Below are positions 1-64,000 of a stretch of 64,000 bases of DNA, one piece after another. The first letter of the stretch is position 1. Each line of letters starts with the position of its first letter. The DNA comes from Streptomyces albus subsp. albus. Its GTDB lineage: Bacteria > Actinomycetota > Actinomycetes > Streptomycetales > Streptomycetaceae. The notes under the pieces were generated by a model. It searched no databases. It was not told the DNA's origin and saw nothing but the letters and a program-made list of their open reading frames with translations. Both the position numbers and the translations under genes were made by a program. The stretch is from positions 124,001 through 188,000 of the forward strand of contig NZ_JOID01000007.1 in assembly GCF_000719865.1 (NCBI RefSeq). Reading direction: 5' to 3'.

Positions 1-65
1 AGGGAGGTGGACGGCGCACCGGGCGGCATCCGTCCGGCCCGGACCGATCGACCTCTGGAGAACAC

Positions 66-533
66 GTGCCCCGTTCCATCGCCACCGCCGACCGTGTCAG
101 CCGCGACGAACTCCTCGGCTTCCTCCGGCCGCGCCACCGCGCGGTCCTGCTGACCCGCAAACGGGACGGCTCGCCGCAGATGTCCCCGCTCACCTGCGGT
201 GTGGACACGGAGGGCCGTATCGTCATGTCGACTTATCCCGAGCGGGCGAAGGCCCACAACGCGCGCCGCGACCCACGGGTCTCGCTGTGCGTCCTCTCGG
301 ACGAGTTCAACGGTCCGTACGTGCAGGTCGACGGCGACGCGGAGGTCCTCGACATGCCGGAGGCCCTGGAGCCGCTGGTGGAGTACTTCCGCTGCATCTC
401 CGGTGAACACCCCGACTGGGACGAGTACCGGGAGGCGATGCGGGTCCAGAACAAGTCGCTGATCCGGGTGACGATCACCGGCTGGGGCCCGGTCGCCACC
501 GGCGGCTTCCCGCCGCGCCTGGCCGGCGGCTGA
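66..533 (+). CDS. PPOX-class F420-dependent oxidoreductase family protein
   Basis: 155-residue split-barrel protein of the pyridoxamine-5'-phosphate-oxidase-like superfamily. The N-terminal half reads as the typical barrel (strands around LLTRKRDGSPQMSPL and GRIVMSTYPERAKAHNARRDPRV), where the K-A-x-N-x-R-R-D-P segment is the usual cofactor-phosphate-binding stretch of the actinobacterial F420/flavin PPOX subgroup; the acidic strand YVQVDGDAEVLD follows. Length (about 150) is normal for the family. GTG start at 66 is preceded by a CTCTGGAG ribosome site. Family members reduce small substrates with F420H2 or flavin; no substrate can be inferred. It sits alone, with gene 771 downstream under its own likely promoter. 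Confidence 0.85.
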   Translation: MPRSIATADRVSRDELLGFLRPRHRAVLLTRKRDGSPQMSPLTCGVDTEGRIVMSTYPERAKAHNARRDPRVSLCVLSDEFNGPYVQVDGDAEVLDMPEALEPLVEYFRCISGEHPDWDEYREAMRVQNKSLIRVTITGWGPVATGGFPPRLAGG

Positions 534-688
534 CACCCCGCCCCGCCCGGCGTCCCGCACGCCGTCGTGAACATGCCGGGGCCGGACGGGACGCGGGCCG
601 CACCGCCGCTCCGGCCCCACGAGCACGGGGGCCGGCCGGCAGGCCCCGCCGGCCGGCCGCCCGTGCGGGCATCCGGGACCACTCCCCC

Positions 689-713
689 GTTTCGGCGGCC
701 ACCCCCCGGGAAC
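689..713 (+). promoter_or_regulatory. SigB-family-like promoter for the 771 gene
   Basis: GTTT (689-692), 15-nt spacer, GGGAAC (708-713). This fits the GNNT-N14-16-GGGWA pattern known for Streptomyces SigB/SigH-type stress promoters. Predicted start of transcription is about 50 nt before the ATG. Confidence 0.5.
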
Positions 714-770
714 CCGGAGGTTTTCCGAGGCCGAACTCCGAGGCCGAACGCCGAACGCAGGAGGCTGCCC

Positions 771-1121
771 ATGAGCAAGCACGACGGCGAGGCGCTCCCG
801 CTGGCCGACTACGACGAGTTGTCGGCCGGCGCGCTGGAGCACCGCCTCCGCACCCTGGACTCCGCCGAGCTGGAGGTCCTGCGCCACTACGAGCACGAGC
901 ACGCCAACCGGACCCGGGTCCTGGAGATGATCAACACACGTCAGCTCCAGCTGGCCGGTGGCGGGACCCCGTCGCCGGGCGGGGAGGATCTCCGGCAGGA
1001 GGCGCGGCACGCCGCGGGCGGCGGCTCGCGCGTCACGCCCGAGACCTCGCCCCAGCCGATCCATCCGCCGCCGCACGGCACTCCCGACCAGCGCGCCAAG
1101 CCCAAGGGCAACCGGCCCTGA
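771..1121 (+). CDS. Small hydrophilic actinobacterial protein (LPLADYD-type N-terminus)
   Basis: 116-residue soluble protein. Residues 8-60 (LPLADYDELSAGALEHRLRTLDSAELEVLRHYEHEHANR) form a compact helical module that I recognise from short Streptomyces/Actinobacteria hypothetical proteins, with a conserved L-P-x-x-D-Y-D opening and an arginine/glutamate-rich helix; the rest (65-116) is glycine/proline-rich and probably disordered. Start chosen at ATG 771 because a GCAGGAGG ribosome site lies 6 nt upstream; the open frame extends further upstream but without a ribosome site. A stress-type promoter lies upstream. Function unknown; no catalytic motif is visible. Confidence 0.75.
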   Translation: MSKHDGEALPLADYDELSAGALEHRLRTLDSAELEVLRHYEHEHANRTRVLEMINTRQLQLAGGGTPSPGGEDLRQEARHAAGGGSRVTPETSPQPIHPPPHGTPDQRAKPKGNRP

Positions 1122-1168
1122 CTAAGGCGCGCCGCGAAAATGCCGCCTGCCCGGCGGCGCCCGGCACT

Positions 1169-1189
1169 CCCCCGGCCTGCGGCCGGGGG
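1169..1189. terminator. GC hairpin after the 771 gene
   Basis: Perfect 9-bp stem (CCCCCGGCC / GGCCGGGGG) with a 3-nt loop, 48 nt after the 771-gene stop. It is the first of three stacked hairpins in this gap; U-tract-free GC hairpins are the usual terminator form in Streptomyces. Confidence 0.55.
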
Positions 1190-1211
1190 TGCCCCACGCC
1201 GCGCCGCCGGG

Positions 1212-1241
1212 CCCGTCCCGGTACCTCCGTACCGGGACGGG
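1212..1241. terminator. Strong 13-bp hairpin
   Basis: Perfect 13-bp inverted repeat (CCCGTCCCGGTAC at 1212-1224, complement at 1229-1241) with a 4-nt loop. Likely part of the terminator for the upstream gene. Confidence 0.6.
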
Positions 1242-1353
1242 GCCTCCGCCTTGCGATCCCACGCGCCGGAACGCTGCCGGGCCCGCCCTGCGGGCGGACG
1301 GCGCCACTTCCGCGACACGCCGTGGCGGCGCCCGCGGGACGCGTGCGCGTGGC

Positions 1354-1404
1354 GAGGCCTCCGGTGTGACGGAGCTGTCGGGACCACACCACACCGGAGG
1401 CCTC
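1354..1404. repeat. Perfect 15-bp inverted repeat upstream of the pyruvyl transferase gene
   Basis: Arms at 1354-1368 (GAGGCCTCCGGTGTG) and 1390-1404 are exact complements separated by 21 nt. It lies about 200 nt before the next start, so it could be a terminator, an operator or an RNA structure. The rest of the 1122-1600 gap shows no gene. Confidence 0.5.
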
Positions 1405-1600
1405 AGCGGCCCACCGTAGTGTCCGGGGAAGCCGTTGGGACCTTGTTCGACGGCAGACGACCCACGGGGGTGACCGGACGGCCACCGGCGGCCCGGGCCC
1501 GGACCGGTGCGCGCCGGAAACCTGCGCGCACACCGCGCACCGCGCCCCGTGCGCAGCGCCAGATGTGCAGGAAGCCCCAGGGGAGGGACACCGATTGAGC

Positions 1601-2545
1601 ATGCCGACGGACTGGACGGACACCGCGCCGCGCGCCGGAAGAGTGCTGCTGACCGGCTGGTTCAGTTTTCTGCACGGGGAGGCCACGGTGGGCGACCTGC
1701 TGTCGCTGGACCGCGTCCGGGGCGCCCTGGACCGGTGGGGCATCGCGTACGACACCGCCTGGAGCGGTGGCTTCCGCCCGCACGGGCTGCGGCTCGACGA
1801 GGCCGACCCCGGCCGGTACCGGGCGGTGGTCTTCGTCTGCGGTCCCCTGCACGGGCCGCAGATCGAGGATCTGCACCGGCGCTTCCCGCACTGTGCGCGC
1901 ATCGCCGTGGGCGTCTCCGTCCTCGACGGGGACGATCCGGCGGTCCGCGGCTTCCACCGGGTGCTGGCCCGGGACGCGCCCGGCGCCCGGCCCCGCCGCG
2001 ACCTGGCCGTTTCCGCGCCCCGCTCCCCCGCCCCGCCCGTCGTCGGGGTGGCGCTGACCCGCGGGCAGGGCGAGTACGGCGGCCGGCGGCGGCACGAGGC
2101 GGCCGGCGATGCCCTGACCGCCTGGGTGAACGGCAAGGACTGCGCGCGGCTCGAACTGGAGACCCGGCTCGACCCGGACGACTGGCGGCTGTCCGCCACC
2201 GTCGCCCAGTTCGAGGCGGTCGTCGCGCGGCTCGACCTCCTCGTCACCAACCGGCTGCACGGGCTGGTCACCGGTCTGCGCGCCGGTGTGCCCGTGCTGG
2301 CCGTCGACGCGGTCGCGGGCGGGGCGAAGCTCACCGCCCAGGCCCGGGCGTGCGGCTGGCCCGCCCTGGTGCCGGTGGAGACGGCGGGAGCGGAGGAGCT
2401 GGACCGCTGGTGGGAGTGGTGCCTGGGCGAGGGCAGGGCGGTGGCCCGGCAGCGCGCCGAGGAGTTCCGCTCGGCCCCGGAGCCGGAGCTGCTCACCGGA
2501 CTGGCCGAGGCCCTGGACGGTGCGGCGGCCGGTGCGGCGCGATGA
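1601..2545 (+). CDS. Polysaccharide pyruvyl transferase family protein
   Basis: 314-residue protein of the PS_pyruv_trans fold (GT-B-like). The N-terminus has the family opening VLLTGWFSFLHGEATVGDLLSL and the C-terminal half the diagnostic LLVTNRLHGLVTGLRAGVPVLAVD. Known members transfer pyruvate from PEP to a sugar as a ketal, or act as glycosyltransferase-like enzymes on cell-surface glycans; the acceptor here is unknown. Start: GGGGAGGGA ends 12 nt before ATG 1601 and 6 nt before an in-frame TTG 1595, so TTG 1595 is a real alternative. The stop overlaps the next ATG (ATGA at 2542), implying translational coupling to the phosphoesterase. Confidence 0.75.
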   Translation: MPTDWTDTAPRAGRVLLTGWFSFLHGEATVGDLLSLDRVRGALDRWGIAYDTAWSGGFRPHGLRLDEADPGRYRAVVFVCGPLHGPQIEDLHRRFPHCARIAVGVSVLDGDDPAVRGFHRVLARDAPGARPRRDLAVSAPRSPAPPVVGVALTRGQGEYGGRRRHEAAGDALTAWVNGKDCARLELETRLDPDDWRLSATVAQFEAVVARLDLLVTNRLHGLVTGLRAGVPVLAVDAVAGGAKLTAQARACGWPALVPVETAGAEELDRWWEWCLGEGRAVARQRAEEFRSAPEPELLTGLAEALDGAAAGAAR

Positions 2546-3144
2546 GCCACGCGGACGGAGGGGCCCGGCGGAGCGGGGACGGACGGCGGAGCACGGACGG
2601 ACCGGTGGACCCGCGGGCCGGGCGGGCGGGCGGCGGCCCGCTGCGGCTGCTGCTGATGTCGGACACCCATCTCCCCAAGCGGGCTCGGGAGTTGCCGCCC
2701 CGGCTGCTGGAACTGGTGCCCGAGGCCGATGTCGTCATCCACGCCGGGGACTGGGTGGACACGGCCACGCTGGACCTCCTCGAGACCCGGGCCCGCCGGC
2801 TGATCGGCGTGTACGGCAACAACGACGGCCCGGAACTGCGGGCCCGGCTGCCCGAGGTGGCGCGCGCCGAACTCGGCGGGCTGCGCTTCGGCGTCGTCCA
2901 CGAGACCGGAGCCGCGCGGGGCCGGGAGGAACGCTGCGCCCGGGAGTTCCCCGGTCTGGACGTCCTGGTCTTCGGCCACAGCCACATCCCGTGGGACACC
3001 GAGGCGCCCGGCGGGCCGCGGCTGCTGAACCCCGGCTCGCCGACCGACCGCCGGCGACAGCCGCACTGCACCTTCATGACGGCCGGGATCTCGGAGGGCC
3101 GGCTCACCGGCGTACGGCTGCACCGCCTGCCGCCCCGGCGCTGA
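2542..3144 (+). CDS. YfcE/MJ0936-type metallophosphoesterase
   Basis: 200-residue calcineurin-like phosphoesterase. All metal-ligand blocks are visible: LLLMSDTHLPK (D-x-H), VIHAGDW (G-D), GVYGNNDG (G-N-N-D), GVVHETG (H) and VLVFGHSHIPW (G-H-S-H), followed by LLNPGSPTDRR, which is characteristic of the YfcE/MJ0936 phosphodiesterase branch. A 38-residue glycine/arginine-rich extension precedes the domain. It overlaps the pyruvyl transferase gene by four bases, so the two are probably translated as a unit. Physiological substrate unknown; homologues hydrolyse phosphodiesters with divalent metals. Confidence 0.85.
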   Translation: MSHADGGARRSGDGRRSTDGPVDPRAGRAGGGPLRLLLMSDTHLPKRARELPPRLLELVPEADVVIHAGDWVDTATLDLLETRARRLIGVYGNNDGPELRARLPEVARAELGGLRFGVVHETGAARGREERCAREFPGLDVLVFGHSHIPWDTEAPGGPRLLNPGSPTDRRRQPHCTFMTAGISEGRLTGVRLHRLPPRR

Positions 3145-3352
3145 CGTCCCACGCCCCCGGGAGTCACTGCCGGAGCGCCGGCCGACCCCCCACCGACGCG
3201 GGGACGCGGGACCGCCCCGGCCGAGCGTCACCGGGCCCCACGCGAGGACCGCGGCTCGACGTCGCCGGAACGTGGCGGGGAGGTCCGCGGTCGTGCGGAC
3301 ACCCCGCCGTCGTGCGGGCGCCCCCGCGGTCTCGCGATGCGCCGCGCCGCGG

Positions 3353-3565
3353 TCACCCGTGCCGGTCCCCCGGGTCGCGCTGGGCCTCGGCGTTGGTGGT
3401 GAGCGCGTCGCCGCTCTCGCCGTCGCGCGCGGCGGCGTCCTCATCCGGCGTCACCCTCCGCTGAGCCGCCCGGATCTCCGCCTCGACCTCCTGAGCCGCC
3501 GTGGCGGGCTTGCGGGCCGGCTCGTTCCGCTCATTCCCGTTCCGGTCGTTCCGTTCCGTCGTCAT
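3353..3565 (-). CDS. Small charged hydrophilic protein
   Basis: 70-residue protein rich in R, N, E, D and A (MTTERNDRNGNERNEP opening, then AAQEVEAEIRAAQRRV), with no hydrophobic core, so probably disordered or with one short amphipathic helix. Start ATG at 3565 has an AAGGAG ribosome site 9 nt upstream. Similar small hydrophilic proteins recur elsewhere in this window (25062, 33217, 37878), suggesting a hydrophilin-like stress role, but that is inference only. Convergent with the phosphoesterase gene. Confidence 0.55.
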   Translation of the reverse strand: MTTERNDRNGNERNEPARKPATAAQEVEAEIRAAQRRVTPDEDAAARDGESGDALTTNAEAQRDPGDRHG

Positions 3566-3948
3566 GCCGGACTCCTTCCCGTGGCTGGTCGCGCCGCCGG
3601 GGTGCGGGCGGGCCGGTCCCGCCGGCACCCGGGCGGTCTCCGCTTCTCCTGCTCGCCGCGCCGGGGGATATTCCGGCGCCCGCGTGCTCCGTCCGGGCGC
3701 CCGCCGTACCCGCGCGCCCGTCCCCTGCCCGCCGGCGGTACCGCTCCGGGGCCGTCCCGGCGGGCTCGCGGGCCGTTCCCGCTGTCCGCCGGCCGGGGCA
3801 TCGGCCGGATGGACAGGCGTGGCAGGGCCCGGCGCGGACGGCGGTGCGGCTAGCGTCGGTCCGTCCCCCGGAGACCGCGGCCCGGAAGCCCCCGGAAGAC
3901 GCAGCCCTGAGTAACAGCCGCCCGCACCACAGCTGACAGGAGCGTTCC
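3566..3948. other. Divergent intergenic region
   Basis: 383 nt between the small leftward gene and the rightward molybdopterin oxidoreductase. A TAGCGT at 3850-3855 resembles a housekeeping -10 element, but no convincing -35 lies at the right distance. No gene seen. Confidence 0.4.
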
Positions 3949-6420
3949 GTGACCGACCGCACCGCCGACATCTGGGGGGCCCGCACACCGTTCGCCGCCG
4001 GGCAGCGCTGGCCCGAGCGTGTGGACCGGCATCTCACCGCGGACGAGTCGGAGGTCCACACCTGGGTCCCCTCGGTCTGCGTCCTGTGCTCCACCGGCTG
4101 CGGTCTGGACATCGCCGTCTCGCACGACGGCCGGATGGTGGGCGTCCGGGGCCGCGCCGGCGACCGCGTCAACCACGGACGGCTGGGGCCCAAGGGGCTG
4201 TACGGCTGGCAGGCCGTCAACTCCCCCGACCGTCTCACCCGCCCCCTGGTCCGGGCCGGCGGCCGGCTGGAGCCCGCCGACTGGGACACCGCCCTGGGCA
4301 CCGTCGCCGACCGCTCCCGTCAGGTCCTCGCCGAGCACGGGCCGCTCGCGATGGCCTTCTACACCTCCGGGCAGCTGTTCGCCGAGGAGTACTACGCGCA
4401 GACCGTCATCGCCCGCGGCGGCATCGGCACGCCCCATCTCGACGGCAATACGCGGCTGTGCACCGCCACCGCCGAGTGGGCGCTGATCGAGAGCTTCGGC
4501 AGCGACGGCGACCCGGGCTCCTACACCGACATCGACCTCTGCGACACGCTCTTCCTCGTCGGCCACAACACCGCCGAGACGCAGACCGTGCTGTGGTCCC
4601 GGATCCTCGACCGGCTGCACGGGCCGGACCGTCCCCGGCTGGTGGTCGCCGACCCCCGGCTGACCGAGACCGCCCGTGAGGCCGACGTCCATCTGGCGCT
4701 GCGTCCGGGCACCAATGTGGCGCTGCTCAACGCGCTGCTCCACGAGATTTTCGAACACGGCCTGCTGGACCGGGAGTTCGTCGACGCGCGCACCACCGGT
4801 TACGAGGAGCTGGCCGCCGAGGTCGCCGGCTGGTCCCCCGAGCGGGCGGCCGGCGTCTGCGGCGTGCCGGCCGAGGACATCCGCGCCGCCGCGCGGATCC
4901 TCGGCACCGGCGAGCGGCTGGTGTCCACCGTGCTGCAGGGCGTCTACCAGTCGCACCAGGCGACCGCCGCCGCCGTCCAGGTGAACAATCTCCATCTGCT
5001 GCGCGGAATGATCGGCCGCCCCGGACGCACCGTCTTCCAGATGAACGGCCAGCCCACCGCCCAGAACACCCGCGAGACCGGCGCCAACGGCGCCCTGCCG
5101 GGCTTCCGCAACTGGCAGAACGCAGCCCATGTCCGCGAGATCGCCGAGGCGTGGAACGTCGAGCCGCTGCGCATCCCGCACTGGGGCCCGCCCACCCACG
5201 CCATGGAGATCTTCCGGTACTGCGAGGAGGGCTCGGTGCGGTTCCTCTGGGTGACGGGCACCAACCCCGCGGTCTCCCTTCCCGAACTGCGCCGCATCCG
5301 CTCGGTGCTCGGCCAGGACCGGCTGTTCCTCGTCGTCTCCGACGCCTTCCGCAGCGAGACCGCCGAACTCGCCGACGTCGTGCTGCCCGCCGCCCTGTGG
5401 GGCGAGAAGACCGGCTGCTGCACCAACGCCGACCGGACGGTCCACCTCTCGGAGAAGGCCGTCGAACCGCCCGGCGGGGCGCGCTCCGACTTCGACATCC
5501 TGCTGGAGTACGCGCGCCGGATGGACCTGCGCGACAAGGACGGCGGACCGCTGCTCACCTGGCGGAGCCCGGAGGACGCCTGGCGGGACTTCACCGCCCT
5601 CACCCGGGGCCGGCCATGCGACCAGAGCGCGCTGACGTACGACCGGCTGCGCGGCTCCGGCGGCGTCCAGTGGCCCTGCACGCCCGAGGCACCGGACGGG
5701 ACCGAGCGCCTCTACGCCGACCACGTCTTCCCCACCCGCGCCGGCCAGTGCGAGGACTACGGGCACGACCTCACCACGGGCGCCCAGTACGAGGCCGGCG
5801 AGTACCGGGCCCGGGACCCCGCCGGACGGGCCCGGCTGCGGGCGGCGCCGTACCTCCCCCCGCACGAACCGGTGGACGAGACCTACCCGCTCCAGCTCAC
5901 CACCGGCCGTACCGTGCACCACTGGCACACCCGCACCAGAACCGGCCGGGTGCCCGAGCTGCGGCGGGCCGCCCCCGACGTCTGGGTGCAGCTCTCCGCC
6001 GAGGACGCCGCGGAGCTGGGCATCGCCGACGGCGACCTGGTGCGGGTGGTGTCCCGGCGCGGTGAGATCGAGGCGCCCGCGGTGTGCCGGGGCACCCGGC
6101 GGGGGGTCGTCTTCGCCCCGTTCCACTACGGCTACTGGGACCAGACCGAGCCCGGCCGGCACACCCGCGCCGCCAACGAGACCACCCGCACCGAGTGGGA
6201 CCCGGTCTCCAAGCAGCCGCTGTACAAGTACAGCGCGGTCCGGGTGCAGAAGATCTCCTCGGCGGCGACCGCGCTCGCCCACGGGACGGCCGACTCCGAC
6301 CGGCAGACCGACGCCCCGCCGCCCGGCACCCTGACCGCGGAGACCGCCGCCCCCACCGGGGAGAACCGGGACACGGGCGGGACCGGGAGCACCGCGGCCC
6401 GGCCGGCGGGGAAGGTGTGA
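3949..6420 (+). CDS. Molybdopterin oxidoreductase (assimilatory nitrate reductase/formate dehydrogenase-like)
   Basis: 823-residue member of the DMSO-reductase superfamily. It has the N-terminal Fe-S motif (C44, C47, C51), the catalytic domains (a likely Mo-ligand Cys171 in NTRLCTATAEW, at the place of the NapA/NasA cysteine) and a C-terminal molydopterin-dinucleotide-binding domain (TTGRTVHHWHTRTRTGR, then FAPFHYGYW and ANETTRTEWDP). The fourth Fe-S cysteine expected in C-x-K-G is Gly80 (GRLGPKGLYGW). Best guess is a nitrate-reductase-like or formate-dehydrogenase-like cytoplasmic enzyme; no Tat signal is visible. The tail (about 760-823) is low-complexity. GTG start has a CAGGAG site. Two genes follow closely, the first nearly overlapping. 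Confidence 0.8.
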   Translation: MTDRTADIWGARTPFAAGQRWPERVDRHLTADESEVHTWVPSVCVLCSTGCGLDIAVSHDGRMVGVRGRAGDRVNHGRLGPKGLYGWQAVNSPDRLTRPLVRAGGRLEPADWDTALGTVADRSRQVLAEHGPLAMAFYTSGQLFAEEYYAQTVIARGGIGTPHLDGNTRLCTATAEWALIESFGSDGDPGSYTDIDLCDTLFLVGHNTAETQTVLWSRILDRLHGPDRPRLVVADPRLTETAREADVHLALRPGTNVALLNALLHEIFEHGLLDREFVDARTTGYEELAAEVAGWSPERAAGVCGVPAEDIRAAARILGTGERLVSTVLQGVYQSHQATAAAVQVNNLHLLRGMIGRPGRTVFQMNGQPTAQNTRETGANGALPGFRNWQNAAHVREIAEAWNVEPLRIPHWGPPTHAMEIFRYCEEGSVRFLWVTGTNPAVSLPELRRIRSVLGQDRLFLVVSDAFRSETAELADVVLPAALWGEKTGCCTNADRTVHLSEKAVEPPGGARSDFDILLEYARRMDLRDKDGGPLLTWRSPEDAWRDFTALTRGRPCDQSALTYDRLRGSGGVQWPCTPEAPDGTERLYADHVFPTRAGQCEDYGHDLTTGAQYEAGEYRARDPAGRARLRAAPYLPPHEPVDETYPLQLTTGRTVHHWHTRTRTGRVPELRRAAPDVWVQLSAEDAAELGIADGDLVRVVSRRGEIEAPAVCRGTRRGVVFAPFHYGYWDQTEPGRHTRAANETTRTEWDPVSKQPLYKYSAVRVQKISSAATALAHGTADSDRQTDAPPPGTLTAETAAPTGENRDTGGTGSTAARPAGKV

Positions 6421-6425
6421 GCGCC

Positions 6426-6929
6426 GTGACGACCACCAGGACCGGAACCCTCCTCGCCGAACTGCACGGAGCCGAGGAGGCCCTGGCCCGGGAGTTCCAC
6501 CGGGTCGCCGAGCGCCAGGCCGCCGACCACGGCACCCACTACCCCTGCCGCACCCTGGCCGCACAGTGCGAGGAGCACGCCGCGCGGCTGCGGACCGCCG
6601 CCCGGCGGTACGGCCAGGACCTGTCCGGGCCCCGTCACAGCGAGACCCTGGCGCACCTCGCGGACGCCGTGCGGGAGAAGTCCTCCGAGCGGCGGGGCCA
6701 CCACACCTCCGCCGGGCAGCTCCTCCTGCGCGACCTGCGTCACCTCTACCTCGCCGCCCAGGAGGCCGGCCTGCTGTGGCTCCTGCTCGGCCAGGTGGCG
6801 CGGGCCGTCCGCGACCAGGGGCTGCTGGACGACGTGGAGGAGCTGCACCGCGAGACGCTCGGCCAGATCCGCTGGCTGACGACGCGGCTGAAGAACGCCG
6901 CCCCCCAGGTCCTGGCCACGGCCGACTGA
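6426..6929 (+). CDS. Helical protein downstream of the molybdoenzyme
   Basis: 167-residue, almost entirely alpha-helical, histidine- and leucine-rich protein (HGTHYPCRTLAAQCEEHAARL near the N-terminus, LRDLRHLYLAAQEAGLLWLLLGQVARAV in the middle). The shape suggests a four-helix, ferritin-like or DUF892-like bundle, but a metal-binding ExxH pattern is not clear. GTG 6426 lies 10 nt after GGGGAAGG; GTG 6417, which overlaps the molybdoenzyme stop, is the alternative. The tight spacing suggests it works with the oxidoreductase, perhaps as an assembly or partner protein. Not recognised beyond that. Confidence 0.65.
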   Translation: MTTTRTGTLLAELHGAEEALAREFHRVAERQAADHGTHYPCRTLAAQCEEHAARLRTAARRYGQDLSGPRHSETLAHLADAVREKSSERRGHHTSAGQLLLRDLRHLYLAAQEAGLLWLLLGQVARAVRDQGLLDDVEELHRETLGQIRWLTTRLKNAAPQVLATAD

Positions 6930-6950
6930 ACCACGCGGACGGGGAGCACG

Positions 6951-8294
<1,344 letters not shown>

Positions 8295-8314
8295 TCACCG
8301 GCCTCCCCGGCCGC

Positions 8315-8329
8315 CCGGTCGCCGACCGG
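8315..8329. terminator. Short hairpin between convergent genes
   Basis: CCGGTC/GACCGG 6-bp stem with a 3-nt loop in the 39-nt gap between the convergent phosphatase and FAD dehydrogenase genes. Confidence 0.35.
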
Positions 8330-8333
8330 TACC

Positions 8334-9989
8334 TCAGCCGGTCTCCCGCGCCGCCTCCCGCCCGGCGGTGCGGCCGGAGAAGAGACAGCCGCCGAGGAAG
8401 GTCCCCTCCAGCGAGCGGTAGCCGTGCATCCCGCCGCCGCCGAAGCCCGCCGCCTCACCGGCCGCGTACAGACCGGCCACCGGCTCGCCCATCGCGCCGA
8501 GGACGCGGCCGTTCAGGTCGGTGTGCAGGCCGCCGAGGGTCTTGCGGGTGAGGACGCGCAGCCGCACGGCGATCAGCGGGCCCGCCGCCGGGTCGAGAAG
8601 GCGGTGCGGCGCGACGGTGCGGATGAGTTTGTCGCCGAGATAGCGGCGCGCCCCGTGGATGGCGGTGACCTGGAGGTCCTTGGTGAACGGGTTGGCGATC
8701 TCCCGGTCCCGGGCGGTGATCTCGCGGCGCAGCTCCGTCTCGTCGATGAGCGGCTGCCCGGCGAGCCGGTTCATGCCGCGCACCAGCGCCGCGAGGTCCC
8801 GTTCGACGACGAAGTCGGCGCCGCGGTCCATGAACCGCTTCACCGGGCGCGGCACGTCGATGCGGGCGCGCCCGAGGACGTCGCGGACGCTCTTGCCGGT
8901 GAGGTCGGGGTTCTGTTCGGAGCCGGAGAGGGCGAACTCCTTGCCGATGATCCGCTTGTTGAGGAGGAACCAGGTGTAGTCGTAGCCGCTGCGCATGATG
9001 TGCTCGAGCGTGCCGAGGGTGTCGAAGCCGGGGAAGAGCGGCACCGGCAGCCGCCGTCCGAGGGCGTCCAGCCAGAGCGAGGAGGGGCCGGGCAGGATGC
9101 GGATGCCGTGCCGGGCCCAGACCGGGTTCCAGTTCTCGATGCCCTCGGTGTAGTGCCACATCCGGTCGCGGTTGATCAGGCTGCCGCCGGCCCGTTCGGT
9201 GATCTCCAGCATCCGGCCGTCGACGTGCGCGGGGACGCCGGAGAGCATCCGGGCGGGCGGGGTGCCGAGCCGCTGCGGCCAGTGGCGGCGGACGAGTTCG
9301 TGGTTGCCGCCGATCCCGCCGGAGGCCACCACGACCGCCCCGGCCCGCAGCTCGAAGTCGCGCACGGCGTTGCGGGAGCTGGCCTGCCCGCGCTCGGCGG
9401 CGCTGGGCGCGAGCAGCGTGCCGCGGACGCCGTCCACGCGGCCGTCGGTGACGGTGAGTTCGTCCACCCGGTGCCGGAAGCGCAGCTCCACCGTGCCGCG
9501 CTCCGCGGCCTCGCGGACCCGCCGCTCGAACGGTTCGACGAGCCCGGGGCCCGTGCCCCAGGTGATGTGGAAGCGCGGTACGGAGTTGCCGTGGCCGCGG
9601 GCGTCGTACCCGCCGCGCTCGGCCCAGCCGACCACGGGGAAGAACCGGACGCCCATGCCGTGCAGCCAGGACCGCTTCTCCCCGGCGGCGAAGTCGACGT
9701 AACGCTCGGCCCAGCGGCGCGGCCAGTGGTCCTCGGGCCGGTCGAAGCCGGCCGTGCCCAGCCAGTCCTGCCAGGCCAGCTCGCGGCTGTCGCGGATCCG
9801 CAGCCGCCGCTGCTCGGGCGAGCCGACGAGGAACAGTCCGCCGAAGGACCAGTGCGCCTGGCCGCCGAGCGACGCCTCCGGCTCCTGGTCGAGAAGGATC
9901 ACGCGGCGGCCCGCGTCCGCCAGTTCGGCGGTGGCGGCCAGCCCGGCCAGTCCCGCTCCCACCACGATCACATCGGCGTCGTACGCCAC
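8334..9989 (-). CDS. FAD-binding dehydrogenase (fumarate reductase/ketosteroid dehydrogenase-like)
   Basis: 551-residue flavoprotein. The N-terminal Rossmann dinucleotide site (VIVVGAGLAGLAATAELADAGRRVILLD) is followed by SLGGQAHWSFGGLF, and the C-terminal FAD segment reads LYAAGEAAGFGGGGMHGYRSLEGTFLGGCLFSGRTAG. This is the succinate dehydrogenase/fumarate reductase flavoprotein and 3-ketosteroid-delta1-dehydrogenase superfamily, in the subgroup usually named FAD-binding dehydrogenase in Streptomyces. Covalent-flavin histidine is not obvious. No signal peptide or heme domain, so cytoplasmic with unknown substrate. It stands alone; the divergent neighbour at 10277 is another flavin enzyme acting on hydroxy/keto compounds. 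Confidence 0.8.
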   Translation of the reverse strand: MAYDADVIVVGAGLAGLAATAELADAGRRVILLDQEPEASLGGQAHWSFGGLFLVGSPEQRRLRIRDSRELAWQDWLGTAGFDRPEDHWPRRWAERYVDFAAGEKRSWLHGMGVRFFPVVGWAERGGYDARGHGNSVPRFHITWGTGPGLVEPFERRVREAAERGTVELRFRHRVDELTVTDGRVDGVRGTLLAPSAAERGQASSRNAVRDFELRAGAVVVASGGIGGNHELVRRHWPQRLGTPPARMLSGVPAHVDGRMLEITERAGGSLINRDRMWHYTEGIENWNPVWARHGIRILPGPSSLWLDALGRRLPVPLFPGFDTLGTLEHIMRSGYDYTWFLLNKRIIGKEFALSGSEQNPDLTGKSVRDVLGRARIDVPRPVKRFMDRGADFVVERDLAALVRGMNRLAGQPLIDETELRREITARDREIANPFTKDLQVTAIHGARRYLGDKLIRTVAPHRLLDPAAGPLIAVRLRVLTRKTLGGLHTDLNGRVLGAMGEPVAGLYAAGEAAGFGGGGMHGYRSLEGTFLGGCLFSGRTAGREAARETG

Positions 9990-10276
9990 TGCGGCCCACC
10001 CTTCCGCGCTGCCCTCGGTACGGCACGGCCCCTGTGCGGGCGCGCGCCGTCTGCTTCCCCCGGTGTGTCTCCGCGGCCGCCCTGGTCGGGCGGGCGTGCC
10101 GCCGGAGTGCGGACCGTTCTATCAGCCCTGGTCCGGCGTGGGAATGGCGGGGGCCGCAGGGGTCTTCCGCAGAGGCACCGTCCGGTCGGTACGGTGTCCC
10201 CCCAGCCGAACACCCGGCCGAACAGCGGCCGGCGCACCGGCCGCCACACCCGAGCACAGGGAAGGGACTCCCGGAC

Positions 10277-11476
10277 ATGAGCCAGGACCGCCCGCGGGAC
10301 CTCGCGCACGCGCAGGCCGCCTTCGCCGCGTACCAGGACGAGATCTATCTGCACGGGCTGCTGACGGGTGAGCCGCCCCGCTTCCCCACCGGCGCGGCGG
10401 AAGTGGAGGCGGCGGCCCGCGAGCGGATGACCGCGGAGGCGTACGGCTACGTGGCCGGGGGCGCGGGCGGCGAGGCGACCGTGCGCGCGAACCGGGCCGC
10501 GTTCGAGCGGCGGACGATCGTGCCGCGCATGCTGCGCGACGTCGGCACGCGCGATCTGTCCTGTTCGCTGCTGGGAACGGAGCTGCCGGCGCCCGTGCTG
10601 CTGGCGCCGGTCGGGGTGCTGTCGATCGCGCATCCGGACGCCGAGCCGGCGGTGGCCCGGGCCGCGGCCGGGCTGGGGCTCCCCCTGGTGCTGAGCACCG
10701 CGTCCTCCGCCTCGCTGGAGGAGGTCGCGGAGGCGTCCGGGGACGGGCCGCGCTGGTTCCAGCTGTACTGGCCGAAGGACCGCGAGGTGACGCTCAGCCT
10801 GCTGCGGCGGGCCCGCGCCGCCGGCTACAGCACGCTCGTCCTGACCCTGGACACCTGGCTGCTGGGCTGGCGCCCGCGCGACCTGGACCGGGCCTATCTG
10901 CCGTTCCTCCAGCGCGTCGGGATCGCCAACTACCTCAGCGATCCGGCGTTCCTGGCCGGGCTGGCCAAGCCGCCGGAGGAGGACCCGCTCGCGGCGGTGG
11001 CGCACTGGGCGGGGATGTTCGCCGACCCCACCAAGACCTGGGAGGACCTGGCGTTCCTGCGCGAGCACTGGGACGGGCCGATCGTGCTCAAGGGCGTGCA
11101 GCACCCGGACGACGCGCGCCGCGCCCGGGACGCGGGCATGGACGGGGTGGTGGTCTCCAACCACGGGGGCCGCCAAGTGGACGGGGCCACTGGGTCCCTC
11201 GACGTGCTTCCGGCGGTCGCCGGGGCGGTCGGCGACGAGCTGGCCGTGCTCTTCGACAGCGGTGTGCGCGGCGGCGCCGACATCCTCAAGGCGCTCGCGC
11301 TCGGCGCCCGGGCCGTCCTGGTCGGCCGGCCGTATGTGTACGGGCTGGCGCTCGGCGGCGAGGAGGGCGTCCGGCACGTGCTGCGCTGCCTGCTGGCGGA
11401 ACTCGACCTCTCGCTGGCCCTCTCCGGCCACGCCCGCCTCGCGGACCTGGGGCCGGGAGTGCTCGGCACGGGGTGA
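10277..11476 (+). CDS. FMN-dependent alpha-hydroxy-acid oxidase (lactate 2-monooxygenase-like)
   Basis: 399-residue TIM-barrel flavoenzyme. Visible hallmarks are the N-terminal AYGYVAGGAGGEATVRANRAAFER, LLAPVGVLSIAHPDAE, the flavin-binding WFQLYWPKD and TLVLTLDTWLLG, the catalytic VSNHGGRQVDG (His and Arg of the family) and LFDSGVRGGADILKALALGA/GRPYVYGLA phosphate-binding ends. The insertion between about 210 and 250 is like that of lactate 2-monooxygenase rather than glycolate oxidase. Family enzymes oxidise L-2-hydroxy acids; monooxygenases convert L-lactate to acetate and CO2. ATG 10277 was chosen; upstream in-frame codons lack the family's N-terminus. Confidence 0.85.
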   Translation: MSQDRPRDLAHAQAAFAAYQDEIYLHGLLTGEPPRFPTGAAEVEAAARERMTAEAYGYVAGGAGGEATVRANRAAFERRTIVPRMLRDVGTRDLSCSLLGTELPAPVLLAPVGVLSIAHPDAEPAVARAAAGLGLPLVLSTASSASLEEVAEASGDGPRWFQLYWPKDREVTLSLLRRARAAGYSTLVLTLDTWLLGWRPRDLDRAYLPFLQRVGIANYLSDPAFLAGLAKPPEEDPLAAVAHWAGMFADPTKTWEDLAFLREHWDGPIVLKGVQHPDDARRARDAGMDGVVVSNHGGRQVDGATGSLDVLPAVAGAVGDELAVLFDSGVRGGADILKALALGARAVLVGRPYVYGLALGGEEGVRHVLRCLLAELDLSLALSGHARLADLGPGVLGTG

Positions 11477-11695
11477 CCACCGCACCGCCGGCCGGCCACG
11501 GCCAGGGCACGGGCTGCCGGGCCGGGGCCCCGTGCGTGGGTGGATCCGGCGCGAGCGGACCCGGCCGTGACGGACCCGGCGCGGGCGGCACTCCCGCCCT
11601 GACGGCGGCGGAGCCGGCGCCGGGGTCGTACCGTCGCGCGGGCCCGCCGGGCGGGCGCCGGCCGGGCCGCGGACCGGTGCGGAGCGGATCCGCTG

Positions 11696-11719
11696 CCGGC
11701 CGGGGGCGGCTCCGGCCGG
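11696..11719. terminator. Possible terminator for the convergent pair
   Basis: CCGGCCGG (11696-11703) repeated as its own complement at 11712-11719 with an 8-nt loop, just past the end of the leftward phosphoribosyltransferase gene. The 258-nt gap shows no gene. Confidence 0.35.
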
Positions 11720-11734
11720 GTTCGGGGCCGCTCG

Positions 11735-12388
11735 TCAGCGGGTGGTCATGGACTCGCGCAGGATGGCCACGACCTCGTCGTCACGGGTCTGCGCGAAGTC
11801 GTCGTAGAACTGCCCGACGGCCTGGAAGTACGGCGGTTGCCACATGCACACGATGTCGTCGGCCTCGCGGCTCAGCGCGGCGACCGCCTGCGGCGAGCCG
11901 ACCGGTACGGCGAGCACCAGCCGGGCCGGCTTCCGGCGGCGTACGGCGCGGAGCGCGACCCGCGCGGTGCTGCCGGTGGCGAGCCCGTCGTCCACGACGA
12001 CCGCCGTGCGGCCGGCCAGGTCCGCCGGCGGGCGGCCCTCGCGGTAGAGGTGCTCCCGGCGCCTCATCTCCGCGCGCTCCTCCTCGACGCGGGACGCGAG
12101 CCGCTCGGGGGTGAGGTCGAGCATCTGCAGCGTCTGCTCGTCGTACCAGGGCTCGTCCTCGCCCGCGACGGCCCCGACGGCGAACTCGGGGTTGAACGGG
12201 GCGCCGATCTTGCGGACGACGACGATGTCCAGGGGTGCGTGGAGCTCCCGGGCGACCTCGTCGGCGACGGGCAGTCCGCCGCGCGGCAGGGCGAGGACCA
12301 CCGGCTTCTCCAGCCGGCCCGCGCGCCCGCGCTCCTTGAGCTCTCCGGCCAGTTCGCGCCCGGCCGACCTGCGGTCGTGGTAGTTCAT
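11735..12388 (-). CDS. Phosphoribosyltransferase domain protein
   Basis: 217-residue type I PRTase fold. LALPRGGLPVADEVARELHAPLDIVVVRKIG is the N-terminal core and TAVVVDDGLATGSTARVALRAVRRRKPARLVLAVPVG contains the PRPP loop (VVVDDGLATGST). This is the stand-alone phosphoribosyltransferase often found beside dienelactone-hydrolase-type genes in Actinobacteria, as here with the next gene upstream (12540-13217, same strand, 150 nt away). Substrate unknown; it is not a recognised purine/pyrimidine salvage enzyme. ATG is preceded by GGAAGACGAG. Possibly part of a stress-related pair. Confidence 0.85.
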   Translation of the reverse strand: MNYHDRRSAGRELAGELKERGRAGRLEKPVVLALPRGGLPVADEVARELHAPLDIVVVRKIGAPFNPEFAVGAVAGEDEPWYDEQTLQMLDLTPERLASRVEEERAEMRRREHLYREGRPPADLAGRTAVVVDDGLATGSTARVALRAVRRRKPARLVLAVPVGSPQAVAALSREADDIVCMWQPPYFQAVGQFYDDFAQTRDDEVVAILRESMTTR

Positions 12389-12539
12389 GCTCGTCTTCCT
12401 TCCGGTTCTCCGGCGCCGGCCGGGGTTCGCCCGGGCCGGCGGCCCGTGAGATCGCGTCTCCTCCCCGCTCCGGACCCGGCCGGGACAACCCGGACGGCCC
12501 GGGCGGCGGGGCGCGGAACGGGGAGGAGAACGGCGGCCG

Positions 12540-13217
12540 TCACGGACCGGCCCCCGCCGTCGTGGTCCGCTTCCCGGCGACCGTGCGGACGAACCAGCCC
12601 TGCGCGGCCGCGGCGGCCTGTTCCAGCGTCCCCGGTTCCTCGAAGAGGTGGGTGGCGCCCGGGACGACGTGCACGGTGGCGGACCCGCCGAGCCGCTCGG
12701 CGGCGTCCCGGTTCATGCGCAGCACCTCGTGGTCCTCACCGCCGACGATCAGCAGAACGGGCGCCTGGACCCGGGGCAGCGCGGGGCCCGCGAGATCGGG
12801 GCGTCCGCCGCGCGAGACCACGGCCCGCACCCGCTCCGGCCGTTCCGCCGCGGCGATCAGTGCCGCGGCGGCGCCGGTGCTGGCGCCGAAGAGGCCGACG
12901 GGGAGCCCCGCCGTGGCCGGGTGCCGCCCGAGCCAGTCGACTGCGGCCACGAGCCGCCGGCCCAGCAGCGGGATGTCGAAGCGGAGTTCGGCGGTCACCG
13001 CGTCCAGCCGCCCCTCCTCCTCGGTGAGGAGGTCGAAGAGGAGCGTGGTCAGGCCCGCGTCCTGGAGGACCCGCGCCACCTCCTGGTTGCGCGGACTGTG
13101 CCGCGAGCTGCCGCTGCCGTGCGCGAACGCCACGACGCCGTGGGTCGGCTCGGGCGAGACGAGATCACCTCGGAGATCCGCTTCGCCGGCGTCGATGAGT
13201 ACGGTGTCGAAGACCAT
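12540..13217 (-). CDS. Dienelactone-hydrolase-family alpha/beta hydrolase
   Basis: 225-residue alpha/beta hydrolase. The nucleophile elbow is GLFGASTGAAAAL (G-A-S-T-G), with VVAFAHGSGSSRHSPRN forming the oxyanion region, the acid in LLIVGGEDHEVL and His in VVPGATHLFEEPG. The start at ATG 13217 has a perfect GGAGGTG site; longer reading upstream lacks homology. The phosphoribosyltransferase gene follows on the same strand after 150 nt, an arrangement common in Actinobacteria, where both domains also occur fused. A SigB-like promoter lies about 60 nt upstream. Biological substrate unknown. Confidence 0.85.
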   Translation of the reverse strand: MVFDTVLIDAGEADLRGDLVSPEPTHGVVAFAHGSGSSRHSPRNQEVARVLQDAGLTTLLFDLLTEEEGRLDAVTAELRFDIPLLGRRLVAAVDWLGRHPATAGLPVGLFGASTGAAAALIAAAERPERVRAVVSRGGRPDLAGPALPRVQAPVLLIVGGEDHEVLRMNRDAAERLGGSATVHVVPGATHLFEEPGTLEQAAAAAQGWFVRTVAGKRTTTAGAGP

Positions 13218-13286
13218 CGGCCCACCTCCTGCTGTTCCGGGGTTCCGGGCCGCCGGGACGGTGGCCCTGCGCCACCCGTGCGCGGG

Positions 13287-13311
13287 GTACCCGCGCCGCA
13301 TGCCGGTATGC
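13287..13311 (-). promoter_or_regulatory. SigB-family-like promoter for the alpha/beta hydrolase gene
   Basis: On the minus strand GCAT (13308-13311), 15-nt spacer, GGGTAC (13287-13292). It matches the GNNT-N14-16-GGGTAC/T consensus and gives a leader of about 60 nt. Confidence 0.5.
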
Positions 13312-13495
13312 GCCCCGCGCGGGGCCGCCCGAGCCCCGGCCCCGTACGGGACGGGGGTGACGACGGTCATGTCCCTCCGGCCGGGGCGGCGGCTACCCTG
13401 AGAGCCCGGCGGCGTCCGGGCCACCGCCCGTCACGGCGGGGCCGCCCGGCGCGCCCCCGGCGCCCTGCCCCGCGGACCGAAAGCGCGGATGCCCC

Positions 13496-14020
13496 ATGCC
13501 CGCCGGCCTCTCCTCCGTCATAGCGGCCACCACCCGGTGGCTCACCCGCTCCTATCCCGCGGCGGGCGGCGCCCTCAACGCCGCGTACGCCGAGGTCCAG
13601 GCCCGCCAGGCCGTCTCGGTGGCCGCCATGCTGCGCTATCCGACCGAACTCGACGCCGGACTGCTCGTCCTCACGGGCCCCGGCGGCTCCGGCCGCCTGG
13701 ACCGGCTCACCGGGGCGGACGCCGCGGAGCCGGATCCGGAGGACCACGCCTGGCGCACCTGGGTCGACGAGGTGCTCGCGAGCTGGGCCGCGTGTCTGCT
13801 GACCGACCCGGCCCTGGCCGGGGCGGCGGTGGCCGCCGTGGCGGAGGGGGAGCACCCGTCCGGGTTCCCGTACCACTTCCGGCGGCTGACCGAGCCCGAC
13901 GACGGCGACCGGCGGGCCGCCCCGCTGCTGCGCCATCCGGACCTGCTGGAACCGGTCGCCCTTCTGCACCGGGCCCCGCTCCTGGAGCGTCTCCACGACG
14001 GGCTGGCCGAGGCGGCCTGA
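13496..14020 (+). CDS. Hypothetical protein
   Basis: 174-residue soluble, acidic, alanine/leucine-rich protein with no recognised domain. It opens MPAGLSSVIAATTRWLTRSYPAAGG and contains a tryptophan-containing helix (HAWRTWVDEVLASWAACLL). Coding is supported by the strong third-position GC pattern and the clean frame between two divergent/convergent neighbours. ATG 13496 is the first good start; an ATG at 13489 is in another frame. No clear ribosome site is present (AAAGCGCGG upstream), so the start is uncertain. Confidence 0.6.
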   Translation: MPAGLSSVIAATTRWLTRSYPAAGGALNAAYAEVQARQAVSVAAMLRYPTELDAGLLVLTGPGGSGRLDRLTGADAAEPDPEDHAWRTWVDEVLASWAACLLTDPALAGAAVAAVAEGEHPSGFPYHFRRLTEPDDGDRRAAPLLRHPDLLEPVALLHRAPLLERLHDGLAEAA

Positions 14021-14298
14021 CCACGCCCGACGGGCGGGCCCCGGGAAGGTCCCGCCCCGGCGGCCGGGGTGCCTCGGGGAGGCCCGGCACCCCGGGGCGC
14101 CGTCGAGGCCGTGCTGCGGCTCCAGCGCACCGGTCGTCCGCCGGAGGGCCGCCCTCCGCGCGGCAAGCCGCGCCCGTACACGGCCGTACGCCGACCGCCG
14201 CTCGTACACAGGCGCGCCACGGCGGCACAGCGGTGTACGGGCGGCGGTTCTCCGGCCGTGCCGCCCCGGGCCCGTGGGGTCCCCGGGGTGCCGGCGGT

Positions 14299-14802
14299 TC
14301 AGCCGCCGGGCCTGACCTCGTACAGCGGGCCCAGGTCGGTCCTGCCGGTGTCCGGAACCTGGCGGGCGAGACGGTGGGTGGTGACCAGGTCGTGCATCAG
14401 GACCCGGGCCTTCTCGTGGGATATCCGGGCGATCCGCGCGATCTCGTCGAGCGCGGCCCCGCCCCCGTGGGCCTCCTCCGCCTCCACCAGGGCGCGGAAG
14501 AGTACCTCGTGGTCGTCGGTGTACGCCGGACGGCCCCGGCCCGCGAAGGCGGACTCGGTCTTCTCCGGCCCGGACGGCGCGCCGGCGGCCCGGGCCTGTT
14601 CGCCCTGCCACCGCTGCTTGCCCTTGTGCGGGGTGGCCAGCCTCTCCTCGTGCGTGCGGGTGGACCGGTCCGTGAGGTGGGTCCGCTGCTTGGAGGCCCC
14701 GGTCGTCGCGCCCCGGGCACTGGGGGACTCCCCCGCCCGGTGTGCCGCGCGCCCGGCGGCCCGCCGCTGTTCCTCGTCGCCCTCGACCTTCTTGCGCACC
14801 AT
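14299..14802 (-). CDS. Basic protein with a C-terminal winged-helix-like segment
   Basis: 167 residues. The first 95 are highly basic and disordered (MVRKKVEGDEEQRRAAGRAAHRAGE, KQRTHLTDRSTRTHEERLATPHKGKQRWQGEQ). Residues 100-160 (DDHEVLFRALVEAEEAHGGGAALDEIARIARISHEKARVLMHDLVTTHRLARQV) resemble a small helix-turn-helix/winged-helix fold, so nucleic-acid binding is plausible. Start ATG 14802 has a GAGGAGG site and lies about 40 nt downstream of a perfect stress-type promoter. No named family recognised. Confidence 0.65.
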   Translation of the reverse strand: MVRKKVEGDEEQRRAAGRAAHRAGESPSARGATTGASKQRTHLTDRSTRTHEERLATPHKGKQRWQGEQARAAGAPSGPEKTESAFAGRGRPAYTDDHEVLFRALVEAEEAHGGGAALDEIARIARISHEKARVLMHDLVTTHRLARQVPDTGRTDLGPLYEVRPGG

Positions 14803-14847
14803 GCGAAAGCCTCCTCGCGCCGATAGGGAAGGTGACACGCGGACCGG

Positions 14848-14871
14848 GTACCCGGCGGCGCGCCGTGAAAC
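14848..14871 (-). promoter_or_regulatory. Perfect SigB/SigH-type promoter
   Basis: On the minus strand GTTT (14868-14871), 14-nt spacer, GGGTAC (14848-14853): an exact match to the Streptomyces stress-sigma consensus. The leader to the ATG at 14802 would be about 39 nt. Confidence 0.65.
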
Positions 14872-14987
14872 AGCCGGGATGCGGGGGCGGGCCCCGCCGT
14901 ACGGGCCCACTCATCGGCGGCGTGGGACGGATGTGTCCGCCGGGAGTGGACGTACCGGCCCTATTGGGGGGCGTGGACGGTCATCCC

Positions 14988-15012
14988 GTGTTCCCCCGGC
15001 CCGTCAGGGAAT
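14988..15012 (+). promoter_or_regulatory. SigB-family-like promoter for ctaD
   Basis: GTGT (14988-14991), 15-nt spacer, GGGAAT (15007-15012). Transcription would begin near 15019, downstream of the ATG at 15015 and upstream of the GTG at 15075; this supports the GTG as the true start. Confidence 0.45.
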
Positions 15013-15074
15013 AGATGACTCCGTTCCGGGCACCGGGCACCGGGGCTGCCGGTCGAGGACAGGGAGGGAAACGG

Positions 15075-16757
15075 GTGGACGCGGGGCGGCGGGTGAGCAC
15101 GGGCCGGAGAGTGCTCGGCTGGCTCACCACCACTGACCACAAGGTGATCGGGAACCTGTACCTGGTCACCTCGTTCGGCTTCTTCCTGGCCGCGGGCCTG
15201 ATGGCGATGCTGATGCGGGCGGAGCTGATGCGGCCCGGTATGCAGCTGATGACGCCCTTTCAGTACAACCAGCTGTTCACCATCCACGGCACGATCATGA
15301 TGCTGCTCTTCGCGACGCCGACCTTCGCCGGTTTCGCCAATGCCGTCATGCCGCTCCAGATCGGCGCCCCGGACGTGGCCTTCCCCCGGCTCAACGCCTT
15401 CACCTACTGGGTCTTCCTCTTCGGCGGGCTGACCGTGGTCGCCGGGTTCCTCACCTCCGAGGGCGCGGCGCCCTTCGGCTGGTTCTCCTACACCCCGCTG
15501 AGCCGGGCCGAGTACTCCCCGGGAGCGGGCGGGGACCTGTGGGTCATGGGGCTGATCGTGGCCGGTCTCAGCACCATCCTGGGCGCCGTCAACTTCATCA
15601 CCACGATCATCACGCTCCGTGCGCCGGGCATGACACTGTTCCGGATGCCGCTCTTCACCTGGAACGTGCTGTTCACCTCGATCCTGGTGCTGCTGGCCTT
15701 CCCCGTGCTGACCGCCGCGCTCTTCGCACTGGCCGCGGACCGCATGTTCGGGGCGCACATCTTCGACCCGGCCAACGGCGGGGCGCTGCTGTGGCAGCAC
15801 CTCTTCTGGTTCTTCGGCCATCCCGAGGTCTATATCGTGGCGCTGCCCTTCTTCGGGGTGATCACCGAGATCATCCCGGTCTTCAGCCGGAAGCCGGTCT
15901 TCGGCTACCTCGGGCTCATCGGCGCCACCATGGCCATCACCGGCCTCTCCGCGACCGTGTGGGCCCATCACATGTTCGCCACCGGCGGGGTGTTGCTGCC
16001 GTTCTTCTCGTTGATGTCCTTCCTCATCGCCGTGCCGACGGGCGTGAAGTTCTTCAACTGGATCGGCACCATGTGGAAGGGCTCGCTGTCCTTCGAGACC
16101 CCCATGCTGTGGTCGATCGGCTTCCTGGTGAGCTTCCTCCTGGGCGGCCTCACCGGAGTGCTCATCGCCTCACCGCCGCTGGACTTCCACCTCACCGACA
16201 CCTACTTCATCGTCGCCCATCTGCACTACGTCCTCTTCGGCACCATCGTCTTCGCCACCTTCGCCGGCTTCTACTTCTGGTGGCCGAAGATGACGGGCCG
16301 GATGCTCGACGAACGGCTGGGAAAGATCCATTTCTGGACCCTCTTCACGGGGTTCCACGGCACCTTCCTCGTCCACCACTGGCTGGGGCAGCAGGGCATG
16401 CCCCGCCGCTACGCCGACTACCTCGCGGCGGACGGCTTCACCGCTCTCAACACGGTCTCCTCGCTCAGCTCCTTTCTGCTGGGCCTCTCCACGCTGCCGT
16501 TCCTCTACAACGTCTGGAAGACCACCCAGTACGGCGAGAAGGTCACCACGGACGACCCCTGGGGCTGGGGCCGCTCCCTGGAGTGGGCGACGAGCTGCCC
16601 GCCGCCCCGGCACAACTTCCCTGCCCTGCCCCGGATCCGGTCCGAGTCCCCCGCCTTTGACCTGCACCATCCGCGGACGTCGGGGGCGGGCCACCGTCCG
16701 CCCACCGCGTCCGCCGGACACCCGGCGGAGCGGCCGGAGAAGGGAGGCCGGGGATGA
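15075..16757 (+). CDS. ctaD: Cytochrome c oxidase subunit I (aa3 type)
   Basis: 560-residue heme-copper oxidase catalytic subunit with 12 membrane segments. Ligands present: His71 (TIHGT, low-spin heme a), His249 and Tyr253 (FGHPEVY, cross-linked CuB pair), His298-His299 (WAHHMF, CuB) and His382/His384 ([10 protein letters not shown], hemes a3/a). The subunit should therefore be catalytically complete. GTG 15075 is preferred over ATG 15015 because AGGGAGG precedes it by 7 nt and the conserved start ([17 protein letters not shown]) follows. It overlaps ctaF by ATGA. Unlike the main oxidase locus of Actinobacteria, subunits II and III are absent here, so this is probably a paralogue. Confidence 0.93.
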
Positions 16758-17140
16758 AGACGGAGGCCCTGGTCTTCACCGGTGTGGCCGGCTTCTTCGC
16801 CGTCGTCACCGCTCTCTACGTCGTCTGGGGATCCGTCGAGCCGGCCGGCACGGCGGTCCTGCTGGTCTCCTTCGTGATGTCCTCGCTCGTCGCGCTCTTC
16901 CTCTGGATCCAGTTCCGGCGGTGCGGTACACGGCCCCAGGACCGCCGGCACGCGGCGGTCCACGAGTCCGCCGGTCCCCTCGCGTTCTTCTCCCCGCGCA
17001 GCTACTACCCGGTGCTCACCGCCGCCGGCGCGGCCCTGCTGGGCGTCGGGGTGGTCTACGGCCTGTGGCTCTTCCTGGTGGGCGTCGGGGTCCTGATCCC
17101 GGGCATCGTGGGATTCGTCTTCCAGCACAACGACCGCTGA
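16754..17140 (+). CDS. ctaF: Cytochrome c oxidase subunit IV (actinobacterial)
   Basis: 128-residue membrane protein with paired N-terminal helices ([43 protein letters not shown]) and paired C-terminal helices ([41 protein letters not shown]). Arrangement and length match the small actinobacterial subunit IV that packs on CtaD. It overlaps ctaD by four bases, implying coupled, stoichiometric synthesis, and precedes qcrB by 48 nt. The central loop PRSYYP is typical of the family. Confidence 0.88.
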
Positions 17141-17188
17141 ACAGGCACCGCCACGGCGGAGAACCGCAGAGGAGAGGAGAGGAAGCCG

Positions 17189-18763
17189 ATGCTCTTTCCG
17201 CGGAAGAGGGCCGGGCTCAAGGCCGGGGCCGGGGCCGCCGCCGAGAGCGGATTCACCGCGCTCGACAGCCGCCTGCCCGTCGCGGAGGGGGGATCGCTGC
17301 TGCGCAAGGCGTTCCCCGAGCACTGGTCCTACTTCCTCGGCGAACTCGCGCTCTACAGCCTGGTGGTGCTGGTGCTGACCGGGTCGTATCTGACCCTCTT
17401 CTTCGATCCGGAGATGACGGAGGTCCGTTACACCGGGTCCTACGAGCCTCTTCAGGGCACCCTGATGTCCGGGGCCTACGCCTCCACCCTGGACATCAGC
17501 TTCGACATCCGCGGCGGGCTGCTGATCCGGCAGATGCACCACTGGGCGGCGCTGGTCTTCGTGGCGGCCATCGGCCTGCACATGCTGCGCGTCTTCTTCA
17601 CCGGTGCCTTCCGCAAGCCCCGGGAGGTCAACTGGGTCATCGGCGTGACCCTGTTCCTGCTGTCGGTCGCCGAGGGCTTCGCCGGCTACTCGCTCCCCGA
17701 CGACCTCCTGTCCGGCACCGGGCTGCGGGTGGTGCAGAGCCTGCTGCTGTCGATCCCGGTGGCCGGCACGTACCTCAGCTTCTTCCTCTTCGGCGGCGAA
17801 TACCCCGGGACGGAGATCATCCCCAGGCTCTACATCGGGCACGTCCTCTTCATCCCCGCCGTGCTCATCGCCCTGGTCGTCGTCCATCTCATCCTGGTGG
17901 TGTATCTCAAGCACACCCAGTGGGGCGGGCCGGGGAGAACGAACCGGAATGTCGTCGGCAAGCCGTCCTTCCCCCAGTTCGCCACCACCTCCACCGGGCT
18001 CGCGCTGGCGGTCTTCGGCATCCTGGCGGTCCTGGGCGGCGTGGCCCAGGTCAACCCGGTGTGGAACTACGGCCCGTACCGGCCCGACCAGGTGAGCACG
18101 GCCTCGCAGCCGGACTGGTACGTCGGCTTCCTGGAGGGCGCCCTGCGGCTGATGCCGCCGTTCGAGACGACGCTGTGGGGCCACACCTTCATGTGGAACG
18201 TCCTGGTGCCCACCGCCATTCTCCCCGGGCTGCTCTTCCTCGTCCTGTATCTCTATCCGTTCCTGGAGAAGTGGGTGACCGGCGACTCCGCCGAGCACCA
18301 TCTCTGCGACCGGCCCCGCGACCGGCCCACGCGCACCGGTCTCGGCGCCGCCGGGATCACCTTCTACGCCGTCCTGCTGGTGGCCGGCGGCAACGACGTC
18401 ATCTCCCTGACCCTGGAGATCTCCCTCAACCGGCTCACGTGGATCCTCCGCTTCTCCCTCGTGCTGCTTCCGGTACTCGTCTTCGTCCTGACCAAGCGGC
18501 TCTGCCTGGGACTGCAGGACCACGAGACGCACCTGCTGGAGAAGGGCCGGGAGACCGGTGAGGTGCGGCAGAGCGTGGAGGGGGGTCTCACCGAGGACGA
18601 GGAACCCCTCTCCCGGGAGAAGCGCTACACCCTCTTGATGAACCGTCAGCGCACGCCCGTGCCACTGCGGTTGCCGCCCTCCGAGGACGGCGGCCTCCCC
18701 ACCCGCCGCAGCCGGCTGCGGGTGGCCCTGAGCCGCTGGTTCCACCGCGACCGGGCCCGCTGA
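17189..18763 (+). CDS. qcrB: Cytochrome b subunit of the menaquinol-cytochrome c reductase
   Basis: 524-residue cytochrome b. Heme ligand pairs are in the second and fourth core helices (MHHWAALVFVAAIGLHMLRVFF and YIGHVLFIPAVLIALVVVHLI); the quinol-site motif is PDWY (QPDWYVGFLEGALRLMPP), the actinobacterial version of PEWY. After eight core helices there is a charged cytosolic C-terminal tail of about 130 residues, usual for actinobacterial QcrB. A ribosome site (GGAGAGGAG) precedes ATG 17189. QcrA (Rieske) and QcrC (diheme cytochrome c) are not next to it, so it must borrow partners encoded elsewhere or act alone. Co-directional with ctaD-ctaF. Confidence 0.92.
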   Translation: MLFPRKRAGLKAGAGAAAESGFTALDSRLPVAEGGSLLRKAFPEHWSYFLGELALYSLVVLVLTGSYLTLFFDPEMTEVRYTGSYEPLQGTLMSGAYASTLDISFDIRGGLLIRQMHHWAALVFVAAIGLHMLRVFFTGAFRKPREVNWVIGVTLFLLSVAEGFAGYSLPDDLLSGTGLRVVQSLLLSIPVAGTYLSFFLFGGEYPGTEIIPRLYIGHVLFIPAVLIALVVVHLILVVYLKHTQWGGPGRTNRNVVGKPSFPQFATTSTGLALAVFGILAVLGGVAQVNPVWNYGPYRPDQVSTASQPDWYVGFLEGALRLMPPFETTLWGHTFMWNVLVPTAILPGLLFLVLYLYPFLEKWVTGDSAEHHLCDRPRDRPTRTGLGAAGITFYAVLLVAGGNDVISLTLEISLNRLTWILRFSLVLLPVLVFVLTKRLCLGLQDHETHLLEKGRETGEVRQSVEGGLTEDEEPLSREKRYTLLMNRQRTPVPLRLPPSEDGGLPTRRSRLRVALSRWFHRDRAR

Positions 18764-19012
18764 CACCGCACACGCAGGGTCGCCCGGCCACGGTCCGCCG
18801 GCTGGCCGCCGACGGCTGCATGTGGCCGACACCGAAGCCGTGGAGAACACCGCCGGCCGGGTCGGGCGGAAGCCGGATCCGGCCGGCGTCCGGGTCAACT
18901 CGGCCTTCAGCGGACACCTCGCGCCCGCCTCCTCGATCGTCTCGGACCAGGAGGCGGGCAGGGCACAATCCGGCGGCGCCCGGGGGCGCCGGTCTCCGTC
19001 ATGTGCCGTCCG

Positions 19013-20815
19013 TCATCCGCCGTCCCGACCCGGCAGCCGCTCCGCGTACTCGGTGAGCTTCTGCCGGACGCCGCGCTTGACGATGCCGGTCCGCTCGGGG
19101 TCGTGGACGGCCGCCTCCGCCGCCTTCTTGCCCTGTTCGAGCATGATGTGCGGCGGGATCGGCGCGATCTCCGCATCGACCTTGAACTCCAGGACGACGG
19201 GGCCGCCCGCGGACAGCGCCTCGTCCCACGCGCTGCCGATCTTCTTCGGCGACTCGCAGCGGATGCCGCGCAGGCCGAGGAGTTCGGCGTAGGCCGCGTA
19301 GGGCACGTCCGGAATGGTCTGCGAGCCGGGGAACTTGGGGTCGCCGCCCAGGGCCCGCTGCTCCCAGGTGACCTGGTTGAGGTCCTGGTTGTTGAAGACG
19401 CAGAAGACGAACGGCGGGCCGCCCGCGAGCCGGTCCAGATAGCGCTTGACCGTGATCATCTCGTTCATGCCGTTCATCTGGAACGCGCCGTCCCCGACGA
19501 AGGCGATCACGGGGCGGTCCGGGTGGGCGAACCGGGCGGCGATCGCGTAGGGCACCCCGGGCCCCATGGTGGCGAGGGTTCCGGAGAGGGAGGCGCGCAT
19601 GCCCTCGCGCAGTTTCAGGTGGCGGGCCCACCAGTTGGTGCCCGAGCCGGAGTCGGCGGTGACGATGGCGCCGTCCGGGAGCCGGGAGGAGAGTTCACTC
19701 GCCACGGCCTGCGGGTTGATGGTGTGGTCGAAGTGCTGCCCGGCCCGCTTGTCGCAGATCCGGTTCCACTCCCGGACGTGTCCCTCGATCTCCGCCCGCC
19801 AGCCGCGGTCCTCCTTCCGCTTGAGCAGCGGGATGAGGGCCCGGAGGGTCTCCTTGGCGTCGCCGACGAGGTGGGCCTCCATCGGGTAACGGATGCCGAT
19901 CATGCGTCCGTCGATGTCGATCTCCACCCCGCGGGCCTGTCCCTCGTCGGGCAGCCATTCCGCGTAGGGGAAGCTGCTGCCGACCATCAGCAGGGTGTCG
20001 CAGTTCCGCATCATCTCGTCGCTGGCCTTGCTGCCCAGCAGGCCGATGGGGCCGGTGACCCAGGGCAGGTCGTCGGGGAGGACGTCCCGTCCCAGCAGGG
20101 CCTTGGCGACCCCCGCGCCGAGGAGTTCGGCGGTCTCGATCACCTCCCCCTCGGCGCCGGCCGCGCCCTGCCCGATGAGCATCGCCACCTTCTCGCCCTC
20201 GTTGAGGACGGCCGCGGCGCGGCGGAGCTCGTCCTCGTCGGGCAGCATCCTGGACGGGCTCCAGCCGACGCTGGAGAAGACCGAGCCGTGCGCCTTGGGC
20301 GGCGAGGGCTGGGCGTCGGCCTCCTGGATGTCCTCCGGAATGATGACCGTGGCGACGCCGCGGGTGGTGAGGGCGGTCTTGAAGGCACGGTCGATGACGT
20401 GCCGGGCCTGCCCGGGGTGGACCACCATCTGGCAGAACTCGGAGACGTCCGCGAAGACCTGTTCGAGGGCGATCTCCTGCTGGTAGTGCGAGCCGAGGCA
20501 GAGGGTCTTCTGCTGGCCGACGATCGCGACCACCGGCTGGTGATCGAGCTTGGCGTCGTACAGACCGTTCAGCAGGTGGACGGCTCCCGGCCCGGAGGTC
20601 GCCACGCAGCAGCCGGGCTCGCCGGTGAACTTGGCGTGGCCGACGGCCATGAACGCGGCCATCTCCTCGTGCCGGGCCTGGATGAACTCCGGTTTCCCGG
20701 CGGCTCGGTCGAAGGCGCCGAGCAGGCCGTTGATCCCGTCGCCGGGATAGCCGTAGACCCGCTGGACGCCCCATTCGGTCAGGCGGTTGAGTACGTAGTC
20801 GGCGACCTGGCTCAT
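19013..20815 (-). CDS. Thiamine-pyrophosphate enzyme, pyruvate oxidase/acetolactate-synthase-like
   Basis: 600-residue TPP-dependent enzyme with the full three-domain order: N-terminal Pyr domain (GYPGDGINGLLGAFD; activating Glu in QARHEEMAAFMAVGHAKFTG), middle FAD/nucleotide-like domain (about 195-330) and C-terminal PP domain (AFVGDGAFQMNGMNEM to VFNNQDLNQVTW, the GDG-N metal/TPP motif). Overall it resembles the PoxB-like group, which decarboxylates pyruvate to acetate and CO2 (quinone- or oxygen-linked) rather than biosynthetic AHAS. ATG 20815 with an AGAACC leader is a weak start. It follows the hemerythrin gene by 39 nt and is probably cotranscribed with it. Confidence 0.85.
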   Translation of the reverse strand: MSQVADYVLNRLTEWGVQRVYGYPGDGINGLLGAFDRAAGKPEFIQARHEEMAAFMAVGHAKFTGEPGCCVATSGPGAVHLLNGLYDAKLDHQPVVAIVGQQKTLCLGSHYQQEIALEQVFADVSEFCQMVVHPGQARHVIDRAFKTALTTRGVATVIIPEDIQEADAQPSPPKAHGSVFSSVGWSPSRMLPDEDELRRAAAVLNEGEKVAMLIGQGAAGAEGEVIETAELLGAGVAKALLGRDVLPDDLPWVTGPIGLLGSKASDEMMRNCDTLLMVGSSFPYAEWLPDEGQARGVEIDIDGRMIGIRYPMEAHLVGDAKETLRALIPLLKRKEDRGWRAEIEGHVREWNRICDKRAGQHFDHTINPQAVASELSSRLPDGAIVTADSGSGTNWWARHLKLREGMRASLSGTLATMGPGVPYAIAARFAHPDRPVIAFVGDGAFQMNGMNEMITVKRYLDRLAGGPPFVFCVFNNQDLNQVTWEQRALGGDPKFPGSQTIPDVPYAAYAELLGLRGIRCESPKKIGSAWDEALSAGGPVVLEFKVDAEIAPIPPHIMLEQGKKAAEAAVHDPERTGIVKRGVRQKLTEYAERLPGRDGG

Positions 20816-20854
20816 CGGTTCTCCATGGGTTGTCTGACGGCCCGGCGGGGGGGG

Positions 20855-21418
20855 TCAGCCGCTCTTGCCGCGTCCGGTGAGGGCGTCCCGGGCGCGGTCG
20901 ACGAGACCGGTCCCCGGGGCGAGCAGCTTGTTGGCGGGGGGCTTGGACGGGGAGGCCGGGTGCGGCCGGGTGGGTGCGGTCTGCTTGGCCTGGCGGACCT
21001 TCTCGCCGAGCCGGTCGAGTTCTTCCGCGTCCACGGCCGCGCGCAGCCGGGGGAAGAGGGTGGTCTCCTCGTCCTCTATGTGCAGGCGGATCTCCCGCAT
21101 CAGGGTGGTGATGAGGCGGTCGAAATCGGGGTCGTCCGCCTCCAGGCGCTCCAGCTGCTTCATGGTCCGCTCGGCGGAGGTGTGGTCCTCGATCTCCTTG
21201 TCGGCGATGGAGTCGCCGTCCGGCAGGTACTGGCGCACCGCCGGGTAGAGGTGCATCTCCTCGGCGACGGAGTGCCGGACCAGTTCGATGACGGCCTCCT
21301 CGGCGAGCTCCTTGCGCCGGGGATCTCCCGGGGGCAGCGCCTCGATCCGGCCGAACATCTCCTCGACCTCTCGGTGGTCGGTGGCCAGTTCGTCGATGAC
21401 GTTTCCGCCGTGTCCCAT
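20855..21418 (-). CDS. Hemerythrin/HHE cation-binding domain protein
   Basis: 187 residues. The four-helix di-iron bundle spans residues 5-140, with candidate ligands in ATDHREVEEMF, HSVAEEMHLYP, EDHTSAERTMKQLE and REIRLHIEDEETTLFPRL (H-x3-E pattern). The remaining C-terminal part is a proline/lysine-rich tail. Such proteins bind or sense O2, NO or iron, or protect against peroxide. It is the first gene of a two-gene unit with the TPP enzyme, and a GTTA-N16-GGGTAC promoter-like element lies about 80 nt upstream, suggesting a stress-linked unit. ATG 21418 has a GGAGAGAG site. Confidence 0.9.
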   Translation of the reverse strand: MGHGGNVIDELATDHREVEEMFGRIEALPPGDPRRKELAEEAVIELVRHSVAEEMHLYPAVRQYLPDGDSIADKEIEDHTSAERTMKQLERLEADDPDFDRLITTLMREIRLHIEDEETTLFPRLRAAVDAEELDRLGEKVRQAKQTAPTRPHPASPSKPPANKLLAPGTGLVDRARDALTGRGKSG

Positions 21419-21499
21419 TCCGGCTCTCTCCTTCTGGCTGTCGTCCCGCTGTTGGCTCGCGTCGTTTCGCGTCCCCGGCCGGTGCCGGGTCCGGACCGC

Positions 21500-21525
21500 G
21501 TACCCCTGGCCCGCCGGGGCCTAAC
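21500..21525 (-). promoter_or_regulatory. SigB-family-like promoter for hemerythrin/TPP genes
   Basis: On the minus strand GTTA (21522-21525), 16-nt spacer, GGGTAC (21500-21505). The -10 half is exact, the -35 half one base off the consensus. Confidence 0.4.
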
Positions 21526-21567
21526 GTCCGCGCGGGCAGCACCGGGAGGCCGGAGGCCGCGTCCCGT

Positions 21568-23118
21568 TCAGCCGGCGGGGGCGCTGCCGTCCGGCTCGGC
21601 CGGCGCCGTGCCGTCCCGCTCCGCGGGGGTGGCGTCCTCCGCCGTGCGGGTCCTGACCGGCCGCGTGTGGACGTAGAGTTCGCGCCGCCCGGGCGTGGTG
21701 CGGCGTTCCGGCAGCGGCAGGTGGTAGCGGACCGGGCGGGCGTGATCGGCGAGTTGGCGGTCGGCGTTGTAGACCTGGCCGAACTTCCACAGCATGCGGG
21801 CGAAGTTGGTCTGGCCGCGGGCGAGGTTGCGGCCGAGGACGCCCAGCGCTCCCACGGCCGTGCGCAGGCCGAGGTGCTTGCGGTTGATGACGGCCTGGGT
21901 GCGGACGAGTTCGCGGTAGAAGGCGTCCAGCGGCAGGGTGGTGGGGACGACGGCGTGCTGGATGTCGAAGAGCCGGTAGTCGCGGGTGGTGAGCTGCCTG
22001 GCCTCGGTGTGCCAGACCTCGGTGCCGGGGTACGGGGTCATCACCGTGAGGTGCACGATCTCCGGCACGGAGAGAGCGAACTCCCGTACCACTCGGAAGC
22101 GTTGCTCGTCCCAGGCCGGGTCCACGATGAGGTTGATGGCCACGGTGATGCCGAGTTTCCGGGCCCGCTCCAGGGCGCGGAAGTTGTCGTCGGGGCTGAC
22201 GCGCTTGCGGTAGAGGTCCAGCCCTTCGGCGTCGATCGCCTCCATGCCGAGGAACATGTACTTCAGCCCCAGCCGCCGCCAGCGCGCGAACACCTCCTCG
22301 TTGCGCAGCAGGACGTCGCTGCGGGTCTCCAGGTAGTAGCGCTTGCGGATGCGGCGGCGTTCGAGTTCGGCCGCGATGCCGTCGCCGTGCTCGGGGCGGA
22401 TGAAGGCGACGTCGTCGACGATGAAGACGTTCGGCTCCCGGATGGAGGCCATCTCCTCGGCGGCGCCCTCCGGGGACGCCTTGCGGTAGCTGCGTCCGTA
22501 GAAGGTCCAGGCGGAGCAGAAGGAGCAGTCCCAGGGGCAGCCGCGGGTGAACTCGATGGAGGCGCAGGGGTCGAGCTCGCCGATGAAGTACCGGTTCCGT
22601 CTCCGCATCAGATCGCGGGCCGGGCGCGGCTCGTCGAGGCTGTCGAGGAGCAGCGGCGCCGGGCCGCGTCCCGCGGTGGAGACGAGGCCCGGCACGCTCG
22701 TCAGGCCGCCGTCCCGGACGGCCGCCATGAGCGGGGCCATGGCCGGCTCGCCCTCCCCGCGCACGACGGCGTCGACCGCGCCGTCCGCCTGTGCCAGCAC
22801 GTGGTCCGCGATGAACGAGACGCTGTGCCCGCCGAAGAAGACGAAGCAGTGCGGCAGCACCGTCTTGGTCATCCGCGCGATCTCGATGGCCTCGGGGATG
22901 TTGGCGAGGTAGTTCAGCCCGATGCCGAGGACTTCCGGGGCGTAGGAGACCAGTTCGCGGTCGAGCAGGTCACGGGAGAGCACCTGGAGGTCGACGACGC
23001 GCACCTCGTGCCCCGCCCCGCGGATCGCGGCGGCGACCCGTTCCAGCCCGAGCGGCTCCAGCCGCAGGAAGAGTTCCGAGTACATCAGGGCGCTCGGGTG
23101 GACGAGCATTACGCGCAT
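21568..23118 (-). CDS. HpnR-like B12-binding radical SAM protein
   Basis: 516 residues. Residues 1-140 form a cobalamin-binding-type Rossmann domain (MRVMLVHPSALMYSELF, then VFFGGHSVSFIADHVL); the radical SAM core starts with C194-x3-C198-x2-C201 (RGCPWDCSFCSAWTFYGRSY) and continues to about 400. The sequence around the cluster, and NVFIVDDVAFIRPEHG, closely resemble the C-3 hopanoid methylase HpnR, which moves a methyl from methylcobalamin to an unactivated carbon. No hopanoid gene is seen nearby, so the substrate is open. The start overlaps the HoxX-like stop by 10 nt, so the two are coupled. Confidence 0.85.
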   Translation of the reverse strand: MRVMLVHPSALMYSELFLRLEPLGLERVAAAIRGAGHEVRVVDLQVLSRDLLDRELVSYAPEVLGIGLNYLANIPEAIEIARMTKTVLPHCFVFFGGHSVSFIADHVLAQADGAVDAVVRGEGEPAMAPLMAAVRDGGLTSVPGLVSTAGRGPAPLLLDSLDEPRPARDLMRRRNRYFIGELDPCASIEFTRGCPWDCSFCSAWTFYGRSYRKASPEGAAEEMASIREPNVFIVDDVAFIRPEHGDGIAAELERRRIRKRYYLETRSDVLLRNEEVFARWRRLGLKYMFLGMEAIDAEGLDLYRKRVSPDDNFRALERARKLGITVAINLIVDPAWDEQRFRVVREFALSVPEIVHLTVMTPYPGTEVWHTEARQLTTRDYRLFDIQHAVVPTTLPLDAFYRELVRTQAVINRKHLGLRTAVGALGVLGRNLARGQTNFARMLWKFGQVYNADRQLADHARPVRYHLPLPERRTTPGRRELYVHTRPVRTRTAEDATPAERDGTAPAEPDGSAPAG

Positions 23119-24830
23119 GTCATGTCTTTCACCGGCGGTGAGGGGATCTCGGTGCGCCCGGCCGGGGTGAGCGCGGCGGGCCCGGGGCGGACGAACGCGG
23201 CGCGGCGCGCGTGGTACGGGTCGCCGTCGGAGAAGAAGGCCCGGCGCATCCGCTCCTGCTCCTCCTCCCGGTGGGCGCGCAGCGGACGGATCTCCTCGTC
23301 GCGTTCCCGGGCCGGCTTCTTGTCGGCGATCCGCACGGCGAGGCCGGGGTCGCCGGCCAACTCGGCGGCCATCCGGACCACTTCGCCGCCGAACTCCCTC
23401 GGCGCACAGTCCAGGACGCGGTCGGCGAGCCCGGTCCGCCGGGCCTCGGCCGCGCCGACCGGCAGCCCTTCGGCCATGAGGGCGGCGGCGCGGTCGGCGC
23501 CGGCCCGCCGGGGCAGGGTGTACGTCCAGAACGCGGAGCCGTACAGCCCCGTGCGCCCGTAGTGCGGGTTGAGGACGGAGCCGGAGCGGCACCACACCTC
23601 GTCGGCCGCCAGGGCCAGCATCGCGCCGCCCGCCGCGGCGTTGCCGCCGAGCGCGGCCACCACCAGCCGGTCGGTGGTGGTGAGCACGGCCTCCACCAGG
23701 TCGTTGAGCGCGGTGAGGTTGGCCCAGGACTCCTTCGCCGGGTCGTCGGCGCCCTCGATGACGTGCAGGTGCAGGCCGGTGGAGAAGAAGTCCCGGGCTC
23801 CGCCGAGGACGATGACCGAGGTCGGCCGGTTGCGGGCGAAGCGGAAGGCGGCGAGGAGCCGCCGGCAGTGCGAGGTGCTCATCGCGCCGCCCGGGAAGGA
23901 GAACCGCAGGTGGCCGACCGGGCCGCGCTCCGCGTACTGGATGTCGGTCCAGGTGCGGCGCTGGGCGGGGAGCCGCAGCGGGGCGTGCACCTCGGGGAGG
24001 TCGGGGAGGAGGCCGCCGAGCGCCAGGGTGGCGGGGCGCCGGACGGCCGCCGGGGCGCCGGGCCGCCGCTTGGGGCGGAGTTCGGGGATCCAGACGGCCC
24101 CGTCGGTGGTGGCCCGGCAGATGGCGCCGGCGCGAGTGGCGAGCAGATGGCCGGGGCGGCCGGCGAGCCGGTCCTCGGGGTGGCCGCCGTGCAGGAACCA
24201 CTCACCGCCCAGCAGTTCGTCCAGGACCCCGGGGCGGGAGTCCGCGCCGCGCAGTTTGGCGAGCACGGTGGCGGTGGAGTCCCGTTCCCAGTCGATTCGG
24301 CGGAGTTCCTGCGTGAAGGGGGGCCGGCGAACGACCCGGGTCTCGAGGGACGCCTGCGGTACCGGGCGGTACGTCCCCGAGGCGAATCTGGCTACGGCGA
24401 GCAGCACCGCCTCGGCGGCCGCGTCGGCGATCTCACCGCGCAGGAAGTCGCCCTTGCCGGCCGGCGGGACCTCGCAGGAGACGGAGGCCCAGATGTCGCC
24501 CTCCTCCGGTTCCTTCGCCGCCCGCAGCACGGTGACGCCCCACCGGTCCGCGCCTTCCCGCAGCGCCCAGTCCAGCGGGGACGGCCCGAGGTCGCCCGGC
24601 GGCGCGGTGCGCACGAGCAGGCAGGGGTGGGCGGTGCGGACGTCCTCCGGGAGCGGCGGCGCGGGGTCCGGCGCGATGAGGAGCTGGGGGGCGCAGTGGC
24701 GCACGGCGCGGCGTACGGCTTCGTCACCGTCGGGTGTCAGCCGTTCCACCGTGTGGCCGTGTTCCCCGAGCTCGGTGTACAGCCTCTGTGCCAGGCTGTT
24801 GAACGCGCTCGCGACCAGCAGAATCTTCAT
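23109..24830 (-). CDS. HoxX/HypX-like protein: formyltransferase-type plus enoyl-CoA-hydratase-type domains
   Basis: 573 residues in the HoxX architecture. Residues 1-120 form a formyl-transferase-like fold (MKILLVASAFNSLAQRLYTELGEHGH; GPSPLDWALREG; GVTVL; EEGDIWAS with Asp112), 150-260 the FMT C-terminal-like region (LRGADSRPGVLDELLGGEWFLHG; RPGHLLATRAGAICRATTDGAVW), and 290-560 a crotonase domain (FSFPGGAMSTSHC; RDFFSTGLHLHVIEG; ALGGNAAAGGAMLALAADEVW; NPHYGRTGLYGSAFWTY). HoxX/HypX makes CO from formyl-tetrahydrofolate for [NiFe]-hydrogenase ligands. The HPG-like motif of that family is here Arg74-Thr75-Ala76. No hydrogenase gene is nearby. ATG 24830 has AGGAGG. Coupled to the radical SAM gene. 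Confidence 0.85.
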   Translation of the reverse strand: MKILLVASAFNSLAQRLYTELGEHGHTVERLTPDGDEAVRRAVRHCAPQLLIAPDPAPPLPEDVRTAHPCLLVRTAPPGDLGPSPLDWALREGADRWGVTVLRAAKEPEEGDIWASVSCEVPPAGKGDFLRGEIADAAAEAVLLAVARFASGTYRPVPQASLETRVVRRPPFTQELRRIDWERDSTATVLAKLRGADSRPGVLDELLGGEWFLHGGHPEDRLAGRPGHLLATRAGAICRATTDGAVWIPELRPKRRPGAPAAVRRPATLALGGLLPDLPEVHAPLRLPAQRRTWTDIQYAERGPVGHLRFSFPGGAMSTSHCRRLLAAFRFARNRPTSVIVLGGARDFFSTGLHLHVIEGADDPAKESWANLTALNDLVEAVLTTTDRLVVAALGGNAAAGGAMLALAADEVWCRSGSVLNPHYGRTGLYGSAFWTYTLPRRAGADRAAALMAEGLPVGAAEARRTGLADRVLDCAPREFGGEVVRMAAELAGDPGLAVRIADKKPARERDEEIRPLRAHREEEQERMRRAFFSDGDPYHARRAAFVRPGPAALTPAGRTEIPSPPVKDMTCA

Positions 24831-24959
24831 GACGCCTCCTGATGCCCGGTTCTGGGCGGACGTCCGGGCGGACGGCCGTGACGGACCGGACGATCCTGAC
24901 CCGGAGGAGGCGCCGGGCGGCGGCAACCCGGCGGGCGCGGCGGTGAAGTGCGTCCGCTC

Positions 24960-24992
24960 GGGGGAACGCGTCACGCCTGGGGGAACGCGTCA
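24960..24992. repeat. Tandem 14-bp direct repeat upstream of the HoxX-like gene
   Basis: GGGGGAACGCGTCA occurs at 24960-24973 and again at 24979-24992 (19-bp period), 130-160 nt before the HoxX-like start. Each copy contains the palindrome ACGCGT. Possible regulator binding sites. Confidence 0.5.
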
Positions 24993-25061
24993 TGCCCGGG
25001 GCCCGGCCGTGCGGTGACGACGGCCGGGCCCCTTGGTCGGGCGTGTTCTCGCGACGGGCGG

Positions 25062-25415
25062 TTACGGGCCGCCCTCCTTCTTCTGCCGGCGGACCGCCTC
25101 GTAGTCGCCGGAGGCCGGCGCGGCGCCCCGGGGTGGCGGGTCCTCCGCCACGGGCGGCCGCCAGGCGGCGTGCTCCTTCTCGCCGGGCTGCACGCCCGGC
25201 ACCGGCCCCTCGGCGATCTCGGGCTGCTGTTCGTCGCTGCCGGCCACGTTGGGGGTGTCGGCCTTGCCGATCGGCAGGTCTCCGGGGGCCGCGGCGCCGT
25301 CCTGTTCCGGGGTGGCCTCGGGGCGGATGTGCTGCTCCTCGCGCCGCTCCGCGTCCGCGCGCTGCCGGTGCTCCACGGAGTCCGGGGAAGCGGCATCGGG
25401 CTGTCGGTCGTGCAT
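25062..25415 (-). CDS. Small acidic hydrophilic protein
   Basis: 117-residue, fully hydrophilic protein rich in E, Q, P, A and D (MHDRQPDAASPDSVEHRQ opening; PEATPEQDGAAAPGDLPIG), with no secondary-structure-forming hydrophobic pattern, so intrinsically disordered. GGAGG precedes the ATG at 25415 by 7 nt, and a GTTA-N15-GGGTAC promoter-like element sits about 40 nt upstream. The clean start, ribosome site and promoter argue that it is real. Function unknown; its disorder and stress-type promoter would fit a hydrophilin-like role (inference). Confidence 0.65.
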   Translation of the reverse strand: MHDRQPDAASPDSVEHRQRADAERREEQHIRPEATPEQDGAAAPGDLPIGKADTPNVAGSDEQQPEIAEGPVPGVQPGEKEHAAWRPPVAEDPPPRGAAPASGDYEAVRRQKKEGGP

Positions 25416-25455
25416 CGTTCGCCTCCTGGCACGTGGTGGGCGGGCTGCCACCCGC

Positions 25456-25480
25456 GTACCCGGGGAGAACCGGTCGTAAC
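25456..25480 (-). promoter_or_regulatory. SigB-family-like promoter for the 25062-25415 gene
   Basis: On the minus strand GTTA (25477-25480), 15-nt spacer, GGGTAC (25456-25461). Predicted leader of about 34 nt with the ribosome site in it. Confidence 0.55.
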
Positions 25481-25527
25481 GGTCCGCCGGGGCCCGTGCG
25501 GTGCGGTGTCCCGGAGCCCGGCGCGGG

Positions 25528-25764
25528 TCAGGAGGTGGGGAAGGCCCGCCAGAAGCGGTGGACGATCTCCCGGAAGCCGGTGTGCCCGGGCCCCAGGGCG
25601 GCGTGCCGGGCCGCCCACTCGTAGACGGCGCCGGCCTCGTCGGCGGCACCGGAGGAGTGGGTGCAGCTGGTGCACTCGACCTCGTAGACGGCGGGCGGCG
25701 CCTCGGGGGCCGGCTCTCTGCGCAGCACCCAGTCGGCGTGGCGGTGGATGGTCTCCGCGCTCAT
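25528..25764 (-). CDS. Small CxxC protein of the DUF7848 type
   Basis: 78 residues. The core YEVECTSCTHSSGAADEAGAVYEWAARHAALGPGHTGFREIVHRFWRAF has a C-x2-C pair and the invariant W-A-x-x-H pattern of a small Streptomyces family that I associate with DUF7848, usually encoded beside XRE/DUF397 regulators, as here. The Cys pair with His residues might bind zinc. Its ATG overlaps the stop of the upstream gene (ATGA at 25761), so the two are coupled. Role unknown, but context suggests a component of the regulator module at 26265-27513. Confidence 0.7.
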   Translation of the reverse strand: MSAETIHRHADWVLRREPAPEAPPAVYEVECTSCTHSSGAADEAGAVYEWAARHAALGPGHTGFREIVHRFWRAFPTS

Positions 25765-26003
25765 ACAGAACCTCTCTGCTGCGGGTAGGCGCTGTGGGCC
25801 GCGCCCTCGGCCGCCTCGCGGGGGGTGGCGGGCCGGACGTCCTGGGGTGCCGCCTCCCACTCGCGACCGCCCTCGGGGCGGCGCAGATACATGCGGCCGC
25901 CCTGGGTGTCCATGACGACTCCTACCCGCCCCTGCCTGGCGTCCAGGGCGAGCTCGCCGATGGCGCAGCTCGAAGCGGGCTTGCGGTTGCTGCTGACGCT
26001 CAC
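25761..26003 (-). CDS. Small hypothetical protein of the regulator module
   Basis: About 80 residues (GTG 26003 start assumed). The core CAIGELALDARQGRVGVVMDTQGGRMYLRRPEGGREWEA is a short beta-rich segment typical of small Streptomyces proteins encoded together with DUF7848-like genes and DUF397/XRE regulators. Start uncertain: AGGAG overlaps the region just upstream of GTG 26003, and GTG 26006 is also possible. Overlaps the next gene by four bases. The divergent promoter region with TTGCA boxes lies immediately upstream. No function known. Confidence 0.55.
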   Translation of the reverse strand: MSVSSNRKPASSCAIGELALDARQGRVGVVMDTQGGRMYLRRPEGGREWEAAPQDVRPATPREAAEGAAHSAYPQQRGSV

Positions 26004-26159
26004 CACTCCTCTGTGCTCCGCCGGTCGGTCTCCCGCGCGCCGGCGACGGCCTGCTAGGGGCGTGCTCGGACACGGCCGCACCGCCGGCGTCCCCCGCCCG
26101 CCTTCCCGGCAAGCGGCGCGGCCGTGTCCGGTCTCACTATCGCGGGAGTCGCTCGATCA

Positions 26160-26194
26160 CTGCAAGTACATCTGCAAGAACACTTGCAATTGCA
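26160..26194. promoter_or_regulatory. Cluster of CTGCAAG/CTTGCA boxes (putative XRE operator)
   Basis: CTGCAAG at 26160-26166 and 26172-26178, then the inverted CTTGCAA at 26183-26189 and TTGCA at 26190-26194. The last CTGCAAG and CTTGCAA form an inverted repeat with a 4-nt spacer. The region is AT-rich compared with its surroundings and lies between the divergent small genes and DUF397. Confidence 0.5.
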
Positions 26195-26264
26195 TTCGTT
26201 GAGGACTTCAGTACGGGGTGACGGTAGGTCACGCCCGTGCCCGGAAAATCAAGAGAAGAGGCGA

Positions 26265-26513
26265 ATGGTGCAACAGAGTTACGAGAACGGTGTGTCGGCG
26301 GCGCGGCTGGTCGGGGCGGCGTGGCAGAAGAGCCGCTACAGCAACCCCAGCGGCAACTGCGTGGAGCTGGCCAGGCTTCCGGGGGGCAGCATCGCCCTGC
26401 GCAACTCGCGCGATCCGGAGGGGCCCGCCCTCGTCTACACGCTCGACGAGATCGCCGTCTTCCTCCTCGGCGCCAAGGACGGCGAGTTCGACGCCATGGT
26501 CGGCGAGAAGTGA
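26265..26513 (+). CDS. DUF397 protein
   Basis: 82 residues with a complete DUF397 signature: AAWQKSRYSNPSGNCVELARLPGGSIALRNSRDPEGPALVYTLDEIAVFLLGAKDGEFD (W-x-K-S-x-x-S-x-x-x-G-x-C-V-E, R-x-S-x-x-P, F). DUF397 proteins are partners of the XRE-DUF5753 regulators in actinobacterial whiJ/abaA-type modules and can act as antagonists of the regulator. ATG 26265 is preceded by AGAAGAGGCGA. The XRE gene follows after 91 nt. This module has DUF397 first, the reverse of the 60-kb module. Confidence 0.85.
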   Translation: MVQQSYENGVSAARLVGAAWQKSRYSNPSGNCVELARLPGGSIALRNSRDPEGPALVYTLDEIAVFLLGAKDGEFDAMVGEK

Positions 26514-26604
26514 CCACCCGCCGCGCGGTGACTCTCTGTTGCTGTACGAGACGGCCCCAGTGGTGGAACACTGGGCACTCGCCCATTCACTCAGGGGAGC
26601 CAGC

Positions 26605-27513
26605 ATGACCGCCGCTCGGCCGGGCCTTGAACCATCGATAAGGCGCTTTCTCGAGCATCCGCAGGGTGGACCGACCGTCCTGCGGATCGTCCTCGGCACA
26701 CAACTCCGCAAGCTGCGCGAGGCGCGCGGTGTCTCCGTCAAGGCCGCCGCCGAGGCGATCCGGGGCTCCCACGCCAAGATCAGCCGGCTGGAGCTGGGGC
26801 GGGTCGGGTGCAAAGAGCGCGACGTGGCGGACCTGCTGACGCTCTACAACGTCACGGACGAGAACGAGCGGCAGGACTTCCTCGCCCTCGCGCGCCGGGC
26901 CACCGAGCCCGGCTGGTGGCACCAGTACAGCGACATCCTTCCCGGCTGGTTCGAGACCCACCTCGGCCTGGAAGAGGCCGCCTCCGTCATCCGCACGTAC
27001 GAGAACCAGTTCGTGCCGGGCCTGCTGCAGACGGAAGGGTACGCCCGCGCCGTCACCTACCTGGGGCACCCGCGGGCCGCCGCCTCGGAGATCGAGCGCC
27101 GCGTACGGCTGCGGATGACCCGTCAGGAGCTGCTGCACCGGCCGGGCGCGCCCCGGCTGTGGGCGGTGCTCGACGAGGCGGCGCTGCGCAGGCCGCTCGG
27201 CGGCAACGCCGTGATGCGGGAGCAGATCGAGCACCTCATCGAGATGTCGCAGCGGCCCAACATCGTGCTGCAGGTGGCCCCGTTCAGCATCGGCGGCGTC
27301 TCCGCCGCGGGCGGCCCCATCACCATCCTGCGGTTCCTGGAGCCGGACCTGCCGGACATCGTGTACCTGGAGCAGCTGACCAGCGCGCTGTACCTGGACA
27401 AGCAGGAGGACCTGGACAACTACCTGGCCGTCATGGACCGGCTGTGCGCGGAGGCGGACCAGCCCAGCAGCACGGTGCCGTTCCTGGAGAAGATCCTGGC
27501 GGAGCTCGGCTGA
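26605..27513 (+). CDS. XRE-family regulator with DUF5753 domain
   Basis: 302 residues. The N-terminal HTH covers about 25-80 (LRIVLGTQLRKLREARGVSVKAAAEAIRGSHAKISRLELGR) and the DUF5753 ligand/partner domain runs from about 105 to 290, with the family blocks YENQFVPGLLQTEGYARAV, RVRLRMTRQELL, WAVLDEAALRRPLGG, MREQIEHLIEMSQRPNIVLQVAPF and IVYLEQLTSALYLD. A GGGGAGCC ribosome site precedes ATG 26605. Likely binds DNA in its own promoter region (CTGCAAG boxes) and is modulated by the adjacent DUF397 protein, as in whiJ-type developmental/antibiotic regulators. Confidence 0.92.
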   Translation: MTAARPGLEPSIRRFLEHPQGGPTVLRIVLGTQLRKLREARGVSVKAAAEAIRGSHAKISRLELGRVGCKERDVADLLTLYNVTDENERQDFLALARRATEPGWWHQYSDILPGWFETHLGLEEAASVIRTYENQFVPGLLQTEGYARAVTYLGHPRAAASEIERRVRLRMTRQELLHRPGAPRLWAVLDEAALRRPLGGNAVMREQIEHLIEMSQRPNIVLQVAPFSIGGVSAAGGPITILRFLEPDLPDIVYLEQLTSALYLDKQEDLDNYLAVMDRLCAEADQPSSTVPFLEKILAELG

Positions 27514-27521
27514 GACCGGCT

Positions 27522-27592
27522 CCCCGCGGGCGGGCGACCCGCGGGGACGGACCGGTGCGTACGGGCGGGCCGCGGCATTGGCGCCGCGGCCC
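27522..27592. terminator. Two hairpins between convergent genes
   Basis: First stem CCCCGCGGG/CCCGCGGGG (27522-27546, 7-nt loop), second GGGCCGCGGC/GCCGCGGCCC (27567-27592, 6-nt loop). Together they probably terminate both the XRE and the leftward DUF309-fusion transcripts. Confidence 0.6.
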
Positions 27593-27624
27593 GTCCGTGT
27601 GCGCGGAGGCGGAGACGGCGGGGC

Positions 27625-28473
27625 TCAGCCGGGGGTGCCGGCGTCCCCGGTGGCCTGCTCCGTCCCGCCGGTCTGCCGCGCCTGCCCGCCCTGCCGCGTC
27701 TCCCCGGCGCTCCCGCCCGTCGCGCCGGGCGGGCGGAGACGCGGGGGTGCGGCGGCGGCCGGTGGCGTTCCGTCCGCGGCGAGCCGGGCGGCGGCGCGGC
27801 GGGCCCACGCGGTGAGCCCGGCCGCGTCGATACCGTACGGCGGCGTGGCGGCGTAGGGCTCCATGCCGTCCGCCGCCCGCTCCAGCAGCGCGACCGCTCC
27901 CCTGGCATTGCCGCGGGCCGCGTGGGTCATGCCGACCGCGAGCTGGGCCATGGCGCGCCACAGCCCCCGTTCCGGCTCCTCCCCCGCCGCCTTCCAGGCG
28001 TCCTCCAGCACCTCGTGGGCGTGGAAGGGTTTGCCCTCGTCGAGGAGCCGCTGCGCCTCCTCCAGGGTCTGGCCGGGGGTGCGGGGGATCCCTTCCGGCT
28101 GGCGTTCGACGCCCGGTGCGCCGTAAGGCAGGGGCCTGCCGAGTCCGTCGCGCGGGCGGGCGTTGCGCGCGCGGCCCTCCTCGTCGCGGTCGCGGTCGGC
28201 GGTGCCGCCGTCGCTGTCGCCGGGCTCGCCGGGATTCGTGCCGTCACCGTCCCGGCTGCCTTCGCCGTCCTGGTCGTCCGCGCCGTCCTCACGGCCGTCG
28301 CCGCCGGGCGTGTCCGCGAGGGGCGTCGGCACACCGGTGCGGGCCCGGTCGGAGGTGCCGCAGTTCTCGCAGACGGTGGGGTCCGGTCCTTCCTTCATCC
28401 GGCCGCACTCGTCGCAGACCCGGTCGAGCCAGCACGCCGGGTCACCGCCCTCCTGCTGTCGTTCAGTCTCCAT
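27625..28473 (-). CDS. Zinc-ribbon-DUF309 fusion protein
   Basis: 282 residues from ATG 28473 (GTG 28488 also possible). Residues 15-45 form a zinc ribbon (CDECGRMKEG...CENCG), residues 45-100 an Asp/Gly-rich disordered linker, and 100-190 a DUF309 domain: RARNARPRDGLGRPLPYGAPGVERQPEG, then TLEEAQRLLDEGKPFHAHEVLEDAWK (the conserved H-x-H-E) and LWRAMAQLAVGMTHAARGN. A variable Ala/Pro-rich tail follows. Stand-alone DUF309 proteins start near RARNARPRD, so the N-terminal part looks added. Function unknown; DUF309 is thought to be a small metal-dependent helical fold. Confidence 0.75.
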   Translation of the reverse strand: METERQQEGGDPACWLDRVCDECGRMKEGPDPTVCENCGTSDRARTGVPTPLADTPGGDGREDGADDQDGEGSRDGDGTNPGEPGDSDGGTADRDRDEEGRARNARPRDGLGRPLPYGAPGVERQPEGIPRTPGQTLEEAQRLLDEGKPFHAHEVLEDAWKAAGEEPERGLWRAMAQLAVGMTHAARGNARGAVALLERAADGMEPYAATPPYGIDAAGLTAWARRAAARLAADGTPPAAAAPPRLRPPGATGGSAGETRQGGQARQTGGTEQATGDAGTPG

Positions 28474-28488
28474 CCGCCGATGGTGCAC

Positions 28489-28786
28489 CCTCCCGGCCGG
28501 TATGGCGCCACCCGGGTGCCGGTCCGTTCCGCGGAGGGCTGCCGGCGCGGGTGCGAGGGGGCAGCGGGCCCGGGCCGGGAAACGGGAAGGTCCCGGCCAG
28601 GACGGGGGGACCTGGCCGGGACCGCAGGGGGAGCGCCGTCGTCCGCGGTCGCCTCACGGCGAGCGGAACCGTATCCCTGTTCGGTCAGCGGCGCTTGAAA
28701 TAGTTTAACCACGAATCAGTAGTGGTCTGTTACCCCACCCGCACCGGATTCCCGGCGGTCCCGGGGCCGGACGGGGCCGCGCCCGT
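28489..28786. other. Intergenic region with an AT-rich island
   Basis: The stretch 28696-28735 is clearly AT-rich and contains ACCAC (28708-28712)/GTGGT (28722-28726). It is probably the promoter or a binding site for the leftward DUF309 gene, but I cannot identify the sigma class. No gene seen. Confidence 0.35.
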
Positions 28787-29155
28787 TCAGTCGCGCGGGG
28801 TGATGCGCAGCCGGATCTCCATCTCCTGGTCGCCGGAGGCGCTGCCCTTGTCCTCCGCGTGGAAGCACTCCTCCAGCGCCTCGCGCACCTTTCCGACCGC
28901 CTGGTAGCCACCGGAGAGGTCCGCGATGACGGCGCCCTCCAGCGGGCCGCCGTCCACATGGCCGCCCGACCGCGCGACGTCCACGGTCGTCGACCACACC
29001 GTGGGGCGGCCGTCCGCGGCGCCGGGGCCGTGGCCGGCCGGTTCGACGACGAGCGGGAAGGCCCGTCCGAGGGCGGCGAACACCGCCTGTGCGTCGTCCC
29101 GGGCACAGTCGGTGAGCTGGACGCTGACGTGGGTCGGCCTCTGCTCGGTACTCAT
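28787..29155 (-). CDS. Small hypothetical protein
   Basis: 122 residues, soluble, alternating hydrophobic and polar: VSVQLTDCARDDAQAVFAALGRAFPLVV, then ADGRPTVWSTTVDVARSG and GGYQAVGKVREALEECF, ending EMEIRLRITPRD. The beta-alpha-beta pattern suggests a small ferredoxin-like or regulatory fold, but it is not recognised. ATG 29155 has a GGAGCGCC-type site upstream. It is a common short Streptomyces type of unknown function. The upstream gap to the glycogen-debranching-type gene is divergent. Confidence 0.6.
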   Translation of the reverse strand: MSTEQRPTHVSVQLTDCARDDAQAVFAALGRAFPLVVEPAGHGPGAADGRPTVWSTTVDVARSGGHVDGGPLEGAVIADLSGGYQAVGKVREALEECFHAEDKGSASGDQEMEIRLRITPRD

Positions 29156-29590
29156 CGGCGGCGCTCCTCTGCCCGTCGGGGTGTGCTTGCTGCGGGTCCG
29201 CTCCCCCACGAACCGTAGGAGACGCGGGGCGCCGGTGCGCGCGGACGCCCCCGACCCGCGGGGGCCGTGACGCGCGCGCCACCGGTTCGGATCAGCCGGG
29301 GGGGGCACGCGGGCGGCCCTCTCCCCGCGTGCCCCGTTCCCGGTGGCGTATCCCCGCGCGCCGCACCCCGGTTCGGCGGCTCCCGGCCCGGCCCCCGTAC
29401 CCGTCCCCGGCGGGGGCTGGACCGGTACGGCGAACTCGCGCGGCGCGGCTCGCGCGCCACCGGGTGCCGGACGCCGCCTGTGATACCGATTTCCCGCGAG
29501 CCCCCGGCCGATCCGCACCGCGGCGGGGTCCGCGCCCCCGGCCTCCTGGAACCCGCTCCGCAGGGAGCCCGACGAAGGGCAGTTCCCCCG
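29156..29590. other. Divergent intergenic region
   Basis: 435 nt between 28787-29155 (leftward) and 29591-31582 (rightward). No gene; no convincing promoter consensus was found. Confidence 0.3.
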
Positions 29591-31582
29591 ATGACCGGAC
29601 ACCATCTCCTCGTACACGACGGCACGTTCGCCGCGGTGAACGACTCCGGCGACATCACGGAGGCGCGCGGCGCCTCACCCGACGGGCTGTTCGCGCGGGA
29701 CGCGCGCCACCTCAGCCGCTGGCGGCTCGCCCTGGAGGGCGCCGCCCCGGAGGTGCTCGTCCCCGCCGGGCAGGCCGGGCCCGACCGGCCGCTGGCCGCC
29801 GTCCTCACTCCGCCGGGCAGCCGCGCGGAACCGCCCGCGTACACGGTCTTCCGCGAACAGGCCGTCGCGGACCGGTCGTTGCTGGAGCTGCTGCGGGTGA
29901 CGAGCAACCGCCCCGCCCGCACCGTCGCGCGGATCGCGCTCACCGTTGACGCCGACTTCGCCGACCAGTTCGAGCTCCGCTTCGAGAACCGGGTCTACGA
30001 GAAGCCGGGCGCGGTCCGCTCCGCGCTGGAGCGCCCCGACGGCGTTGAGTTCGGCTACGAGCGGGTGGCGCCCTCCGGTGAGCCCTCCTGGCACTCCCGG
30101 ACCGTCGTCCGCGCGGTGCCCTCGCCGGAGGCGGTGGCCCGGCCCGGCGAGGGCACCGCCCGGATCCTGGAGTGGCGGATGGAGCTCCCGCCGCACGGAG
30201 CGGCCGAGATCCTCGTCCAGGCCTGCGCGCTGCCCTCCGGCACGGCTCCCTCCTCTCCCCCGCACATCCGGCCGCCGGGCGACGCCCTGGCGCGGGTCGC
30301 CGCCGACAACGAGTCCTTCGCCGGCGCCTATCCGCGGCCCCGCGACGTCATCGGCTGGACCGGGCTGGCCCGCGCCTGCGAGCAGGGGCTGGCCGATCTG
30401 GCCGGGCTGCGCGCCCCCGCCACCGGCCCGGACGGCGAGCCGCTGCGGGTGCCCGCCGCGGGCATCCCCTGGTACCTGGCCCTGGTCGGCCGGGACGCCC
30501 TGCTGACCTCGCTCTTCGCCCTGCCGTACCGGCCCGGGCTCGCCGCCGCGACGCTCCCCGCGCTCGCCGCCGCGCAGGGCCAGGCCCACGACCCCGAGCG
30601 CCAGGAGCAGCCCGGCCGGATCGTGCACGAGCTGCGCCACGGCGAGCTGTCCTGCTTCCGGCAGGTGCCGTACGGGCGCTACTACGGGGCCGTCGACTCC
30701 ACCCCGCTCTTCCTCGTCCTGCTGCACGCCTACACCGAGCGCACCTCGGACACCGGCCTCGCGGTGGCGCTGGAGAAGCAGGCGCGGTCCGCGGTCGACT
30801 GGATGTTCCGCGACGGCGGCCTGTCCGGACACGGCTGGCTCGCCTGTGCCGCGCCCGGCGGGGTGGAGGGCACGGCCGCGGCCGGCCGGAGCTGGAAGGA
30901 CACCCCCGGCGCGCTCTGCTTCGGCCGGGAGGTGCGGACGAAGGGCCCGGTGGCGGTGGCGGAGGTGCAGGGGTACGCCTACGACGCGCTGGTCCGCACG
31001 GCCGCCCTGGCGCGCACCGTCTGGGAGGACCCCCGCTTCGCCGACCGCCTCGACGCGGCGGCGGCCGCGCTGCGCGAGCGGTTCCACCAGGAGTTCTGGA
31101 TGGACGGGCCGGGGTTCCCGGCGCAGGCCGTGGACTCGGCGGGCCGGCGGGCCGAGGCGCTCGGCTCGGAGGCGGGGCATCTGCTGTGGTCCGGGATCCT
31201 GGACCGGGAGCACGGCAAGGCGGTCGGGCGGCGTCTGCTGGAGCCGGACTTCTTCAGCGGCTGGGGCATCCGGACGCTGGCGGCGGACCAGCCCGCCTAC
31301 CACCCGCTCTCGTACCACAAGGGCGCGGTGCGGCCGCACGACAACGCGCTGGCCGTCCTGGGGCTCGCGCAGTACGGGCTGACCGAGCAGGTGCTCCAGG
31401 TGACCCGGGGTCTGGTGGACGCCGCGGCCGCCCACGGCTGGCGGCTGCCGGAGGTCATGGCGGGCTACGACCGGGGCGACCAGCCGGCCCCGGTGCCGTA
31501 CCCGCACTCCTGCCGGCCGCAGGCCTGGGCGGCCGCCGCTCCGCTGGCCCTGCTGACGGCGGTGAAGGGCCAGGTGCGCTGA
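29591..31582 (+). CDS. Glycogen-debranching N-terminal domain protein (amylo-alpha-1,6-glucosidase-like)
   Basis: 663 residues. The N-terminal GDE_N domain (about 1-210) opens TGHHLLVHDGTFAAVNDSGDITEARGASPDGLFARDARHLSRWRLAL, a hallmark of the family. The C-terminal (alpha/alpha)6-type barrel includes PAAGIPWYLALVGRDALLTSLFALPYRPGLA and RIVHELRHGELSCFRQVPYGRYYGAVDSTPLFLVLLHAY, then GFPAQAVDSAGRRAEALGSEAGHLLWSGILDREH. Related enzymes hydrolyse alpha-1,6 glucose branches of glycogen; bacterial members of this subgroup have less certain substrates. Conserved G-R-D and tripartite tryptophan/arginine sites are kept. ATG 29591 is preceded by a weak site. Confidence 0.8.
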   Translation: MTGHHLLVHDGTFAAVNDSGDITEARGASPDGLFARDARHLSRWRLALEGAAPEVLVPAGQAGPDRPLAAVLTPPGSRAEPPAYTVFREQAVADRSLLELLRVTSNRPARTVARIALTVDADFADQFELRFENRVYEKPGAVRSALERPDGVEFGYERVAPSGEPSWHSRTVVRAVPSPEAVARPGEGTARILEWRMELPPHGAAEILVQACALPSGTAPSSPPHIRPPGDALARVAADNESFAGAYPRPRDVIGWTGLARACEQGLADLAGLRAPATGPDGEPLRVPAAGIPWYLALVGRDALLTSLFALPYRPGLAAATLPALAAAQGQAHDPERQEQPGRIVHELRHGELSCFRQVPYGRYYGAVDSTPLFLVLLHAYTERTSDTGLAVALEKQARSAVDWMFRDGGLSGHGWLACAAPGGVEGTAAAGRSWKDTPGALCFGREVRTKGPVAVAEVQGYAYDALVRTAALARTVWEDPRFADRLDAAAAALRERFHQEFWMDGPGFPAQAVDSAGRRAEALGSEAGHLLWSGILDREHGKAVGRRLLEPDFFSGWGIRTLAADQPAYHPLSYHKGAVRPHDNALAVLGLAQYGLTEQVLQVTRGLVDAAAAHGWRLPEVMAGYDRGDQPAPVPYPHSCRPQAWAAAAPLALLTAVKGQVR

Positions 31583-31831
31583 GGGACGGCGGGGGCGGAT
31601 GCCGGCGGCGCGCGGCGCGAGGTGCCCGCAGACCGTTTCCGGGCGGTACTTCACCCGTATGGCCCAATGCCACCGGAAAACCCGGATCCATATCCGCCCA
31701 CGGGCATGCCGGTGCGGGGACGAGGTGCGGGAACAGCCGTTCGCAGCGGTCGCAGGGGTGTGCCGGGCGAGGCGCAATGGAGAGAGAGCACGCCTGCTCG
31801 TCCCGTATGCACACGGAAGGAGTACGCAGCG

Positions 31832-32716
31832 ATGACTGCACCGCAGAGCACAGGCCCGCAGGAACTGGCCGGCCGCTCCCTGTACGACAAGGACGGCCAG
31901 AAGGTCGGTTCCGTCCAGCAGGTGTACCTGGACGACGCCTCCGGTGAACCGGAGTGGGTCACGGTGCGCACCGGCATGTTCGGGACCAAGGAGACCTTCG
32001 TGCCGCTGGGCGGAGCGCAGATCTCCGCGGACCGGCTGCAGGTCCCGTACGGCAAGGAGGACATCAAGGAGGCGCCGCGCATCGACGCCGGCGGCCACCT
32101 GGATCCCGCCGAGGAGGAGAACCTCTACCGGCACTACGACATGAGCGTGGCCGGCGGCCGTCCCGGGCGCCGCCCCGAGGACACCGCGGGCAGCCCGAGG
32201 ACCACCGGGCCCGGGCGCACCGCGGGCGCACCCGCCCCGGCCGGGGCCCCGGCGCCCGCCGCCCGCGAGCGCGAGACCGCCCGGGTCCGCGGCACGCCGG
32301 AGATGACGCGCTCCGAGGAGCGCGCGCACATCGACACCGAGCAGCACGAGAGCGGACGCGCCCGGCTCCGCAAGCACGTGGTCACCGAGGACGTGCACAC
32401 CAGCGTCCCGGTCAGCCACGAGGAGGTCCGGGTCACCCGGGAGCCCGTCAGCCCCGAGGAGCGCACCCGTGCCTCCGCCTCCCCGATCGAGGAGAAGCAG
32501 GTGGAGATCACCCTCCACGAGGAGCGCCCCGTCGTCCGCAAGGAGACCGTGCCCGTCGAGCGGGTGCGGCTGGAGGCCGAGCGGGTGACCGAGGAGGAAG
32601 AGGTCAGCACCAAGGTCCGCAAGGAGCAGATCGACTACGACAGCGGCCGGGGGAAGGGCACCGCCGAGGGGCCCGGAGCGCGCGAACGCGGCGGTCGCGG
32701 CGAGCGCTTCACCTGA
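31832..32716 (+). CDS. PRC-barrel plus DUF2382 domain stress-type protein
   Basis: 294 residues. Residues 10-75 form a PRC-barrel (LAGRSLYDKDGQKVGSVQQVYLDDASGEPEWVTVRTGMFGTKETFVPLGGA). A disordered proline/alanine stretch follows, then DUF2382 (about 170-270: RSEERAHIDTEQHESGRARLRKHVVTEDVHTSVPVSHEEVRVTREPV), which contains heptad-like acidic/basic repeats. This architecture is common in actinobacterial, YsnF-like general-stress proteins. ATG 31832 has GGAAGGAG 10 nt upstream. A hairpin downstream (32729-32762) may be its terminator. Confidence 0.9.
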   Translation: MTAPQSTGPQELAGRSLYDKDGQKVGSVQQVYLDDASGEPEWVTVRTGMFGTKETFVPLGGAQISADRLQVPYGKEDIKEAPRIDAGGHLDPAEEENLYRHYDMSVAGGRPGRRPEDTAGSPRTTGPGRTAGAPAPAGAPAPAARERETARVRGTPEMTRSEERAHIDTEQHESGRARLRKHVVTEDVHTSVPVSHEEVRVTREPVSPEERTRASASPIEEKQVEITLHEERPVVRKETVPVERVRLEAERVTEEEEVSTKVRKEQIDYDSGRGKGTAEGPGARERGGRGERFT

Positions 32717-33216
32717 GGCCCGGTCCGCCCCGGTCCGTGTCCCGTCCGGGGCCCGGACCGGGTACCGGACGGCGGCACCGGCGGCGGCCGGGACGGAGGT
32801 TCCCGGCCGGTCGCGGTGCCGCCGTTCACGGTCGCCGCGCCGGACGGCTCGGCGGCCCTTCCGGACCCGGCCCGCCGCCGGTCGCCGTCCCGGGCGCGTA
32901 CGTCCTGGGGACGGGCCCGGTTCCGCGGCCGGCACCCGGCGTTCCCGGGCCGGTGCGGGGCGGAGTGCCTTCGCCGGGCTTGTTTCCGGGACTCCGCGCC
33001 GGAACCCGGAACCCGGTTCCCGGGTGGCCCGGTGACCGGGCGGTCGAGTGGCCCGGTGGCCCGGCGGCCTCGGGCTCTCCCCGGCCGCGGCTCCTCGTCG
33101 CCGCTGCTCGGCGGGCTGCCCGGCCTCGTCCCACCGCATGACCACCGCTCGCGCGGGCACCCGAGCGGCGTGGGGGAAGACCGGGGGACGGACAGACGAT
33201 GGAAGGAGCCGGTGCC
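32717..33216 (+). other. Intergenic region, 500 nt, no gene recognised
   Basis: Begins with a probable terminator (CCCGGTCCG at 32729-32737, complement at 32754-32762). The remainder is GC-rich, with short GGCCCGGTGG-like repeats around 33026-33070, and holds no convincing ORF. CCGCTCG/CGAGCGG near 33145-33170 precedes the DUF5709 gene. Confidence 0.4.
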
Positions 33217-33669
33217 GTGACCACGCCACACGACCCTGCGGTGGATCCCGAGGACGAGGGCATCCCCGACCTGCAGGACGGCACCCCTCAGCAGCAGCGG
33301 GCGTCCGACCCGCAGCAGATGCCGGTGCCGGGCGACAAGCCGACGTTCGCCGAGTTCCGCGAGACGACGCCGAACGAGGTCCGCGAGGGCGAGACGCTCG
33401 ACGAGCGGCTCTCCGACGAGGTGCCGGAGCCGGACCCGGCGGAGCTCGCCGAGCCGCGCGGAGCCGCCGTCTGGGACGACCCGGAGGCCGACCAGCGGCC
33501 ACTGGACGAGGACGAGAACGGCGAGGAGGACCCGCGCGCGGGCCTGCTCTACGACGAACCCGACCCCGACCGCCCCCGCGAGCAGGACGTCTACTCGCAG
33601 GAGGGCTCGACGCACGGGCTCTCGGCGGAGGAGGACGCGGTGCGCATCGTCGACGACGACCGCATCTGA
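33217..33669 (+). CDS. DUF5709 acidic protein
   Basis: 150 residues, strongly acidic and hydrophilic. The pattern GETLDERLSDEVPEPDPAE, AAVWDDPEADQRPLDEDENGEEDPRAGLLYDEPDPDRPREQDVYSQEG and the closing LSAEEDAVRIV is DUF5709, a small actinobacterial family of unknown function. GTG 33217 is chosen because GGAAGGAG ends 8 nt before it; the ATG at 33199 contains that site in its own coding sequence and is less likely. Low hydrophobicity suggests disorder. Confidence 0.85.
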   Translation: MTTPHDPAVDPEDEGIPDLQDGTPQQQRASDPQQMPVPGDKPTFAEFRETTPNEVREGETLDERLSDEVPEPDPAELAEPRGAAVWDDPEADQRPLDEDENGEEDPRAGLLYDEPDPDRPREQDVYSQEGSTHGLSAEEDAVRIVDDDRI

Positions 33670-33688
33670 CGACGCTCGGACGCACACC

Positions 33689-33726
33689 GCCGCCGGCGGC
33701 CGGTCCCCGGACCGGCCGCCGGCGGC
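33689..33726. terminator. Strong bidirectional terminator
   Basis: 18-bp perfect stem (33689-33706 against 33709-33726) with a 2-nt gap, between the rightward DUF5709 gene and the leftward SRPBCC gene. Long and GC-rich; likely stops both. Confidence 0.75.
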
Positions 33727-33746
33727 GTGTCATGGAACCGGCCGCA

Positions 33747-34205
33747 TCAGGCGGGGACCGTCCGCCCGGAGTCCTCGGTGGCCTCCACGACGCGCGCCAG
33801 CCGGTGGAGCATGCGGCGGTGGCGGAGCTGGAGGAACGCCTCGGTGGCCATGCCGTGCAGCCGGGCGCCCGGCCCGGTCAGCGGGTGCTCGTCCACGATC
33901 ACCAGGCAGTCCCCGCCCCACGGGCGCAGCTCGATCGCGATGCGCGCGGAGCCCAGCGGCCCGGCCTTGGCCTCCAGTTCGAGCCGTTCGTTCCGCTCGG
34001 AGATCCGGACCACGGTGCGCCCCTGGAACGTCCAGCGGCCCAGGCGCACGGTGTAGCGGATCTCCGAGCCCGGGGCGGGCCAGCGTGCGTCGATCTCCTC
34101 GGTCTCGTCGGTGCCGATGACCCACTGCTCGTACTTCTCGCCGTCGCAGAGGACGGCCCACACCGCCTCGGGCGGGCGGCGGATCAGCGCATACCGTACG
34201 GCCAT
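33747..34205 (-). CDS. SRPBCC-family (START-like) protein
   Basis: 152 residues with the START/Bet v1 fold pattern: opening MAVRYALIRRPPEAVWAVLCDGEKYEQWVIGTDET, then WPAPGSEIRYTVRLGRWTFQGRTVVRISERNERLELEAKAGPLGSARIAIEL and a C-terminal long helix (GARLHGMATEAFLQLRHRRMLHRLARVVE). Such domains bind hydrophobic ligands or act as cyclases. It is the last gene after the FAD-dependent desaturase-like and SDR genes on the same strand (190 nt gap), so it could handle the same lipophilic compound, which is inference. ATG 34205. Confidence 0.85.
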   Translation of the reverse strand: MAVRYALIRRPPEAVWAVLCDGEKYEQWVIGTDETEEIDARWPAPGSEIRYTVRLGRWTFQGRTVVRISERNERLELEAKAGPLGSARIAIELRPWGGDCLVIVDEHPLTGPGARLHGMATEAFLQLRHRRMLHRLARVVEATEDSGRTVPA

Positions 34206-34393
34206 GGGGCTCTCCAGTCTCTCTGTGGGGATATCGAGGGGGCCGGGCCCGGTGGGCCGGCGGGTTCGTGGCCGGCCGGGGTGCGGTTCCGTCCGGCGGG
34301 GGCGGGTGGTGCGGCTGGTGTGTCAGGGGCGAGCGGCGGGGGAACGGCCTGCGGGCCGGTCCCGGCGTTCCCGGCCCGGTCCGGCGGCGCCGT

Positions 34394-36184
34394 TCACGGG
34401 CCGCCCGGACGGACCCGTCCCGCGCCGCCCATCAGCGACCGCTGGAGCGCGGACAGCCCCGGGGTCAGGGTCCGGCGGACGGGGCCGCCCCGGCCGCGGA
34501 GCGCGGCCCGCGCGGCGTTCGCGCCGCAGGCGCCGTGGACGCCGCCGCCGGGGTGGGCGGAGGCCGAGGCCAGATAGAGGCCGCGGACGGGTGTCTCGGG
34601 GCGCCCGCCGCCCGGCACGGGGCGGAAGAAGAGCTGCTGGTGGATGCCTGCGGTGCCGCCGTTGAGAGCGCCCTGCCACAGGCTCTGGTCGCGCCGCTCC
34701 AGATCGGGCGGGGTGAGGATGCGGCGCGCGGTGATGCGGTCGCGGAAGCCCGGCGCGCGTCGTTCCACCTCGGCCTCGACGCGTCGCGCCATCGTCTCCG
34801 CCGCGGTCGGGCCCCAGTGTCCGTCCAGTCCCTCGCCGCCCGCGTCGCCGCGCACCTGGTGCGGTACGTGGGTGTAGGCCCACGCCGACTCCGTGCCGGC
34901 GGGCGAGCGGCCGGGGTCGGCCGTCGTCATCTGGCCGAGCAGGGAGAAGGGCCGGTCGGGGATGTGGCCGGTGGCCAACTGGGCGGCGTGACGGGTGAGG
35001 TGGTCCATGTCCTCGGCCAGGTGCACGGTGCCGGCGCCGGCCGCGGCGGGTGACGCCCAGGGGATCGGCCCGGACAGCGCCCAGTCGACCTTGAACGTCG
35101 CGGGGTCCCACTGGAAGCGGCGGATGTCGTCGCGCAGCCGGGCCGGCAGGTGCTCCCAGCCGACCAGGCCGCCGTAGAGCGCGGGCGCCGGAACGTCGGC
35201 GAGGACGGCGCGCCGGGCCCGTACCGGTTCGCCGTCCGCGGTGAGCACCCCCAGCGCGCGCCCCTCGCGGACCACGACCCGGCGCACCTCGGTGCCGCAC
35301 CGCACGGCGCCGCCCCTGGCCTCCAGCCGGCGGACGAGGGCATCGGTGAGGGCCTGGGCGCCGCCCTCGGGCACCGGCCAGCCGTGCCGCTGGCCGATCA
35401 TGGCCAGCAGCCAGCCGAAGGCGGTGGAACCGGGCGACTCGGGCTGGAAGTCGGCGTGCAGCGCGCAGCCGGCGAGCAGCATCCGCCCGCCGCTGCCGGT
35501 GAACTCCTCCTCCCCCAGCCGCCGTACGGGCAGCAGCAGGGTGCGCATCAGCCGCAGGCCGCCCGCGGCACGGAGCCGGGCGGCGAGCACCGCGGCGGAG
35601 CGCACCGGCGGGAAGGGCGTGAAGAGGCCCTGGAGCAGTTCGGGGCCGAGGCGGTCCCACAGGCCGACGAGCCGCAGATACGCCTCGCCGTCGCCCGTCC
35701 CGCTCTCCTCCAGGCTCTCGGCGGTGCGTTCGGCGTCCCGGTGGAGGACGGGGCAGCGGCCGTCGGGCAGCGGATGGGCGAGGACGGCGGGCGCGTGGCT
35801 CCAGCGGAGTCCGTACCGTTCGAGGCCGAGCGCGGCGATCGCCGGGGAGGCGACGGCCAGCGGGTGGAACGAGCTGAACAGGTCGCTGACGTAGTCGGGG
35901 TGGACGCCCCGGTCGCTGCGGACGCCGCCGCCGGGCACCGGCTGGGTTTCCAGGACGAGGACCTTCCAGCCCGCGTCGGCCAGGATGTTCGCGGCGACGA
36001 GGCCGTTGGGGCCGGCGCCGATCACCACCGCGTCGGCGTCGCCGGCCGCGGCGGGACGCGGTGCCGCGACGGGGCCCGCCGCCTCGGCCGGCGGGGCCGG
36101 GGCCGTGGCCGGGGTTGCGGCCGTGCCCGGGCCCGGGTGCGGCTCGTCCCGGCCGCCGGGTCCGGCCGTTCCGCGGGGCGTCAT
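34394..36184 (-). CDS. Phytoene-desaturase/amine-oxidase-like FAD oxidoreductase
   Basis: 596 residues. After a 50-residue Ala/Pro-rich N-terminus comes the FAD site DADAVVIGAGPNGLVAANILADAGWKVLVLET, then GGGVRSDRGVHPDYVSDLFSSFHPLA, and near the C-terminus VRGLYLASASAHPGGGVHGACGANAARAAL, the closing FAD motif of the carotenoid-desaturase (CrtI-like) superfamily. Family members dehydrogenate or isomerise polyenes or oxidise other lipophilic substrates; no carotenoid synthase gene is near. It overlaps the SDR gene upstream by ATGA (36181-36184), implying a functional pair. Substrate unknown. Confidence 0.85.
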   Translation of the reverse strand: MTPRGTAGPGGRDEPHPGPGTAATPATAPAPPAEAAGPVAAPRPAAAGDADAVVIGAGPNGLVAANILADAGWKVLVLETQPVPGGGVRSDRGVHPDYVSDLFSSFHPLAVASPAIAALGLERYGLRWSHAPAVLAHPLPDGRCPVLHRDAERTAESLEESGTGDGEAYLRLVGLWDRLGPELLQGLFTPFPPVRSAAVLAARLRAAGGLRLMRTLLLPVRRLGEEEFTGSGGRMLLAGCALHADFQPESPGSTAFGWLLAMIGQRHGWPVPEGGAQALTDALVRRLEARGGAVRCGTEVRRVVVREGRALGVLTADGEPVRARRAVLADVPAPALYGGLVGWEHLPARLRDDIRRFQWDPATFKVDWALSGPIPWASPAAAGAGTVHLAEDMDHLTRHAAQLATGHIPDRPFSLLGQMTTADPGRSPAGTESAWAYTHVPHQVRGDAGGEGLDGHWGPTAAETMARRVEAEVERRAPGFRDRITARRILTPPDLERRDQSLWQGALNGGTAGIHQQLFFRPVPGGGRPETPVRGLYLASASAHPGGGVHGACGANAARAALRGRGGPVRRTLTPGLSALQRSLMGGAGRVRPGGP

Positions 36185-37365
36185 GTGCGCTCCCCCAGGC
36201 CGGTGGCGAATTCGCGGGCGCGGCCGCCGCCGGGGAGGCGGGCGGCCAGGGCGGGGGTCGGGCCGCCGGCGCCGTGGCGCAGGCCGGCGGCGAACTCCTC
36301 GACGGTCTCCTCCGCCGAATACCGCGGCTGCCAGCCGAGTTCGGTGCGGGCGCGCGTGGTGTCCATCAGGGGCATGCGCAGCACGGCCTCCAGGAGTCCG
36401 TCGGGAGTGGGGACGAGATGGAGCCGCCAGGCGGCCGCGGCCGCGGCCAGCACGGGCCGGGCGGGGACACGTACCGTCCGGGTTCCGAACACCCGGGCGA
36501 GCATCTCCGCGTCGACGGGCGGGTCCGCGGCGAGGTTGAAGGGGCCCCGCACGGGCTCCAGGACGGCACGGCGGAAGGCGTCGGCGGCGTCGTCGGTGTG
36601 CAGCGTCTGGAAGCGCAGCCCGGGCACGTCCGGCATCGCCGGGTAGCGCGAGGGGCGGACCATGCGGCGCGACAGCAGCGGACCGGCGAAGATCCGGCGC
36701 TGCTCGGCCGCCGACTCGCGCCGGAACACGATGCCGGGGCGGAGCCGGACCACCCGCATCGCGGGATGGTCCTGTTCGAAGGCGTCCAGCACCCGCTCCA
36801 CATACGCCTTTTCGCGGCAGTAGGCGGAGGCGGGCCAGCCGTGCGTGGGCCAGCTCTCGTCGACACCGCTCTCCTTGGGGCCGGGCGAGTAGGCCGCCAC
36901 CGAGGAGGCGTGGACGAGGGCGGGCACCCGGGCGGCGGCCGCGGCGCGGAACACCCGGGCGCTGCCCAGGACGTTGGTGCGCCAGGTCACGGCCGGCTTG
37001 TGCGAGGGGTGGAACAGCCAGGCGAGGTGGACGACGGCGTCGGCGCCCTCGAAATGCCGTACGAGGTCGGCCTGGCAGACGTCGGCGCGCAGCCACGCTG
37101 TCTTGTCGTCCCGGTCCGCGTGCTCCGGGCTGCCCGCTCCTCCGGCCCCGGCCCCGGTCCCTGCCCCGGCCGCCGGCCGTTCCGGCGGGGTGCCGGGCGG
37201 TCTGCGGGCGATGGCCAGGACCGAGCCGACCCGGTCGTCCTCCCGGAGCTGCCGCAGCAGCCCGGTACCGATGTTGCCGGTGGCGCCGGTGACGACGATG
37301 CGAAGCCCCCGATCCCGTTCGTCCCGGGCGGCGCCCGGTGGTGTGGTGCCGCTCTGGCTCGTCAT
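36181..37365 (-). CDS. NAD-dependent epimerase/dehydratase-type SDR
   Basis: 394 residues, extended SDR. The nucleotide site is RIVVTGATGNIGTGLLRQL (G-x2-G-x2-G), the catalytic pair Tyr-x3-Lys is in ASAYCREKAYVERVL, and HASSVAAYSPG gives the Ser block. An Ala/Gly insertion occupies about 60-85. Extended SDRs act on nucleotide sugars or on steroid/lipid substrates; pairing with a desaturase-like FAD enzyme favours a lipid rather than a sugar (inference). ATG 37365 has AAGGAG 8 nt upstream; the reading frame extends further without a ribosome site. Overlaps the next gene by four bases. Confidence 0.85.
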   Translation of the reverse strand: MTSQSGTTPPGAARDERDRGLRIVVTGATGNIGTGLLRQLREDDRVGSVLAIARRPPGTPPERPAAGAGTGAGAGGAGSPEHADRDDKTAWLRADVCQADLVRHFEGADAVVHLAWLFHPSHKPAVTWRTNVLGSARVFRAAAAARVPALVHASSVAAYSPGPKESGVDESWPTHGWPASAYCREKAYVERVLDAFEQDHPAMRVVRLRPGIVFRRESAAEQRRIFAGPLLSRRMVRPSRYPAMPDVPGLRFQTLHTDDAADAFRRAVLEPVRGPFNLAADPPVDAEMLARVFGTRTVRVPARPVLAAAAAAWRLHLVPTPDGLLEAVLRMPLMDTTRARTELGWQPRYSAEETVEEFAAGLRHGAGGPTPALAARLPGGGRAREFATGLGERT

Positions 37366-37877
37366 GCTCGGCTCCTTCTGCTCCGGCAGGCTCCGGGTCC
37401 GCCGCTCGTGCCGCTTCCGGCGGGCCTGCCGCTCCGCGCCGTGTTTCCCGCTCCGCGCCGTGCTCCTGCTCTCCACTGCGCCGCGGCGCAGTGCCGTGTG
37501 GTGACGGTGTGCCGTGCTGCTTCCCTGCTGTGCCGCCGCCCTGGCGCTCATCGCGCCGGCGGGGGCGCTGTGGGCCGGCGTGCGGCCTTCCGGCTGTGCC
37601 CCGGGACCCCGGGGCGCCCATCCGGCCGTCCTGCCGTCGGCCCCCTGCCGGAACGGGGGGCGGGACGCGGCCCGCCCCCCGTCCCCCCTGGCTGCGGAGG
37701 GGATGCGGCGGGTTTCCGGCAGCCCGGGAGGGGTATGCCGGCGGCCGCGCCGCGGGCTCGCGGTGACCGGGCCGGGCCGGCCGTCGTGCCCGAGAGTCCG
37801 CCGTGCCCGACCCGTCCGCCGTGCCTGACCGGCCGTCTCCCTCGCGGGTGGCCGGGGACCCGCCGGATGGCCCGCCG
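37366..37877 (-). other. Intergenic region, 512 nt
   Basis: No gene supported. A hairpin (GCCCCGGG at 37598-37605, complement at 37608-37615) could terminate the small leftward gene. No promoter consensus was identified. Confidence 0.35.
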
Positions 37878-38015
37878 CTACTCCTCGTCCTCGTCGTCCC
37901 GTTCGCCTTCCGCCTGGGAGGGCGTGGTGCGCGGGGTCATCTCGTGCTCCTGCTCGAGCGGGTCGTCGTCCCGGTCGCCCTCGGCCTGGGAGGGGGTGGT
38001 GTAGGTGTCGCTCAT
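37878..38015 (-). CDS. 45-residue acidic peptide with an internal duplication
   Basis: MSDTYTTPSQAEGDRDDDPLE and, starting about 20 residues further on, TTPSQAEGERDDEDEE: the block TTPSQAEG(D/E)RDD appears twice. Very acidic and without hydrophobic residues, so disordered. ATG 38015 has GGAAGGAG at ideal spacing. Similar TPSQAEGER-containing short peptides are found in Streptomyces genomes, to my recollection, with no known role. Its C-terminus (EDEE) lacks the Gly-Gly-Glu/Gln end of the ubiquitin-like protein Pup. Confidence 0.7.
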   Translation of the reverse strand: MSDTYTTPSQAEGDRDDDPLEQEHEMTPRTTPSQAEGERDDEDEE

Positions 38016-38416
38016 CGTCCGGTCTCCTTCCGTTCGCCGGCCCCGGATGCCCGGGGCCGGTGGGGCGCGGTGGCGGCCGGTGCGCCGGTGTCCTCCCGGC
38101 CGGTGGTCCGCCGGGACTTCGGGGAGGTGTCCCCGGTTCCGGTGTGCCCCCTGATGCAAGTGCCCCGAAACCGCTGTTTCACGACGCCTGCCCCGCCGGG
38201 ACCGCCGCGGACGCCCGCAGTCGCCCGCTGTCCCTCCGGCGGCGGACGGGCCGGCTGCCCGGACGGAGCCGGCCGGCCGTGTGCCGGCCTGCCCGCCGGG
38301 TCGTCCGTTGGTCCTGCCGTCCGGTCGTCCGTTGGTCCGGTCCGCTGGTCCGGCCGTCCGTTGGTCCGGCCGTCCGGCCGTCCGGCTGCCTGTTCGCACG
38401 CCTGTCCGTCCATCCG
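38016..38416. repeat. Intergenic minisatellite-like repeats
   Basis: GTCCGTTGGTCC occurs at 38303-38314, 38327-38338 and 38356-38367 within 24-29-nt units that also carry GCCGTCCGG; shorter GTCCG steps continue to about 38415. No ORF is supported in this 401-nt gap. The units lie immediately downstream of the heptose operon's last gene. Confidence 0.6.
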
Positions 38417-39484
38417 TCATCCGCTGACGGCGGCTGCGGCGGCCGGGGGCCGCTGTCCGGCGCCGGGCGGTGGCGGGGCGGCCACCGGTTCGGGCAGCGT
38501 GGCCAGTGCCGCCAGGACCTCCTCCACCGTGATGCGCAGCAGCCGCTCGTCGGGCTGTTCACCATGGGCGTCGCCGGGGCGGGCCCCAGGGCTGTCGGGG
38601 TGCCACAGCGCCCGGTGGCGCGGGTCGTCCGGCGGGCCCCACAGCCGCGGCGCGACGGGCCCGAACAGAACGACGGACGGGGTGCCGAGGGCCGTCGCCA
38701 GGTGCGCCAGGCCGGTGTCGCCGACGACGACCGCGCGGGCGCGCGCGACCAGCGCGGCCAGATCGGGGAACGGCACGTCGGCGTCGCCGCCCAGCACGGC
38801 GGTGGCGGGCAGTCCCGCGTGGGCGGCGACCGAGCGGGCGAGCGCGCCCTCGCCCGCGCCGGCGGTGATGACCACGCGCTGCCCGGCCTCGCGCAGCGCG
38901 CGGGCCACGGCCCCGTACCGGTCGGCGGGCCAGCAGCGCGCGCCGGCGTCCGCGCCGGGGTGGACGATCACGGCGCCGGGGGCCGGCGACGGTCTGCCGG
39001 GCAGGGGGATCCGCAGGTCGTCCGGGTCGGCCGGGATGCCGTACCACTCCAGGAGCCGGCACCAGCGGGCGCGTTCGTGTTCGTCGTCCCGCCATTCCGG
39101 ACCGGCGATGCCGGGGGTGTCCGGGTGGGCGTACGCCATCAGCCGGCCGGGGCCCAGGTCCCGCAGCGGCAGGTGGCTCGCGGGGCCGTTGCCGTGCAGG
39201 TCGACGGCGATGCCGGGGGGCGGGCCCGTCCACGCGACGCGTTCGGGTACCGCGCGCCCGGGCGCGGCGGCGGGGAGCAGGCGGTCGACGGTGCCGGTGG
39301 CGAAGGCGGCCTCGGCGAGCCGGGCCGGTGCGGCGAGCACCAGTTCGTGCGCCGGGTGGGCGCGGCGCAGGGCGCGCAGGGCCGGCACGGCGGTCAGCAG
39401 GTCCCCCAGGCCGAGGGCGCGGAGCACCAGCAGGGACGGGGTTCCGGGCGGTGCGGTGATGTCGATGATGTCGCGGGAGGTCAT
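38417..39484 (-). CDS. Glycosyltransferase family 9 (heptosyltransferase-like)
   Basis: 355 residues, GT-B fold. TPSLLVLRALGLGDLLTAVPALRALRRAHP and the C-terminal VIVHPGADAGARCWPADRYGAVARAL, VVVGDTGLAHLATALGTPSVVLFGP are the GT9 signatures (the last binds the nucleotide-heptose). GT9 enzymes transfer heptose from ADP-heptose in LPS-core synthesis, so an analogous donor in this operon is expected. It is the last gene of the leftward operon and overlaps the HldE-like gene by ATGA (39481-39484). The C-terminal 25 residues are Ala/Pro-rich. Confidence 0.88.
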   Translation of the reverse strand: MTSRDIIDITAPPGTPSLLVLRALGLGDLLTAVPALRALRRAHPAHELVLAAPARLAEAAFATGTVDRLLPAAAPGRAVPERVAWTGPPPGIAVDLHGNGPASHLPLRDLGPGRLMAYAHPDTPGIAGPEWRDDEHERARWCRLLEWYGIPADPDDLRIPLPGRPSPAPGAVIVHPGADAGARCWPADRYGAVARALREAGQRVVITAGAGEGALARSVAAHAGLPATAVLGGDADVPFPDLAALVARARAVVVGDTGLAHLATALGTPSVVLFGPVAPRLWGPPDDPRHRALWHPDSPGARPGDAHGEQPDERLLRITVEEVLAALATLPEPVAAPPPPGAGQRPPAAAAAVSG

Positions 39485-41313
39485 CCGGCGGCTCCGGGGG
39501 CTGTGCCGGCTGTGCCGGCCGTGGTGGTGGCCGCGGGCGCGAGCGCGGCGCGGCGTGCGATCTCGGTGGTGGAGCGGCCGTCCAGGTAGGGCAGGACGAG
39601 GGCCTGTCCGCCCCACTGGCGCAGGACCGGTGCCTCGGGGAGCGCGTCGACGCTGTAGTCGCCGCCCTTGACCCAGATGTCGGGGCGCAGGGCGCGCAGC
39701 AGTTCCTCGGGCGTGTCCTCGTCGAACACGGCCACCGCGTCCACGCAGCCCAGTCCGGCCAGCACGCGGACCCGGTCGGCCTGGTGGTTGAACGGCCGTC
39801 CGGGTCCCTTGAGGCGGCGTGCGGAGTCGTCGGAGTTGACGCAGACGATGAGGCAGTCGCCGACGCGGCGGGCGTTCTCCAGCAGGCCGACGTGCCCGGC
39901 GTGCAGCAGGTCGAAGCAGCCGCCGGTGGCGACGACGGTGCCGCCGCGGGCGCGTACGGCCTCGGCGAGCGCGAACGGGTCTTCGGGGCCGGCGGGCCGG
40001 TGGGCGGCGGACGGCCGGCCGCGCCACAGCGCGGGGTTTCCGGCGCCGCCCGCCGCGACGAACGCGGCGGCCTCGGCGACCGCCCGCTGCACGGCCTCCT
40101 CGGGGAGCGCGCCGTCGGCGAGCGCGGCGGCGGCCGCCGCGGCGAAGCGGTCGCCGGCGCCGCACGGGTCGCCGCCGGAAGCCTGCGGTGCCGGGACGAG
40201 CATCGGGCTGTCGCTCCCGGGGCGGGTCAGGAGGGCGCCGCGGGCGCCGAGGGTGACGGCCACCGTGGCGGCCCGCCAGCGTTCGGCGAGGCGGGCGCCG
40301 CGGATGCCGTGGGCGCGGAGGGAGTCGTCACCGGGGGCGCCGGTGGCGGTGGCGGTGCGGTCGGTGGCGTCGTGCCCGGCGGCGTTCCCGGCGGTGTCAC
40401 GGCCGGCCGTCCACCCGGCGGCGGACTCGGCGGGGCCCGGGCCGGTGTCCGAACCGTCCGCGCCACGCGAGCCCGCAGCTCCGCCGGCGAGAGCCGCACC
40501 GGTCCGGTCCGCACCGTCGGACTCCGTGCAGGTAAGGGCAGTTGGGCGAGCACCCGGGCCGGGGTCCGGCGGCCCGCCGGGCACCAAGGCGCGGGCCTCG
40601 GCCGCGTTGGGCGTGGCCGGCCCGGCACCGGGCACGGGCCCCGGCTCGCCCCCGCCGCCCGCGCCCGGCCCCGCACCGCCGGCTTCCGTACCCGTACAAG
40701 CGCTTGGGCGAGCACCCGGGCCGGGGTCCGGCGGCCCGCCGGGCACCAAGGCGCGGGCCTCGGCCGCGTTGGGCGTGGCCAGCCGGGCGCCGGGCACCGG
40801 CTCGTCCCCGCGCGGATGCGGGTCCCACACCAGCGGTACGCGCCGCGCGGCCTCCGCGAGGTACCGGCGGACGGCGGTGGCCGTGCCGCGCCCGTAGTCG
40901 GCGACGAGGACCGCGCCCGCCCCGCGCAGCGCGGCCCGTACGGCGTCGTCCGGCTCCCCGGGGCTGCCGCCGCCCCGGTCGATCCGGACCAGCGGACGGC
41001 CGTCGGCACGGACCCGGATCTTCTCGGGCAGCGTGCCGTGCAGCGGCAGTTCGACGAGCCGGACGCGCGGGGAGAGCGCGGCGCGGACGGTGCGGCTCGC
41101 CGGGTCGTCACCGAGGGCGGTGACGAGCACGACCTCGCGCCCGTCCGCCGCGGCGAGGACGGCGGCCAGTCCGGCGCCGCCGGGGCGGCTGCGGTCGCCG
41201 GCGACGTCCACGACGGGCGCGGGCGCGTCGGGGGCCAGGCGCTCGGCCGTGCCGTCGATGTCCCGGTCGAGCAGGACGTCACCGACGACGACGAGAGGCG
41301 GACGGTGGTTCAT
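39481..41313 (-). CDS. hldE: HldE-like bifunctional heptose 7-phosphate kinase / heptose 1-phosphate adenylyltransferase
   Basis: 610 residues. The kinase domain starts with VVVGDVLLDRDIDGTAERLAPDAPAPVV, has the catalytic DPCGAGDRFAAAAAAAL (G-A-G-D), and LATPNAAEA of PfkB kinases. The nucleotidyltransferase domain (about 455-600) has GGCFDLLHAGHVGLLENAR (H-x-G-H), KGPGRPFN, WVKGGDY and GRSTTEIARR, matching HldE. Between residues 178 and about 335 a low-complexity insertion contains a tandem in-frame copy of the TPNAAEARALVPGG segment. Pathway: heptose-7-P to 1,7-bisP, then 1-P to ADP-heptose. The GAGGTGATC before ATG 41313 complements the 16S 3' end over nine bases. Coupled to the GT9 gene. 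Confidence 0.88.
   Translation of the reverse strand: MNHRPPLVVVGDVLLDRDIDGTAERLAPDAPAPVVDVAGDRSRPGGAGLAAVLAAADGREVVLVTALGDDPASRTVRAALSPRVRLVELPLHGTLPEKIRVRADGRPLVRIDRGGGSPGEPDDAVRAALRGAGAVLVADYGRGTATAVRRYLAEAARRVPLVWDPHPRGDEPVPGARLATPNAAEARALVPGGPPDPGPGARPSACTGTEAGGAGPGAGGGGEPGPVPGAGPATPNAAEARALVPGGPPDPGPGARPTALTCTESDGADRTGAALAGGAAGSRGADGSDTGPGPAESAAGWTAGRDTAGNAAGHDATDRTATATGAPGDDSLRAHGIRGARLAERWRAATVAVTLGARGALLTRPGSDSPMLVPAPQASGGDPCGAGDRFAAAAAAALADGALPEEAVQRAVAEAAAFVAAGGAGNPALWRGRPSAAHRPAGPEDPFALAEAVRARGGTVVATGGCFDLLHAGHVGLLENARRVGDCLIVCVNSDDSARRLKGPGRPFNHQADRVRVLAGLGCVDAVAVFDEDTPEELLRALRPDIWVKGGDYSVDALPEAPVLRQWGGQALVLPYLDGRSTTEIARRAALAPAATTTAGTAGTAPGAAG
40542..40780. repeat. 77-bp perfect direct repeat inside hldE
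   Basis: Copies at 40542-40618 and 40704-40780 are identical; the offset of 162 bp is exactly 54 codons. Flanking bases are weakly similar, so the original unit was longer. Encodes the TPNAAEARALVPGG block twice. Confidence 0.9.
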
Positions 41314-41428
41314 GATCACCTCGCAGCTGCGCTGTGCGGGTCCGGCGCGGCGTGGCGTGCCGTTCCGGGGGTGGTCCGGCCGGGGGCGGCTGTGTTCCGG
41401 CCCGGGGCGGCGCCGCAGGCGGCGGTCC

Positions 41429-42142
41429 TCATGCGATGTCCCGCCAGGGGCGCACCGTCGCGGTCCGCACGCCGTTCACATGTCCGTTCACGTGTCCGTT
41501 CCGGGCGGCGCGGGACCCGGGCTCCGGGGCGGCGGGTGCTCCTGCCGCCGCGGCGGCCGCCGCCGGCACCGCCGCCGCAGAGTCGAACGCCGCGCACAGC
41601 AGGTGCAGCGCCACCAGATGCGCCTCCTGCACCGTCGCCGTGCTGTCCGCGTCGACGCACAGCGCCTCGCCGGCCCGGGCGGCGAGCGGGTTGGGCCGGG
41701 GCCCGGTCATCGCCCACACCCGCAGTCCGGCGGCGCGCGCGGTGTCGGCGGCGGCGAGCAGGTTGGGGCTGCGCCCGGACGTCGACATCAGGACGAGGAC
41801 GTCACCCGGCCGCCCGTGCGCGGCGACCTGGCGCGCGTACAGTTCCTCGAAGCCGTAGTCGTTGCCGATGGCGGTGACGGTGGACGTCTCGGCGTGCAGG
41901 GCGATCGCCGAGTACGCGGGACGCTCCCGCTGGAAGCGGCCGACGAGTTCGGCGGTGAGGTGCTGGGCCTGTGCGGCGCTGCCGCCGTTGCCCGCGGCGA
42001 GCAGCCGGCCGCCCACGGGGAGGACGGCGGCGAGGTGTTCGCCCCAGGCGGTGATCAGGCCGAGGTCCCGGTCGCGGAGCCGGCCGAGGGCGTCCTGGAG
42101 CGACTGGCAGTGTGCGTGTGCTGCGCGCAGCGTGTCCGTCAT
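41429..42142 (-). CDS. gmhA: GmhA-like sedoheptulose 7-phosphate isomerase (SIS domain)
   Basis: 237 residues. The SIS core is RLLAAGNGGSAAQAQHLTAELVGRFQRERPAYSAIALHAETSTVTAIGNDYGFEELYARQV, then VLVLMSTSGRSPNLLAAADTARAAGLRVWAMTG and ADSTATVQEAHLVALHLL. Gly-Asn-Gly-Gly-Ser, QHLTAEL and QEAH reproduce GmhA's substrate and metal residues. It converts sedoheptulose 7-phosphate to D-glycero-D-manno-heptose 7-phosphate, the first step of the pathway continued by HldE. The Ala/Gly tail ends with a 12-bp tandem repeat (near 41474-41497) coding NGHVNGHVNG. GGGAGGA precedes ATG 42142. Confidence 0.9.
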   Translation of the reverse strand: MTDTLRAAHAHCQSLQDALGRLRDRDLGLITAWGEHLAAVLPVGGRLLAAGNGGSAAQAQHLTAELVGRFQRERPAYSAIALHAETSTVTAIGNDYGFEELYARQVAAHGRPGDVLVLMSTSGRSPNLLAAADTARAAGLRVWAMTGPRPNPLAARAGEALCVDADSTATVQEAHLVALHLLCAAFDSAAAVPAAAAAAAGAPAAPEPGSRAARNGHVNGHVNGVRTATVRPWRDIA

Positions 42143-42212
42143 GCGTTCGTCCTCCCAGAAGAACAAGAGTTCGGTGGCGCGGCCGCGAAAGCGGCGCGGC
42201 GCGGGGCGCGGT

Positions 42213-43460
42213 TCAGGCCGCTCCGGTCACGGCGGCGGGGCGCAGGGCGAGCACGTCCCGGTAGACGGTCTCGGTGGCGGCCGCGACCCGGTTCCAGCCG
42301 AAGCGGAGGAGGGCGCGGCGGCGCCCGGCGAGCCCGCACGCCTCGCGCAGCTCCGGGTTGCGCAGCAGCGCGGAGGCGGCGGCCGCGAGGGCCGCGGGGT
42401 CGCCCGGCGGCACGAGCCGCCCGGTGCCCGGGTCGGCGACGGAGTCCATCTGGCCGCCGACGGCGCTGGCCACCACGGGGGTTCCGCAGGCCATGGCCTC
42501 CAGCGGCACGATGCCGAACGGCTCGTAGTCGGCCGGGCAGAGGACGAGGTCGGCACCGCGCAGCAGCGCGGGCACGTCCTCCGGCGGTACTCCGCCGGTG
42601 AAGCGCACCCGGTCGGCCACGCCCGCCTTCCGGGCGAGCGCGCGCAGCCGGCGCACCTCCGGGTCCGCGCCGATGCGGTGCGGCGGCGGGCCGCCCGCGA
42701 TGACGAGTTCGGCATCCGGCAGCAGGGCGAGCGCGGCGATCGACACAGCCGCTCCCTTGCGCGGCACGAGCCGCCCGATCTGCAGCAGCCGGTGTGGCAG
42801 CGGCCCGCGGGGCGCGGCGGGCCCGTCGGGGGTGAACCGCTCGGTGTCGACGCCGCAGGGGACGACGGAGATCCGCCCGGCGGGGATGCCCATGGTGATG
42901 AGTTCCGCGACCTCGTCGCGGCAGGTGGCGATGATCCGGTCGCTGCTCTCGCCGATCTCCGTCTCCAGCAGGATCCGCTCCGGCGGGCTGGTGTCGGCGC
43001 CGCCCTGGTGGCGCTTCTTGACGGCGCCGAGGGCGTGGTACGTGTGCGCGACCGGCACGCCGGTCTCGCGGGCGGCTTGCAGCGTGGCCAGCCCGGACAT
43101 CCAGAAGTGCGAGTGCGCCAGGTCGGGGGGCGCGAGCTCCCACTGCCGGGCGAGGCGCCGGCCGAACTCGGGCATGTAGGGCAGCAGTTCGTCCTTGGGG
43201 AGCTCCCGCGCGGGCCCGGCCGGCACATGGCACACCTCGACGCCCGGGCGCAGCGGTACACGGTCGGGCAGGTCGGGCGCATCGCGCCGGGTGTGGACGG
43301 TGACCCTGTGGCCGCGGTCGGCGAGGGCGCCGGCGAGGTGCGCCACATGGACGTTCTGTCCGCCCGCGTCGACTCCGCCGAGGACGGCCAGCGGACTGGC
43401 GTGCTCGGATATGAGGGCGATGGCGAGGGAGCCCGCGCCGCTCCGGACGGTGACGGTCAT
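42213..43460 (-). CDS. Glycosyltransferase family 4
   Basis: 415-residue GT-B enzyme. The N-terminal part has ALISEHASPLAVLGGVDAGGQNVHVAHLAGALADRGHRVTVHTRR (GGQNVHV acceptor/donor loop), and the C-terminal GT4 domain contains RLLQIGRLVPRKGAAVSIAALALLP, ADLVLCPADYEPFGIVPLEAMACGTPVVASAVGGQMD with the E-x7-E motif (EPFGIVPLEAMA). Retaining GT4 enzymes of this subtype transfer a hexose or heptose onto lipid- or glycan-linked acceptors. It overlaps the next gene by ATGA (43457-43460) and is upstream of gmhA by 70 nt in the same operon. Confidence 0.9.
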   Translation of the reverse strand: MTVTVRSGAGSLAIALISEHASPLAVLGGVDAGGQNVHVAHLAGALADRGHRVTVHTRRDAPDLPDRVPLRPGVEVCHVPAGPARELPKDELLPYMPEFGRRLARQWELAPPDLAHSHFWMSGLATLQAARETGVPVAHTYHALGAVKKRHQGGADTSPPERILLETEIGESSDRIIATCRDEVAELITMGIPAGRISVVPCGVDTERFTPDGPAAPRGPLPHRLLQIGRLVPRKGAAVSIAALALLPDAELVIAGGPPPHRIGADPEVRRLRALARKAGVADRVRFTGGVPPEDVPALLRGADLVLCPADYEPFGIVPLEAMACGTPVVASAVGGQMDSVADPGTGRLVPPGDPAALAAAASALLRNPELREACGLAGRRRALLRFGWNRVAAATETVYRDVLALRPAAVTGAA

Positions 43461-44422
43461 CGGGTGACCTCCTCGATCAGGTGCTCCCAGTCGCTCAGGA
43501 AGCGCTTGAGGCCGTAGCGTTCGAGGGCGGCGGTGCGGGCCCGCGCCCCGTCCTCGGCGGCCGCCGCGGGGTCGTCCAGATAGGCGCGGGCGGCGCGGGC
43601 CAGTTCCTCGGGCCGCGTCGAGACGAAGCCGGCTCCGGCGGGGACGGCCTCCACGGCCTCGGTGGTGGCGAGGGCGACCACCGGCATCCCGAGGTGCATG
43701 GCCTCCAGCAGGGAGAGCCCGAGGGAGGTCCAGCGGACCGGGTGGAGGTAGAGCCGGCGCCGCGCCATGGCGGTGTGCAGTTCGCTCTGCGGCAGGTCCC
43801 GGACCCGGCAGCGCTCCTCGTCCAGCCCGAGGTGCGCCGGAAGTCCTTCGGTGCGCATGCCGAAGACATCCAGGGGCGCGGCCGCGCTCAGGTGGGGCAG
43901 CAGGTCGGTGCCGGTGGTGCGGCCGCGGCGGACGGGTTCGTTGACGACGACGGCCGCGCGCTCCACCTCGCCGGTGTAGAGGTGGCCGGGGTCGACGATG
44001 CCGTGTTCGATCACGGCGGTGCGGGTGGATCCGTTGTCCCAGAACAGCCGGTTGAAGTGGGTGACGTGGACGAGGGTCAGGCCGGCCCGGTCCGCGGCCG
44101 GGTGGCGGGTGTGGGGGACGTCGCCGTCGGGCGCGTTGTGCTCCAGGTAGACGGCCGGGACGTCCCGGCCGGGCCGCCGCCCGCCGAGCCAGCGCTCGGC
44201 GAGCTCCGCCTCGTGCGGCCGCTGGAGGACGACGAGGTCCACGGGTTCGTCGCGCAGCTGCTCGGGGGTGCGTTCGAGGACGGAGTCCGGCCAGGCCCAG
44301 GTGCGGGCGCGGCCGAGGCCGTCGGGGCCGCGGCCGGGCAGGACGGGCACCAGATAGGTGTGCGGGCCCTGGACGAACGCCGTCGTCCAGGAACCGTGCA
44401 CGTGCCAGAGCAGGATGTTCAT
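43457..44422 (-). CDS. Glycosyltransferase (GT-B, GT4-like)
   Basis: 321 residues. The C-terminal half shows GT-B donor-binding features: RRRLYLHPVRWTSLGLSLLEAMHLGMPVVALATTEAVEAVPAGAGFVS (a variant E-x7-E), while the N-terminal half (MNILLWHVHGSWTTAFVQGPHTYLVPVLP; AVYLEHNAPDGDVPHTRH) has the glycan-binding side of the fold. The sequence is shorter and more divergent than the neighbouring GT4. It overlaps both neighbours by four bases, tying it firmly to the heptose/glycosyltransferase operon. Donor and acceptor unknown. Confidence 0.85.
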   Translation of the reverse strand: MNILLWHVHGSWTTAFVQGPHTYLVPVLPGRGPDGLGRARTWAWPDSVLERTPEQLRDEPVDLVVLQRPHEAELAERWLGGRRPGRDVPAVYLEHNAPDGDVPHTRHPAADRAGLTLVHVTHFNRLFWDNGSTRTAVIEHGIVDPGHLYTGEVERAAVVVNEPVRRGRTTGTDLLPHLSAAAPLDVFGMRTEGLPAHLGLDEERCRVRDLPQSELHTAMARRRLYLHPVRWTSLGLSLLEAMHLGMPVVALATTEAVEAVPAGAGFVSTRPEELARAARAYLDDPAAAAEDGARARTAALERYGLKRFLSDWEHLIEEVTR

Positions 44423-45843
44423 GCGGTCCTCCACTCCGGGTCTCCGGTGGCCGGTGCGGCCGGCCCGGCCGGGCAGGCGGTCGGCACCGTGGGGCGGGGC
44501 GGCGCGGCGCGCTCGGGCGGCGCTGCGGGGTCGGGCGGGGCCACGGGGTCGGCCGGGCCCGCGCCGTCGGGCAGGATCGTTGACACGGGCGGCGCCCCGG
44601 GGTCGCCGCGGGGAGCGGCAGACGCGGGGTCGCGGGACGGGGCGGCCGGTGCCGGACCGCCACACGGGACGGCCGACGCGGGGTCGCTGTACGGGGCGGG
44701 GCGGGAGGCGGGCCCGGATCCGGCCGCCGGCGGGGGTGCGGCCGACCGCCCCGGCGCGGCCTGCCGCTCGGGCACCACTGCCGTCCGCGGCGCCGCCGCC
44801 CGCTCGGACGCCGCCGCGGGCCGCGCCGGGCCTTCGGTCGACGTGCCCGTCAACCTCCCCACGGCGGACAGCAGTTCGGCGTCCGTCACCGAGTCCAGGC
44901 ACGGATGCCCGGGTACGGGACACTCGCGGGCGCGGGTCCCGGCGCACGGCGCGTCCTGCCGTCCCAGCACTACGTGCGGCACCCCGTACGGCGCCCAGCG
45001 CTCGGCGGGCACGACCGGTGCGAACAGGCAGACGACGGGCGCGCCGACGGCCGCCGCCAGGTGCGAGGGCCCGGTGTTGCCGGTGACGACCGCCCGGGCG
45101 CGGGACAGGACCCCGGCCAGCTCGCGCAGGTCCGTGCGCCCCCCGAGGTCGAGCCCGTACTCCCCCGCGACGGCCGCGGTGAGTTCCTTCTCTCCCGGGC
45201 CGCCGGTGACGACGACCCGGTGCCCGGCCGCGTCGAGCGCCGCCACGGCGCGCGCGGCCCGCTCGGGGCTCCAGGCGCGGGCGGGGACGGCGGCCCCGGG
45301 GTGGACGACGAGGTACGGGTCCTCCCCGGTGAGGTGGGTGGTGTCGGCGGTGTCGCGCACCCGCAGGGCCCCGTCGTCGCCGGCCGGCAGGGCGAAGCCG
45401 GCCGCCTCCGCGAGCGCCAGCGCGGCCCGCGCCTCGTGCTGCGCGGCCGCGCGCCGGTGACGCAGATCGAGCAGCGATCCGGGGTAGTGCTCGCTGTCGG
45501 CGGCGATCCAGCGCACGCCGGCCATGCGCAGCAGCAGCGCGATGGGCAGCGGGCTCTGGTGGTACGAGGCCAGGATGAGCGCCCGGTCGAAGCGTCCCGC
45601 CGATACGGCCTCGATCAGCGCCTCGTGATCGCCCCGGCGCACCGGCGGCGGCTCCAGGCCGACCCACGGCGCGTCGTACACGAGGACGTCGTCGACCCCC
45701 GGGAGCAGCCGCGCGGCCTGCTCGCCCTGCGGCCCGCAGAGCATCGCGGTGTACGAGGAACCGTGCGCGGCCGCGCGTACCGCGGGGCCGGCGAGCAGGA
45801 CGTCTCCGGCGCTGTCGAGACGGACGACGAGGGTGCGTATCAC
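44419..45843 (-). CDS. Glycosyltransferase family 9 (heptosyltransferase-like) with a long disordered tail
   Basis: 474 residues. The GT9 catalytic part (1-345) opens IRTLVVRLDSAGDVLLAGPAVRAAA and includes YLVVHPGAAVPARAWSPERAARAVAALDAAGHRVVVTGGPGEKELTAAVA and RAVVTGNTGPSHLAAAVGAPVVCLFAPVVP (nucleotide-sugar site). CAGTRARECPVPGHPCLDSV adds a Cys-rich loop typical of heptosyltransferase II-like proteins. Residues 345-474 are Pro/Ala/Asp repeats (DPASA, RGDPG) of unknown role. GTG start at 45843 has GAAGGGAG; a GTGA overlap joins it to the phosphatase gene. Confidence 0.87.
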   Translation of the reverse strand: MIRTLVVRLDSAGDVLLAGPAVRAAAHGSSYTAMLCGPQGEQAARLLPGVDDVLVYDAPWVGLEPPPVRRGDHEALIEAVSAGRFDRALILASYHQSPLPIALLLRMAGVRWIAADSEHYPGSLLDLRHRRAAAQHEARAALALAEAAGFALPAGDDGALRVRDTADTTHLTGEDPYLVVHPGAAVPARAWSPERAARAVAALDAAGHRVVVTGGPGEKELTAAVAGEYGLDLGGRTDLRELAGVLSRARAVVTGNTGPSHLAAAVGAPVVCLFAPVVPAERWAPYGVPHVVLGRQDAPCAGTRARECPVPGHPCLDSVTDAELLSAVGRLTGTSTEGPARPAAASERAAAPRTAVVPERQAAPGRSAAPPPAAGSGPASRPAPYSDPASAVPCGGPAPAAPSRDPASAAPRGDPGAPPVSTILPDGAGPADPVAPPDPAAPPERAAPPRPTVPTACPAGPAAPATGDPEWRTA

Positions 45844-46586
45844 GCGGCGCTCCCTTCGCCGGACGGACCGTCCGCTTCCCCGGAGGGACGGCCTTCGCGG
45901 GAGGGAGGGGAAGGACGGCGGTCCTCGCGGGACCGACGGTCCAGTCCGGACGGAAGGTCCAGTCCGGACGGCGGGCGGCCCAGCGCCACGCGCACCGCCG
46001 CCAGCAGGTCGGCCGCGCGCTCCGGGGCCGCGTCGGTCTCCTCGGCACGGGTCACGGGGGTGGGCACCAGTACGCCCCGGGCGCCGGCCGCGCGGGCCGC
46101 ACCCAGGTCGGCGCCGATGTCGCCGATGACGACCGTCTCCTCCGGCGCCACACCGAGCCGCGCGCAGGCGGCGAACACCAGTCCGGGCGCCGGCTTCCGG
46201 CAGGGGCAGCCGTCGCCGGGCCCGTGCGGGCAGACGGCCCACACCCCGAACGGTCCGAGCAGTTCCTCGACCCGCCGCCGCACGGCTTCGACCTGCCGCC
46301 GGGTGAGGAGCCCGCGGGCCACCCCGGACTGGTTGCTCACCACGCCGACGGCCACGCCCCGGGCCCGTACCGCCTCCAGCGCTTCGCGGGCGTGCGGCAT
46401 CAGGCGTACGAGCGCGGGGTCGCCGTTGTACGGAACGTCCTCGACGAGCGTGCCGTCGCGGTCGAACAGGACGGCTCGCGTCGCGCCGGCGGGCGCGAGA
46501 GGCGTTCGCGGCGGCTCACCGGGAGCGTAGAGCCACGGGCCCTCGGGCGGCGCCGGGACTTCGTGGGGGGTTGTAGTGATCGGCAC
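45840..46586 (-). CDS. gmhB: GmhB-like D,D-heptose 1,7-bisphosphate phosphatase (HAD-IIIA)
   Basis: 248 residues. HAD motifs: ATRAVLFDRDGTLVEDVPYNGDPALVRLMP, GVAVGVVSNQSGVARGLLTRRQVEAV and CRKPAPGLVFAACARLGVAPEETVVIGDIGADLGAARAAGARGVLV. The zinc-binding insertion is CPHGPGDGCPCRKP, as in GmhB. The enzyme removes the C7 phosphate of heptose 1,7-bisphosphate between the two HldE steps. GTG 46586 is assumed, but no strong ribosome site is present. The C-terminal tail is basic and Pro-rich. It is the first gene of the operon, opening into the repeat-rich intergenic region. Confidence 0.85.
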   Translation of the reverse strand: MPITTTPHEVPAPPEGPWLYAPGEPPRTPLAPAGATRAVLFDRDGTLVEDVPYNGDPALVRLMPHAREALEAVRARGVAVGVVSNQSGVARGLLTRRQVEAVRRRVEELLGPFGVWAVCPHGPGDGCPCRKPAPGLVFAACARLGVAPEETVVIGDIGADLGAARAAGARGVLVPTPVTRAEETDAAPERAADLLAAVRVALGRPPSGLDLPSGLDRRSREDRRPSPPSREGRPSGEADGPSGEGSAA

Positions 46587-46886
46587 GACGGCGCGGGTAG
46601 CCCGAGAGCCGCTCCGCAAACACGGTCAAACGCCACGAGGAGTCACTGTGGCCGGACCGCCCAGTACATCGCTCCTGGTCGCGACGGTAACCAGGGCCGA
46701 TTACCGGACATGCGCCCCTCCGTGCCCGGTCGGCGCCCTCCCGGATCCTCCGCCTCCGGCAGCCCTTCCGGACCGGCGGCGGTGCGGCGTCCGGCGTCCG
46801 GCTCCGGCGAGACAGCCGGCCGGGCGGTGAGCTGAGACCCGGGCCGCACCCCGGCCGAACGTCGACACGGCGCTGCACGCGCTTCG

Positions 46887-46928
46887 CGGCACGCGGCACG
46901 CGGCACGCGGCACGCGGCACGCGGCACG
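46887..46928. repeat. Heptanucleotide array A: CGGCACG x 6
   Basis: Six perfect tandem copies of the 7-mer CGGCACG with no spacer, about 300 nt upstream of the heptose operon start. Period 7 is unusual for coding DNA. Confidence 0.9.
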
Positions 46929-47000
46929 CGAGGGACAGTGCGCGGTGGACTGCACGCTGAGCGATGGGCGAGCGGTTGACGGAAAGCGGTACACGGAACG

Positions 47001-47077
47001 ACGGGCCACGGGCCACGGGCGACGGGCGACGGGCGACGGGCGACGGGCGACGGGCGACGGGCGACGGGCGACGGGCG
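47001..47077. repeat. Heptanucleotide array B: ACGGGCS x 11
   Basis: Two ACGGGCC units followed by nine ACGGGCG units, contiguous, all with a 7-bp period; ends in ACGGTAA. It sits 73 nt beyond array A in the same intergenic region. Confidence 0.9.
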
Positions 47078-47502
47078 ACGGTAAGCCGCAGCGGCCCGGC
47101 GGCACACCGTGCGGCCGGAGCCGGGAGCAGCACAGCGGTGTGGGTGTGGTCCCGCACCGGCGGCGCCGTTCCGCTCCGCCACCGCACCGCACCGCACCTC
47201 ACCGGCCCCGCCGCCGCCCCGCCGCCACCTTGACCGCCGGATCGGATCGGTGCTTGCATCGGGCCTCACCAACGCGCCGCATTCCAGAGCGTGTTGACGG
47301 CCCTCGGGCCATCCGTGCTCCACGGCGGCACCGGCACCACCCAACACCCTTCCGCCAGGACGGCAGAGCCGCGCCCGTCGGACAACGTTGTCGAGAAGCC
47401 GCCCGCCCCGAAACCCCCGCCACCACCGCGGGCGCACCAGTCGTCCCGCCCGGCCCCTTCCCGCACCGCCCCCGACCACGCCACCGGCCCAGGAGGACCC
47501 CC

Positions 47503-48933
47503 ATGAACTCCCCCGCCCACCCCGCCCCGCCCTCACCCCACGACTCGGCGCGGGCACCGCACCGGAGATCCCGCACGGCGGGAACCCGATCCGGCCGGCG
47601 CGAACCCGCCGCCCGACGGCTCCCGGCCCTCGCCGCCGGCCGCCTGGCCCGCCCCGTGGCCGCCGCTGCCGTCCTCGCCCTGGCGGCGGCACTGGCCCCG
47701 GCGGCCGCCCAGCCCGCCGCCGCTCACGGCACCCCGGCCCGGCCCGGCCCCGGCAAGAGCCGCGGCTGGGTCGCCGCCTGGGGCGCGAGCCAGGTGGCCG
47801 GCAGCACCATCCCCTGGAGCGACTGCCCGGCCGGTGAGGGGCTGGAGAACCAGACGGTCCGCAACGTCCTGTTCGTCAAGGGCGGCGGCAGCAGCGTCCG
47901 GGTCCGGGTCACCAACGCCTTCGGCACGCAGCCCGTCACGGTGGACAAGGTGACCGTCGCTCTCCAGGCCGAGGGCGCCGACGCCGTCCCCGGCACCCTG
48001 CGCACCCTGGCCTTCGGCGGGGACCGGGCCACCACCCTCGCTGCGGGAGAGGAACGGTTCAGCGACCCGGTCCGGATGCCCGTACGAGCGCTCTCGACTC
48101 TCCTCGTCAGCGTCCATGTCGACAAGGCGACCGGCCCCGTCGCCAACCACCCCTTCACCGCGCAGGGCAACTACCTGGCCGACGGCGACGAGGCGGCCGA
48201 CCCCTCCGGCGATGACTACGCCGGCACGCCGTGCTGGATGCTCGTCAGCGGGGTGGACGTGCGCGGCGACCACCGCACGGTCGGCTCGGTGGTGGCCTTC
48301 GGCGACTCGATCACCGACACCGCGAGCACCACGGGCAACGCCAACCAGCGCTACCCGGACCATCTCGCCCGCCGCCTCCGGGCCCGCACGGGCCCGACCC
48401 TGTCGGTGGTCAACGCGGGCCTGGGCGGCAACCGCCTGCTCGCCGACCGCGAGGGCGAGCCGTACTACGGCGTCGCCGCCCTCTCCCGCATGGAGCGCGA
48501 CGCCTTCGGACAGACCGGCGTCCGCTCGGTGATCCTGCTGGAGGGCGTCAACGACATCGGCTACGACGCCACGGCGGAGGAACTCATCGCCGGCTACCAG
48601 GCGTTCATCGAGGAGGGCCATCGCCACGGCGTGAAGGTGTACGGCGGAACACTGCTGCCCATGGCCGGCTCGCTCATCTGGACGGAGAGCCGCCAGGCCA
48701 CGTGGGACGCGGTGAACCACTGGATCCGCACCTCGGGCGCGTTCGACGGCGTCATCGACTTCGCGGCGGCCACCGCCTCCCCCGGCGACCCCCTGACGCT
48801 CAACCCGGCCTACGACAGCGGCGATCACCTCCACCCCAACGACGCGGGCACCCGCGCGATGGCGGAGGCGGTCGACCTGGACCTGCTCCTCACGGACGCC
48901 CGCGGCCGCACCCCCGGCGCCGGCCGGCGCTGA
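47503..48933 (+). CDS. Secreted SGNH/GDSL hydrolase
   Basis: 476 residues. Residues 1-75 form a long, Arg-rich N-region and a hydrophobic alanine-rich signal (PVAAAAVLALAAALAPAAAQPAAAHG), likely cleaved near 70-76. The SGNH blocks follow: VAFGDSITDTAST (GDS nucleophile), VVNAGLGGNRLL (Gly), LLEGVNDIGYDAT (Asn) and GDHLHPNDAG (Asp-x2-His). The enzyme would be an extracellular esterase/lipase or polysaccharide deacetylase of the Streptomyces GDSL type. The N-terminal part of the mature protein (WGASQVAGST to TAQGNYL) is a beta domain seen in this subgroup. ATG 47503 has AGGAGG. Neighbouring genes suggest polysaccharide degradation. Confidence 0.87.
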   Translation: MNSPAHPAPPSPHDSARAPHRRSRTAGTRSGRREPAARRLPALAAGRLARPVAAAAVLALAAALAPAAAQPAAAHGTPARPGPGKSRGWVAAWGASQVAGSTIPWSDCPAGEGLENQTVRNVLFVKGGGSSVRVRVTNAFGTQPVTVDKVTVALQAEGADAVPGTLRTLAFGGDRATTLAAGEERFSDPVRMPVRALSTLLVSVHVDKATGPVANHPFTAQGNYLADGDEAADPSGDDYAGTPCWMLVSGVDVRGDHRTVGSVVAFGDSITDTASTTGNANQRYPDHLARRLRARTGPTLSVVNAGLGGNRLLADREGEPYYGVAALSRMERDAFGQTGVRSVILLEGVNDIGYDATAEELIAGYQAFIEEGHRHGVKVYGGTLLPMAGSLIWTESRQATWDAVNHWIRTSGAFDGVIDFAAATASPGDPLTLNPAYDSGDHLHPNDAGTRAMAEAVDLDLLLTDARGRTPGAGRR

Positions 48934-48989
48934 GCGGTCACGACGCGGACGGCGGTGCCTCCCCCCGGACGTGAGCGGCGCCGCCGCCG

Positions 48990-50003
48990 TCAGGCGCTGG
49001 CGCGGACGACCAGCCGGGTGGGCAGGATCAGCGGGGTGGGGGTCTGCCCGCCCACGAGGGCGGCGAGCATGCGCGCCATCTCCCGCCCGAGGGCCTGTAT
49101 GGGCTGATGCACGGTGGTGAGGGGCGGATCGGAGGCCTGCGCGGGGGCCAGGTCGTCGAAGCCGACCACGGCGACGTCGTCGGGCACCCTCCGGCCGGCC
49201 CCGCGCAACGTCCGCAGCGCGCCCACGCCCATGTTGTCGTTGGCGGCGAACACCCCGTCCACGTCGGGGTGTTCCGCCAGCAGCGCGGCCATGGCGGCGG
49301 CCCCGCTGCGCTCGGTGAAGTCCCCTTCCCGCGGCGGGAACGGTTCGAGCCCGGCCGCCAGCAGGGCGTCCCGGTACCCGCGGTACCGGGCGCGTCCGGC
49401 CTCGGTGTCCAGCCGCCCGCAGAGCGCGGCCACGCGCGTACGGCCGAGCGAGACGAGGTACTCGGCGGCCTCGCGCGCCCCGCCGGCGTTGTCGACGTCC
49501 ACGTACCAGCGGGGCGCCGGACCGACCGGCCGTCCGCCGAACACGACGGGCACCGCGGCCTCCTCGGCCATCCGGGCCAGCGGGTCGCCCTCGCGCAGCG
49601 CCATCAGCATCACACCGTCGGCGATCTTGGAACGGAAGAGCTCCTCCACCCGTTTGCGGCCCCGGTCGGAGGCGGCCAGACACAGCATCAGATGCAGGTC
49701 CGCCTCCTCCAGGGCGGCCGACGCCCCGACGATCACCTGGGCGAAGAACGGATCGGCGAAGATCGAGGGATCCTCTCCCGAGACGACCAGGGCGGCCGCC
49801 CCCGTCTGCCGGGTGGCCAGCGCCCGGGCGGTGGGGTCGGGCACGTAACCGAGCTGCCGGACGGCGCGTTCGACCGCCTCGCGCTTGGCGCTGCTGACGT
49901 GCGGGGCGTTGTTGAGGGCCCGGGAGGCCACGGACCGGGACACGCCCGCGAGTCCCGCCACCTCGTCGAGCGTCGGTCGCCGACGCGGCGCATCCTCTGC
50001 CAT
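48990..50003 (-). CDS. LacI-family transcriptional regulator
   Basis: 337 residues. The N-terminal HTH is RPTLDEVAGLAGVSRSVASRALNNAPHVSSAKREAVERAVRQLGYVPD, followed by the hinge and a periplasmic-binding-protein-like effector domain (DPFFAQVIVGASAALEEADLHLMLCLAASDR to the C-terminal TTVHQPIQALGREMARML). LacI-type regulators of Streptomyces control polysaccharide hydrolase genes (for example CebR for cellulases). It is divergent from the GH6 cellulase gene, and palindromes in the shared region are candidate operators. ATG 50003 chosen; GAGGGGATCGAGG upstream is a weak ribosome site, and a longer frame exists. Confidence 0.88.
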   Translation of the reverse strand: MAEDAPRRRPTLDEVAGLAGVSRSVASRALNNAPHVSSAKREAVERAVRQLGYVPDPTARALATRQTGAAALVVSGEDPSIFADPFFAQVIVGASAALEEADLHLMLCLAASDRGRKRVEELFRSKIADGVMLMALREGDPLARMAEEAAVPVVFGGRPVGPAPRWYVDVDNAGGAREAAEYLVSLGRTRVAALCGRLDTEAGRARYRGYRDALLAAGLEPFPPREGDFTERSGAAAMAALLAEHPDVDGVFAANDNMGVGALRTLRGAGRRVPDDVAVVGFDDLAPAQASDPPLTTVHQPIQALGREMARMLAALVGGQTPTPLILPTRLVVRASA

Positions 50004-50114
50004 GCCCTCGATCCCCTCGTTGCCGACCGGACGGCGTCCCATCCTCGCGCATTCGGCCGCCCCCGTCCCGCGGATGGGAGCCGGACCGGGCGAGAAAGCC
50101 CCGGCAGGAGAAAA

Positions 50115-50130
50115 CTGGGACCGCTTCCAG
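50115..50130. promoter_or_regulatory. Imperfect 16-bp operator near the LacI-regulator start
   Basis: CTGGGACCGCTTCCAG, 12 of 16 positions symmetrical, about 110 nt before the regulator start. Could serve autoregulation. Confidence 0.45.
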
Positions 50131-50237
50131 CCGTGGCGGCCCTCACCTCCAGCCGCTTGACCGATCCTCACAATTGAACTCTTGACAGGGGAAACGGAGC
50201 GGCACAACGATACCGGTCACATGTCGAGGTGCGGCGC

Positions 50238-50253
50238 TGGAAGCGCTCTCGGT
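50238..50253. promoter_or_regulatory. Imperfect operator adjacent to the perfect one
   Basis: CTGGAAGCGCTCTCGG, 10 of 16 symmetrical positions; its centre is 15 bp from that of the next operator, so the pair could bind two dimers side by side. Confidence 0.4.
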
Positions 50254-50268
50254 TGGAAGCGCTTCCAA
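50253..50268. promoter_or_regulatory. Perfect 16-bp LacI-type palindrome
   Basis: TTGGAAGCGCTTCCAA, fully symmetrical, 154 nt before the cellulase ATG. It has the central CG-containing geometry typical of LacI-family operators and an AGCGCT core. Confidence 0.7.
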
Positions 50269-50422
50269 ACCGGCGCCGCACCACTCGCATGCCGTCCCCA
50301 CCGGCCGGCCGGACAAGCCGCCGCCGTGCGGGGGCGCGGAACCACCGCACTTCCTTCAGCGCGTCGCACGCTCGGGACGAGGGCGGGCGGCGCATCCCCC
50401 ACCAGGAATCCGAGGTACCGAC

Positions 50423-51388
50423 ATGCGCCGCAGACTTTCCGCCCTGGCGGCAGCGCTGTTAGCCCTGCCGCTCGCGCTGGCCGCCGCGCCGTCCGCCCAC
50501 GCGGCCGACCCGACCGGCATGACCAGCGGGTTCTACGTGGACCCCGACTCCAGCGCCAAGCAGTGGGTCGCCGCCAACCCCGGTGACGGCCGGGCCGCCG
50601 AGATCGACTCCGCGATAGCCAACACCCCGATGGCCCGCTGGTTCGGCTCCTGGAGCGGCGCGATCGGCACCGCCACCGGCGCGTACGCGGGCGCCGCGGA
50701 CAGCAAGGACAAGCTGCCCATTCTCGTCGCCTACAACGTCTACAACCGCGACTACTGCGGCGGGCACTCCGCGGGCGGCGCCTCCTCGCCGTCCGACTAC
50801 GCGAACTGGATAGCCCAGTTCGCCGGAGGTATCGGGAACCGTCCGGCCGTCGTCATCCTGGAACCGGACTCCCTCGGGGACTACGGATGCATGAACCAGG
50901 CGCAGATCGACGAGCGCGAGGCCATGCTCACCGGCGCCCTCTCCGAGTTCAGCCGCCAGGCCCCCAACACCTGGGTCTACATGGACGCGGGCAACCCGGG
51001 CTGGGCCGACGCGGCGACCATGGCCCGCCGGCTGCACGAGGCGGGCCTCCCCCAGGCCCACGGCTTCTCGCTCAACGTCTCCAACTACTTCACCACGGGC
51101 GAGAACACCGCCTACGGCGACGCCGTCAACCGCGAACTGCGCGCCCGCTACGGCTACACCAAGCCGTTCGTGGTGGACACCAGCCGCAACGGCAACGGCT
51201 CCAACGGCGAGTGGTGCAACCCCTCGGGCCGCCGCATCGGCACGCCCACCCAGCTGGGCGGGGGCGCCGAGATGCTCCTGTGGATCAAGGCGCCGGGTGA
51301 GTCCGACGGCAACTGCGGCGTCGGCGGCGGCTCCTCGGCCGGCCAGTTCCTCCCCGAGGTGGCCTACAAGATGATCCACGGCTACTGA
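50423..51388 (+). CDS. Secreted GH6 endoglucanase
   Basis: 321 residues. Signal peptide 1-27 (RRRLSALAAALLALPLALAAAPSAHA). The GH6 domain follows at once: DPTGMTSGFYVDPDSSAKQWVAANPGD, ILVAYNVYNRDYCGGHSAGGASSPSDY (Asp110 in YNRD), PAVVILEPDSLGDYGCMNQAQ (Asp149 in EPDS, general acid), TWVYMDAGNPGW, GFSLNVSNYFTTGEN, VVDTSRNGNGSNGEWCNPSGRRIGTPTQLGGGAEMLLWIKAPGESDGNCG. It cleaves beta-1,4-glucan with inversion. There is no carbohydrate-binding module, unlike many Streptomyces homologues. ATG 50423 lies below the LacI-type operators. Confidence 0.92.
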   Translation: MRRRLSALAAALLALPLALAAAPSAHAADPTGMTSGFYVDPDSSAKQWVAANPGDGRAAEIDSAIANTPMARWFGSWSGAIGTATGAYAGAADSKDKLPILVAYNVYNRDYCGGHSAGGASSPSDYANWIAQFAGGIGNRPAVVILEPDSLGDYGCMNQAQIDEREAMLTGALSEFSRQAPNTWVYMDAGNPGWADAATMARRLHEAGLPQAHGFSLNVSNYFTTGENTAYGDAVNRELRARYGYTKPFVVDTSRNGNGSNGEWCNPSGRRIGTPTQLGGGAEMLLWIKAPGESDGNCGVGGGSSAGQFLPEVAYKMIHGY

Positions 51389-51415
51389 TCCGGCCCGGCC
51401 CCGGACTCCCGCGCT

Positions 51416-51457
51416 CCCGTGGCCCGGCCGATCCCCGTCTCACGGCCGGGCCACGGG
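51416..51457 (+). terminator. 15-bp perfect stem-loop after the cellulase gene
   Basis: CCCGTGGCCCGGCCG (51416-51430) and its exact complement at 51443-51457 with a 12-nt loop, 28 nt after the stop codon. A strong Rho-independent-type hairpin without a U-tract, as usual here. Confidence 0.75.
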
Positions 51458-51540
51458 CGCTCCGGGTGACCGACCGCACCCACCGGACGGGCGCCGCCCT
51501 GGCACTGAGCTGTCAACCGGCGACGGAGAGCAACAGAAGA

Positions 51541-51571
51541 CGTTCGTAACCTCTGTTCACAGCAACGAACG
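51541..51571. repeat. Short inverted repeat upstream of the helicase-nuclease gene
   Basis: CGTTCGT (51541-51547) and ACGAACG (51565-51571), 17-nt spacing, about 120 nt before the ATG. Possible regulator site; weak. The 51389-51690 gap otherwise holds only the terminator above. Confidence 0.3.
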
Positions 51572-51690
51572 CGTATCGATGCCTGCCGTTTCGGGCATGT
51601 CGCCCTGCGCGAGCTGATAGGTAACTCCTGGTGGGGGGCGCCTTCGTGAGGGGAACCCCTGTTCACGAATGCCCTGGAGGTACCACCCCT

Positions 51691-54600
51691 ATGCCCAGCC
51701 CGTCGATGACCGGCCCCGCGCATCCCGGCACCAGCGACCCCGGTGTCGACCGGCTGAGGAAGGTGCTCGGCGGCTGGCGCGACTCCCTGCTCGACATGGG
51801 CGGCCGCAACCGGCTGCTGAATTTCCGGCACACCCGGTCGACCACTCTGGAGCTCAAGTACCCGGAAGCCCCGGCTCTGTTGTCCGGTCTCGGCCGGGGC
51901 TGGGCCTTCGCGCCCGTCGAGGAGGACGAGGGCGCGGAGGCGCAGGACGGCGTGTCTCTCGCCAAGCGCGGTGACCGCCCGGCGGCGGACGCGGCACGAC
52001 CGTCGCGGCAACGGCCGTCCCCGGCCGGTCTGGTGACGCAGAAGACCACCCAGGGCTCACTGGACGGCGCCCTGTGGCAGCTCCGCAGCAAGTCCGGCCA
52101 GATGTTCAACGACTACGGCCTCTGGGTGCTCTGGCTGGGCGTCGGCATGGTCGAGTGGCGCGAGCCCGGCGCGCAGGAGGCGAGTGCCGCCCCGCTGCTG
52201 CTCGTCCCCGTGGAGCTCCGCCGCGACGGCCGGGGCACCGGCAGCAGGCTGTACCCGGCCGAGGGCCAGGACCGGATGCACAATCCCGCGCTGGCGGTCC
52301 GGCTGGAGCGGATGGGGGTCGACTGGAGCGAGGTCACGGGTACGGACACGGGCGACGCCCGCGCCGTGCTCACCGCCGCCCGCGAGGCCGCCGCCCGGCA
52401 GAAGGGCTGGAAGGTCGAGGACCGGGTCGTGCTCGGCCTCTTCGCCTCGCACAAGGAGGCGATGTACCAGGACCTCCAGCAGAACGAGGAGCAGATCCTC
52501 GCCCACCCGCTGGTGCGCGCCGTCGCGCTGGGCCCGGACTCCGGCCTGCCCGCCGACGTGATCGGTTTTGAACCGCCGGAGCTGGAGCGGATCGACGAGG
52601 TCCAGCTCCCCGAGAAGATACCGCTGGTCCTGGACGCGGACGCCTCCCAGCGTCAGTGCATCGCCGCCGCGCTGGACGGGCGTTCCTTCGTCATGAGCGG
52701 TCCACCCGGCACCGGCAAGAGCCAGACGATCACCAACATGGTCGCCGCGCTCATGCACGCGGGCCGCAGCGTCCTCTTCGTCAGCGAGAAAGCGGCCGCC
52801 CTCGACGTCGTGCGCAACCGGCTCCGCGGCGTCGGGCTCGGCGACTTCGTCCTGGCCCTGCACAGCGGTGACACCTCCAAGAAGGCCGTGGCGACCGAGC
52901 TGGCGCGGGTCCTGACGACCGAGGTGCGGGTCACGGGTGCGGCGGCCCACGAGCTGGACCACGCCCGCCGGCTGCGCGAGGAGCTCTCCGCCTACGCCGC
53001 CGCGATGAACGAGGTCCGCGAGCCGCTGGGGCGCACGCTGCACGACGTCCTCGGCCGTCTCGTCCTGCTGGAGCAGGCCGGCACTCCGCCGCTCACACTG
53101 GGCGGGGCGAACGCACGGCCGGTGCGCGGGCTCGCCGCCGCCGCACTGCAGGACCTGCTGGTGGCCGCCGGAGCGGTCAGCCGGTCCTGGCGCCCGGCCG
53201 CCGACGGCGAGGAGTTCGCCTGGCGCGGACTGGCCGTCGCCACGGACACCGGTACGGCCGTCACCCCGAACACCGGCACGGACACCGGCACGCGGAGCGC
53301 GCCCGCCCCCGGAGCCGCGGGGGCCTCACCGCTCGCCGTGGCCGAGGAAGCCGCCGAGGCGCTGGACGACGTGCGCGCCGCGGCCGTACGCCGCCCGTTC
53401 GCCGGCACGCTCGCCGAGCCGGGCACCGTTCACGAGCTCCGGCAGATCATCCGCACCCTCCGCGCGGGCCTCCCCGAGCGCGCCCCCTCCCCCGGTGCGG
53501 GGCTCCCCGCGGACCCCTCCGCCTCCCTCACCGGTCTCGCCGGCCATTTCGGGATGCCGGAGCCCGAGGGCCCCGAGGAGGCGTTCGCCCTCTGCGAGCT
53601 GGCCGATCTGACCGCCTCCGCCGACCGTCCGCCCCGCGCCTGGTTCGACGCCGCCACCCTGCGCCGTGCCCACGAGGCCGCCCGCGAGCTCCGCGAGGCC
53701 CTGGCCGCCGAGGACGAGGCCCGCGCGGCGGCGGAGGACGTCTTCGGCGAACAGGTCCTCGCCGAGACCGGACTCCCGGAGCTGGTACGGCGCTTCGCGG
53801 AGGACCACCGCGGTCTCATGGCCCGCTTCTCCGCCCGTTACAAGGCGGACCGCGCCGCCGTCACCGCGCTCACCCGGGACGGCACCTGGGAGAAGTCGCT
53901 GCCGGGCCGGCTGGAGCAGGCGCTCGCCTGGCAGCGGGCCGCCGCGGAGACCGCCCGGCTCGTGGCCGCGCACACGGACTTGCTTGCGGCCCGCACCCCC
54001 CGCGGCACCGCCGGCCTGGCGGCACTGGACCGGGCCCTGGCGGCGGCCGGCCGCATCGCCGAGCTGACCGCCCGCGCCGAGGTCCCGGACCGCCCGGCCG
54101 CCGCGCTGGCCGACGATGCCGCCCCGGAGGAGCTGCCGCGCCTGCTCGCCGCGAGCATCAGGAACGCGCTGGCCGACTGGTGCGACGCCGCCGAGACACG
54201 CGCGACCCGCTGGACCGGGGCCGCCACCGCGCTGCGCGATCTCTTCGACACCGGCCGCCGGGCGCAGCTCTCACCGCTCCTCCTCGGCGACCTGGGCCGG
54301 GCCCGGCAGGCCGTGGACGCCCTGCGCGCCGACCGCCGCGGCCCGGAGGAGTGGCAGGCGTACCGGGCCGGCCTCGCCGTACTGGCCCGGCACGGCGCCG
54401 ACGAGCTCGTCACCCGGGCCGCCGAACGCGCCGTCCCCCCGGCCCGGTTGCCCGAGGTCGTCGAGCAGGCCGTGCTGCGGGCCTGGGCGGACGGTGTCCT
54501 CGCCACCGACGAGCGGCTGCGCACCACCCGCTCCGAGGACCTGGACGCCCGGGTCGCCGGCTTCCAGGAGGCCGACCGCCGCCTGGTCTCCGCCGCCCAC

Positions 54601-56946
54601 GGCGCCGTCATCGAGGCGTGCAACCGGCGCCGGCCACGCTCCTTCGGCGGCGGCGAACCGGCCGTGATCACCCACGAGGCGGGAAAGAAGACCCGCCACA
54701 TGCCGGTCCGCGAGCTGCTGGGCCGGACCCGCGACACCGTGCAGGCCATCAAGCCGTGCTTCATGATGAGCCCGCTGACGGTCAGCCAGCACCTCCCGGC
54801 CGACTACCACTTCGACGTGGTGATCTTCGACGAGGCGTCACAGGTCCGCCCCGGCGACGCGGTCAACTGCATCTACCGGGGCCGTTCCCTGGTCGTCGCC
54901 GGTGACTCCCGGCAGCTCCCGCCCACCTCGTTCTTCGACTCGGCCGTCGAGGACGACTCCGACGAGTACGACCCGGACGTCCCCGACTCCTTCGAGTCCC
55001 TGCTGGACGCCTGCAAGGCGGGCGCCCTGCGCGAGCTGCCGCTGCGCTGGCACTACCGCAGCCGCCACGAGGACCTCATCACCTTCAGCAACCGCTCGTT
55101 CTACGAGCGCTCCATGGTGACCTTCCCCGGCGCCCTGGACGAGGGCAATGACGTCGGCGTGGCCTTCATCGGGGCCGACGGCGTCTACGACCGGGGCGGA
55201 CGGCGCGACAACCGGCGCGAGGCCGAACTCGTCGCCGAGCGCGTCCTGCACCACTTCGACACCCGTCCCGGCCGCACCCTGGGCGTCGTCGCCCTCTCCC
55301 AGGCCCAGGCGTCCGCCATCGACCTGGCCGTCCAGCAGGCACGGATCTCCCGCCCCGACCTGGACCACTGCTTCACCGAGGACCGGCTCGACGGCTTCTT
55401 CGTCAAGAACCTCGAATCGGTGCAGGGCGACGAGCGCGACGTGATGATCATGTCCATCGGCTACGGCCCCGACGAACACGGCAAGCTGGGCCTGAACTTC
55501 GGCCCGATCAACAAGGACGGCGGCTGGCGCCGGCTCAACGTGGCCGTCACCCGGGCCCGTTACCGCATGGAGGTCGTCGCCTCCTTCCACGGCGGCGCGC
55601 TCGCCGACAGCGCCAATGAGAGCGTCCAGCACCTCAAGCGCTATCTGGCCTACGCGGAGAACGGCCCCGCCGTGCTCGCGCAGGACGTCGTCCAGGACGA
55701 GGACGCCGCGCCCGACAGCCCGTTCGAGGAGTCCGTGCTGGCGGTGCTGCGCGGCTGGGGTTACCGGGTCCAGCCGCAGGTCGGCGTCGCCGGCTACCGC
55801 ATCGACATCGGCGTGCGCCACCCGGAGCTGCCCGGCTCCTACGCGCTGGGCATCGAGTGCGACGGCGCCATGTACCACTCGTCCCGGACCGCCCGCGACC
55901 GCGACCGGCTCCGGGAACAAGTCCTGGCCGGCCTGGGCTGGCGGCTGCACCGCATCTGGGGAACCGACTGGTACCGGGGCCGCGAGGCGGCGGAGCAGCG
56001 GCTGCGCGAGGCGGTCGAACAGGCGGTGAAGCAGGGGCCGTTGAGCGCGACGGCGACAGCCGCGGCAGCGGCACCGACGGCGGCGGCCGTCCTGTCGGGG
56101 ACCGCGGCGGCGGACCCGGCGACGGCCGCGGCAGCGGCGCCGGCCGTGGCCCCGCCGGACACCGCCGCCGGAAGCACCGCCGGAAGCACCGCCGGATTCG
56201 CCGCAGGCCACGCCGCCGGCACCTCCACCGCGAACGCGACGGCCACGGCCGTCGCCCCGGCACCGTACGGCGGTCCGCCCTCCGGCCCCGACGAGCCCCG
56301 GCACCGGGTTCCGCTCCCCCGGAGCCCGGAAGCCGCGGGCGCCGCCGCCTCCGCACCCGTCGAGCACGAGCGGGTCCCGGTCTCCGCGCCGGACCGCCCG
56401 TGGAGCGCCCCGTACCAGAGCTTCGTCGGCACGGTCGCGTCCCCGTACGAGCTGCACACCGAGGAGGCCCGCCCGGCCTTGCAGCGCCTGCTGACGGTCA
56501 TCGTGCGGACCGAGGGCCCCCTGCACGAGGACCTGCTCATCACCCGCACCCGCGAGGCCTGGGGAACCGCCCGGGCCGGCAACCGCATCCGGGACAACAT
56601 TCGCACGGTGCTCCGCGGCCTCTCCCGGGCGAACGTCGTCCTCTTCAGCGGAGACTTCGTGGACGCGGTCGGTGGCGACGAGCTCCAGGCCCGCCTTCAC
56701 CCCGAGGACGAGCCCGTGCGGAAGTTCGCGCACGTGGCCCCCGACGAGCGGAAGCTCGCGCTGTACGAGCTGGCGGCGGAGTGCCCCGGCATGACCGGCG
56801 AGGAGTTGGTGCGGCAGACCTGCGACTACTTCGGCTGGCGCCGGGTGACCAAGGACACCCGGGCAGGCCTGGAGGCCGATATCGCGGACCTGTGCGCCCA
56901 GAGGAGACTCCGCAACGTCGACGGCCGTATCCGGGCGGTGCGTTAG
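51691..56946 (+). CDS. SF1 helicase-nuclease (DUF4011, helicase, Vsr/DUF559-like nuclease, DUF3320)
   Basis: 1751 residues. N-terminal DUF4011-type domain (about 15-260; RDSLLDMGGRNRLLNFRHTRSTTLEL). Helicase Walker A is GPPGTGKSQ (337-345), Walker B DEAS (1047-1050), GDSRQLPP near 1071, SVQGDERDVMIMSIGYG near 1243 and VAVTRAR near 1283; a long coiled region separates the two RecA parts. Next is a Vsr/DUF559-like nuclease (about 1345-1445) with the likely catalytic D and ECDG-type acids (YRIDIGV; IECDGAMYHSS), an Ala/Thr linker and DUF3320 (about 1585-1740). Related helicase-nuclease fusions occur in defence islands. ATG 51691 has GGAGGT. Confidence 0.88.
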   Translation: MPSPSMTGPAHPGTSDPGVDRLRKVLGGWRDSLLDMGGRNRLLNFRHTRSTTLELKYPEAPALLSGLGRGWAFAPVEEDEGAEAQDGVSLAKRGDRPAADAARPSRQRPSPAGLVTQKTTQGSLDGALWQLRSKSGQMFNDYGLWVLWLGVGMVEWREPGAQEASAAPLLLVPVELRRDGRGTGSRLYPAEGQDRMHNPALAVRLERMGVDWSEVTGTDTGDARAVLTAAREAAARQKGWKVEDRVVLGLFASHKEAMYQDLQQNEEQILAHPLVRAVALGPDSGLPADVIGFEPPELERIDEVQLPEKIPLVLDADASQRQCIAAALDGRSFVMSGPPGTGKSQTITNMVAALMHAGRSVLFVSEKAAALDVVRNRLRGVGLGDFVLALHSGDTSKKAVATELARVLTTEVRVTGAAAHELDHARRLREELSAYAAAMNEVREPLGRTLHDVLGRLVLLEQAGTPPLTLGGANARPVRGLAAAALQDLLVAAGAVSRSWRPAADGEEFAWRGLAVATDTGTAVTPNTGTDTGTRSAPAPGAAGASPLAVAEEAAEALDDVRAAAVRRPFAGTLAEPGTVHELRQIIRTLRAGLPERAPSPGAGLPADPSASLTGLAGHFGMPEPEGPEEAFALCELADLTASADRPPRAWFDAATLRRAHEAARELREALAAEDEARAAAEDVFGEQVLAETGLPELVRRFAEDHRGLMARFSARYKADRAAVTALTRDGTWEKSLPGRLEQALAWQRAAAETARLVAAHTDLLAARTPRGTAGLAALDRALAAAGRIAELTARAEVPDRPAAALADDAAPEELPRLLAASIRNALADWCDAAETRATRWTGAATALRDLFDTGRRAQLSPLLLGDLGRARQAVDALRADRRGPEEWQAYRAGLAVLARHGADELVTRAAERAVPPARLPEVVEQAVLRAWADGVLATDERLRTTRSEDLDARVAGFQEADRRLVSAAHGAVIEACNRRRPRSFGGGEPAVITHEAGKKTRHMPVRELLGRTRDTVQAIKPCFMMSPLTVSQHLPADYHFDVVIFDEASQVRPGDAVNCIYRGRSLVVAGDSRQLPPTSFFDSAVEDDSDEYDPDVPDSFESLLDACKAGALRELPLRWHYRSRHEDLITFSNRSFYERSMVTFPGALDEGNDVGVAFIGADGVYDRGGRRDNRREAELVAERVLHHFDTRPGRTLGVVALSQAQASAIDLAVQQARISRPDLDHCFTEDRLDGFFVKNLESVQGDERDVMIMSIGYGPDEHGKLGLNFGPINKDGGWRRLNVAVTRARYRMEVVASFHGGALADSANESVQHLKRYLAYAENGPAVLAQDVVQDEDAAPDSPFEESVLAVLRGWGYRVQPQVGVAGYRIDIGVRHPELPGSYALGIECDGAMYHSSRTARDRDRLREQVLAGLGWRLHRIWGTDWYRGREAAEQRLREAVEQAVKQGPLSATATAAAAAPTAAAVLSGTAAADPATAAAAAPAVAPPDTAAGSTAGSTAGFAAGHAAGTSTANATATAVAPAPYGGPPSGPDEPRHRVPLPRSPEAAGAAASAPVEHERVPVSAPDRPWSAPYQSFVGTVASPYELHTEEARPALQRLLTVIVRTEGPLHEDLLITRTREAWGTARAGNRIRDNIRTVLRGLSRANVVLFSGDFVDAVGGDELQARLHPEDEPVRKFAHVAPDERKLALYELAAECPGMTGEELVRQTCDYFGWRRVTKDTRAGLEADIADLCAQRRLRNVDGRIRAVR

Positions 56947-57212
56947 CCCGGCCTTCGGGAACGGGCCTCCAACTCCTCCGGGGGCCCGTCTTCGCTGTCG
57001 GTGACCGAGGGCGGGCAGGCACGGGCTCCGGGCTCGGCCTCGGCGGCGTCCCGCATCGGCCCCGCCCCGGCGGGCCGGGGGCTCCGCTGCCGTCCGGCGC
57101 CACGGGAGCGGACCATCGGCCGAGATCCGTTGCGAAAGTGTGTGCGGATTCGGGCATCCCGTAGTACTCCTGGAAGCCCCGGAGAAACACCCGTTACCAC
57201 TTGGAGTCATCG

Positions 57213-57563
57213 ATGGCCGTTCGCCGAGTCATGCCCGTCCTCCGGTCGGGCGCAGCACAGGAGAAGAACCGGGAGTTCTACGGTCTGCTGGGTTTCGAGG
57301 AGGTCATGGACCTGGGCTGGATCATGACGCTCGCCTCGCCGTCCACCCCGGCGGCCCAGGTCGGCTTCATGACCGGCGACAAGACCGCGCCGGTCACGCC
57401 GGACATGAGCGTGGAGGTGGACGACGTGGACGCGGCCTACGCCGTCATGCGGGACAGCGGCGCGGAGATCGTGCACCCCTTGCAGGACGAGGAGTGGGGT
57501 GTACGGCGCTTCTTCGTCCGCGACCCCGACGGCCGTGTGATCAATGTGCTGAGCCACCGCTGA
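57213..57563 (+). CDS. VOC-family (glyoxalase/bleomycin-resistance-like) protein
   Basis: 116 residues, beta-alpha-beta-beta-beta fold pairs: VMPVLRSGAAQEKNREFYGLLGFEEVMDLGWIMTLASPSTPAAQVGFM and MSVEVDDVDAAYAVMRDSGAEIVHPLQDEEWGVRRFFVRDPDGRVINVLSH. The closing F-x-x-D-P-D-G-x-x-I pattern is the classic VOC strand. The protein could be a dioxygenase, epimerase or antibiotic-binding domain; the metal-binding residues are incompletely preserved (no clear first His), so a catalytic role is uncertain. GGAG is 7 nt upstream of ATG 57213. No partner gene nearby. Confidence 0.88.
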   Translation: MAVRRVMPVLRSGAAQEKNREFYGLLGFEEVMDLGWIMTLASPSTPAAQVGFMTGDKTAPVTPDMSVEVDDVDAAYAVMRDSGAEIVHPLQDEEWGVRRFFVRDPDGRVINVLSHR

Positions 57564-57718
57564 CAGCGGCCTCCCGCCGCTGGTGAAGGTGCGGGGGCGG
57601 GACCTCGCGCCGAGGGCCGCCGCGCCCGGCACCGTCGCCCCGTAGCGGGCAGCGCATGCGTGTGCCGGTGAGCTGCAACCGAGCCTCCGGTACGTTCCCC
57701 GGCTCGTCGCCCGCTCGC

Positions 57719-58840
57719 TCAACCCGTGTGAAGGACCCGAAAGCGACCCGGTTCCGCCGGGTCCCGGTCGGCGACGTGGACGGGCGGCCAGGACCACTGC
57801 CACACGCTGATGCCCGGCGTGCGCGAGAACCGGATCGGCCCGCGGGTGCCTTCGACGGCGACGCGCGGCCAGAGGCCGGCGCTGTGCGCCCGGTCCGCGT
57901 CGTGAGCACGCAGCACCTCGGCGAGCACGACGACGGTGTCGTAGCCCTCGAAGGCGACGAAGGATGGCTCTCCGGCCAGCCGTTCGCGGAGCTCCGTCGC
58001 GACGCGTGCGCCGAGTGGGCCGAGGCGCTCGGGCAGGTAGCGCAGGAACGGGATGGCGGCGCCGTCGTCGCCCAGCAGAGCCGCCCACGCGGGGAACTCC
58101 GGCTGCCCGGCCGGAGCACCGATCGTGATCCCGGCGAGGCGCGGGTCGCGGCGGACGGACCTGACGATCGGCACGGCCGGCTCCGGGTGACCGGCCAGGA
58201 GAAGCAGGGCTGTCGCACGGCTCTCGGCGAGTTCGTCGCACACGGCCGCGGGGGCAAGCGCACGCGCGTCGAGTTCGACGATGCTGCCGCCGCGGGGAGC
58301 GAGGTGCTCCCGCAGGATGCGGGTCCCGGATGCCCAGTAGACGCTCGGTTCGGCCGCCACGGCGATGCGGCGGTGGCCCGCGCCGAGGAGGAAGTCCGCG
58401 TAGATCCGCCAGCCGTGGGACTGCGCCGGGGCGAGGCGCGCGACCCATTCCGCCGGCTGATCGGTGAGCGCGTCGAGCACCGCCGACGAGCAGAGGAACG
58501 GCACACCGAGGGCCTCGGCCCGGGCAGCGGCGGCGCGAGCGGCGACGCTGTGATACTCCCCCGCCAGGGCGGCCACACCCAGACCGGCCAACTCGTCCAC
58601 GGCCGCCGCGGCCCGCCGCGGATCGGCCGCGGTGTCCCGGACCGCCAGCTCAAGGGGCCTTCCGGCGATCCCGCCGCCGTCATTGACGTCGCGAACGGCC
58701 AGCTCGATCCCCGCGAGCAGGTGCCGGCCCGCCTCGGTCCATCCGGGCGGGGTCAGCGGAACGAGAACGCCGATCAGGAGGGGTGACCCGGATGACCCGG
58801 CAGTTCGACCCGACCGGGAGGGCGGTGGTGACGTGTTCAT
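57719..58840 (-). CDS. Periplasmic-binding-protein type 1 (branched-chain amino-acid-binding-like) without a signal
   Basis: 373 residues. After a 25-residue Ser/Pro-rich start, LLIGVLVPLTPPGWTEAGRHLLAGIELAVRDVNDGGGIAGRPLELAVRDTAADP opens a Leu/Ile/Val-binding-protein fold, with the second lobe from about 150 (IAVAAEPSVYWASGTRILREHLAPRGG; FEGYDTVVVLAEVL). No lipobox or hydrophobic signal is visible, and no ABC permease or ATPase is adjacent. It may thus be a cytoplasmic sensor or a truncated/relocated binding protein. ATG 58840 has GGGAGAG 10 nt upstream. Ligand unknown; a GXXXSG-type receptor protein is an alternative. Confidence 0.75.
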   Translation of the reverse strand: MNTSPPPSRSGRTAGSSGSPLLIGVLVPLTPPGWTEAGRHLLAGIELAVRDVNDGGGIAGRPLELAVRDTAADPRRAAAAVDELAGLGVAALAGEYHSVAARAAAARAEALGVPFLCSSAVLDALTDQPAEWVARLAPAQSHGWRIYADFLLGAGHRRIAVAAEPSVYWASGTRILREHLAPRGGSIVELDARALAPAAVCDELAESRATALLLLAGHPEPAVPIVRSVRRDPRLAGITIGAPAGQPEFPAWAALLGDDGAAIPFLRYLPERLGPLGARVATELRERLAGEPSFVAFEGYDTVVVLAEVLRAHDADRAHSAGLWPRVAVEGTRGPIRFSRTPGISVWQWSWPPVHVADRDPAEPGRFRVLHTG

Positions 58841-59188
58841 GCGCCGGTCTCTCCCATGTGGCGATGCGGTCGCGGCCTGCCCGGAGCCCGGAGTCGCGAG
58901 GCCCGGCGGTACACGTCCAACGCATCGCGCCTCGGCGCTCGTACTCGGGTGACCATGTCGGCCATTGCACGCGCCGCCATCGTCGACAGGCAACCGATTA
59001 TCTTCCCCGGCATGCTCCAGGCCATCGGCCGCTCGAAGGTCCTGGGGACCCCGCCGGTGAACGCCTCCTGCGGCCCGCCGCTCCGGCTCCACCGGTGCGG
59101 TCGAGCCGGAGCGGCGTTGACACCGTGCGCTGATAGAAAGAACTAACCGCTCCAGCAAACCAGTTGCAACCCGGGGGAAGGGCAATTC
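58841..59188. other. Divergent intergenic region
   Basis: 348 nt, no gene. TTGACA at 59118-59123 is a perfect housekeeping -35 element for the rightward gene at 59189, but the -10 about 17 nt downstream (GAACTA) is poor. Confidence 0.35.
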
Positions 59189-60163
59189 ATGTCACAGCCG
59201 CAACCGCCACCGCAGCCGCCCGGTGAGCCGCCACAGGGCGGGGGGCACGGTGTTCCGCAGGGGCCTCCGCCGCAGGGGGCGCAGGGCCCGTACGGCGTGC
59301 CGCCGCCGCAGCCGCCGCCCGGCTACGGCTTCCCCCAGGCCGCGCCGCCCGCCCAGGCCGCGCCGCCCGCGCAGCCCGCACAGCTCGCGCAGCCCGCGCC
59401 GGGCAACCCCTACACCCAGCCGTCCGCGCAGCCCACGCCCTCTCCCCCGCCCGGCTACGGCCAGCCCGCCCCGTACGGCTACGGGCAGCAGCCGCCGGGC
59501 CAGGGGTACGCGCACCCGGCGCCCTACGGCGCGTACCCGCCGCCCCCGCACGCCCCGGCCCCGGGCGTCCCGGGCGGCCCGGGCAAGCGCAGGACCGCAC
59601 TTTTGGCGGGTGCCGCCGCCGTGGCCCTGGTTGTCGTCATCGGCGGCGTGTGGCTCGCGGTCGGCGGAGACGAGGACGGATCCGGGTCGACGGCGGCGAA
59701 GACCCCGTCCGCGAGCGCGGAGGAGACCGACGCGGGGGCCGACCCCACGCAACCGGGACCGGAGCCGACTTCGACCCCCACTCCGTCGGAGACCGAACCT
59801 GAACCCGAATCCACCCGGAACCCCTTCGTCCCCGAGCCGACGGGGACCGGCCTGCAGGCCGTCTGGAAGGCCTCCGACGGGCCCATGCTGGCGCTGGGCG
59901 ACGCGTACACCGACGAGCCCAGGCGCATCAACGCCGTCTACGACGACCGGGACGGCCTGGAGTGCAAGGGACGTTGGCAGAAAGACGGTTCGGGCGACGA
60001 GCTGGTCGTCGCGCTGCTCTGCGAGCAGGACGGGGAGCGCGTCAAGAGCAAGGACCGTTTCGGCAGGCTCTCGCAGAGCGGCGACACGCTCACCGTCAAG
60101 TGGGAGCAGGGCGCCAAGGGGACGGACACCTTCGAGCGTTTCCGCGACATGGAGAAGGACTGA
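59189..60163 (+). CDS. Proline-rich membrane-anchored protein
   Basis: 324 residues. Residues 1-130 are an extreme Pro/Gln/Gly/Tyr-rich, presumably cytoplasmic segment (PPPQPPPGYGFPQAAPP; PYGYGQQPPGQGYAHPAPYG). After a basic GPGKRR comes one membrane helix (about 135-155, TALLAGAAAVALVVVIGGVWLAV), then a Ser/Thr/Glu/Pro linker and a small extracytoplasmic domain (about 220-324: GLQAVWKASDGPMLALGDAYTDEPRRINAVYDDRDGLECKGRWQ, FGRLSQSGDTLTVKWE). The architecture is common for Streptomyces surface or divisome-type proteins, but no function is known. Starts ATG 59189 after GGGGGAAGGG. Confidence 0.8.
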   Translation: MSQPQPPPQPPGEPPQGGGHGVPQGPPPQGAQGPYGVPPPQPPPGYGFPQAAPPAQAAPPAQPAQLAQPAPGNPYTQPSAQPTPSPPPGYGQPAPYGYGQQPPGQGYAHPAPYGAYPPPPHAPAPGVPGGPGKRRTALLAGAAAVALVVVIGGVWLAVGGDEDGSGSTAAKTPSASAEETDAGADPTQPGPEPTSTPTPSETEPEPESTRNPFVPEPTGTGLQAVWKASDGPMLALGDAYTDEPRRINAVYDDRDGLECKGRWQKDGSGDELVVALLCEQDGERVKSKDRFGRLSQSGDTLTVKWEQGAKGTDTFERFRDMEKD

Positions 60164-60198
60164 CGCGGGGCGCGTGACGGCGGCCGGCCTCGCACCGC

Positions 60199-60238
60199 GA
60201 TGCCCCCGGTACCGGTCGGAGCCGGTACCGGGGGCATC
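60199..60238. terminator. 17-bp bidirectional terminator
   Basis: Perfect 17-bp inverted repeat (60199-60215 against 60222-60238, 6-nt loop) between the rightward Pro-rich protein gene and the leftward DUF397 gene. Very stable; stops both transcripts. Confidence 0.85.
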
Positions 60239-60253
60239 CTCATGCCCGGCGTC

Positions 60254-60460
60254 TCAGGCGCGCGCGGCGAACTCCACGAAGGCCGACCACTCATCGGCCG
60301 CGACCGAGAGCACGGGGCCCGCCGTGTCCTTGGAATCACGGATGCGCACGGCTACGGGGCCCGCCGCGACCTCGACGCACTGGCCGCCTCCGCTGCCGCT
60401 GTAGCTGCTCTTCCGCCAAGTCGGCTCGTCTATCGGCTTGGTGATCTTCTCAGCGCTCAT
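60254..60460 (-). CDS. DUF397 protein
   Basis: 68 residues: EPTWRKSSYSGSGGGQCVEVAAGPVAVRIRDSKDTAGPVLSVAADEWSAFVEFA is a full DUF397 domain (W-R-K-S-S-Y-S, C-V-E-V, R-D-S-K, W-x-x-F). It is translationally coupled to the upstream XRE-DUF5753 regulator by ATGA (60457-60460). In such actinobacterial pairs the DUF397 protein modulates the regulator; some DUF397/XRE pairs have been discussed as toxin-antitoxin-like, which is not testable here. Confidence 0.9.
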   Translation of the reverse strand: MSAEKITKPIDEPTWRKSSYSGSGGGQCVEVAAGPVAVRIRDSKDTAGPVLSVAADEWSAFVEFAARA

Positions 60461-61293
60461 GCGTCTCCCAACAGGGTCGTGATGAAGGCCAGCGAATCGT
60501 CCGGGGTCAAAGCCTGCGCCCGGATGATTCCATACCGCGCTTCGAGCGCGTGAACGGTTTCCCGGTCGGTGTGGAGTCGGCTCGTGTCCTGAACCTCCAC
60601 GTAGGCGATCCTTTGCCGCTCGGTCGTCTCCATCAACGTGAAGGGCCCGTCCAGACCGGCGTGTTCCGTCCTGTCCGTCGGCATGACCTGGATCACCACA
60701 TGCCGCAACTGGCCAATGGCCAGAAGGTGTTCCAGTTGCCTGCGAAGAACATCCCGTCCGCCAATGGGGCGGCGCAGTACGGCTTCCTCGATGACGAAAC
60801 TCAGCAGCGAGGCCGGGCGCCGGGACAGAATCTCCTGGCGCTCCATGCGCGCGGCCACCCGCTGTTCGATGAGTTCCTCGTCCACCGGCGGGCGGTACAT
60901 CGTGAGGACGGCTCGCGCGTACTCCTCCGTCTGCAACAGGCCGTTGATCACTTGGCAGTCGTAGGCGTTCAGTTCCACGGCTCCGGCCTCGAGCTTCGCC
61001 GCGTCGCGGAAGTAGGCCGGATACCGCGCCCGCAGCACCTCGCCCTTCATCGCCGCCAGCAGTCCGCCGCCGTCCAGGACCTCGTCCGCCTTGTCGATGA
61101 ATTCCGGCCGCGCGATGCGCCGGCCCCGCTCCACCGAGGAGATCAAGTCCTCCCCGTACTGCATCTGCTGGCCCAGCTCGGCCTGGGTGAGTCCGGCGCG
61201 GGTGCGGAGCACCCGGATCTGGGCGCCGAAGCTCTTGAGGAAGGAGCCGGTTCCGTCGCCGTCCGGGAGCTCCGGCCGTCCCATAACAGCCAT
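60457..61293 (-). CDS. XRE-family regulator with DUF5753 domain
   Basis: 278 residues. HTH about 18-75 (FLKSFGAQIRVLRTRAGLTQAELGQQMQYGEDLISSVERGRRI). DUF5753 from about 95: ELNAYDCQVINGLLQTEEYARAVLTMYRPP, AARMERQEILSRRPASLLSFVIEEAVLRRPIGGRDVLRRQLEHLLAIGQLRHVVIQVMP, GLDGPFTLMETTERQRIAYVEVQDTSRLHTDRETVHALEARY. A GGAGGT site precedes ATG 61293. Same family as the 26605 regulator but only moderately similar. With DUF397 and the nearby anti-sigma-type ATPase (62489) it completes a whiJ/abaA-type module. Confidence 0.92.
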   Translation of the reverse strand: MAVMGRPELPDGDGTGSFLKSFGAQIRVLRTRAGLTQAELGQQMQYGEDLISSVERGRRIARPEFIDKADEVLDGGGLLAAMKGEVLRARYPAYFRDAAKLEAGAVELNAYDCQVINGLLQTEEYARAVLTMYRPPVDEELIEQRVAARMERQEILSRRPASLLSFVIEEAVLRRPIGGRDVLRRQLEHLLAIGQLRHVVIQVMPTDRTEHAGLDGPFTLMETTERQRIAYVEVQDTSRLHTDRETVHALEARYGIIRAQALTPDDSLAFITTLLGDA

Positions 61294-61636
61294 GCGTGTA
61301 CCTCCGATTGCGTGTGTGCGCTGACTGACCGCCGACCGCCACGGGGATCGGTCACCCGTAGTCGATTGCGCACTCGCTCCCGGCCGTCTTCGCCGCCCAC
61401 CCCGTGCACCTGTCGGTAACCGTCCGCCTCTGCGGTCGCGCGGTCACGCTATGCACACCGGAGGGCCGCTCGACCGGAACAGCCGGAACCTCACCCATCC
61501 GAATGATCCGAACTTGCCGCAACGTCAAGCTTTTGAGCCCCGCTGCGCGGCGGCGGGGGCCCAACGCTCCGAGCCCTCGCTCCACGGGGCAGAAATCCGG
61601 TGGACATCCCAGCGGCCGGCGGCGAGCGTGGAGGGC
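61294..61636. other. Divergent intergenic region
   Basis: 343 nt between the XRE gene (leftward) and the methyltransferase (rightward). No gene recognised; the promoters must lie here but no consensus was found. Confidence 0.3.
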
Positions 61637-62380
61637 ATGGATCAGGAGAGCATCTGGGGCGCCGATGCGGCCCACAGTTACGACACGCCCGGCACCGGTA
61701 TGTTCGCGCCCGATGTGCTGGGCCCGGCCGTGGACCGCCTCGCGCAGCTCGCGGGCGACGGAGCGGCGCTCGAGTTCGCCATCGGGACGGGCCGGGTGGC
61801 CATCCCGCTCGCGGAGCACGGAGTGCCCGTCACGGGGATCGAGTTGTCCCGGCCGATGGTGGAACAACTGCGCACCAAGGCCGATGAATCGACGATCCCC
61901 GTGGTCATCGGCGACATGGCGACCGCCACCGCCCCGGGTACGTACTCCCTGGTCTATCTCGTCTATAACACGATTTCCAACCTGCTCACCCAGGCCGAGC
62001 AGGTCGAGTGCTTCCGCAACGCGGCCCGACACCTCGCGCCCGGCGGCCGGTTCGTGATCGAGCTTTGGGTGCCGGAGCTGCGCAAGCTTCCGCCGGGGCA
62101 GACGGCCATGGTCTGGCAGTCCGAGCCCGGCTACATCGGCTTGGACACTTACGACGTCCTGCGCCAGCACGTCGTGTCGCACCACTTCCGGTTCAACGAG
62201 ACCGAGCAGGCGGAGCTGTTCCGCAGTCCGCACCGCTACATCTGGCCGGCCGAGCTGGACCTCATGGCGCAGCTCGCCGGGTTCGAGCTGGAGACCCGGC
62301 ACGCGGACTGGGGCGGCGCCGAGTTCACCGCCGAGTCGGACTCGCACGTCTCCGTCTACCGCCTCCCGCCCACGCGCTAG
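61637..62380 (+). CDS. Class I SAM-dependent methyltransferase
   Basis: 247 residues. AALEFAIGTGRVAIPLAEHGVPVTGIELSRPMVEQLRTKA is motif I with an E-F-A-I-G-T-G-x-G variant, followed by VVIGDMATATAPGTYSLVYLVYNTISNLLTQAEQVECFRNAARHLAPGGRFVIELWVPE (motifs II-IV). The C-terminal part (PHRYIWPAELDLMAQLAGFELETRHADWGG) resembles the Methyltransf_25 subgroup. Likely cytoplasmic; substrate unknown. ATG 61637 sits just after GTGGAGGGC. Flanked by a divergent XRE regulator and an ATPase, so it might be controlled by the module, but it could also be a passenger gene. Confidence 0.85.
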   Translation: MDQESIWGADAAHSYDTPGTGMFAPDVLGPAVDRLAQLAGDGAALEFAIGTGRVAIPLAEHGVPVTGIELSRPMVEQLRTKADESTIPVVIGDMATATAPGTYSLVYLVYNTISNLLTQAEQVECFRNAARHLAPGGRFVIELWVPELRKLPPGQTAMVWQSEPGYIGLDTYDVLRQHVVSHHFRFNETEQAELFRSPHRYIWPAELDLMAQLAGFELETRHADWGGAEFTAESDSHVSVYRLPPTR

Positions 62381-62488
62381 ACGGGCACGGTCCGGGGCAT
62401 CCGACAAGGCCGCCCATCGTCGGTACAGAACCGGACGTCCCGACATCAGTGCTGGTCAGAGCCGGTGCGTAGGGCCAATCTCAACGGC

Positions 62489-63046
62489 ATGACACACGAA
62501 ACACCCGTCTCTCGCAGGGGGACGATCACGCCCCGCCCGGCCCTCCGCTCCACCGGCTCACGGCCCTCCCGCGCCCTGGCGCGGACCGAGGCGGCCGGGG
62601 GCGGGCAGGCCGTCGCGATGCGGTTCACCTCCACGCCGCGCGGTGCGCGGCTGGCCCGGCTGCTGGTCTCCCAGTGGCTCGACGAGTGGGGTCACCCGTA
62701 CCACTCCGAGACGAACCACACCGTGGCGCTGATCACCGCCGAGCTGGCCGCGAACGCCGTGCGCCACGGCCGGGTGCCGGGGCGGGACTTCGCGGTACGG
62801 CTCAGCCGGGCCGGCGGGGTGCTGCGCATCGAGGTGAGCGACACCCGCACCGAACGCCCCGTGCCCACGGATGAACCCGAACTCCCGGCCGCGGCGGCCG
62901 AGTCGGGCCGGGGTCTCTTCCTCGTCTCACGGCTCGCCGCCCGCTGGGCTGTGACCCCACGCCGGGACGGCCCGGGCAAGGCGGTGTGGGCGGAGGTGCC
63001 GTGCGCCGTGAGCGACGACCCGAGCGAGGGAGAACGGCTCCCGTAG
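62489..63046 (+). CDS. Anti-sigma-factor-type ATP-binding protein (HATPase_c)
   Basis: 185 residues. GHKL ATPase boxes: N-box ELAANAVRHGRVPGRDFAV, the G1-like region IEVSDTRTERPVP and G2-like ESGRGLFLVSRLAARWAVTPRRDGPGKAVWAEV. Resembles RsbW/SpoIIAB-like serine kinase proteins found in every XRE/DUF397 module, where the kinase may act on an anti-sigma antagonist. ATG 62489 is the better fit; GTG 62465 extends the protein by eight residues. No strong ribosome site is visible. Co-directional with the methyltransferase, 109 nt after it. Confidence 0.85.
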   Translation: MTHETPVSRRGTITPRPALRSTGSRPSRALARTEAAGGGQAVAMRFTSTPRGARLARLLVSQWLDEWGHPYHSETNHTVALITAELAANAVRHGRVPGRDFAVRLSRAGGVLRIEVSDTRTERPVPTDEPELPAAAAESGRGLFLVSRLAARWAVTPRRDGPGKAVWAEVPCAVSDDPSEGERLP

Positions 63047-63129
63047 GGCTCGGTTGCCGCTGCGGCAGACCTCCGCTTGCGCCGTCGACCGTCCGCCTCG
63101 CCCTGCCCGCGCGCCGTACCGAACGGTCT

Positions 63130-63483
63130 TCAGCTCCTTCCGACGCTGATGACGATGAGGAGGAGCGTGGGCAGTGCGGTGGCCGCGGCGCTCAGGAGCC
63201 AGTACGTGCCCCGGGTCAGCGGAGTCCTGCGCCGGAGCGGCCAGTTGGCCAGCCACCAGACCAGGCCGAACAGGATGAGGACCGGCGTGGCCAGCATCAC
63301 CCAGGGGAGGACCCCGTCGTTCTCCGTGGGCTCCCCATCGGTCCAGCCAAGCTCCGCGAGCGGCCAGTTGGAGGCGAAATACCAGAGCAGGAAGGCGGGT
63401 ACGACGGCGGGAACGCCCAGCAGGACGTTGACGGTCAGGGACAGCCCCACGCGGAGCCGGGCGGGCGCGGTGCTCTTCTTCAC
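63130..63483 (-). CDS. Small membrane protein
   Basis: 117 residues with three hydrophobic segments: VGLSLTVNVLLGVPAVVPAFLLWYF (about 12-36), VLPWVMLATPVLILFGLVWWLA (about 58-79) and YWLLSAAATALPTLLLIVISV (about 93-114), separated by short charged loops (LAELGWTDGEPTEND). ATG 63483 is preceded by GACCGAGTG, a weak site. No family recognised. Function unknown; it is convergent with the ATPase gene. Confidence 0.7.
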   Translation of the reverse strand: MKKSTAPARLRVGLSLTVNVLLGVPAVVPAFLLWYFASNWPLAELGWTDGEPTENDGVLPWVMLATPVLILFGLVWWLANWPLRRRTPLTRGTYWLLSAAATALPTLLLIVISVGRS

Positions 63484-63671
63484 TCGGTCTCACTCGGGGC
63501 GGGAACAACGTGACGTGGTCGCCAGGAGGCTGAGGCTATCGGGCCCGCAGCACCCGCGCGCGGTCACGGTCGGCCGACCCGGCGCGGCGTGGCTGCCCGC
63601 GCTCCCGGCACCCGGCCCGCAACCGGCCTGCCCGGTGCCCCAGTGTGCCCGTCCGAACCCACCCCCTCGAC

Positions 63672-63696
63672 ATGTATACCCCAAGGGGGTATACAT
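63672..63696 (+). promoter_or_regulatory. Perfect CsoR-type copper operator
   Basis: 11-bp arms ATGTATACCCC (63672-63682) and GGGGTATACAT (63686-63696) are exact complements around AAG. The TATACCCC/GGGGTATA arrangement is the known geometry of actinobacterial CsoR sites, which release CsoR on Cu(I) binding. It lies 51 nt before the ATG at 63748. Confidence 0.85.
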
Positions 63697-63747
63697 ATCT
63701 CCCATGCGGCCGTCGGCATCGGCCGCGGAATCCGGGAGGGGATCGTC

Positions 63748-64000
63748 ATGCAGCACGCGCATGAGCACCATCAGGTCACGCACGAGCAGGGCCAGGACGG
63801 GGCCGGGGCCGGGGCCGGGGCCCAGACTGGGCACACCGCCCGGGCCGAGCACGGCACCACCACCACGGGGGAAACAGCTCACGCCGGGCAGCCGCACAGC
63901 GCCGCCGCAGAGCCGGCGGGAGTCCACACCGCGCACGGACCGGCGGGGCACGGACCGACGACTCATGCATCGACGGCTCACGGACCGTCGGTTGACCGCC
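63748..64000 (+). CDS. Partial: histidine-rich N-terminus, probably a copper P-type ATPase
   Basis: The frame opens at ATG 63748 after GGGAGGGG and is still open at the window edge, so only the first 84 residues are visible. The segment is rich in His, Ala, Gly and Thr (MQHAHEHHQVTHEQGQDG; then H-containing Gly/Thr repeats such as HTAHGPAGHGP), typical of the metal-binding N-terminal tail of CopB-like copper ATPases or other copper-efflux proteins. The perfect CsoR operator immediately upstream supports copper inducibility. The catalytic domain lies outside the window, so the identity is provisional. Confidence 0.6.
   Translation, partial: MQHAHEHHQVTHEQGQDGAGAGAGAQTGHTARAEHGTTTTGETAHAGQPHSAAAEPAGVHTAHGPAGHGPTTHASTAHGPSVDR

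Follow-up and report, generated by a model that had tools for sequence, protein, structure and literature searches.

A heptose gene set in an actinomycete

What does a set of genes for nucleotide-activated heptose make in a soil actinomycete? We know of no lipopolysaccharide (LPS) in actinomycetes, and some Gram-positive S-layer glycans contain heptose. The window analysed here, a 64,000-nucleotide stretch of the Streptomyces albus subsp. albus genome, carries seven leftward genes at positions 38417-46586. Gene calling and Pfam/NCBIfam searches confirmed all seven, bearing out a sequence-only reading that had described heptose genes with two GT9 and two GT-B glycosyltransferase genes in one leftward operon with ATGA/GTGA overlaps. 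With a probability of roughly 0.7, we consider them the downstream part (cwgD-cwgJ) of a cwg-type cell-envelope glycan operon that makes NDP-D-glycero-D-manno-heptose and whose head, cwgA-C, has been displaced.

From 5' to 3' on the minus strand, the operon would encode a cwgD-like GmhB-type HAD phosphatase (predicted heptose 1,7-bisphosphate 7-phosphatase; 45840-46586, 248 aa, with an uncertain GTG start), a cwgE-like GT9 glycosyltransferase (44419-45843, 474 aa with a low-complexity tail; PF01075, E 9.1e-26), a cwgF-like GT4-family glycosyltransferase (43457-44434, probable ATG at 44422; PF00534, E 5.9e-10), a cwgG-like GT4 glycosyltransferase (42213-43460; PF00534, E 2.3e-42), a cwgH-like GmhA, the putative sedoheptulose 7-phosphate isomerase (41429-42166, probable ATG at 42142; PF13580), a cwgI-like bifunctional HldE, a predicted fusion of heptose 7-phosphate kinase and heptose 1-phosphate nucleotidyltransferase (39481-41319, probable ATG at 41313), and a second, cwgJ-like GT9 glycosyltransferase (38417-39484; PF01075, E 1.1e-21). 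Direct reading of the sequence gave one GTGA overlap, between the GmhB-like and first GT9 genes, and three ATGA overlaps, namely at the next two junctions (the first of them joining cwgF to the preceding gene) and where hldE meets the last GT9 gene; gmhA is flanked by gaps of 70 and 115 bp. Catalytic motifs are present.

Predicted route to NDP-heptose

By family and motif, isomerase, kinase, phosphatase and nucleotidyltransferase are all encoded, with three of the four scoring under curated cut-offs. The cwgD product matched the HAD-IIIA model TIGR01662 (110.5 bits) and the GmhB model PRK08942 (101.5 bits, under the cut-off of 178), its PDB matches include GmhB 4pnh and 2gmw, and it contains the motifs DRDGT, SNQS, CPH...C-x-CRKP and GDIGAD. 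The cwgH product reached 152.4 bits against the gmhA model TIGR00441 (cut-off 209.45) and matched phosphoheptose isomerase structures with a best E value of 2.4e-38. In HldE, which carries the motifs GAGD and YLDGRSTT, the nucleotidyltransferase domain exceeded its curated cut-off (TIGR02199, 189.6 versus 181.5 bits), whereas the kinase domain (105.9 versus 345 bits) and the full-length model (266.1 versus 521 bits) stayed below theirs; in the PDB, HldE matched 5x9q, and the first half of its kinase matched the heptose kinase 4e84. Since GmhA, GmhB, the HldE kinase domain and both GT9 proteins score under curated cut-offs, we name them by family, motif and context.

Judged from these sequences, the seven genes should cover the four steps from sedoheptulose 7-phosphate to NDP-heptose: GmhA would isomerise the substrate, the HldE kinase domain would phosphorylate C1, the GmhB-like HAD enzyme would remove the 7-phosphate, and the nucleotidyltransferase domain would yield NDP-D-glycero-D-manno-heptose. 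The proposed absence of an HldD-type 6-epimerase held for the whole genome, in which no protein exceeded the HldD cut-off (best TIGR02197 match 97.6 versus 274.6 bits). The sugar would therefore stay in the D,D form, and the earlier assignment of a D-glycero-D-manno donor is consistent with this search and with the complete gene set. The short-chain dehydrogenase/reductase (SDR) gene at 36181-37476 was considered as an HldD candidate and rejected, as its product reached 16 bits against the same cut-off.

That the route is complete thus stood, but its naming as an ADP-heptose route may be too narrow in view of the RSTT motif, a hallmark of nucleotidyltransferases that also use CTP and UTP (PMC11573728). 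The promiscuous STTR5 heptose nucleotidyltransferases are defined by (F/L)xxGRSTT with arginine at position 5 (PMC11573728); the HldE studied here, with YLDGRSTT, has this arginine but Y instead of F/L at position 1. Its product is thus probably ADP-heptose and probably also CDP- or UDP-heptose. The arginine is replaced by H or L in 5 of 77 HldE proteins from the best 80 relatives' loci. The kinase domain contains an expanded, low-complexity loop of 172 residues between anchors, compared with a median of 64 in relatives, which is the longest measured among the 120 proteins listed, the window's own included. Decay was rejected as an explanation of this expansion, the loop length varying in relatives and the frame and motifs being intact.

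Glycosyltransferases

Both GT9 proteins combine a family match with an HxA-type donor-site motif, and both match heptose models. The cwgE product (motifs GDV and NTGPSHLA) matched the GT9 structure 3tov and WaaC 2h1f, the latter alignment extending over residues 3-280, and the cwgJ product (motif DTGLAHLA) matched WaaF 1psw and WaaC 2h1f. Solved structures were matched weakly (best E values 9.9e-11 and 1.3e-12), the best alignments being confined to the C-terminal half. These sequences suggest that the two GT9 proteins are probably heptose transferases, so that heptose would be transferred by them and other sugars added by the GT4 enzymes and a GT2 enzyme. The cwgG product reached 249.9 bits against the MshA model, under the cut-off of 462.5.

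Relation to cwg and conservation of the operon

The sequence-only reading had treated a heptose pathway in a Gram-positive organism as an oddity, yet heptose pathways in Streptomyces have been published and the genes are arranged as in the known cwg operon. In S. coelicolor, cwg (SCO6179-SCO6190) is annotated with phosphoheptose isomerase at H and a bifunctional synthase/transferase at I, with transferases around them, in the section of PMC5839063 that treats it. The same pattern was found here, GmhA, HldE and GT9 following the two GT4 genes, the first GT9 gene and the HAD enzyme gene on a single strand; the equation of D-J with cwgD-cwgJ is based on order and annotation rather than on sequence alignment. 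The passages of PMC6767563 that concern cwg describe it as a sigma-E target predicted to synthesise a cell-wall glycan and as responsive to vancomycin in S. coelicolor, and trace its status as a wall-antibiotic-responsive target to 2002 (Hong et al., cited therein). In Tran et al., cwg is absent from the list of 21 conserved sigma-E promoters. A strict pattern modelled on the published cwg promoter gave no site upstream of cwgD or anywhere in the window, and none in 40 cwgA upstream regions from relatives. A loose pattern was uninformative, with hits in 19 of 40 cwgA upstream regions versus 158 of 298 controls; in this genome it gave, with little power, none upstream of cwgD and three upstream of cwgA. 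A narrower look revealed no position in common.

To describe conservation, we used the best 80 loci of at least 467 confirmed relatives (56 from Streptomyces and 24 from other genera), with genes called by a codon-model script and starts approximate. D-E-F-G-H-I are adjacent and in that order in 51 of these 80 loci (37/56 in Streptomyces, 14/24 in the others), which exceeds chance, and several of the remaining loci are cut by contig ends. The full A-B-C-D-E-F-G-H-I series is adjacent in 33 of the 56 loci from Streptomyces and in the single locus from Kitasatospora, and the other four of the 37 Streptomyces loci with adjacent D-I reach a contig end before A. Among the 80, D-I also occurs in Arthrobacter, Pseudarthrobacter, Curtobacterium, Cellulomonas, Geodermatophilus and Actinomadura. 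Within the genus, TIGR02199 scored over its cut-off in 73 of 199 genomes. The SDR gene mentioned above forms a cluster of six members, the window's own and those of five of the best 80 loci, and thus does not belong to the operon as a rule; the CrtO-like oxidoreductase gene at 34394-36184 shared no cluster with these loci.

An operon head displaced in this assembly

In this genome, cwgA, cwgB and cwgC do not lie directly upstream of cwgD, unlike in the cwg operon. Their orthologues were found on the same strand of contig 7 at 214120-219111, outside the window and ~43.5 kb upstream of cwgD. The span first given for the system, 38417-46586, was therefore right in its genes and their place, but the system extends past 46586. 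Orthology alone ties cwgA-C to D-J in this strain, as putative parts of one system. The window side of the breakpoint is a stretch of ~1 kb devoid of called genes (46587-47655), in which 7-bp units are repeated in tandem at 46885-46930 and 46999-47081. Between the operon halves, 33 genes were called; no mobile-element family was detected among the 20 scanned with Pfam, three of which had no Pfam family at all, the other 13 being mostly small genes. No tRNA gene was found in the window or in three relatives' loci (L151, L152 and L158), and the junction regions have in common only an 18-bp, 94% identical inverted match and shorter ones. The GC content of the stretch between the halves (0.726) is slightly lower than that of D-J (0.784), A-C (0.767) and the outer flanks (0.747 and 0.750), which is no proof of insertion.

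Among 199 genomes sampled from the genus, hldE (over its cut-off) and cwgB (at least 421 bits, which left out two weaker matches) co-occur in 66; the two genes lie within 12 kb of each other in 58 of these, on separate contigs in seven, and far apart on one contig only here. Such uniqueness, together with the draft state of the genome (126 contigs) and the tandem repeats at the breakpoint, would fit an assembly error between cwgC and cwgD in an operon that is in fact intact. We regard this as unlikely, because both halves lie in the same orientation on a single 250 kb contig, with all the intervening genes between them, and matches to the proteins that relatives encode close to cwg are scattered over ~100 kb of this contig, suggesting several rearrangements. 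An assembly error would in any case concern only the split and be compatible with a cwg-type envelope glycan operon. No near relative recognisable by HldE was present among 61 genomes.

CwgA, CwgB and CwgC

CwgA of this genome scored 321.9 bits as UDP-glucuronate decarboxylase, the next different enzyme reaching 118.4, and is probably the supplier of UDP-xylose. CwgB of S. cacaoi contains the Pfam domains Carbam_trans_N and Carbam_trans_C and matched the TobZ family in PDB alignments; the orthologue in the present genome is 81% identical. The HHxxH region, whose histidines we take to be metal-binding, was aligned to TobZ for the S. cacaoi protein and was also read in the genome's own CwgB. On these sequence features, CwgB is assigned as a TobZ/NodU-family O-carbamoyltransferase. 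Thus, the displaced genes would probably contribute UDP-xylose (CwgA), O-carbamoylation of a sugar (CwgB) and a GT2 glycosyltransferase (CwgC). In 4 of the best 80 loci, GT2 and GmhB occupy one reading frame; 3 of these frames showed the DRDGT motif.

The association of cwgB with heptose genes extends across the class. Counting heptose-domain matches of at least 143 bits and CwgB matches of at least 676 bits (23 weaker CwgB matches and the weaker heptose-domain ones being dropped), we found cwgB no more than 12 kb from a heptose nucleotidyltransferase gene in 64 of 394 genomes, 54 of them outside the genus, corresponding to 64 of the 73 genomes that have both. The p value calculated for this co-occurrence takes no account of relatedness. 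The heptose domain occurred without a CwgB orthologue in 20 of 93 genomes, and CwgB without the domain in 7 of 80.

Product of the operon

On our best reading, the product is a glycan of the cell envelope that contains D-glycero-D-manno-heptose and perhaps also xylose and carbamoyl groups. A surface glycan was among the products proposed from sequence, and both the cwg gene order and the glycosyltransferases of the operon argue for it. A search for nearby lipid-carrier genes had been suggested as a check; a Pfam scan of 37 of the window's 54 called genes detected no family of that kind and none of flippases, exporters or ligases. Among the papers listed in literature searches, no heptose-containing wall polymer of Streptomyces appeared. 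More speculatively, cwg-type actinomycetes might possess a Gram-positive equivalent of the LPS inner core, an envelope oligosaccharide of D-glycero-D-manno-heptose carbamoylated by CwgB and bearing CwgA-derived xylose, made from CDP- or UDP-heptose besides ADP-heptose; we put this forward tentatively, as a possibility that may well prove wrong.

A heptose-decorated natural product had also been proposed, and NDP-heptose does serve septacidin and hygromycin B in Streptomyces (work cited in PMC10221265; PMC10948575). We find such a role improbable, because the gene set occurs in many genera of the Actinomycetes and is common in the genus sample, and no natural-product core gene adjoins it among the genes scanned; moreover, cwg of S. 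coelicolor is presented as an envelope-stress target in the relevant part of PMC6767563. About equally doubtful is the notion that the heptose label is wrong, the enzymes handling a different sugar phosphate or the GT9 proteins a non-heptose donor. Most heptose models were indeed matched under curated cut-offs and the GT9 structure matches are weak, the best of them covering the C-terminal half only, but against this the four enzyme genes co-occur, the TIGR02199 domain is over its cut-off, and one GT9 aligns with WaaC over residues 3-280. Slightly less probable still is that the donor heptosylates proteins or a glycolipid rather than a wall glycan, as the aah product of E. coli does with proteins in the account cited from PMC11461863; the five glycosyltransferases (two GT9, two GT4 and one GT2), the UDP-xylose-synthase-like enzyme and the carbamoyltransferase point to an oligosaccharide, and the vancomycin response of cwg in S. 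coelicolor (as described in PMC6767563) also speaks against it.

The cwg operon itself is already known; the gene content found here gives its product a testable composition (D,D-heptose, xylose and carbamoyl) and poses the question of whether ADP, CDP or UDP is the donor nucleotide. If the envelope of a soil actinomycete does contain heptose, heptose glycans would extend well beyond LPS, and NDP-heptoses, which vertebrate ALPK1 senses (PMC11573728), would gain a known use in a large Gram-positive group.

Comparison with known systems

Compared with cwg of S. coelicolor, the present locus has A-C at a distance, K and L were not identified, and no sigma-E-like site was detected ahead of D by pattern searches of little power. 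The Gram-negative LPS-core ADP-heptose pathway (GmhA, HldE, GmhB, HldD and WaaC/WaaF) shares the first four steps and the GT9 transferases, but here no HldD exceeds the cut-off and the nucleotidyltransferase has the promiscuous-type RSTT motif. In the WapO system of Pseudomonas LPS, as outlined in PMC8005017, a carbamoyltransferase works with heptosyltransferases and places carbamoyl on heptose II; O-carbamoylation by CwgB is proposed by analogy to WapO, sequence comparison having covered TobZ, GdmN and other solved enzymes rather than WapO itself. The septacidin and hygromycin B pathways likewise use Gram-positive heptose phosphate enzymes starting from sedoheptulose 7-phosphate (as summarised in PMC10221265 and PMC10948575), but those pathways serve natural products, whereas the set described here comes with many glycosyltransferases and occurs in many genera.

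Gene content of the heptose operon

The genome (6.94 Mb, spread over 126 contigs) carries in the window seven leftward genes, from 46586 to 38417, which the coding-model gene call, Pfam and NCBIfam identified as a GmhB-like HAD phosphatase, a GT9, two consecutive GT4, GmhA, HldE and another GT9. This confirms the leftward operon of heptose enzymes, two GT9 and two further glycosyltransferases claimed in the sequence-only reading, as well as the claimed overlaps, which occur as 4-base overlaps at four gene junctions (GTGA once, ATGA three times). The operon finding is real. Heptose-enzyme motifs were found in the encoded enzymes, and the solved relatives are phosphoheptose isomerases for GmhA, GmhB among other HAD enzymes for the GmhB-like protein, a heptose kinase for the first half of the HldE kinase domain, and WaaC/WaaF for the GT9 proteins. 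The curated NCBIfam heptose cut-off was exceeded solely by the HldE nucleotidyltransferase domain; the names of the other, putative enzymes rest on family and context. Besides the window's own protein, the closest among 120 listed HldE homologues came from Streptomyces sp. F63, at 84%, and from S. xinghaiensis, at 74%, which places the genome in Streptomyces. The HldE kinase loop (window 39481-41319) contains a low-complexity expansion with an internally repeated 25-residue stretch, reaching 172 residues versus a median of 64.

The lack of an HldD-type epimerase, also claimed from the sequence, was borne out genome-wide, with no match at the cut-off (top match, 97.6 versus 274.6 bits); the control scored above that threshold in 2 of 14 genomes. 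In a genome without HldD at this cut-off, the pathway should end at the D-glycero-D-manno form. The neighbouring SDR at window 36181-37476, considered as a candidate HldD, was ruled out by the NCBIfam scan.

Elsewhere in the window, a gene at 1601-2545, ~36 kb from the operon and with no Pfam match of its own, is related to a weakly pyruvyltransferase-like gene (group 13) adjoining cwg, the predicted Streptomyces cell wall glycan operon, in some other members of the genus. At 19013-24830, a radical SAM/B12 protein lies beside a fusion of formyltransferase-C and enoyl-CoA hydratase, and these genes adjoin a TPP enzyme and a hemerythrin.

Distribution across actinomycetes

Genes were called, clustered and ordered in the best 80 of at least 467 relatives retrieved with the HldE query. 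In these 80 loci, the recurrent Streptomyces order, lettered as in cwg, is A SDR, B carbamoyltransferase, C GT2, D GmhB, E GT9, F GT4, G GT4, H GmhA, I HldE and J GT9. Contiguous A-I runs occurred in the Kitasatospora locus as well as in 33 of the 56 loci from Streptomyces, and D-I runs in 37 of these 56 and in 14 of the 24 non-Streptomyces loci; the four Streptomyces loci with D-I and without A-I all start at a contig end. Beyond Streptomyces, the D-I run was found in Arthrobacter, Pseudarthrobacter, Curtobacterium, Cellulomonas, Geodermatophilus and Actinomadura, with partial gene sets in further loci. Hits above the cut-off of the heptose nucleotidyltransferase model TIGR02199 occurred in 73 of 199 genomes of the genus and in 80 of 394 of the class. 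Downstream of the heptose operon, Arthrobacter/Pseudarthrobacter loci (L099:12229-15296) encode an aldehyde dehydrogenase together with a second PfkB-nucleotidyltransferase protein.

The operon is split between cwgC and cwgD in this assembly

The operon in the window begins at D. Using S. cacaoi proteins, we located own-genome orthologues of cwgA (75% identity), cwgB (81%) and cwgC (67%) at 214-219 kb of contig 7, on the same strand as D-J; with D starting at 170,586 and C ending at 214,120, the gap is ~43.5 kb. Among the 66 of 199 genus genomes carrying both hldE over the cut-off and cwgB, the two lie within 12 kb in 58 (4.15-7.45 kb) and on separate contigs in seven, and are far apart on one contig solely in the genome under study. 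The class sample added one genome from another family (G437), in which they are separated by 35 kb. That the split is an assembly error appears unlikely.

Between the halves of the split operon, 33 genes were called, and the 20 scanned with Pfam included a GDSL lipase, a LacI regulator, GH6, a DUF4011/AAA/MTES_1575 protein, a BCCT transporter, a GMC oxidoreductase, an aldehyde dehydrogenase, an amidase, an M23 peptidase and an APH-like kinase. The intervening stretch has slightly low GC, and a tRNA search of the window, own-genome stretches L151 and L152 and the further locus L158 found none. Matches (≥45% identity) to the cwg-neighbour proteins of relatives are scattered across ~100 kb of contig 7. 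Two 7-bp tandem arrays, at window 46885-46930 (6.6 copies) and 46999-47081 (11.9 copies), lie directly upstream of cwgD on the breakpoint side. The stretch between the halves also encodes a 1186-aa nSTAND1-WD40 protein (L151:3872-7432), and window 51706-56946 a 1746-aa protein with DUF4011, AAA helicase, MTES_1575 nuclease-like and DUF3320 domains.

Predicted functions of cwgA-C

Pfam identified the two carbamoyltransferase domains in S. cacaoi CwgB, which matches the solved structures of TobZ, of the novobiocin enzyme and of GdmN. CwgB orthologues (62-84% identity; next matches ≤48%) were present in 80 of 394 class genomes, 73 of which also carry the heptose nucleotidyltransferase domain, within 12 kb in 64 genomes, 54 of them outside the genus; seven genomes have CwgB without the heptose domain, and 20 of 93 the reverse, all counts ignoring kinship. 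Our strain's CwgB (L152:15220-17598), called at 792 aa, bears a repeat-rich C-terminal tail of ~240 residues not present in the 556-aa S. cacaoi orthologue. According to excerpts of PMC8005017, Pseudomonas heptose II is carbamoylated via the putative carbamoyltransferase WapO; by analogy, carbamoylation by the cwg system, with heptose as putative acceptor, is a fair prediction. The strain's CwgA matched UDP-glucuronate decarboxylase at 321.9 bits (next different enzyme, 118.4), which predicts UDP-xylose as its product. CwgC and CwgD appear fused in 4 of the best 80 loci (L102, L106, L110 and L128), where GT2 and GmhB share a single reading frame, three of the four frames containing the DRDGT motif.

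Donor nucleotide

The window's HldE terminus reads YLDGRSTT. Excerpts of PMC11573728 and PMC11461863 describe (F/L)xxGRSTT as a hallmark of heptose nucleotidyltransferases also using CTP and UTP. Of the 120 listed homologues, which are near relatives and include the window's HldE itself, 119 have YxxGRSTT. Among 77 HldE proteins from the best 80 loci, xxxGRSTT is exact in 52, H or L replaces R in five (four Streptomyces and Geodermatophilus), and the motif differs elsewhere in 20, 19 of these with R before S. Judged by these counts, the RSTT trait is common without being universal.

Relation to the known cwg operon

In the open-access literature, we found no paper linking cwg to heptose chemistry or carbamoylation, subscription papers being mostly outside the search. 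The analysis adds the split operon, the link to a carbamoyltransferase and a predicted UDP-xylose synthase, and the donor question. The operon itself is a member of a known family and not a new kind: in the recurrent Streptomyces order, GmhA occupies place H and HldE place I, as they do in cwg.
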